DNA from: a virus
Strand: one strand, 5' to 3'
DNA: 29,308 nucleotides
IMG/VR virus record: IMGVR_UViG_3300030333_005401
Span: 1 to 29,308 of that record
The notes below the pieces were generated by a model, which saw only the letters and a list, made by a program, of their open reading frames with translations, did not search any database and had not been told where the DNA came from. The number at the start of each line of letters is the position of its first letter. Position 1 is the stretch's first letter. A program made the translations under genes and the position numbers. Positions 1 to 29,308 of this stretch are shown piece by piece.

Positions 1-1370
1 TCACTATTTGTATCAAATGGATCCTCAAAACTATCAGTACTATAACTATCTACAATGTATCTAGCAGAAGATATGGATCCAACTAAAACCTCACCTGCAC
101 GGAATGCTCCACTATTTAGAGATACTCTAAGTTCAACTGGTGGATTAGAAGGACTAATATCAGTTCTCTTCTTGAAATCCTTAACTCTTGCAACAACACC
201 AGAAGTCTGACCATGAACCGTTTCATTAAATATAAATGTTCCAATTCCAGTAGTGCTTATACCAGCAAAAGTAACTGTAGGTGCAACTGTATATTCAGAA
301 CCAGTATTTGAAAAACGAACAGCAGAGATAGAATCCTCATCAGAAAGAACTGTTCTAGCAGTTGCAGTTGTTCCACCAGCACCAGTAGCACCAGTAAACG
401 TTATCGTTGGTTCTCCAATATAACCAGATCCTTTTTCTGTTAGTGTTACACCACTAATTCCATTATTAACAACTCCAACAGTTACAGCAGCTCCTACACC
501 ACCTCCACCAGTAATAAGAACTAATGGTGGATCTTCACTATCATATCCTGAACCTGGATTTGTTAATAAAATTTCTTTTAATGATTTTACCCCAGACTTT
601 GAAGTAGTAATAGCAACTGCTGTAGCTTGAACTCCTGACCGTGGTGGTGAAATTTGGATTGTTGGTGCAGATTTATATCCAGATCCATCATTTATTAAGT
701 CTATAAATCCAATCATTCCAGAACCACCAATAGCTGCTGTTCCAGTAGCAGTTGTAGCAGACCCTACTAAATTTACAGTAGTAATATATCCTTCATCTTC
801 AACTGTATTATCTACTTCTTCAATAGTAGTATCAATAAGTTCATTCTCATATTCATAAAGTTCACAATTTAATTCATAAACATAATTTTTACCTAATTGA
901 TAAAATGGTTTTTCTGATTCTACTCTTTTAATTTCAAATAATCTTTCACCTAGTGGAAAATATATTAAGTCTCCTTCTTTTGGTCTAGTAATTAAATCTT
1001 CAAAAGTATACTCTGTTATTGTTCCTTCTTTAATACCAGAACTCATACCTTCTAAGAATGGTGCTATAAATTCTTCAAATCTTTCTTTTGAAATAGTAAG
1101 ACTAACTTCATTGGTTAATCTTAAACCAAATTTAGTCATTAAATCACTATTAGGATTATATCCTTCATAATTATTTAAATATGCTTCAATAATAAACGAA
1201 TCATCAAACTTAGATGATTGTACTTCTTTAATAATATTATCAGTTTTAAAAACTTTTCTAGGAAGATAATATATTTCTATTCCATAAATGGTCAACTGCT
1301 CATTAATTAAATCTTGCACCAAAAACTGTTCTTTTTTTGATCCTTGTAAAAAGTATGAATTTAAAGTCAT
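1..1370 (-). CDS. 14: T4 gp14-type neck protein with repeat-rich C-terminal extension, partial at left edge
   Basis: The frame is open from an ATG at 1370 to the window edge, giving 456 visible residues and no stop. The N-terminus (MTLNSYFLQGSKKEQ, then LVQDLINEQLTIYG) matches the T4-type gp14 neck family as I know it from marine myoviruses. These proteins close the filled head and form the joint to the tail. The neck-like part covers roughly residues 1-190. From about 195 to 380 there are about four copies of a glycine-rich beta module with GSGYKSAPT-, GSGYDSEDP-, GSGYIGEPT- and GSEYTVAPT-type cores. T4 gp14 is 256 residues, so this protein is much longer. It starts 6 nt after the gp13 stop, in the T4 order 13-14. 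Family assignment is fairly sure. The function of the extension is unknown, and the true C-terminus lies outside the window. Confidence 0.8.
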   Translation of the reverse strand, partial: MTLNSYFLQGSKKEQFLVQDLINEQLTIYGIEIYYLPRKVFKTDNIIKEVQSSKFDDSFIIEAYLNNYEGYNPNSDLMTKFGLRLTNEVSLTISKERFEEFIAPFLEGMSSGIKEGTITEYTFEDLITRPKEGDLIYFPLGERLFEIKRVESEKPFYQLGKNYVYELNCELYEYENELIDTTIEEVDNTVEDEGYITTVNLVGSATTATGTAAIGGSGMIGFIDLINDGSGYKSAPTIQISPPRSGVQATAVAITTSKSGVKSLKEILLTNPGSGYDSEDPPLVLITGGGGVGAAVTVGVVNNGISGVTLTEKGSGYIGEPTITFTGATGAGGTTATARTVLSDEDSISAVRFSNTGSEYTVAPTVTFAGISTTGIGTFIFNETVHGQTSGVVARVKDFKKRTDISPSNPPVELRVSLNSGAFRAGEVLVGSISSARYIVDSYSTDSFEDPFDTNS

Positions 1371-1376
1371 ATTATA

Positions 1377-2234
1377 TTAACCTATAAGATCAAGAGGTGG
1401 TAATTCATATTCTAGAGACATTCTTTGTTTAATATCTTCCAATTCTCTTTCAGCATCTTCATAATATTGTCTTCCATTTAATTCAATACCACCAGGAAGT
1501 TTAGTCCCAGTAAATTTCATCATATTTAACCCCCACTGTCTTTTAATTAATACTGTTAAATATCTTTTTAGAAAACTATCATTATAAACTCCACTAAATG
1601 TATCTGGATCTAAAGATCTATAACAATCAATTACAAAAAAAGTATCTTTAGTTTGTGCATCCCAATCAATATCTAAATACAATCTTCCCTGTCTTCTATT
1701 AAATCTTATTTGTTTATCTGTTGTTAATAAGAAATCAATATCTTCCAAATAAGTTTTTGTCATTGCATATTGCATTAATTCAACAGAATTAAAACTATAC
1801 AAATCATTTAAAAATAATTGATATTTAATACTAAACATTCCACCAGAAATTGAACTGGTATCAAATTTAAATATTTTTTCTATACCTTGAATTGAATCTG
1901 GAACTTGAATAAAATTAGAGGTTTCATAAAAATTGGAAGTAAGTGTTCCTAACCCACTTACATTTGTAGAAGTACCTGTTGTTGTAACTATACCAACTGT
2001 ATTATCACTACCTGATTTATTATTTGCAGATCCTCTATTAATATCTGCTTCTGTCAATTGATATTTCAAATACATTCTTTCAACACCATCAAAGTGTCTT
2101 TCATTAAAGAATTGAATTGCATCATCAACTAAATCTTCTAATTGATCTTCATCAACATTAATTTCTAATACAGGTGCTCCTAATTGTCTTAAACAATAAT
2201 CAATTAAACCTTGTCTAGTACTTGGTTTTGCCAT
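1377..2234 (-). CDS. 13: T4 gp13-type neck protein
   Basis: This 285-residue protein begins MAKPSTRQGLIDYCLRQLG and continues with an acidic helical stretch (residues 25-45, LEDLVDDAIQFFNERHFDG). That pattern is typical of the T4 gp13 neck family in marine T4-like phages. T4 gp13 is 309 residues, so the size fits. The family assembles at the portal-proximal vertex with gp14 after DNA packaging and completes the head. The start overlaps the stop of the preceding fibre-like gene by 1 nt (TAATG). A clear GGAGG at 2244-2248 with 9 nt spacing supports this ATG. The gp14-type gene follows 6 nt downstream. A serine/threonine/glycine-rich insertion around residues 68-100 may be a surface loop. The call rests on motif recognition and gene order. 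Confidence 0.85.
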   Translation of the reverse strand: MAKPSTRQGLIDYCLRQLGAPVLEINVDEDQLEDLVDDAIQFFNERHFDGVERMYLKYQLTEADINRGSANNKSGSDNTVGIVTTTGTSTNVSGLGTLTSNFYETSNFIQVPDSIQGIEKIFKFDTSSISGGMFSIKYQLFLNDLYSFNSVELMQYAMTKTYLEDIDFLLTTDKQIRFNRRQGRLYLDIDWDAQTKDTFFVIDCYRSLDPDTFSGVYNDSFLKRYLTVLIKRQWGLNMMKFTGTKLPGGIELNGRQYYEDAERELEDIKQRMSLEYELPPLDLIG

Positions 2235-3406
2235 TAATAGGTACCTCCATCAATTTGATTTATTGATATAGTATCAGCAGTTATGCTAGTAGCACTTAAG
2301 ATACCAGTTACTTTTGCACCATAATTAGTAGTTTCAACTCTATTTACATTATCATGAAATAATTTAACATCTGCATTAGGAGTTCCTTGAAGATAAATCT
2401 CATCACTTGGAGTTTTAAAGGCAAATCCAGATGCTCTTAATATTAAATTACCAATAGCAACATCATCAATATATGAATCAGAACCATTATGATATATGTG
2501 TAATGATCCAGAAGCACCAGGTCCAGCACCACCAAAAGTTAACTTATCATTATCTAATAGAGAAACATTTCCTTGAAATGTTGTAACACCAGTTATATTC
2601 AGTCGAACAGATGTCAGTTGTTCGGTAAATACTCCTGCTCTAGCAGTAAATTCATCAAAAGTTAAATCCTTCTTAATATATAAATCACCACCCACATATA
2701 AATCACCACCAGTAGTTGTTATTCCCCCACTACTAGCAAGTGTTGTAATACCAGAAATATTAACATTACTAGTTGCATTAACATTACCAGCAAGTGTTGT
2801 GATGCCAGAAATATTAACATTACCAGATGAAGTAATAGATACTGCACTTAATGTATTAACAATACTATTACCAGTTATATTAAGACTATCACCAGTAATA
2901 TTATCTAATACTAAATCATCTTGAAGATATAAGTCTCCACCAACATATAAATCGCCTACAGTGGTTGTTATACCTGTAAATGTAGATACTCCTGCAACAC
3001 TAAGATTATTATTTACTCTTAAATCTCTAAAAATATCTACGGATGCATTAGCATCAATATTTGACGTAAATGTTCCTACACCTGCTACAACAAAACCAGA
3101 ACCTAAAGTTAAATTTTTAGATATTCCAACCCCACCTGCTACAGTTAGAGCTCCTGTTATAGAACTACTTGAATCAGTTGTATTTGAAATTGATGAAATT
3201 CCAGTCTGTATTATTGTAGCGGCATCAATAATATCAGTTAATACAAATTTTTCAGATCCAGAATCCCATACTAAAATTAACCCATCTTCAGACTTTCGAG
3301 TAGTCTGCACATCATTCATATTAACTAATTTTGTCGGAGGTGCCGACGCATTAGATAATACCCTTATAACATTTTGCGAACCAATTCTATCGTTTATACT
3401 TGGCAT
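2234..3406 (-). CDS. Fibre-like virion structural protein with internal repeats
   Basis: This 390-residue protein resembles a family found next to the neck genes in marine T4-like phages. Residues 1-60 form a conserved-looking head (MPSINDRIGSQNVIRVLSN). The body is low-complexity, rich in Gly, Ser, Thr and Asn, with repeated short beta strands. NVNISGITTLA occurs twice 18 residues apart, and GDLYVGGDLY occurs twice 83 residues apart. The C-terminal region holds LHIYHNGSDSYIDD and YLQGTPNADVKLFHDN, which I have seen in phage fibre-type proteins. I see no intramolecular chaperone triad, catalytic motif, signal peptide or membrane segment. It overlaps both neighbours by 1 nt and occupies the place where T4 carries genes 11, 12 and fibritin. 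A fibre or whisker role is inferred from composition and position only. Confidence 0.6.
   Translation of the reverse strand: MPSINDRIGSQNVIRVLSNASAPPTKLVNMNDVQTTRKSEDGLILVWDSGSEKFVLTDIIDAATIIQTGISSISNTTDSSSSITGALTVAGGVGISKNLTLGSGFVVAGVGTFTSNIDANASVDIFRDLRVNNNLSVAGVSTFTGITTTVGDLYVGGDLYLQDDLVLDNITGDSLNITGNSIVNTLSAVSITSSGNVNISGITTLAGNVNATSNVNISGITTLASSGGITTTGGDLYVGGDLYIKKDLTFDEFTARAGVFTEQLTSVRLNITGVTTFQGNVSLLDNDKLTFGGAGPGASGSLHIYHNGSDSYIDDVAIGNLILRASGFAFKTPSDEIYLQGTPNADVKLFHDNVNRVETTNYGAKVTGILSATSITADTISINQIDGGTY
2735..2822 (-). repeat. In-frame 54-nt tandem duplication in the fibre-like gene
   Basis: A 34-nt segment at 2735-2768 recurs at 2789-2822 with two mismatches and an offset of exactly 54 nt (18 codons). 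It encodes the two NVNISGITTLA units. The phase keeps the reading frame, which fits repeat-length change in a fibrous protein. Confidence 0.85.
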
Positions 3407-3744
3407 TACCTTGTTACCCCGCCTCTGACTAATGCTGAACCTTCTATGGCTTTAAATTCTTTACCACCAGAAGTTATTATTTTTACATCATAAACATATC
3501 TTCCAGGTTTCATATCAACAGTTATTGTAGATCCTAATGAAACGGTAATAATACCAATATCAGGAGATGATACTGTAGTAGCAAATGCCACTTTTTTAAT
3601 ACTACTAGAAGACTTTCTTATTTGTCCTGTAGCTGATGATCCAGTTAAATCTAAAAATGCATTAGTTCTAGTATCCTCTAATTGAAAGGATGTATCAAAG
3701 TCAAAACCTTGTTCAATCACTATATTGGATACATATACTGCCAT
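3406..3744 (-). CDS. Small beta-rich virion protein, possibly BppU-like
   Basis: This is a 112-residue protein with no signal peptide or membrane segment. It begins MAVYVSNIVIEQGFDFDTSF and alternates short polar strands. A central segment (ATGQIRKSS) and an end pattern (GRYVYDVKII, then GGKEFKAIEGSALVRGG) fit an immunoglobulin-like fold. The layout resembles N-terminal domains of baseplate upper proteins (BppU type) that anchor fibres in other phages. I offer this as a family resemblance, not a firm assignment. It is the first gene after a TATAAATA late promoter and overlaps the fibre-like gene by 1 nt, so an adaptor between baseplate or neck and a fibre is plausible. No Shine-Dalgarno is visible upstream of its ATG. 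Confidence 0.6.
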   Translation of the reverse strand: MAVYVSNIVIEQGFDFDTSFQLEDTRTNAFLDLTGSSATGQIRKSSSSIKKVAFATTVSSPDIGIITVSLGSTITVDMKPGRYVYDVKIITSGGKEFKAIEGSALVRGGVTR

Positions 3745-3769
3745 TATTAGTAATCAATATTATTTTAAA

Positions 3770-3777
3770 TATTTATA
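3770..3777 (-). promoter_or_regulatory. T4-type late promoter (TATAAATA)
   Basis: The minus strand reads exactly TATAAATA in the 37-nt gap between the 65-residue gene and the 112-residue gene. By T4 spacing, transcription would start near 3764, about 20 nt before the ATG at 3744. It would drive the 112-residue, fibre-like, gp13 and gp14 genes. T4 late promoters are read by the phage sigma factor gp55 with gp33 and the sliding clamp. That this phage has those factors is inferred. Confidence 0.8.
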
Positions 3778-3781
3778 TGGT

Positions 3782-3979
3782 TCAAGTTTTATTCAATACT
3801 TCTTTCAAAAGAGATTTAATTTCATCAATATCAGATCGTAACTTTTTAAGTTCTTGCTCTTCAGTTATTTTCTTATTTCTCATTGCAATATATTGTGAAT
3901 AACCTTGAGAATCGTTATTCACAATAGCACCAGAGTTTTCATCTCTATAAAGATGTTTATGTCCTTGAACAGGTATCAT
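3782..3979 (-). CDS. Small conserved-looking protein with C-terminal coiled coil
   Basis: This 65-residue protein begins MIPVQGHKHLYRDENSGAIV, followed by a polar helical tail (residues 39-62, EEQELKKLRSDIDEIKSLLK). Hydrophobic spacing in the tail (L, L, I, I, L, L, V) suits a short coiled coil or amphipathic helix. I recall similar short proteins beside tail genes in marine T4-like phages, always without a function. The start overlaps the stop of the 2401-residue gene by 1 nt (TAATG), which indicates translational coupling. It is the last gene before the third late promoter. It could be a small structural subunit or an assembly factor for the neighbouring giant protein. Neither is shown by the sequence. 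Confidence 0.65.
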   Translation of the reverse strand: MIPVQGHKHLYRDENSGAIVNNDSQGYSQYIAMRNKKITEEQELKKLRSDIDEIKSLLKEVLNKT

Positions 3980-6900
3980 TATGCTAAAGCAATTGCTCTT
4001 AGATCTTTAAATCTTGGAGGAGTTGCTTCATTAGTTCCACTAATTACAATCTTAATTTGGAAACCTACAAATTCATCTAAGTTATCAATTGTAAATTCAT
4101 ATTCTCTAAATTCATTTTCCACACTTGCAGGAACGAGAGTATCTGGTCTTCCACTATTCAATTTTGGATCAACAATTATCTTATCGATACCAACATCCTT
4201 TAAATTATCATAACCAGGGAACAATTCATAAGATTGTTCCACTTCACTTGAATCGGTTTTAAATAACCTATACAATACTCTAAAGTCTGCTGTTGAATCT
4301 CTATAAGCAGCAACCAATACTTTTAATCCTGTAGATGCTTGTTTTAAATCAACTTTTTGTGAAATATAACATGCTGCATGAGGATCACCAGATAATCTAT
4401 TAGATCTAGAGTCAGTTGCATAATCAGATATTGGATTGTTTAATCTATTTCTTACAAATTTAAACGAACCACTCATAGTATCTAAAACTGGTGATAGATT
4501 ACTATCTGAAGTAGTAAATTTACTTAATAAAGTTACTGATTTATTTCTAGGTAAATTTGTTAATTTTGCATTTTCATTGACTTTAGAGCATAAAAGTCTA
4601 GGAGAAGATAACTCATTAAATTGATTAAATTCAACATTTTCATATCCTTGATCTACAAAAGATATCTCAGATCCACCCTCACTTGTTCCAGAAATAGATC
4701 TCAATTGAGATGATATTTTAGTCGATACTGCAGGTGTAAATACATTAAATGATGGAATAAAATTATCATATTGGAAATTTTGAGATCCAACTATTAAACT
4801 ACCACCACCAAATTTTTCATTAGTGAAACTTATTTGGTTTACACCAGTTGACCTATCAAGTAAATTAGGTCTTCCAGATCCTCTAGGAATTTCTAAGAAA
4901 TATGAATTAATATTTTTTAAATCTTGTAAAGTGGAATTTGTTGGCATACTATGATTAGTATTAATTCCAGTTAAAGAAATACCATTAAATTCATATTTAA
5001 ATGCTTGATCGCCTATTGTATGATTATCAATTGGAGTATTACTAATACCTCTAGTACCAATACTTAAACTATCAATTCCTATTCCGTCATAGAATATTAT
5101 CTCTTGCCCTATTTGAACATAACCCCTATTGGTAGATATTCCTTCAAATGTAGCAAATGGCACTGTGCTTGCAATAGAAATTGTACTATCAGTTGCACTA
5201 AGATCTGCTGTTAAAAGTTCTGGAATAGTATCTGGAGAAACATTATTAATTTCAATAACATGTTGATCAGATTTCATTGAATGATTAAAATTACTAATCT
5301 CCATAATATTTCCATTATATAAATCACCATTAACTGTTGAGTCACCCCTTATTTCAGGTCCACCAGCAGATAGTATAGTTCCTGCTGCAATATCACTATA
5401 ATATACTAACTTACGACCATTATTGAATTTTTCACCTTGAACATTAGTAAGGAATAATGTATCCATTCCAAAAGTAGTTGCAACTGTTACTTCATAACCA
5501 GCACCAGCATTTCCTACATCTGCTGTAGTAATTCCTAAAACATCACCAACAGCATATCCATTACCTGTCGCAGCAATAGAAACATTGGAGATTGAACCTG
5601 ATGCATTAACTATCACAGTTGCTGTTGCTCCTGATCCATCACCAGTAATAGAATATAAATTAACATTTGAATATGGTGAACCTGTATTAGTATAACCAAC
5701 TCCAATTACATTGGTGCTTATACCTGTATTTGGTACTATAGGACCACCAATCTTTTCTACAAATCCTTTTGCATCTGTAGAGTTTGTATATGGAGAAACA
5801 TTTGATGCACTAACCTTTGTTCCTACAGTTATAGTGTTATTTAAAGTACTAGTAGTATCAATACCAACTTTTAATTTCCTTGGATAAGATTTTATTGAAT
5901 TATCCTGCAATCTAAAGTTAATTTTATTGTTTGTTGATAAATCAGAATTAAATAAAGTAAGTGAACCAGGTTCGGTTGTGAAAGAACATTTATAAAGATT
6001 AAATTTCAAATCTTGAGTTTGAGTCGCTGTCCAAATTGTTCCGTTTTGAGATTTAAATAAACTTCCTCCTAGATATTGTTTTTGAACTATATTTTTTTCA
6101 CCTGGATCTACACTAAGAATTTGACTTTCAATAGTTTCCTCACTCATTTGAGAAATCCAAACTTTATATTTTATTGTCGCTGGTGATAAAATACATATCG
6201 CATACTCCGTATCTGGTTCCAAATAAACAGGAGATGGGAAAGTAACTCTAGTTGGTAATGAGGCATCTGTAGAAGTTTTTATAATTGAAGTTCCACTAGA
6301 ATCTGTTGTTGTTGGATCTAATATAACTTGTGCAAAATCACTAACTACTTGACCTGTTGGAGTTCCTAACTCCATGGTTCTTATTTGAACAGTTAATGGT
6401 ATATTATCATCTTTACTAGCAAAGAATAAATCAAGAGATGATAAGAACATTCCTGTCTCATCTACAGTAAATGACTGTGCTAATGGATCACCTTCATTAA
6501 CTGGTGGTGGTGGACGACGAGTTATAGTCGTAGTTGAAGTAAATTGGTTTATTGTTCCTGAAGTAGAATATGCAGCATCTCCACGAGTTATACTTGCCTC
6601 ATCACCTGGTAATGGATTAGCATTGTTTACATCTGAGGTTATTCTAAATGTGTTTAATCCATTAGTGAATCTTAAAGGTGGTGGTGGAGAAACTGTTGGA
6701 TCTCTAAAGAAGAATGATCCATATAATGCTCCATGATCATCTGGTATTAATCTAATATCTGATATTGTTGCTATAGCACCACTAGTTCTACCAACAAGTC
6801 TCATTCCAGTTGCAATTCTACCAAAGAAATTACCTTGAGCTTCTTCTGTTAACGATGCAATATCTACATTCAAAACTGTAGATGATTCTGTGTAAGCAGT

Positions 6901-9900
6901 TCCTAGTGTTAATGATGTATCATATGGATTACTTGGAAATTCTGAAGTAGGTTCATCATATGTTCCAACTTTATGATTTGGTTGAGCAGTTCTAAATGAA
7001 ATTAATTGAGCACCATCATCTCCGATAGAACCTGTAATAGTTTCACCTATACTGAAAGTTCCAGAAACCATGCTAATTTCAATTAATTTTGGAACTATAT
7101 CAATACCACTTCTTCCTTCAAAGAATGGATAATGTCTAACACCTGGTGTTAATGAGTATGCGGAAAATCCAACATTCCTTGATCTAATAAATTCTATTGG
7201 TATTGATCCTGTTTGTATTGTCTCAACTACTGTTCCTTCATTATCTCCTTCACGAGTAAATGTTCCACCATCAATCTCTATATCTCTTGACCAATTATCT
7301 TGACTAGGATCTAATATTATTTGTCCATTACGAACAACAACTTCATATGGATTGATATTTTCAACTCTACTTGCTTGAGGATTACCAATATCAGATTTAA
7401 CTTCAGTATATGCTAAAGTAATTAAATCTCCAGTTTTTTGAATATTTGCATCTAATAAGGGTAAATTCTGTGAAAAATCAGCAGAAGTTATATCAACACT
7501 TTCAGATACCCCCAATAAAGGTTTTATACTATAAACATCAGTAGGAACAATCATTTCTTGATTATTTCTATCAATATTAACAGTGTTATCCTGATTTTCT
7601 AAATCAAGACGCTGATTATCCCTGAAATCATCTACAAAGAATCCAGATTTAAATCTATCACCTGTTATATCCTTAACCTGTAATGTTTTTGTATCTAGTT
7701 CGAGTAAACTTAAACTTGTTATTACTTCTAAATTTTCTATTCTATCTTCTAATTTTCCAATATCTCTCATAGTATATCTTTTATTATCTACTAGAGTGAT
7801 TTTTGCATCATTTGCATTATAAAGATATGCTGGAAGTTCAATAGTTGCAAGATGCATTGAACCATCAATTAATTCTGGTGCTTTTGGTGTTAGAGATGAT
7901 ACTCCCTTTATAACACCAAAATCACCTTCATAATCTTTTCCAGCTGATAAAATTAATTTATCAATTCTTGGTAGATAGTAACTATATCCTAATACAGAAT
8001 CTCCTTCTGGAGAAACTACAAGTGATGATGTTGCTCCATTTCCAGAAAAACTTCTAGATGTAAATGCAAATGGTGAAGAAGAAACCCCAACATATTCACT
8101 AACTCTTGGTCTAAAATCAAGAACATCCGTTGCTCTTACATTGTTAGACAATAATGGTATATCATGACTAAATCTGTCTTTATCATAAGAATTTACAGTA
8201 AATAAATCACCAGAATCTGTAGTAGGAACTTCATATGAATCATAAACTACTAAAACTCTCCTATCAGGAGGAGTGGCATTTCTCTTTCTAACTATTCTAG
8301 AATAATCATAAAACTGTTCTCTTTGTCCTTTATCTAAAGAATATCTCTCAGTAATATTTACATTATTTCCAAGTGTTATTGACTGAACAGTAGTTTTAAT
8401 ATTTGATTCTTGGAATGTTATTAACTCACCTAAAGTAAATCGAATATTTGTAAAATAAACAACCTCAACATTTGCATCATCTACCCTATTAACTATCTGA
8501 GCAACTGCTCCACTCTCAGTACCAATAACTTTTTCACCAACAACAGAATTTATATTTAAAGATAATCCAGATACGGTTGTTATCTTATCAAGAGTTGGAT
8601 TGTTACTATCCTTAGATTCTAACACTGCAATTACATTTGCAACATCTGGAACATTTAATGATATTTCTCTATCTTCTATTCTTAATCCATAATAAGGATT
8701 AGAAGTTAAACCATTTGTTGTGGTTGATACACCTGAATTAGTTTTATTAATAACTATTTGATTACTTCTTATGTACTGTTTAGTTTTATTTGTAATTCCT
8801 TGTTTTTCTACAGTTACATTGAGAACCGCATCTCCACTACTCCTTGATAGTCCACTAAATTGAACCCTTGAACTAGCGTCTAATAATTTAAACTGATCTC
8901 TTGTTAATGATTCTACAGTACCATCATCATAAATTAATGAATACTTTTGTGTATCAAAGTTACTGTAATATGCACTTGTTATTCCAGTTTTTAGATCAGT
9001 AATTGACCTTGTGAAAGAATTAGAAGATAATGTAAACTCATTAGTTTGATTAGAAACTGATAATGTAGAATTTGATAAATTAACTTCAGATATATTACTG
9101 CGATCTAACTTGGCATATAATCCAGTATTTTCTTTATCTACAACAACTGGGGATGCTAAAGATAATGTAGATGTTGTAGAGATACCCGTTCCCCCACTAC
9201 CAATTTCACCTTCATTTATACCAGAAACAGTTGCAACTCCAACAACAGTTAAAGTTTTTAAATCTGGACTAATATCAGAAACTCTAGTAAATGTTACATC
9301 GCTTCTACCACCAACCTGATACTGAATAATTGAATCTGTTTTTATACCAGTAAATGCATTTCCTGGTGATACTATTGTTCCAGTTGAAAAACCATTTGAA
9401 GCACCACTGGTTGTGATAATAGCATCATTGGTAGATGGAAGTGATGATATTCTAGTGGTTTCTAATACAGTATCAGCACTAAAATCGATAAAACCAGTTA
9501 TTCCACCAGATATTCCATTTGTATTTTGATATACAGATTTTATATCTTCAAAGGTATATTGTCGTAATGATGTTATAGTTCTGGTTGATTCTTCCAATTC
9601 ATTAATAATTATTTTTTCACCAGGAATAAATGATCCAGAAGTTTGTGAAAGAATTATTTGAGTTGTTGCAGAAACTGGATTATTAATAAATCCTGTGGCA
9701 CCACTACTAGCACCTCTAACAAAAGAAGTAATTTCTGCAGTTAATGCAGTATTTAATGTTAGATATGTGTATGTCTGAACATCAAATAAATGTAAGTTCC
9801 ATTGACTAGCATTATCAACATATGGTGTATTTCTTAATCCAAACGAATATACTCTTGCCTTTCCTATCTCAAATCCACCTGCAGGTGGTGCATCTGCTAC

Positions 9901-11184
9901 ACTAGCAGTTTTTCTTCTAGAATAAAGAGAAACTGTGTTTGCTGCAATATTTGTACCTATGGCAGGTGTTCCTGATACGTTATTAACACGAATTAAAGTT
10001 CCCATATCAAATGGAACTAATGCCGTATTTACACTATTAGTATCTCTCGGTTTATCAAAATCTATGATTGAAGTTCCAGGTTCATTAATACGAAATCCTT
10101 TAACATATGCTTTACCTGCACTTATCTCTACACAAGCTAAATCATCCGATGGAGTATTTCCATCTTCAGTAATTTCATTTGATTTGAAAATGCCACCATT
10201 TGAAAGTCTATTATCAAGAGATTCTGAAATATTAATTTTAAAATTATCAATAGAATAATTTCCAGACTCTTCATATGTTCTAGCAGCCAAATATTTTTCT
10301 AATTCATTATATACCGAGAAATCTTGCAGTTTCTTAAGTTCACCTTTTCTTAATTTAATTAATTCAACAAAATTAGAATTATTAATATCATCTAAGGATT
10401 TCTTTGCTAAAGTTGCAGTTATTTTAAGTCTATCAGCACCAGGTGCTGCAAAATTAGAAAATCCCTTAGCATTATCATATAATGAAGAATCATCTTTTGC
10501 AGTAATAATAGATTCTAATATATTCAAACCAACTCTATAAGATGGTTGATTTGAATATGGATCTAATATTATAATGTCGCTAGAAACGTCTACAAACGTT
10601 CCTCTTATGAAGTATACACCAGACTTCATTTTCACAGCACTACCCGTCGCAGAGGCGTTTAAAGGTATCAATGAAACAACACTTTCTCCAGTAGATATAG
10701 TAGTATTACCATAAACTATATCTTCTAACGCAATTAAAGGTTCACCATCTGTTAAATTAGATATTTCTTTATTATCATTTCCTGTAAGATATTTAATAAA
10801 CAAAGTTGGATTTGTAATATCTGCAGAATCTGTTGGAAATTTTACATCATTAACTTGAATTTCTACACCAGAATTTTGCCCTTTTAATTTTTTACCTATA
10901 AGATTAGTGGAATAAAGAGATATTGGAAGACCAAGATTTTCAGACTCTACCTTTACTGAAAAATACGAATCGTCAAAGAAAACACTACCAGGAATGACCA
11001 TAGATCCTTCCTTAAATACATGTGACCCAAAAGACTCTACTTGATTTTGAAGTATTGATTGAAGAGTTGATAATTCTCTAGCTTGAACAGGTCTACCTGG
11101 CCTAAACAATACTTTATAAAAATTATTGTCCTTATTGAAATCGTCATAATAAGGACTTATATTTAAATTAGTTTTTTGTGACAT
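3979..11184 (-). CDS. Giant virion structural protein with DUF4815-type N-terminus
   Basis: This 2401-residue protein is probably a peripheral baseplate or tail fibre component. Residues 1-70 (SPYYDDFNKDNNFYKVLF, then RPGRPVQARELSTLQSILQ) match the start of the DUF4815 family of T4-like marine phages. Two PPPP segments lie near residues 1498 and 1558. The second leads into a domain (about 1565-1790) starting DPLAQSFTVDETGMFLSS and including ASKDDNIPLTVQIR and YKVWISQMSEE, which is common in cyanophage structural proteins. A GxGY-type glycine module sits at about 1828-1910. The C-terminal 200 residues contain a conserved-looking AAYRDSTADFRVLYRLF. It starts 4 nt after gp8 and takes the position of T4 genes 9-10, with which I see no similarity. 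There is no catalytic motif or transmembrane segment. The exact virion location is unproven. Confidence 0.75.
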   Translation of the reverse strand: MSQKTNLNISPYYDDFNKDNNFYKVLFRPGRPVQARELSTLQSILQNQVESFGSHVFKEGSMVIPGSVFFDDSYFSVKVESENLGLPISLYSTNLIGKKLKGQNSGVEIQVNDVKFPTDSADITNPTLFIKYLTGNDNKEISNLTDGEPLIALEDIVYGNTTISTGESVVSLIPLNASATGSAVKMKSGVYFIRGTFVDVSSDIIILDPYSNQPSYRVGLNILESIITAKDDSSLYDNAKGFSNFAAPGADRLKITATLAKKSLDDINNSNFVELIKLRKGELKKLQDFSVYNELEKYLAARTYEESGNYSIDNFKINISESLDNRLSNGGIFKSNEITEDGNTPSDDLACVEISAGKAYVKGFRINEPGTSIIDFDKPRDTNSVNTALVPFDMGTLIRVNNVSGTPAIGTNIAANTVSLYSRRKTASVADAPPAGGFEIGKARVYSFGLRNTPYVDNASQWNLHLFDVQTYTYLTLNTALTAEITSFVRGASSGATGFINNPVSATTQIILSQTSGSFIPGEKIIINELEESTRTITSLRQYTFEDIKSVYQNTNGISGGITGFIDFSADTVLETTRISSLPSTNDAIITTSGASNGFSTGTIVSPGNAFTGIKTDSIIQYQVGGRSDVTFTRVSDISPDLKTLTVVGVATVSGINEGEIGSGGTGISTTSTLSLASPVVVDKENTGLYAKLDRSNISEVNLSNSTLSVSNQTNEFTLSSNSFTRSITDLKTGITSAYYSNFDTQKYSLIYDDGTVESLTRDQFKLLDASSRVQFSGLSRSSGDAVLNVTVEKQGITNKTKQYIRSNQIVINKTNSGVSTTTNGLTSNPYYGLRIEDREISLNVPDVANVIAVLESKDSNNPTLDKITTVSGLSLNINSVVGEKVIGTESGAVAQIVNRVDDANVEVVYFTNIRFTLGELITFQESNIKTTVQSITLGNNVNITERYSLDKGQREQFYDYSRIVRKRNATPPDRRVLVVYDSYEVPTTDSGDLFTVNSYDKDRFSHDIPLLSNNVRATDVLDFRPRVSEYVGVSSSPFAFTSRSFSGNGATSSLVVSPEGDSVLGYSYYLPRIDKLILSAGKDYEGDFGVIKGVSSLTPKAPELIDGSMHLATIELPAYLYNANDAKITLVDNKRYTMRDIGKLEDRIENLEVITSLSLLELDTKTLQVKDITGDRFKSGFFVDDFRDNQRLDLENQDNTVNIDRNNQEMIVPTDVYSIKPLLGVSESVDITSADFSQNLPLLDANIQKTGDLITLAYTEVKSDIGNPQASRVENINPYEVVVRNGQIILDPSQDNWSRDIEIDGGTFTREGDNEGTVVETIQTGSIPIEFIRSRNVGFSAYSLTPGVRHYPFFEGRSGIDIVPKLIEISMVSGTFSIGETITGSIGDDGAQLISFRTAQPNHKVGTYDEPTSEFPSNPYDTSLTLGTAYTESSTVLNVDIASLTEEAQGNFFGRIATGMRLVGRTSGAIATISDIRLIPDDHGALYGSFFFRDPTVSPPPPLRFTNGLNTFRITSDVNNANPLPGDEASITRGDAAYSTSGTINQFTSTTTITRRPPPPVNEGDPLAQSFTVDETGMFLSSLDLFFASKDDNIPLTVQIRTMELGTPTGQVVSDFAQVILDPTTTDSSGTSIIKTSTDASLPTRVTFPSPVYLEPDTEYAICILSPATIKYKVWISQMSEETIESQILSVDPGEKNIVQKQYLGGSLFKSQNGTIWTATQTQDLKFNLYKCSFTTEPGSLTLFNSDLSTNNKINFRLQDNSIKSYPRKLKVGIDTTSTLNNTITVGTKVSASNVSPYTNSTDAKGFVEKIGGPIVPNTGISTNVIGVGYTNTGSPYSNVNLYSITGDGSGATATVIVNASGSISNVSIAATGNGYAVGDVLGITTADVGNAGAGYEVTVATTFGMDTLFLTNVQGEKFNNGRKLVYYSDIAAGTILSAGGPEIRGDSTVNGDLYNGNIMEISNFNHSMKSDQHVIEINNVSPDTIPELLTADLSATDSTISIASTVPFATFEGISTNRGYVQIGQEIIFYDGIGIDSLSIGTRGISNTPIDNHTIGDQAFKYEFNGISLTGINTNHSMPTNSTLQDLKNINSYFLEIPRGSGRPNLLDRSTGVNQISFTNEKFGGGSLIVGSQNFQYDNFIPSFNVFTPAVSTKISSQLRSISGTSEGGSEISFVDQGYENVEFNQFNELSSPRLLCSKVNENAKLTNLPRNKSVTLLSKFTTSDSNLSPVLDTMSGSFKFVRNRLNNPISDYATDSRSNRLSGDPHAACYISQKVDLKQASTGLKVLVAAYRDSTADFRVLYRLFKTDSSEVEQSYELFPGYDNLKDVGIDKIIVDPKLNSGRPDTLVPASVENEFREYEFTIDNLDEFVGFQIKIVISGTNEATPPRFKDLRAIALA

Positions 11185-11187
11185 GTT

Positions 11188-12837
11188 TTAGAACTCTAGT
11201 ATAACTTTGATGTCTTCTTTTTGTCTACTATCTCTAGTAATTAATTGCCTATTATCCAAGTAGATAATATCACCCGACTGATTATTTATCTCAGATTGTG
11301 CTAACCCATTTTTAAATTCAACCCCAAGATCTATAATTTTAGTTCCTGTAGGATTTGTAGTTATTCCACTAAAATTACTATCTATTTTTACACCAGTAAT
11401 ATTAGTGGAACCATCAGTGAATTTTAAATCTAAATTATTGGTAAAATCATAAATCTGACCATTGCTACCAGCAAGATCATCAATATCTGTAGTATCACTC
11501 TGATCACCTGTTGTAGTGTTAAAATATAAAGACCTATCTCTATAATATTTTAAAACACCAACTTTATTATTTTCATCACTTGATATAATATCAAACGAAG
11601 AAACATACCCTCTTACTTGACCAATTACAGTACCAGAATCATTTTTTACATCTTGAGTAATTAAATCACCAATTTTAATACCACTAATAGGAAATTCATT
11701 CAAATATAAAGAAGAAACTGAAGAATATTGATTTTGCTGGAAAATTTGTGTAGATCCAATTGATGTTGGATTTTTAACAATTCCTATCTGTGCAAATTTA
11801 GTATCAATTGGAAAATCTTTAGTAGAGTCATCAAATCTTGCATAAACTAAAACTCTATCTGCACCCAATTCTTTGTAAATATTATATCCATGACCTTTTG
11901 ATGGTGGAATAATAGGAATTAACTTTGCACTAGGATTTTCCGACTTAAGAGGTGTTAAATCAACAAGACCGTAAGTATATCCTTTACCACCAACCGATAC
12001 CTGAACATCACTAATTTTAGTATCAGTTCCCACAGTTACGATAGCCTTTCCACCAGAACCATCTCCAACAATATTACATTCTTGCCCAACACCACTATTT
12101 CTTTGATAACCAGATCCACTTTTATCCACATAAATTGTTTTAATTTGATTATTATTAATATCAGAGTTTCCATTATCTCTTACATTAGATATATTAGCAT
12201 CATCAGAAGATGACCAATTATTTGGCAATGGTATATACTCTGTTGCATCAAATTTTATGATATCACTTGGAGGAACAGTAAACAAATACTTCCAAAGATA
12301 TCCATCATCACTAGAACCAGTTGCTCTGAATGGTTCTAATCCAGTTAAAGTTGGTTCATTTAAAGAACGTTCTCCTGTGGTATTAATACCAGATGATCCA
12401 TTGTTAATACAAATATAAACATTAAAATCTTTATTAATCACATAATAATTAGTATCATACAATCTAGCAGTTTTACCATTTGGTGCTTGATTATCATTAG
12501 AATAGTCATGACGATACATATCATATCTAGTTTCTTTAGTCCATTGAACTTTTCTTATGACTCTTCTAACATTATCTGCTGTAATTTTTTTACCAAAAAT
12601 CATAGTATCTTTAGTATGATTTAAGTAATTAAAATTATCTATTGGTTTTTTTCTATCAGTTTCATTATTCCATTCTGGATCAGTAGCATTTCTACCAAAA
12701 GCTACTGAGGATCTAACCGCAGCAGAGGGATTTGATAATCCTACAAACACATAATAAGAGTTTTCAGAATTATTTACATCTCCTAAAAAATTACCTGCGT
12801 TATTAATTCTAAATTGGTCTGTTACAATTGCCGACAT
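11188..12837 (-). CDS. 8: T4 gp8-type baseplate wedge protein
   Basis: This 549-residue protein begins MSAIVTDQFRINNAGNF, followed by NSYYVFVGLSNPSAA. I associate this start with proteins annotated as gp8 baseplate wedge subunits in marine T4-like phages. In T4, gp8 dimers bind gp7 within each wedge. T4 gp8 is only 334 residues, so this one is expanded. A conserved-looking core at about residues 110-200 includes YDTNYYVINKDFNVYICI and DDGYLWKYLFTVPPSD. Two GxGY-type modules (SGSGYQRNSG and GGKGYTYGLV) lie at about 232-290. The gene follows the gp7-type gene as in T4. A TATAAATA late promoter lies 22 nt upstream. No Shine-Dalgarno precedes the ATG. Function follows from family recognition and synteny. 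Confidence 0.75.
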   Translation of the reverse strand: MSAIVTDQFRINNAGNFLGDVNNSENSYYVFVGLSNPSAAVRSSVAFGRNATDPEWNNETDRKKPIDNFNYLNHTKDTMIFGKKITADNVRRVIRKVQWTKETRYDMYRHDYSNDNQAPNGKTARLYDTNYYVINKDFNVYICINNGSSGINTTGERSLNEPTLTGLEPFRATGSSDDGYLWKYLFTVPPSDIIKFDATEYIPLPNNWSSSDDANISNVRDNGNSDINNNQIKTIYVDKSGSGYQRNSGVGQECNIVGDGSGGKAIVTVGTDTKISDVQVSVGGKGYTYGLVDLTPLKSENPSAKLIPIIPPSKGHGYNIYKELGADRVLVYARFDDSTKDFPIDTKFAQIGIVKNPTSIGSTQIFQQNQYSSVSSLYLNEFPISGIKIGDLITQDVKNDSGTVIGQVRGYVSSFDIISSDENNKVGVLKYYRDRSLYFNTTTGDQSDTTDIDDLAGSNGQIYDFTNNLDLKFTDGSTNITGVKIDSNFSGITTNPTGTKIIDLGVEFKNGLAQSEINNQSGDIIYLDNRQLITRDSRQKEDIKVILEF

Positions 12838-12858
12838 TTTCTATAGACTTTTTTTCTT

Positions 12859-12866
12859 TATTTATA
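12859..12866 (-). promoter_or_regulatory. T4-type late promoter (TATAAATA)
   Basis: An exact TATAAATA on the minus strand lies in the 34-nt gap between the gp7-type stop and the gp8 start. The expected start of transcription is near 12853, about 16 nt ahead of the gp8 ATG. It would boost gp8 and the giant gene after it. I see no terminator before it, so readthrough from the upstream late promoter would also reach gp8. Confidence 0.8.
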
Positions 12867-12871
12867 CTATA

Positions 12872-15800
12872 TTAAGTTGAATCCTTTATAGCACCCGTTT
12901 CTCTAAGTCCAGAAGATCTTCTTTGAAGTCTAGGGAAAGTTGTTAATCCAGAATTAACAGTTTTACCAGATACTGTAATTGTGAGGGGATTTGTTAATGA
13001 TCTTGTACCACCAGTTAACTTACCCCAAGAGAATCTGCCACAAATAGTATTCTCTGTAGCAATACCCACAATTGATGCATCTGTTGTTACTCCTGCAACA
13101 AATTCACCCAAATTACTACTTGAACTTAAAGAACTAACAATGTAAATGTTATCAAAGAATGTTGTTCCAACGCCTACAGGTGCACCTGATGATATTATAG
13201 TAGATGTTGCTCCAGAACCAACAGAAGTGTCAAATATACAAACAGGATCTCCATTTGCCAAACCACTAAATGTTCCTGATTCTTTTTCAAGGAAGAATTT
13301 AATAGTTGAACTACTAAGAACTGTTATTCCTGTTATAATACCAGAGAATCCAGTAGCAGCAGTAAATCCACTAATTTCTTCAGATGGTGTTACTGGTACT
13401 GGTGCTATAACATTAGGAACAGAAGAACTAGTATATCCAATACCAGGATTTACTACTGTTACTGAAGTCATAATACCATTTGTTATATTACCTGTTGCTG
13501 TTGCAGTATTTACAATAATACCTGTAGTAGGAATACCAATTGAAATGGATGTTGTCGCTCCAACATAACCTAAACCACCATCAATAATTGAAATAGAACT
13601 AACAGTACCAGCAGCAGACACAACAGCACTCAGAGAAGCAGATTGTCTAGTAATCGAATCATCAATAACTAAAGCACCTATTTTTGTAGGACTGTCATAA
13701 GAAAAGAAATTATTAATACTATCAAGATAAATTGTAGAATCTCCAGATGCCACATCTTTAATAATTTTTGCATCAGGAAATACCAATGGTTCTATTAAAG
13801 GTCTAATTTTAGTAATTAATTCTCCATCTACAACCTTATCAGATTTTTGTTTAATCCATCTAACAGGTTTAAAATTAACATCATCAATACCTTGAGAATA
13901 ATATAATTCAGTTTCAACAGTATCTGCAGTTGCTATTCCAGATATCGTTCTTATATTTTGATCTACTGAAGAAATATTATTACTCTTCAATATTTGAAGT
14001 TGATCGCCATTTTTAATAGATTCTTTAATATTTACGTAAGTAACGTCAACATCATTTTCTCCTTTGTAGAAGAAAATAGCTACATCATCTTTAGGATCAA
14101 TTGCTTCAGTAAATTGAATTCTAGTTCCACCATCAAAAATATAAGATTCTCCTGGATTTTGTAAAACACCATTAACGAATATTAATAATAATGATTTCAT
14201 GTCAAGAGATGCTCCAGATTTAGATTCAAATGACACTAATTGTCCATTATAATTTAACGGGAACACTGTTCTAACTCCATCCTGAAGAGATGCAATAGAA
14301 TCAATGTAATCAAATTCACCAACATTCCAAGAGCAGAAAGTATCTGTAAATACCTCATTTACTGTAAATTCAATCTCTGATAATGGTGATGATAATGACT
14401 TATCGGTGACTAATCCTACAGGTTTAAACTTATCACCCTTTCTAAATCCATATCCACTTCTAGTAACATCAAAAGATTTTACTTCAAATAAAGTAGATCC
14501 AATACCAGTTGTATTACTACCTCCAACATCAATAGTCAATAATAATCCAGTTCCAGTATCTGTTGTAGCACCAAGACCAACTCTTGAAATTCCTGTTATT
14601 GGTAAATTTTCATACCTTGGAGATGGTGATATTACAACTGGATTAATATATCCAGTTCCACCAGAAACAACAGAGAATATTAAAGTTCCACCAATACCAA
14701 CAGTTGCAGTTACATTTGCACCAGTACCAGCTCCGCCACCAGTTCCAACACCAACTTTAAAATAATTATCAGTTGCTTCAAGAATATTTAAATCTGTATT
14801 GTAAGCTGGGTCTGTTGAACGTGGATATGTGTGATCAGTTTTATGTGCATCTTTATCGCAAGTATATACTAAAGAATCTGTTGCTATACGAATTGTATTA
14901 GCAGATCTTTTAACACCATTAGGGGAAGCAGTTACAAATGTATGAATACCTATATTTGATGATGGAATGGTCTCAAGTACATTAATTTCAAATTGATCAC
15001 CTCCAGTTACATTAGATATCGGTAACCATTTACCACCTACAGGATCTGTTGCTCTAGGATATGTGTGATTACTCTTATGAAGATCTTTTGCACATGTAAA
15101 TGTAAGAGAATTATTATCAAATCTTACTAATTGACCATTTGCTAATGTAGGTGAAGGTGTTGAATTAAGTTTTACTGTTAAAATACCAACATTTGGATCA
15201 TATATAGTTCCTGTAGTTGCTGTATGTGAATCTGAGGTAATAAGACCATGATTATTCTTTGTAAAGGTTACAATACCAGTTGATGATGTATAAGGAGCAT
15301 CAGTGGGTGTAAATGTAGTATCTACTCCTATTCCACCATTTTTGACAGTTATAGAATTAGTGTTAGAACTTTTAAATCTATGATTATATGCTTCATCAAT
15401 TACATCAATTTTAATAACACCATTTCCTGATGTACTTATACCAGAATCATATCCAGAACCATGATCATCTTCAGATCCACCTCCAATAGAAGTTATAGTT
15501 CCATTGGAATTAGTAACTGCAGTTACAGAAGCTCCAGCTAAAGGTGCATATCCTAATCCACCAGAATATCCAATTGATATAATTTGTCCAGATCTAGGTA
15601 ATTGATTTTGATTAACATCAGACTCACTAATTATTTGGGTTCCATTTACAGAAGAAATTCCACTAAATACAAAACTTGTTATTCCAGCAGACTCACTAAA
15701 ATCATAATTATTTAATGGATTCATTTCTGTTGTTGGTCTTTGGAATATACCATTAATTGTTAAGAAACTACTACCAGTTGTAAGACCAGTTGTATTTACC

Positions 15801-18800
15801 CCAGATATCGAAGTTCTGAATGTTTGTGCTATACCTGTAAATTCATGAGACACGTCATCAAAAATAGCATTAGATGAATAATTCTGTCTTAGATATACTC
15901 TACCAGTAAAACTTGCTCTACCACGATCACGATTAGACTCGTCTTTCTCATTAATATTAGTTCCTCTAGGTGGATCTGTAAAAAATATATTTTCTGCAAC
16001 TATGTTATATGAACCTTTAAATAATCTAACAGTAGAACCATCACTATGAGTAGTTGCTGTAGATCCAACAGATGCCCTTGTAACATCTAACAATTTTAAA
16101 GATCCAGTATTAGATATTGGACCAACATTAGTAGTTCCAAAACCAACATTATTAACTTTTATATATTCTTCATCTATTTTTAAAATATCATTAACTACAA
16201 TTGTTGTAATTCCAGATAAAGATATTATAGAAGTTGAAATTGAAACTTGATTATTAACATTATTATCTAAAGTAGTTGTTATAGGTGTATATGATAATGG
16301 TGATTGAATAACATTATCGAGTGTAATTAAAGTTTTTTCATTTTTCTTAAACATCTCCAACTTATGTCTATTTCCAACTCCTACACTATTAAATGTAATA
16401 GCAGTTCCTCCTCTAGTTGTTGATAATTTAAATGTATTTGAATTAGTTGTTCCTGAAGGAAGAGAAACATAAACTTCACTAGGTAAAGGATTTCCATTAG
16501 ACATTACTAATGAAGAAATACCGACACCATCTATTGATGAACCAGGTGAATATATTAATCTTTCATTTCTATTAAAGAAATTATTTTTAATAATAAATTC
16601 TCCAGTTGCTAAATTAACATCATTTACTGGATTAAAATAATTAGCAAATATAAGATTATTATTATTTTTTAATTTAAAAAATCCAACATTAGATCTATCA
16701 CCATTTATAGAATCGAATTGTAAAAGTGATATTGTTTTTGATGATTTACCATAAGTTAAACTAGGTGCTACATTTATTAAATCTAAATCAGTATTAAGAA
16801 CTTCATTATATGACTGGACTTGTAAATTACCAACTCCTATAAAATCAGAGTCTGGGTGGAATTTTAAATTAAAATTAGATCCATTAAGTTCTGTAGAAAA
16901 AGTTCCAATTCCTAATTCCGTCCCAATAGATATGAATGGATATTGTGTAATAAAACTATTATCTCCATCATGTGCCATTAAAATCTGATGAAGAGCACTA
17001 GTATTTCCTATTGAAACTTTAATAATACTTTTAACTGTTGTATCCTTAGATGAAGTAAATCCGCATATAGTGGAAGTAGATCCTATACTTACAAATTTAG
17101 ATTCCAATCTAGCAGAATTCTCAGACCCATCAGGTTGACCATCTATGTTGAATCTATATGTTCCAATACCAGATGCAGTTGTTCCAAAACCAACGATTTT
17201 AGATCTAACAGAAACTTGATTTAGTCTATCATTTTCATATTTTAAAGATAAAATTCCAGAATTAATATCTGATGTAAATGTTCCTATTGCATTTCCTGTA
17301 TTAGATTCTAAGGAATAATTAGATATATATGAATTAGTTTCATCATGTGTCACATAAAGTTCCACTATATTATTTTCATTTGCAGTATCATCAATTATAG
17401 AAATAGTAGCAAAATAAGATTCTATAGTACCAATACCAGAAGATATTATAGTTGAAGTAGTAGAAGGAGAAATATTAACATTTTTTCCTGTTAAATTGAC
17501 AAATCCAATATTAGTTGTTCCAATACCAACTCCTGATATAAAATTATCACCAAGAATTTTAATATCTAAATTTTTATTATAAACATCAACTGGATTAAAT
17601 TGTAAATTATAATTATCATTCGTATCTTTATTTCCAATAATATCTACTAATTTATTCTCATCATTAATAGAACTTTTTTCAATTGTATAGATATTTTTAT
17701 TAATAAAATCTACAGATGTTATTAATTCTGTAACTTGAAGTGTATTTGTATTTTGTGTTATTCCAGCATTAGGAACTCTAGTTTGAATCAAAAATCTATT
17801 AAAAGAATCTGTAATTGATAAAGTTCCATCTAATTTTATATTATTAGTAGAGTCTGAAAATAAAGTGCTAATATCATCTATTTGTATTACCCTATTAGTA
17901 CTACATTCAAAATAATCGGCAAGTTTTTTATTTTGAAAATTAATAAATTTAGATCTTTTAGGATTCTCTATAATATCAATATCTCTTACTAAATCAAAAT
18001 TATCTATTGCATCAACTCTATTTTCAGATGTTAAATCTCTTATAATTGTAGATGCATCAATAGAATTTTGTGTACCAGCATCAACTGATGAAGATATTCC
18101 AACATCAGCAAAGTTTTTAAGACCAGTTGTATGTAATAATTTATTTACAGGACTTACTAATTTTTTATATTCAATTGGACTCTGAATGGTATATGATAAA
18201 TTTTGATAATAATCATTATCTGGTAATACTTGATAATCTTCATTTAACTTTCCAACATCATCAGACCAACCTTTAATTATAGATGAAGAAAAGTCTACAG
18301 TATAATCACCCTTATTTTCTAATAAAGTATTAACTGTAGCTATAGATCCAGTAAATACACCTTGTATTTTATCACCAACTCTTAAATCATATCGACCTAA
18401 AACTTTTATATAATTATTTGATTTTCTGTCTAAAATAAGATCAACTTCTTCAAATGGTTGATTATTTCTAGAAACTAGAAGATTTTCACCAATACTAAAT
18501 GGTGAAAGATCTGTGGTAATATTAAATTTTGGATAATTTTTAAAATTAACTACAGAAGCATATGTTTGAAGAGTTTTAGCTAATCCTGGATTTGTTACTA
18601 ATCCATTTAAATTAATTTCAAATTTAAATGGATTTGGATTAGTTCCTCCAATAATTCTGGTTACTGGATAAAATTTATATTCATTATTTGGTGAATTAAA
18701 AGTATTTCCATATTCATTTTCAACATTTTCAATAAATACAGTGTCTCCAACTGCAAATGGTGCTTCAGAAAATCCTAAAATAGGAGTTCCTAATGTGAAG

Positions 18801-21800
18801 GTTACTATTCCACTATTTTGATTTGTTATAATAGTTCCTCCAATTGCAATATTGGTTATTGAAATTCCGTTTGTATTATCTTGTGCGAATATCTGACATT
18901 CTCCAATTCCTTGTGGTGTAGATATAATTTCAACATTACTAATTGACTGAGTTTCTTGATTTAATTTAGCATCTAAAAACCCAGTATTTAAAACTTCATT
19001 TGATTCAGTATCTAAAACAACCAAAGTAGGTGCAGTTAAATAATGGTTTCCACCAAAAGAAACATCTACTAATACAATTTTATCTGAATTTTTTATAGTT
19101 ATTACAGGAGAAATATCAGCTATTGGTTTTAATGTTTTATCTGATGCATATTCAAAACCAACATTAACTATTTCGGTAGTTTTAATTTTATTACTATTTT
19201 TTGAATTGGGTAAAATTTTAGCATTAGAACCAGTAGTAGAAGCAACACTTACAAATTTTGGCATTGATTTATAACCATTTCCTCCAAAAGTTAAATCTAC
19301 TTTATTAATAGGTCCTTTTTCATTCTTTGAAGTAGTTGAATAATTTAAAGATTCTGTATTATCTACATTATACAATAAATTTTCTGGTTTTTTACTTAAT
19401 CTAATATCAAATGTAGTTGTTCCCTTTCCAACAATCGAATAATTATTATTATATTTACTTGCTTCATAAGATATTTTAGATCCATTAACAACATCAATAT
19501 CAGACGTGCTTATAAAACCTGATTTTTCGACATTATAAAATAAATTATCTGGAGAATTTGAAGAATAATTTATTGTTAAAGAAGCTGTAGGTGTAACTCC
19601 AATCGTTCCAGAAGTAGAAACTATAATAGTTGTTGTTCCTGCAGAAACAAAAGTATTGTTAAAATTACTATCCTGATATATTTTAAAATCTAATCCAGAT
19701 AATGAAGAATCCGAAATATCAAATACTAAATTATTATTTTTTACAATAGAAATCGGAGGATTAATTAAAGATAATGTATGTGTTGCACCAACTGATTGTA
19801 AATTTACAATTTTTGGAGGTATGATAGATGAATCTTTTAAAGTTTCTGCTAATTTTATTTTATTATCATCAATCTTATAAACAAAGTAACCCCCAGTTTC
19901 TAATCCACTAGACACAGTTGCAGCATCATAATAAACTTTATCTCCTGTTTTAAATCCATGAGAATTTAAAGTTATTATATTCGTAGATGTATTAATTCCA
20001 CTAGAACCAAAACTTCTTTCATTTATTAGTAAACTATCAATTAAAGAACTATATTTAACTCTTACACTAGTAGATGTACCAATACCAACAGATTGATTTG
20101 GTTTTATATCTAAACTAATAATATCTCCTACAGATAAATTATGAGATGTTGTTAAAGTAACTTTTGAATTTATTCTTTCTAAATTTCCAGTTACTTGAGT
20201 AAAATTAGATTCAAATGCATATTCAAAATCATTATCTCCATTAGATCTGAAAAATAATCCATTAGTTGTTGTTAAACCCACTTGAGTTACAATTCCAATA
20301 TAATCTTTAGATTTATTAATAGCAAATACAGTTTGACTATTTCCTGATAACGGTAAACTAAATTGCTGACTTACTGATCCATCTCTAGAAACTGAAATAG
20401 ATAAACCTCCAGAAGGTGGTTTTTTAAACGTAATTGGTTGCCCAGTTTTAAATGGATGATTTGGTAAGTATATACTTTGTGCCATGACAGATACTTGTCG
20501 TGAAGTATCACCAACAGACACAGTTATTGATGAAGATATACCAACTGTAGTTGCTATTCCTATAGATTGTCTAGGATTAAAATAAACTATATCATCTAAT
20601 TTAGAATCAAATGAAGTAGATTTAAAGTTTAAATCAAAGAAACTAGGAATTAATTCTACTTTTGAAGATAATGTATGTGCAGTCCCAGTTATACCCCTCT
20701 TAACTCTTAAAATATTTCTATCATCAAATTTATTGAGAACTAATAACTTTTCAGTTCCAATACCTATACTACTTCCAACAGAAATAACATTTGTTCTATC
20801 TACAAAAATATCTTGAACTATACCTACAGTGGTATTTGAAGGAACTTCTTTATATAAAACAGTACTTTCAGTTGGAATATTTGATATTACTTGATTTCCA
20901 AATAAAGGAATCCCATTTACAGAAGAAATATCTGTTGTTAATCCAGATATTTCTAAATTATTTCCAATAGATAAATCATGAGTATCTGGAACAAAAACTG
21001 AAATTGTATTTTGGTTTTTTCTAATAAAGGATACATTATTTAAAGATTCATATGAAGTATCAATTTTTAATATACTTTTACCCTTTAATTCAGATATAAA
21101 AGCACTTACTCCACTTCCATCTACACCAGTATTATCAAAAGTTACAGTATCACCTATTTTATAATTATCTCCAGATTTAATAATATCTAAAGATTCTACT
21201 TCACCTTCAGATACTGAAGTAACTATTGTTTTTTGAGATAATAACTCATCAGATTCAATAATAAAATCATTATCTGCAAATTTATCTGATAATTTATATG
21301 GAAAAGTATTTCTAACTAAATTTGAATTATTGAAATCAAATGATTGTGTTATTCTACCAGTAGAATCTAAAGTGTTTGGTATTGATTTGTAAGAATCACC
21401 TATAAAATATGGAAATTTTGGAATTGAAGGAAAAACACTATCATCTATAGTTGCAAAATATGCATAAATTCCATCAGGATATTCTGGAGTTTTACCAAAT
21501 CTACCATTATGCTCATCTAAATCTGTCGTAGATGTTGGTGTATATGAAAAATCATCTACAAAGAATCCAAGTGGAAAATCTAAATCTGTTCTATTTTCAA
21601 TTGTAGAATTTAAAGAATATCCTGGTTTTAGTATTTTTATATCAGAATCAGAATCCAATGGATCAGAATGTCCAAATGGTCCGTAAATTGGATTACCATC
21701 ATATGCCCATCCAATTATTGGTGAATGTTTACCACTTATCTGTCCAAATTGACTTTCTCCAATTTGGGTGGAATATCCAACAACTGAATACTTTAATCCA

Positions 21801-24800
21801 TTATTAGAAGCAATTAATTGTTTATCAGTATATTTTGCAATGTATGGAGAATTTGTTTGAATATTACATATATTTAATTCATTAATTGATATACTAAATA
21901 CTGCATTTTTTCCTCTTGGAACTACATTAATTCTTGTTTTATTAAAGGTATAACCAAATCCACCATTTATGATAATAACATCAATAATTTTTAAATATGT
22001 TTCTGATTTTTCATCTCTATCAATAACTGGTCTTAACTTAGCACCAAATCCATCTCCAATAACTTCTAAATCTGGTGTAGAGTAGTATTCAGCACCACCA
22101 TCTTGAATATTAATATTAGTTATTATTCCATTATCTAATATAACACTTAAAGCAGGAGTTATATTTTTGCCAGTTCTTGTTAATCCATTTTTAATAACAA
22201 TATCAGGTTTATTTTCATAATTAATAATATTTTTATCCCCATATCTAGATCCTTTTTGATATAAAGATGTATCTACTATTTTACCTTTAATAACTGGAGT
22301 TAATATTAACTTTTCTGATGTAGGAACAGAATATGAAACATTTGCAACTATTTGAATATCAGGATATTGAAATAGTTGATATCCAGTTCCCTTAGTTTTA
22401 AAATTAATATATTTTCGACTTAAAAAATCACTATTATCTGTTCCATCAACACCAGCATAAGATACTCTAAAATTATTATCATCAATTTTAAGTATTTTAT
22501 ATTGACTTGTAGTACTTAAACCAGATATTGATTCTGGAGTTGTCGATCCTAATCCAACAGTTGGTTTATATACAACTATTTCACCATCAGAGAATCCATG
22601 ATTGTTAAATGTAACTATTGATTTTTCTGTTGATATTCCACTATTTGAATTGGCAAAAACCTTTCTACTCAAATATGGTTTTCCTGACTGTACAACCCTA
22701 ATTTTACTTAAATAATTTTTTGAATCTCTTAATTTAAATTTATGTATACCATTTTTTGCAATTTCAGTAAATCCTATAGTATTAATACCACTAATATAAT
22801 CATTTTCATTTCTATAAAGTCTGATGGTTGAACTAGTACCAACATTTCCAATAATTTCAGGCCAATATTGTTGACCCTCAATTAAAAATTCTGTATCTGA
22901 AACATTACTACCTTTAAATACTCCAATACCTAATTGTGGGTTTTCATTTCGATCATAAACTAATACTTGACCATTTTGTATTCCATGTGGTTTTAAAAAT
23001 GTTATAGTTTCTTCATTCGTATCAATTCCACCACCAAAAGATGTTGTTACTCCACTAAATTCTAAAACTCTATTTCTTTTTGATAAAATTGGTAATAATA
23101 TAGCTTCTCCACTATTTCCTCCACTTATTTTTAACGATTCTATACTTTCTATATCAAAATTCTGTGGATCAACTAATATCTCCTCAATATCACCACTTAT
23201 TATAGGACTAACAAGTGCCTCAGTTATTTCTGTTGATCCAGTGGAAACTATGTTAATTGAAGGTGGATTAATAACATCATAATCGGTACCAAATCCAACA
23301 CATGAAAAATTACTTATTGGTCCATAAAAAATACTATCACGTGATTTGCCATTTTCAATTTCAACACCATCTTTTAACATTCCTATAGGTCCAGGAATTG
23401 TTTTTATCTTTTTACCTAAATTTTGATTAACTTCTATAGGGAATTTTTTTAATATTTTTTGAGAAGTAATTTTCTTATTATAATGATCATGTAAAATAAA
23501 AGAATGTGCTTTATTAATATCTGCTGGTATACCAAATTCAATAAACAAATTAGAATCTATAAATGAAGGTGATTTATATAATTTTATTTTATTATCGTTT
23601 ATATTTTTAATAAAATAAAATCCTGAAGTTAATCCAACTAAACTATTACCTTCAGGTTCATAAAATACTTTATCACCTGTTACAAAAGGAATATTTGATA
23701 CTTGATCAAATAATATAGTTGAATATTTTTGAGTTACTGGATTATAATCTTGTACCGTGTTATTTTTAGTTACTGTAGAAATACTAACTTTAGAAATATC
23801 ATTATTAATTACATAAGATGGTAAAGAACCACTTGCCACATATAAACTTTCATCAGATTCATTATATACATTTTGAATATTTGAAGTCAGTATATCATTT
23901 CCAAATTCAATAAGATTGGGATTATCAGCTGATACCTTTTTAAGAACCCTTCTAATTGAATAAATCTTAGTACTAAATAAATTTTCTATACTATCTTCTA
24001 AAGTTACACTATTTTCTGATAAAGATAAGTCTTTAATTCTTGAAGTTTTAAGAATTTTTCCTAAAGAAAATGAATCACTAGTTTTTTCTAAAAACTGAAC
24101 TTTATCACCTTTCTTTAAACTTGATTCATCAATAGTAGATTTTAATACAAATTTACTTTTTATACCTTCTATTCCATCCTTAATTTGATAAGTACTAGAT
24201 GTATTATAAATCCAAGAGTTTGCAAATATTTCTTTTTTAGTTTTATCTAAATCTGAAGGATTTTTAATTAATTCACCAATACTTTTAATTTTAATAGTTT
24301 CACCCTTTAACGATAATCTATTATTTAAAGGAGAAGGTATAAATTCTTTTAAAACCCCAGTTACTCTTAGTTTAACTTTTTTTGATAAATCACCATTTTC
24401 ATAACCAACAATAAAATCATCTACAATAATATCAGTTCCTATACCTATATTTTCAGTATTAATACCCTTACAATTTAAAAATTGATTTACTGTTTTATCT
24501 GTATATGTAATATTTGTATTAAGACCAGCAATAACTGTACCTGTAGCACCAAAACCAATAGTAGAATCAACGGTTATGACCGATGATCCAATACTTACAG
24601 GATCAATCACTTTTGTTTTACCTGTTACATTGAAAGTTCCAGTTATAAACTCTTCATCATTATATCCAACAAAAATATCTACATTAAAATATTGTTTTGA
24701 ATTGGGTAGTGAAGTTAATCCCGTTAATTTTTCAACTTCAGAAATTGAAGCTGTAGTTTGTGGATCTGTTGATCTAAATATTGTCTGCCCTTGTAAATTT

Positions 24801-25585
24801 AAAGGATCACCATCTCCTATTAATTCTGCAACTATTCTTTCTCTTCTTATATACTTTGCAGATGATGGTTTTACTAAGTATTTTTCAAGATCAATTACTT
24901 TTGGATTTACTCCATATAAAACATTAAATAAAATTCTAAATGATTCTTCCGTTCCCTTTGATTGATAAAAAGTTCTTGCTTCTTTTATAAAATTATTTAC
25001 ATCTAAATTTTCTACAAAGTCTGAGTTTTCTAATCCAGGTGTAAATGTTTTCTTTAATTTTTTATAAAATTCTTGTAAAAATAAAACACTTAAATTCTGT
25101 ACATTAGATCCACTAACATGTGATGATGCAGATGAATCTGAAAAAGTTAATTCTGATGGATTATTAATATCTCTATATGATGTTATTCCACTAAATCCAC
25201 GTTGACATCCTGTAAAAGTATTAGTTCCTTCTACTCCTGTATATGTTATAATTTCATTTCCAATTTTTAATAAACCATATTCACTTGGATATCCATCCAA
25301 AGGATTTCCATTATTAGAACTGACAGTAATTACCCCTACAGTTGAATCAATATTATATGATAAAGTTGTTATTCCTGAAATAACACTTTGATTTAAGTTA
25401 TCTAATTTAATATACTGATCTAAATTATCTACTAGATCTATAGGAGCACCAGTATACTCTTGAGAAATATAATATTGTTTTAAAAACTCTGCAGTGTTTG
25501 GACTTTCAGATAAAACAAACTCTGGAAGTTGATTTTCAATTATCTGTTGAACTTTAACTCTTTTATCAATACCAGTACCTATCAT
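12872..25585 (-). CDS. 7: Giant gp7-type baseplate wedge protein with YHYH-like and repeated modules
   Basis: This 4237-residue protein lies between gp6 and gp8, where T4 has gp7 (1032 residues). Gp7 links gp6, gp8 and gp10 within a baseplate wedge. Residues 1-290 (start MIGTGIDKRVKVQQIIENQL, later EFYKKLKKTFTPGLE, FYQSKGTEESFRILFNVLYG) look like the conserved gp7 head of marine phages. A YHYH-like domain lies at about 1287-1400, with GWAYDGNPIYGPFG, LDEHNGRFGKTPEYPDG and YAYF at 1374-1377 replacing the YHYH signature. Modules with an HG(F/I)xxGD/E/Q core recur at about 867, 996 and 1876, with looser variants elsewhere. Paired domains sit near 2747/2872 and 3498/3576. An NGVLQNPGESY beta domain lies near 3804. 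GxGY modules occur throughout. GAGG precedes the ATG, 1 nt after the gp6 stop. The open frame is unbroken. Calling the whole protein gp7 relies on position and N-terminus. Confidence 0.75.
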   Translation of the reverse strand: MIGTGIDKRVKVQQIIENQLPEFVLSESPNTAEFLKQYYISQEYTGAPIDLVDNLDQYIKLDNLNQSVISGITTLSYNIDSTVGVITVSSNNGNPLDGYPSEYGLLKIGNEIITYTGVEGTNTFTGCQRGFSGITSYRDINNPSELTFSDSSASSHVSGSNVQNLSVLFLQEFYKKLKKTFTPGLENSDFVENLDVNNFIKEARTFYQSKGTEESFRILFNVLYGVNPKVIDLEKYLVKPSSAKYIRRERIVAELIGDGDPLNLQGQTIFRSTDPQTTASISEVEKLTGLTSLPNSKQYFNVDIFVGYNDEEFITGTFNVTGKTKVIDPVSIGSSVITVDSTIGFGATGTVIAGLNTNITYTDKTVNQFLNCKGINTENIGIGTDIIVDDFIVGYENGDLSKKVKLRVTGVLKEFIPSPLNNRLSLKGETIKIKSIGELIKNPSDLDKTKKEIFANSWIYNTSSTYQIKDGIEGIKSKFVLKSTIDESSLKKGDKVQFLEKTSDSFSLGKILKTSRIKDLSLSENSVTLEDSIENLFSTKIYSIRRVLKKVSADNPNLIEFGNDILTSNIQNVYNESDESLYVASGSLPSYVINNDISKVSISTVTKNNTVQDYNPVTQKYSTILFDQVSNIPFVTGDKVFYEPEGNSLVGLTSGFYFIKNINDNKIKLYKSPSFIDSNLFIEFGIPADINKAHSFILHDHYNKKITSQKILKKFPIEVNQNLGKKIKTIPGPIGMLKDGVEIENGKSRDSIFYGPISNFSCVGFGTDYDVINPPSINIVSTGSTEITEALVSPIISGDIEEILVDPQNFDIESIESLKISGGNSGEAILLPILSKRNRVLEFSGVTTSFGGGIDTNEETITFLKPHGIQNGQVLVYDRNENPQLGIGVFKGSNVSDTEFLIEGQQYWPEIIGNVGTSSTIRLYRNENDYISGINTIGFTEIAKNGIHKFKLRDSKNYLSKIRVVQSGKPYLSRKVFANSNSGISTEKSIVTFNNHGFSDGEIVVYKPTVGLGSTTPESISGLSTTSQYKILKIDDNNFRVSYAGVDGTDNSDFLSRKYINFKTKGTGYQLFQYPDIQIVANVSYSVPTSEKLILTPVIKGKIVDTSLYQKGSRYGDKNIINYENKPDIVIKNGLTRTGKNITPALSVILDNGIITNINIQDGGAEYYSTPDLEVIGDGFGAKLRPVIDRDEKSETYLKIIDVIIINGGFGYTFNKTRINVVPRGKNAVFSISINELNICNIQTNSPYIAKYTDKQLIASNNGLKYSVVGYSTQIGESQFGQISGKHSPIIGWAYDGNPIYGPFGHSDPLDSDSDIKILKPGYSLNSTIENRTDLDFPLGFFVDDFSYTPTSTTDLDEHNGRFGKTPEYPDGIYAYFATIDDSVFPSIPKFPYFIGDSYKSIPNTLDSTGRITQSFDFNNSNLVRNTFPYKLSDKFADNDFIIESDELLSQKTIVTSVSEGEVESLDIIKSGDNYKIGDTVTFDNTGVDGSGVSAFISELKGKSILKIDTSYESLNNVSFIRKNQNTISVFVPDTHDLSIGNNLEISGLTTDISSVNGIPLFGNQVISNIPTESTVLYKEVPSNTTVGIVQDIFVDRTNVISVGSSIGIGTEKLLVLNKFDDRNILRVKRGITGTAHTLSSKVELIPSFFDLNFKSTSFDSKLDDIVYFNPRQSIGIATTVGISSSITVSVGDTSRQVSVMAQSIYLPNHPFKTGQPITFKKPPSGGLSISVSRDGSVSQQFSLPLSGNSQTVFAINKSKDYIGIVTQVGLTTTNGLFFRSNGDNDFEYAFESNFTQVTGNLERINSKVTLTTSHNLSVGDIISLDIKPNQSVGIGTSTSVRVKYSSLIDSLLINERSFGSSGINTSTNIITLNSHGFKTGDKVYYDAATVSSGLETGGYFVYKIDDNKIKLAETLKDSSIIPPKIVNLQSVGATHTLSLINPPISIVKNNNLVFDISDSSLSGLDFKIYQDSNFNNTFVSAGTTTIIVSTSGTIGVTPTASLTINYSSNSPDNLFYNVEKSGFISTSDIDVVNGSKISYEASKYNNNYSIVGKGTTTFDIRLSKKPENLLYNVDNTESLNYSTTSKNEKGPINKVDLTFGGNGYKSMPKFVSVASTTGSNAKILPNSKNSNKIKTTEIVNVGFEYASDKTLKPIADISPVITIKNSDKIVLVDVSFGGNHYLTAPTLVVLDTESNEVLNTGFLDAKLNQETQSISNVEIISTPQGIGECQIFAQDNTNGISITNIAIGGTIITNQNSGIVTFTLGTPILGFSEAPFAVGDTVFIENVENEYGNTFNSPNNEYKFYPVTRIIGGTNPNPFKFEINLNGLVTNPGLAKTLQTYASVVNFKNYPKFNITTDLSPFSIGENLLVSRNNQPFEEVDLILDRKSNNYIKVLGRYDLRVGDKIQGVFTGSIATVNTLLENKGDYTVDFSSSIIKGWSDDVGKLNEDYQVLPDNDYYQNLSYTIQSPIEYKKLVSPVNKLLHTTGLKNFADVGISSSVDAGTQNSIDASTIIRDLTSENRVDAIDNFDLVRDIDIIENPKRSKFINFQNKKLADYFECSTNRVIQIDDISTLFSDSTNNIKLDGTLSITDSFNRFLIQTRVPNAGITQNTNTLQVTELITSVDFINKNIYTIEKSSINDENKLVDIIGNKDTNDNYNLQFNPVDVYNKNLDIKILGDNFISGVGIGTTNIGFVNLTGKNVNISPSTTSTIISSGIGTIESYFATISIIDDTANENNIVELYVTHDETNSYISNYSLESNTGNAIGTFTSDINSGILSLKYENDRLNQVSVRSKIVGFGTTASGIGTYRFNIDGQPDGSENSARLESKFVSIGSTSTICGFTSSKDTTVKSIIKVSIGNTSALHQILMAHDGDNSFITQYPFISIGTELGIGTFSTELNGSNFNLKFHPDSDFIGVGNLQVQSYNEVLNTDLDLINVAPSLTYGKSSKTISLLQFDSINGDRSNVGFFKLKNNNNLIFANYFNPVNDVNLATGEFIIKNNFFNRNERLIYSPGSSIDGVGISSLVMSNGNPLPSEVYVSLPSGTTNSNTFKLSTTRGGTAITFNSVGVGNRHKLEMFKKNEKTLITLDNVIQSPLSYTPITTTLDNNVNNQVSISTSIISLSGITTIVVNDILKIDEEYIKVNNVGFGTTNVGPISNTGSLKLLDVTRASVGSTATTHSDGSTVRLFKGSYNIVAENIFFTDPPRGTNINEKDESNRDRGRASFTGRVYLRQNYSSNAIFDDVSHEFTGIAQTFRTSISGVNTTGLTTGSSFLTINGIFQRPTTEMNPLNNYDFSESAGITSFVFSGISSVNGTQIISESDVNQNQLPRSGQIISIGYSGGLGYAPLAGASVTAVTNSNGTITSIGGGSEDDHGSGYDSGISTSGNGVIKIDVIDEAYNHRFKSSNTNSITVKNGGIGVDTTFTPTDAPYTSSTGIVTFTKNNHGLITSDSHTATTGTIYDPNVGILTVKLNSTPSPTLANGQLVRFDNNSLTFTCAKDLHKSNHTYPRATDPVGGKWLPISNVTGGDQFEINVLETIPSSNIGIHTFVTASPNGVKRSANTIRIATDSLVYTCDKDAHKTDHTYPRSTDPAYNTDLNILEATDNYFKVGVGTGGGAGTGANVTATVGIGGTLIFSVVSGGTGYINPVVISPSPRYENLPITGISRVGLGATTDTGTGLLLTIDVGGSNTTGIGSTLFEVKSFDVTRSGYGFRKGDKFKPVGLVTDKSLSSPLSEIEFTVNEVFTDTFCSWNVGEFDYIDSIASLQDGVRTVFPLNYNGQLVSFESKSGASLDMKSLLLIFVNGVLQNPGESYIFDGGTRIQFTEAIDPKDDVAIFFYKGENDVDVTYVNIKESIKNGDQLQILKSNNISSVDQNIRTISGIATADTVETELYYSQGIDDVNFKPVRWIKQKSDKVVDGELITKIRPLIEPLVFPDAKIIKDVASGDSTIYLDSINNFFSYDSPTKIGALVIDDSITRQSASLSAVVSAAGTVSSISIIDGGLGYVGATTSISIGIPTTGIIVNTATATGNITNGIMTSVTVVNPGIGYTSSSVPNVIAPVPVTPSEEISGFTAATGFSGIITGITVLSSSTIKFFLEKESGTFSGLANGDPVCIFDTSVGSGATSTIISSGAPVGVGTTFFDNIYIVSSLSSSSNLGEFVAGVTTDASIVGIATENTICGRFSWGKLTGGTRSLTNPLTITVSGKTVNSGLTTFPRLQRRSSGLRETGAIKDST
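14807..15094 (-). repeat. Duplicated Cys-Asp-His-His module in the gp7-type gene
   Basis: Two in-frame copies lie at 15041-15094 (residues 3498-3515) and 14807-14860 (residues 3576-3593). Both read C-x-x-D-x-H-x-x-x-H-T-Y-P-R-x-T-D-P. They are exactly 234 nt (78 codons) apart, and similarity continues weakly on both sides. DNA similarity is also visible, for example ggatatgtgtgat in both copies. Confidence 0.85.
16972..17347 (-). repeat. Tandem approximately 125-residue domain pair in the gp7-type gene
   Basis: Two related segments are anchored on THDETNSYIS (His 2747) and AHDGDNSFIT (His 2872). In each, the core is followed by a strand series with IGTF and then SLKYENDR or NLKFHPDS. Spacing is 125 residues. 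They are divergent at DNA level but clearly parallel in protein. Coordinates given run between the two anchor histidines. Confidence 0.7.
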
Positions 25586-25586
25586 A

Positions 25587-27512
25587 TTATCCTCGTATTA
25601 ATTCTCCGTTTGTGTAACTTGAAGTAACCTTATATCCAACACCAGATATTTGATCACCTGATGAAATAGTATCCTTAACCATATTTATCGTACTATCAGA
25701 TATGTTAAATTTTAAATATAAATCCTGAAGTCCTATGACATCATTCGATTCTGGAAATGCTTGAACCTCTATAATATTATTTGGTTTTTCAGTTGATGTT
25801 ATATTAATTGTAGTCAAATTAATTTCACCTTTTATGTAATCAACAGTTCCTGCATTTTCAATAATAATTATTTTTTCACCATCAACAACATCTCTTCTAA
25901 CAATAGAAATTATTCCTGTCTTTTTATCAGCATTTGGTATGTCTGAAAGATATACTGTCGATGATAATCCAGAAATTGTAAATCCAGTACTCTTAATATT
26001 TAAACCTGCAGGTTTAACATTGAATTGATTACCAAAACAAAGTTCATATTGTGCAAATTGATTAATAAGAGCATTTAAATTTCTTCTAATTCTTACTCTT
26101 GTTATATTTGAAGTTATAGAATCTTCTATATTGTCAATTACACTTAAAACTTTACTATATTTAAATCTACCACCAAATTTATTAATTTCAGTTGATTTAG
26201 AATATTCTGTTAAACCATTAATTACATTTGTTTTTAATCCAGTTATATTATTAACTTTTGATGAATTATAATAAATAAAGGATTCTAATTCTACATGAAG
26301 AACTTTAAGATCTATTATTTTTTGATTTATTCCTGTTAAAGAATAATTTTTTAAATCTGATAATATCCTATTTTTATCAAAATCAGATACAAAATCACCA
26401 TTTTGAGGTTTTATTGTAATAAAAACGGTTCCAAACTGAGGTGGATCTATTTCTTCTCCACCAACAACCGAAACACTCTCAGTATTTGGGTAAATTTGTT
26501 GTATTATTGCCTCATAATCCCTTGCTGTAACCGCCCTGTACTGTGATGAATACAATCTAGGGGCAAAATACTTAATAGAGTCTACAGACTCAATATCACC
26601 GCCATTAGAAGCACCTGAAGTTACTGTTATCTCTGGAGTACTACTTAAAGAAGCAGTAGATCCATTAGAAGTTTCTATAGTTCCTGCGAATGAGAATGAT
26701 GATGGACCATTACCATCTTTTCCGTCAGTAACAATGTAACTAATATCAATTATTTTACCATTTTCTAATTTTTTACCAAAAATACCATCACCGAAGAGAA
26801 GTTCATACCTTTCATCTTGAACTTCTTGCAATAAAAATGTTGTAGAAGATGGTTTTATATTTAAAATATTATCTACTTTAGTAAATAGAATTCCTTTATC
26901 AGCGTCATCAAGTTTATCCTTTACATAAACAATAATTGTTGAAGTGTCAATAGATGGATTATCTAATATAAATCTTTGATCTAAAGATCCATCAACTGTA
27001 AAGGTTTTTCTTAAAAATGTACCTTGTAAAACTTCAATTGAATCAAAATTTGCTTTATATCCTATAGGATTATCCCCATCAAATACTATTGTTGTAGTAG
27101 TGGTTATATCCTCTGGAATTGAGAAAGTATATGTTACATTATTACCTACACCAATACAAACTAAACCTGCTTTGAGGGTCACTGAGGAAGGTTGTGAGGT
27201 ATCTGTTGACTCTATTTTATTAATACTTATAGTTGCTTTTGCTGCAGTTTTAGATCTTGGGACATATCCAATGTTTCTTGCTAATGAAACTACGTTTTCT
27301 CTTACCGTTGCAGAGTCTAAAAACGATTCATTAACAACTAAATTAGAGTTAACCGCAGTTATATACGTATTATATGCTAAAGTATCAATTAAAACCGAAA
27401 AATTAGACCCTTCAAAGTCAAAATCAGAAAAATCTGAATTTGAACGTAGATAATCCTTAATCGACGTTTTTATTTGATCAAAATCTAAGTTTGAAAATTT
27501 AGTAAATGGCAT
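25587..27512 (-). CDS. 6: T4 gp6-type baseplate wedge protein
   Basis: This 641-residue protein is close to T4 gp6 (660 residues). The N-terminus (MPFTKFSNLDFDQIKTSIKD, then SNFSVLIDTLAYNTYITAVN, FLDSATVRENVVSLARNIGY) is the typical gp6 start. The middle region includes YELLFGDGIFGKKLENGKII (about 226-245) and RLYSSQYRAVTARDYEAIIQ (about 315-334), which are baseplate J/gp6-like motifs. Gp6 dimers form the inner ring that joins six wedges around the hub and clamps gp25 and gp53. The ATG follows the gp25 stop by 1 nt, and the stop precedes the gp7-type start by 1 nt, so the three are one transcription and translation unit. No unusual insertion or break is seen. Confidence 0.92.
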   Translation of the reverse strand: MPFTKFSNLDFDQIKTSIKDYLRSNSDFSDFDFEGSNFSVLIDTLAYNTYITAVNSNLVVNESFLDSATVRENVVSLARNIGYVPRSKTAAKATISINKIESTDTSQPSSVTLKAGLVCIGVGNNVTYTFSIPEDITTTTTIVFDGDNPIGYKANFDSIEVLQGTFLRKTFTVDGSLDQRFILDNPSIDTSTIIVYVKDKLDDADKGILFTKVDNILNIKPSSTTFLLQEVQDERYELLFGDGIFGKKLENGKIIDISYIVTDGKDGNGPSSFSFAGTIETSNGSTASLSSTPEITVTSGASNGGDIESVDSIKYFAPRLYSSQYRAVTARDYEAIIQQIYPNTESVSVVGGEEIDPPQFGTVFITIKPQNGDFVSDFDKNRILSDLKNYSLTGINQKIIDLKVLHVELESFIYYNSSKVNNITGLKTNVINGLTEYSKSTEINKFGGRFKYSKVLSVIDNIEDSITSNITRVRIRRNLNALINQFAQYELCFGNQFNVKPAGLNIKSTGFTISGLSSTVYLSDIPNADKKTGIISIVRRDVVDGEKIIIIENAGTVDYIKGEINLTTINITSTEKPNNIIEVQAFPESNDVIGLQDLYLKFNISDSTINMVKDTISSGDQISGVGYKVTSSYTNGELIRG

Positions 27513-27513
27513 A

Positions 27514-27912
27514 TTATCTTGAGGCTTCTAATATGAACTGGAATGCTTGAGAGGGAAACTGCTGTCCTATAATATCAAAGTATATATTTACCTCAAATTC
27601 GTTTGTATCTGGTCTAGGAAATACTTCAATATTTAAATTATCTACTCTTGGTTCGTAATTTTCAATTGTAGTTTGAATTTGTTGCTGTATAACTGATGCA
27701 GTACCAAAATCACAGAAATCAAAAAGACTACCCCTTATATCAGTCCCCAAATTTGAGTTAAAAAACCGTTCTCTGGGTATAGTTTGCACTAAATTTCTTA
27801 CAGATCTCTTAATTGCATTCGCATCTTTAATAACTGTAAGGTCTTTTGTGACTGGATGAGGTGTAAATGATAAGCTAATATCCTTAAATGACCTAGATAT
27901 CCTAGTTTTCAT
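27514..27912 (-). CDS. 25: T4 gp25-type baseplate wedge protein
   Basis: This 132-residue protein has exactly the T4 gp25 length. Features of the GPW/gp25 fold are visible: DISLSFTPHPVTKDL at 11-25, a helix with AIKRSVRNLVQTIPRERFF at 33-51, LGTDIRGSLFDF at 55-66, and the YEPRV core at 86-90 that carries the family's conserved EPR. Gp25 binds the gp6 ring and helps initiate sheath assembly at the baseplate. It is the first gene of the late structural block, behind a TATAAATA promoter and a terminator that closes the upstream unit. No Shine-Dalgarno is visible before the ATG. Assignment is confident. Confidence 0.94.
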   Translation of the reverse strand: MKTRISRSFKDISLSFTPHPVTKDLTVIKDANAIKRSVRNLVQTIPRERFFNSNLGTDIRGSLFDFCDFGTASVIQQQIQTTIENYEPRVDNLNIEVFPRPDTNEFEVNIYFDIIGQQFPSQAFQFILEASR

Positions 27913-27939
27913 TCAATTTAGTAAACAGTTTGCTAGATT

Positions 27940-27947
27940 TATTTATA
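27940..27947 (-). promoter_or_regulatory. T4-type late promoter (TATAAATA)
   Basis: An exact TATAAATA on the minus strand lies 28 nt upstream of the gp25 ATG and about 28 nt downstream of the terminator U-tract. The expected transcription start is near 27934. It opens the gp25-gp6-gp7 block. Confidence 0.85.
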
Positions 27948-27974
27948 CTTGAAGTTTTAGTTACAAAAAAACAT

Positions 27975-28000
27975 AAAAAAATCGCCCTTTTAGGCGATTT
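27975..28000 (-). terminator. Rho-independent terminator
   Basis: On the minus strand an 8-bp perfect stem AAATCGCC / GGCGATTT (arms 27993-28000 and 27979-27986) encloses a 6-nt loop, followed by a run of T ending at 27975. It lies 24 nt after the stop of the 48-residue gene and ends the glycosyltransferase unit. No comparable T-run follows the stem on the plus strand, so it acts in one direction. Confidence 0.92.
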
Positions 28001-28024
28001 CTGAGTTATTTTTAGGGTTTTTGA

Positions 28025-28171
28025 CTACCTTCCTTGCCCTCTATATTTTTTACGAGACGAGTTACGGGATGTTGCCGAGTATTTCGAGTGTTTTCCATTC
28101 CCTTGACGAGATTTTTTAGGACGTGACTCTACAAATGTATCACCACTTACTCCTGTTCTTACTTTTGCCAT
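28025..28171 (-). CDS. 48-residue basic protein of unknown function
   Basis: The ATG at 28171 opens 48 codons to a TAG at 28025-28027. The protein starts MAKVRTGVSGDTFVESRPKK and ends SRNSSRKKYRGQGR. It is rich in Lys, Arg, Ser and Gly, has almost no hydrophobic core, and is strongly basic, so it is likely disordered or nucleic-acid binding. I recall very similar short basic proteins in marine T4-like phages, with no known role. A GGAG about 8 nt upstream lies inside the end of the preceding gene and supports the start. Only 2 nt separate the two genes. It is the last gene before the terminator. RNA or DNA binding is inferred from charge alone. Confidence 0.75.
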   Translation of the reverse strand: MAKVRTGVSGDTFVESRPKKSRQGNGKHSKYSATSRNSSRKKYRGQGR

Positions 28172-28173
28172 AG

Positions 28174-28338
28174 TTACTCCGTTGTAATTTCAGTTTTTAC
28201 ATCACTTGGATCAGGTATACCTGTCTGATAGAATTCTATCGATAGGTCTTCTAGTCTCTCAAACATTTCATATTCTGAAAGACCAGAAAATACTACCTTA
28301 TCTTTTATAAGAATATTATATAACTCTTGTTTTCTCAT
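28174..28338 (-). CDS. 54-residue small protein of unknown function
   Basis: The ATG at 28338 lies inside the 3' end of the glycosyltransferase gene (23-nt overlap, different frame), and the TAA is at 28174-28176. The product begins MRKQELYNILIKDKVVFSGL and continues SEYEMFERLEDLSIEFYQTG, ending acidic (KTEITTE). The pattern suggests a short strand-turn-helix fold. Similar small proteins are common in T4-like cyanophages as hypothetical proteins, to my recollection. An AGGA sits just before the ATG at very short spacing, so translation is probably coupled to the upstream gene. No function can be assigned. Confidence 0.7.
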   Translation of the reverse strand: MRKQELYNILIKDKVVFSGLSEYEMFERLEDLSIEFYQTGIPDPSDVKTEITTE

Positions 28339-29074
28339 GTCCTACACGTATCCGAGGGTCACACCAGATCTCAAAACCGGCTTCCTTCGCATCAAGACAG
28401 AAAGAAACGTCCTCACCACACATATCTTGCACTTCTCCTGATTCAAAAACTTGCATCTTCGGTGCGAACCAAGGATACTTCATTTCATCATGCTCAAAAA
28501 TACCTTTCTTAATTAATAACCATCCGAAACCTGCATAATCTACAGTAAACGGTTTCTTACGCTTGGATATACTTTCGATTGTTTCGTGATTCATTACACC
28601 ACCATTGCTACGAAAATCATCCTCTTCCATCCAATGTGCAACTGAGGTAGTTTTGCCGTCTTCGGTACAATACCAACCAGATGCTATATCCTTATCCATT
28701 AAAACTAACTGGAAGAATTTCTCAGAATTAAAAACTATATCTGAATCAATCCATAATTGATAATCATAGTTTAACTTACCATCCCATGGTAATTGATCTG
28801 GTCCTCTTAATACATTTGCTCCAAGACACTTACAACGGGCAAAATTTACCATTGATGAATAGTCTTGAGATATTTGAATACTTGCTCCACACTGTACTAG
28901 ATCAAAACATAGCTGAACAAATGCCTTTAAGTAAGTATAAGATACTCCTCTACCAGGTAGACAAAATACTACAGACTTTCCTTTAAGTAATTCTTTTGCT
29001 TTATCATAATCCCATTCAGTTTCTTTTTTAGTAGCAGAAGGTGGTTTTGCTTTTACTGTAAATCCTTTAGCCAT
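28316..29074 (-). CDS. Probable GT-A fold glycosyltransferase
   Basis: This 252-residue protein is a likely nucleotide-sugar-dependent glycosyltransferase. Visible motifs are an N-terminal strand VVFCLPGRGVSYTYL (35-49), a DXD-type metal site in LWIDSDIVF (Asp110, Asp112), an aromatic stretch ASGWYC (131-136), and a C-terminal GED at 220-222 followed by His246 in RVGHEK. That is the usual order of nucleotide binding, acceptor acid and late metal ligand in GT-A enzymes. I see no membrane segment or signal peptide, so it is cytoplasmic. It is first in a three-gene unit with its own sigma70-type promoter and a terminator, separate from the late genes, so early expression is likely. The acceptor (host glycan, DNA base or virion protein) cannot be read from the sequence. 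Confidence 0.75.
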   Translation of the reverse strand: MAKGFTVKAKPPSATKKETEWDYDKAKELLKGKSVVFCLPGRGVSYTYLKAFVQLCFDLVQCGASIQISQDYSSMVNFARCKCLGANVLRGPDQLPWDGKLNYDYQLWIDSDIVFNSEKFFQLVLMDKDIASGWYCTEDGKTTSVAHWMEEDDFRSNGGVMNHETIESISKRKKPFTVDYAGFGWLLIKKGIFEHDEMKYPWFAPKMQVFESGEVQDMCGEDVSFCLDAKEAGFEIWCDPRIRVGHEKTRVI

Positions 29075-29080
29075 AACGTG

Positions 29081-29092
29081 TTGTAATTACAA
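29081..29092. promoter_or_regulatory. 12-bp perfect palindrome at the predicted transcription start (candidate operator)
   Basis: TTGTAATTACAA reads identically on both strands and covers the predicted start of transcription (about 29090) of the glycosyltransferase unit. A repressor bound here would block the promoter. In AT-rich DNA a palindrome this long can arise by chance, so only the position makes it notable. Confidence 0.35.
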
Positions 29093-29096
29093 TTCA

Positions 29097-29125
29097 ATTA
29101 TATCAGTTTATATAGTGATTGTCAA
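29097..29125 (-). promoter_or_regulatory. Consensus sigma70 promoter with extended -10
   Basis: On the minus strand TTGACA (29120-29125) and TATAAT (29097-29102) are both exact and separated by exactly 17 nt. The spacer ends in TGA, giving an extended TGnTATAAT. The glycosyltransferase ATG is 23 nt past the -10 box. This is the form of a strong host-polymerase, phage-early promoter. Confidence 0.88.
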
Positions 29126-29289
29126 TATGATGCATCGACCATCTCAGGTTCGCTTAACTTTTCATATGTTAAATCTTCTGTAAAATACGACTTATATATC
29201 CGTCTCCATATTATATTAAACTCCCACTCAGTTAAATCTTTAAATAAACAATTATTATTTAAGTATATGTGATAAGTTGGATCAGTCAT
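29122..29289 (-). CDS. 55-residue small protein of unknown function
   Basis: The ATG at 29289 is preceded by a good Shine-Dalgarno (GGAG, then AAAG before the ATG) and runs 55 codons to a TGA at 29122-29124. It starts MTDPTYHIYLNNNCLFKDL, continues TEWEFNIIWRRIYKSYF, and ends acidic (SEPEMVDASY). The aromatic and acidic make-up suggests a small compact cytoplasmic protein. I recall similar short proteins starting MTDPTY in marine T4-like phages, without a function. Its stop codon lies within the -35 box of the next promoter. The frame is also open upstream of the ATG to the window edge, so the Shine-Dalgarno decides the start. Confidence 0.7.
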   Translation of the reverse strand: MTDPTYHIYLNNNCLFKDLTEWEFNIIWRRIYKSYFTEDLTYEKLSEPEMVDASY

Positions 29290-29308
29290 CTTTCTCCGTG
29301 AGAATAAT

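Follow-up and report, generated by a model that had tools for sequence, protein, structure and literature searches.

The giant gene and its neighbours

The window, the whole 29.3 kb stretch of DNA analysed here (G+C 29.7%), is a virus fragment; the named phages closest to it are Kyanoviridae, among them P-SSM2 and S-SRM01. Its minus strand carries, in order, gp25, gp6, a giant gp7, gp8, a VrlC/DUF4815 gene, two small genes, gp13 and gp14, the neighbours of gp7 having been assigned with PHROGs and Pfam.

27514–27912, minus strand: gp25, baseplate wedge/sheath initiator (phrog_261)
25587–27512, minus strand: gp6, baseplate wedge (phrog_219, E 1e-200)
12872–25585, minus strand: giant gp7 (baseplate wedge), 4237 aa, 459 kDa, a single ORF (phrog_2885 matched by residues 3–4223, E = 0)
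11188–12837, minus strand: gp8, baseplate wedge (PF09215, E 1e-10; phrog_438, E 6e-142)
3979–11184, minus strand: VrlC/DUF4815 structural protein, 2401 aa, without the gp7 core blocks (Pfam/PHROGs; block profiles)

The gp7 frame runs uninterrupted from ATG to stop for 4237 codons and starts one base after the end of gp6; when the window was shuffled 50 times at the mononucleotide level, stop-free runs reached at most 152 codons. An earlier note, made from the sequence alone, had described an unbroken 4237-codon gene between gp6 and gp8, about four times as long as T4 gp7. The open frame and the shuffles bear out the first point, and the PHROGs and Pfam assignments confirm the position, on the minus strand, which that note had left unstated. 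The length ratio is 4.1, because T4 gp7 has 1032 residues. Upstream of gp25, a minus-strand ORF at 28316–29074 matches phrog_1574 (function unknown) strongly and phrog_34859 (glycosyltransferase) weakly.

Giant gp7 proteins form a family

The family phrog_2885 ("baseplate wedge subunit", 4179 positions) covers the window protein from end to end, residues 3–4223 aligning with positions 3–4178 (E = 0). Ten consecutive segments of 400–540 residues, searched separately as the earlier note had proposed, each matched the corresponding part of phrog_2885 in colinear order. Relatives of the first 500 residues are encoded in 571 of 599 candidate stretches from a viral collection, and the reading frame stays open to the end of the retrieved sequence in all 80 relative loci that we fetched. 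Twenty full-length environmental relatives on independent contigs are single ORFs of ~4020–4540 aa, colinear with the window protein at a mean identity of 41–71% per 100 residues; gp8 lies downstream of the gp7-position gene in 28 of 30 relatives' records. Insertions and deletions concentrate at ~3361–3630, and the only strongly variable zone is ~3400–3630. In comparisons with three relatives, dN was lower than dS in each of the eight segments of the protein, and the whole chain is therefore under purifying selection.

The gp7-position proteins of named Kyanoviridae range from 1016 to 6817 aa, with the window protein in mid-range. The lengths below were computed from listed CDS coordinates, except that of S-CREM2, which comes from a table in PMC10665884.

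Outside Kyanoviridae: CBA120, 284 aa; T4, 1032 aa
Kyanoviridae, shorter: HTVC008M, 1016 aa; S-CREM2, 1937 aa; S-H34, 1942 aa; DSL-LC02, 2514 aa; ACG-2014e, 3495 aa; S-SRM01, 3895 aa
Kyanoviridae, mid-range: ACG-2014f, 4225 aa; window, 4237 aa; S-T4, 4749 aa; P-SSM2, 5195 aa
Kyanoviridae, longest: S-CAM8, 6167 aa; S-RIM2, 6378 aa; S-SZBM1, 6619 aa; ACG-2014d, 6817 aa

The P-SSM2 copy (PSSM2_111, 5195 aa) is already annotated as gp7. Together with phrog_2885 it shares with the window protein its position, end-to-end colinearity, the core blocks A and B described below, the YHYH domain and the conserved C-terminus, but P-SSM2 gp7 is longer, with additional insertions, most of which follow window positions 3361 and 3629. 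Judged by sequence, the window gp7 is a typical representative of a known family of giant gp7 proteins, in which extreme length is the norm. The earlier reading of a wedge gene in the gp7 position thus stands for the full length of the protein. The S-SKS1 genome, as deposited, has its gp7-position gene (3910–16305) divided into four ORFs of 710, 1601, 1113 and 739 aa, through either a sequencing error or a real split.

The gp7 core is split into two blocks

The conserved gp7 core of the window protein is discontinuous.

24896–25045, minus strand: core block A, residues 181–230, FYQSKGTEESFRILFNVLYG (giant-free profile E 7.7e-9; aligns with T4 gp7 731–814)
18077–18232, minus strand: core block B, residues 2452–2503, DNDYYQNLSYTIQSP...LLHTTGLKNF (giant-free profile E 0.0015; top match in 24 of 24 giants)

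Profiles of both blocks were built from T4, Ackermannviridae, HTVC008M and S-H34 proteins only, with no giant included, and were run against 24 giants, the same 24 reversed, and 200 shuffles. Each profile gave its top match, in the expected order, in every giant (block A at 174–188, block B at 2384–2511). For block A the window protein scored E 7.7e-9 against a best null of 0.13. The block B match in the window is modest (E 0.0015, 12.2 bits; best null 0.45), and stronger ones were obtained for P-SSM2 (2e-6) and S-RIM2 (3e-16).

An alignment of the head of the protein matches T4 gp7 only at T4 residues 731–814 (hhalign P 1.4e-4; a tighter segment gives P 3e-5, and reversed controls give P 0.2–0.9). 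The aligned sequences read FYSTKGIEASYKFLFKVLYN, followed by LVGQTIY against LQGQTIF. Direct comparison of block B with T4 gp7 by hhalign was not significant (P 0.13), and its link to T4 runs through intermediates. PF23786, named Baseplate_wedge, describes the 284-aa protein that follows gp6 in CBA120; HTVC008M hits this family at block A, whereas S-H34 hits it over its last 45 residues, at block B. Following this second match led to the block B motif D.YYQ..SY.I......HP.G...F, present in CBA120, HTVC008M, S-H34, T4 (~850–895), S-RIM2 and all of the giants. The window protein itself matches PF23786 below the Pfam cut-off (15–19 bits against 27) and at block A only. A further short family, phrog_26741 (497 aa), is matched twice, its positions 84–137 by window residues 199–252 and its positions 375–473 by ~2437–2541; by sequence it is an independent family holding both blocks.

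Known gp7 proteins differ mainly in what surrounds the two blocks. T4 gp7 (1032 aa) also lies between gp6 and gp8 and has block A as a direct profile match and the block B motif in the same order; unlike in the window, ~700 residues precede block A and only ~100 separate A from B, so that most of its extra sequence comes before A. CBA120 orf216 follows gp6 and has both blocks with almost nothing between them. HTVC008M gp55 (1016 aa) and S-H34 gp52 (1942 aa) share the position, the N-terminal region and the split core, but their insertions are shorter (~520 and ~1,615 residues) and so are their tails. Both blocks are strongly matched in the gp7-position proteins of S-RIM2 and S-SZBM1 (6378 and 6619 aa); in these, block A is preceded by ~500 additional residues, and the insertion and the tail are both longer. 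The T4 gp7 Pfam domains Gp7_helical, Gp7_5th and Gp7_6th were found in T4 and CC2 and in neither the window protein nor P-SSM2, and the window gp7 was therefore not filed as T4-type (Straboviridae).

The earlier note had placed the conserved gp7 head in the N-terminal part alone. Block A does lie there, but the second half of the core is at ~2452–2503, and the N-terminal segment does not correspond to the N-terminus of T4 gp7, since it matches residues near the T4 C-terminal end. The body of the protein is therefore an insertion plus a tail. This anatomy appears under-described, and we did not find it in the literature searched, which was largely that outside subscription journals.

An AlphaFold (AF2) model of the 1016-aa HTVC008M homologue was unusable (pLDDT 38.5), and the S-H34 head, used as a query, retrieved no relative. 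P2 gpI, whose KGT helix is visually similar, was set aside as a relative, as neither block profile matches it, and is kept as a lead. The gene after gp6 in Rhizobium phage RHph_I46 (10760–13363, 867 aa, "hypothetical protein") contains block A, with block B weakly matched, and is probably a gp7. HTVC008M gp55 (33435–36485), which lies between gp6 and gp8 with both blocks, is annotated "head closure Hc2", a label that looks wrong.

Insertion, C-terminal extension and modules

In the window protein 2,221 residues separate block A from block B and 1,734 residues follow block B.

18233–24895, minus strand: insertion inside the gp7 core, residues 231–2451, beta-rich modules between A and B, colinear in all relatives
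21428–21736, minus strand: YHYH domain (PF14240, E 6e-25), residues 1284–1386, motif changed to YAYF
12875–18076, minus strand: C-terminal extension, residues 2504–4237, conserved to a TFPxxQRR..G.R..GA C-terminus
15041–15208, minus strand: CxxDxHxxxHxYPR module, copy 1, residues 3460–3515, absent from several relatives
14807–14971, minus strand: CxxDxHxxxHxYPR module, copy 2, residues 3539–3593
14048–14326, minus strand: NGVLQ domain, residues 3754–3846, modelled fold possibly resembling CBA120 TSP4 XD2 and the T4 gp10-type jellyroll (VIA Z 6.6, 6.5)

The distance between the blocks varies widely across phages (ends approximate).

Smaller insertions: CBA120, ~15–25 residues; T4, 85–100 (domain V); HTVC008M, 520; S-H34, 1,615
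Larger insertions: window, 2,221 residues; P-SSM2, 2,250; S-RIM2, 2,720; S-SZBM1, 2,790

All of the modules that the earlier note listed (YHYH-like, HGF-type, a Cys/His pair, NGVLQ-type and GxGY) are real: the protein contains five HGF-type motifs, NGVLQ at 3805, NGIFQ at 3278 and eight GxGY motifs. GxGY-type beta modules, beyond the eight in gp7, also occur after the gp14 core (3–1370) and inside gp8 (11188–12837). The two Cys/His copies are 43% identical to each other and possibly bind metal; one or both of these tandem modules (14807–15208) are lost in several relatives and mark an indel-prone zone. Matches to DUF4959, TLD and similar Pfam families fell below the cut-off and were ignored.

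Relatives of the protein are present in virions. Mass spectrometry of CsCl-purified S-SZBM1 virions recovered 71 peptides of S-SZBM1_208 (6619 aa), a coverage of 13.5% (PMC9146016); this gene adjoins gp6 and has block A at 690–739 and block B at 3532–3582. For S-CREM2 ORF122 (1937 aa), 91 unique virion peptides are reported (PMC10665884). The coverage in these relatives is too low to exclude processing of the chain.

Fold of the body

A model of the C-terminal part (residues 3256–4237, 31 sequences) is almost entirely beta and only partly confident (mean pLDDT 61). Within it, the NGVLQ domain at 3754–3846 aligns with residues 182–255 of CBA120 TSP4, at Z scores of 6.6 and 6.5 that lie below 8, a range in which a fold match can reflect a common arrangement, and, over the same stretch, also with other phage tail chains. 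A sequence profile of the region gave no significant match to T4 gp10 or the CBA120 TSPs. The modelled resemblance to an XD2/gp10-like domain is suggestive; XD2 and XD3 of TSP4 and T4 gp10 are docking modules (PMC8825819). Two barrel-like stretches, at ~3449–3562 and ~4079–4187, have matches in UBA1, in endosialidases and in N4 tail chains equally, and no function can be read from them; we treated the UBA1 matches as a common arrangement. Foldseek of the model against the PDB returned nothing at E < 0.001. Most of the named matches in BFVD were to wedge or structural proteins of cyanophages. Solved structures were also searched by sequence, with the full protein, the head alignment and the HTVC008M alignment each as query, and none of these yielded a relevant relative.

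A probable gp7 wedge subunit with a proposed inserted arm

The T4-like phages that infect cyanobacteria and SAR11 in the sea are highly abundant. We consider it likely that the gene encodes the Kyanoviridae gp7 wedge subunit, with a split core, an insertion arm and a tail, the latter two perhaps in a scaffold or docking role. The wedge architecture is common to T4, (gp6)2-gp7, and the T6SS, (TssF)2-TssG (PMC6300606). The gp7 core, which joins two gp6 chains in the T4 wedge, is encoded here in two pieces ~2,220 residues apart, with the insertion at the site of the ~100-residue domain V of T4 and ~1,730 residues following block B. At the level of sequence, our comparisons establish both blocks and the order in which they occur, where the insertion is sited, that the whole chain is conserved across the family, and that a homologue known from virions carries A as well as B. 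If both of its ends are held in the wedge core, the insertion would form a looped-out arm. T4 has six copies of gp7 (PMC3004832); the same number here would place a beta-rich mass of ~2.75 MDa around the baseplate. Arm and tail may then act as a scaffold or docking platform for fibres or receptor-binding proteins, sharing the work of T4 gp9–gp12.

The earlier note had suggested that so long a wedge protein could form much of a peripheral adhesion apparatus. Such a role, or one in docking, is possible, and three observations speak for it: in the window none of T4 genes 9–12 was detected behind gp8, where they normally lie; there is the XD2-like match; and spikes are known to be borne by parts of gp7 or gp10 type (PMC10457771, PMC8825819). 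The gp7 ortholog of XM1, gp17 (242 aa), holds the tail spikes by an internal stretch and by its C-terminus (PMC10457771), which sets a precedent for docking by parts added to gp7. Where T4 has genes 9–12, the window has VrlC and two small genes, which lie between gp8 and the neck genes, a gene order that fits a takeover of the gp9–gp12 work only in part. More tentatively, and as a proposal we lean against, Kyanoviridae may have gathered the peripheral baseplate largely into one polypeptide, with an insertion hot spot in the core, filled by anything from almost nothing to ~2,800 residues, and the tail giving rise to six covalent arms that replace gp9–gp12. Residue boundaries are now given for the inserted arm and the tail, and how a baseplate is built without recognisable gp9–gp12 beside gp8 becomes a directly testable question.

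The protein could instead be mainly a receptor-binding organelle, its body binding host surface glycans and its wedge role serving only as an anchor. The beta-rich barrels, with their weak fold matches to endosialidase barrels, and the XD2-like docking jellyroll are in keeping with this, as is S-SZBM1, which shows no long tail fibres by TEM and yet has a 6619-aa copy (PMC9146016). The fold matches, however, all have Z < 8 and are common to unrelated proteins such as UBA1; conservation is fairly even, with dN below dS everywhere, and the chain has no hypervariable tip such as a receptor binder would be expected to show. We therefore regard an adhesion organelle of this kind as unlikely.

VrlC, YHYH and assembly

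Cyanophages and pelagimyophages are said to lack gp7, apparently using VrlC in its place (PMC7029224). VrlC is indeed large, conserved and adjacent, but the block profiles matched neither block in the VrlC of the window, S-SRM01 or HTVC008M (n = 3), whereas both are matched in the gene that lies between gp6 and gp8. The published claim of gp7 loss and replacement by VrlC is not supported by these comparisons, and we think it very improbable; with both halves of the core located, it is settled which gene is gp7, in contradiction to the VrlC assignment.

The YHYH domain of the wedge protein belongs to a family of predicted metal hydrolases (PMC7824862), and its presence could point to an enzyme-bearing tail protein in which it acts as a metal-dependent wall hydrolase. 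The motif, however, reads YAYF in 23 of the 24 aligned members and YAYY in the other, so that both motif histidines are gone throughout, and a structural or binding role for the domain is therefore more likely. Pfam and profile searches of the window gp7 found no other enzyme domains, and a hydrolase is, in our estimation, highly unlikely.

Mis-assembly or a chance fusion of unrelated genes, against which the earlier note had cautioned and which size alone might suggest, is effectively refuted and has a negligible probability, since the same colinear single ORF occurs in 20 independent contigs and in several isolate genomes.
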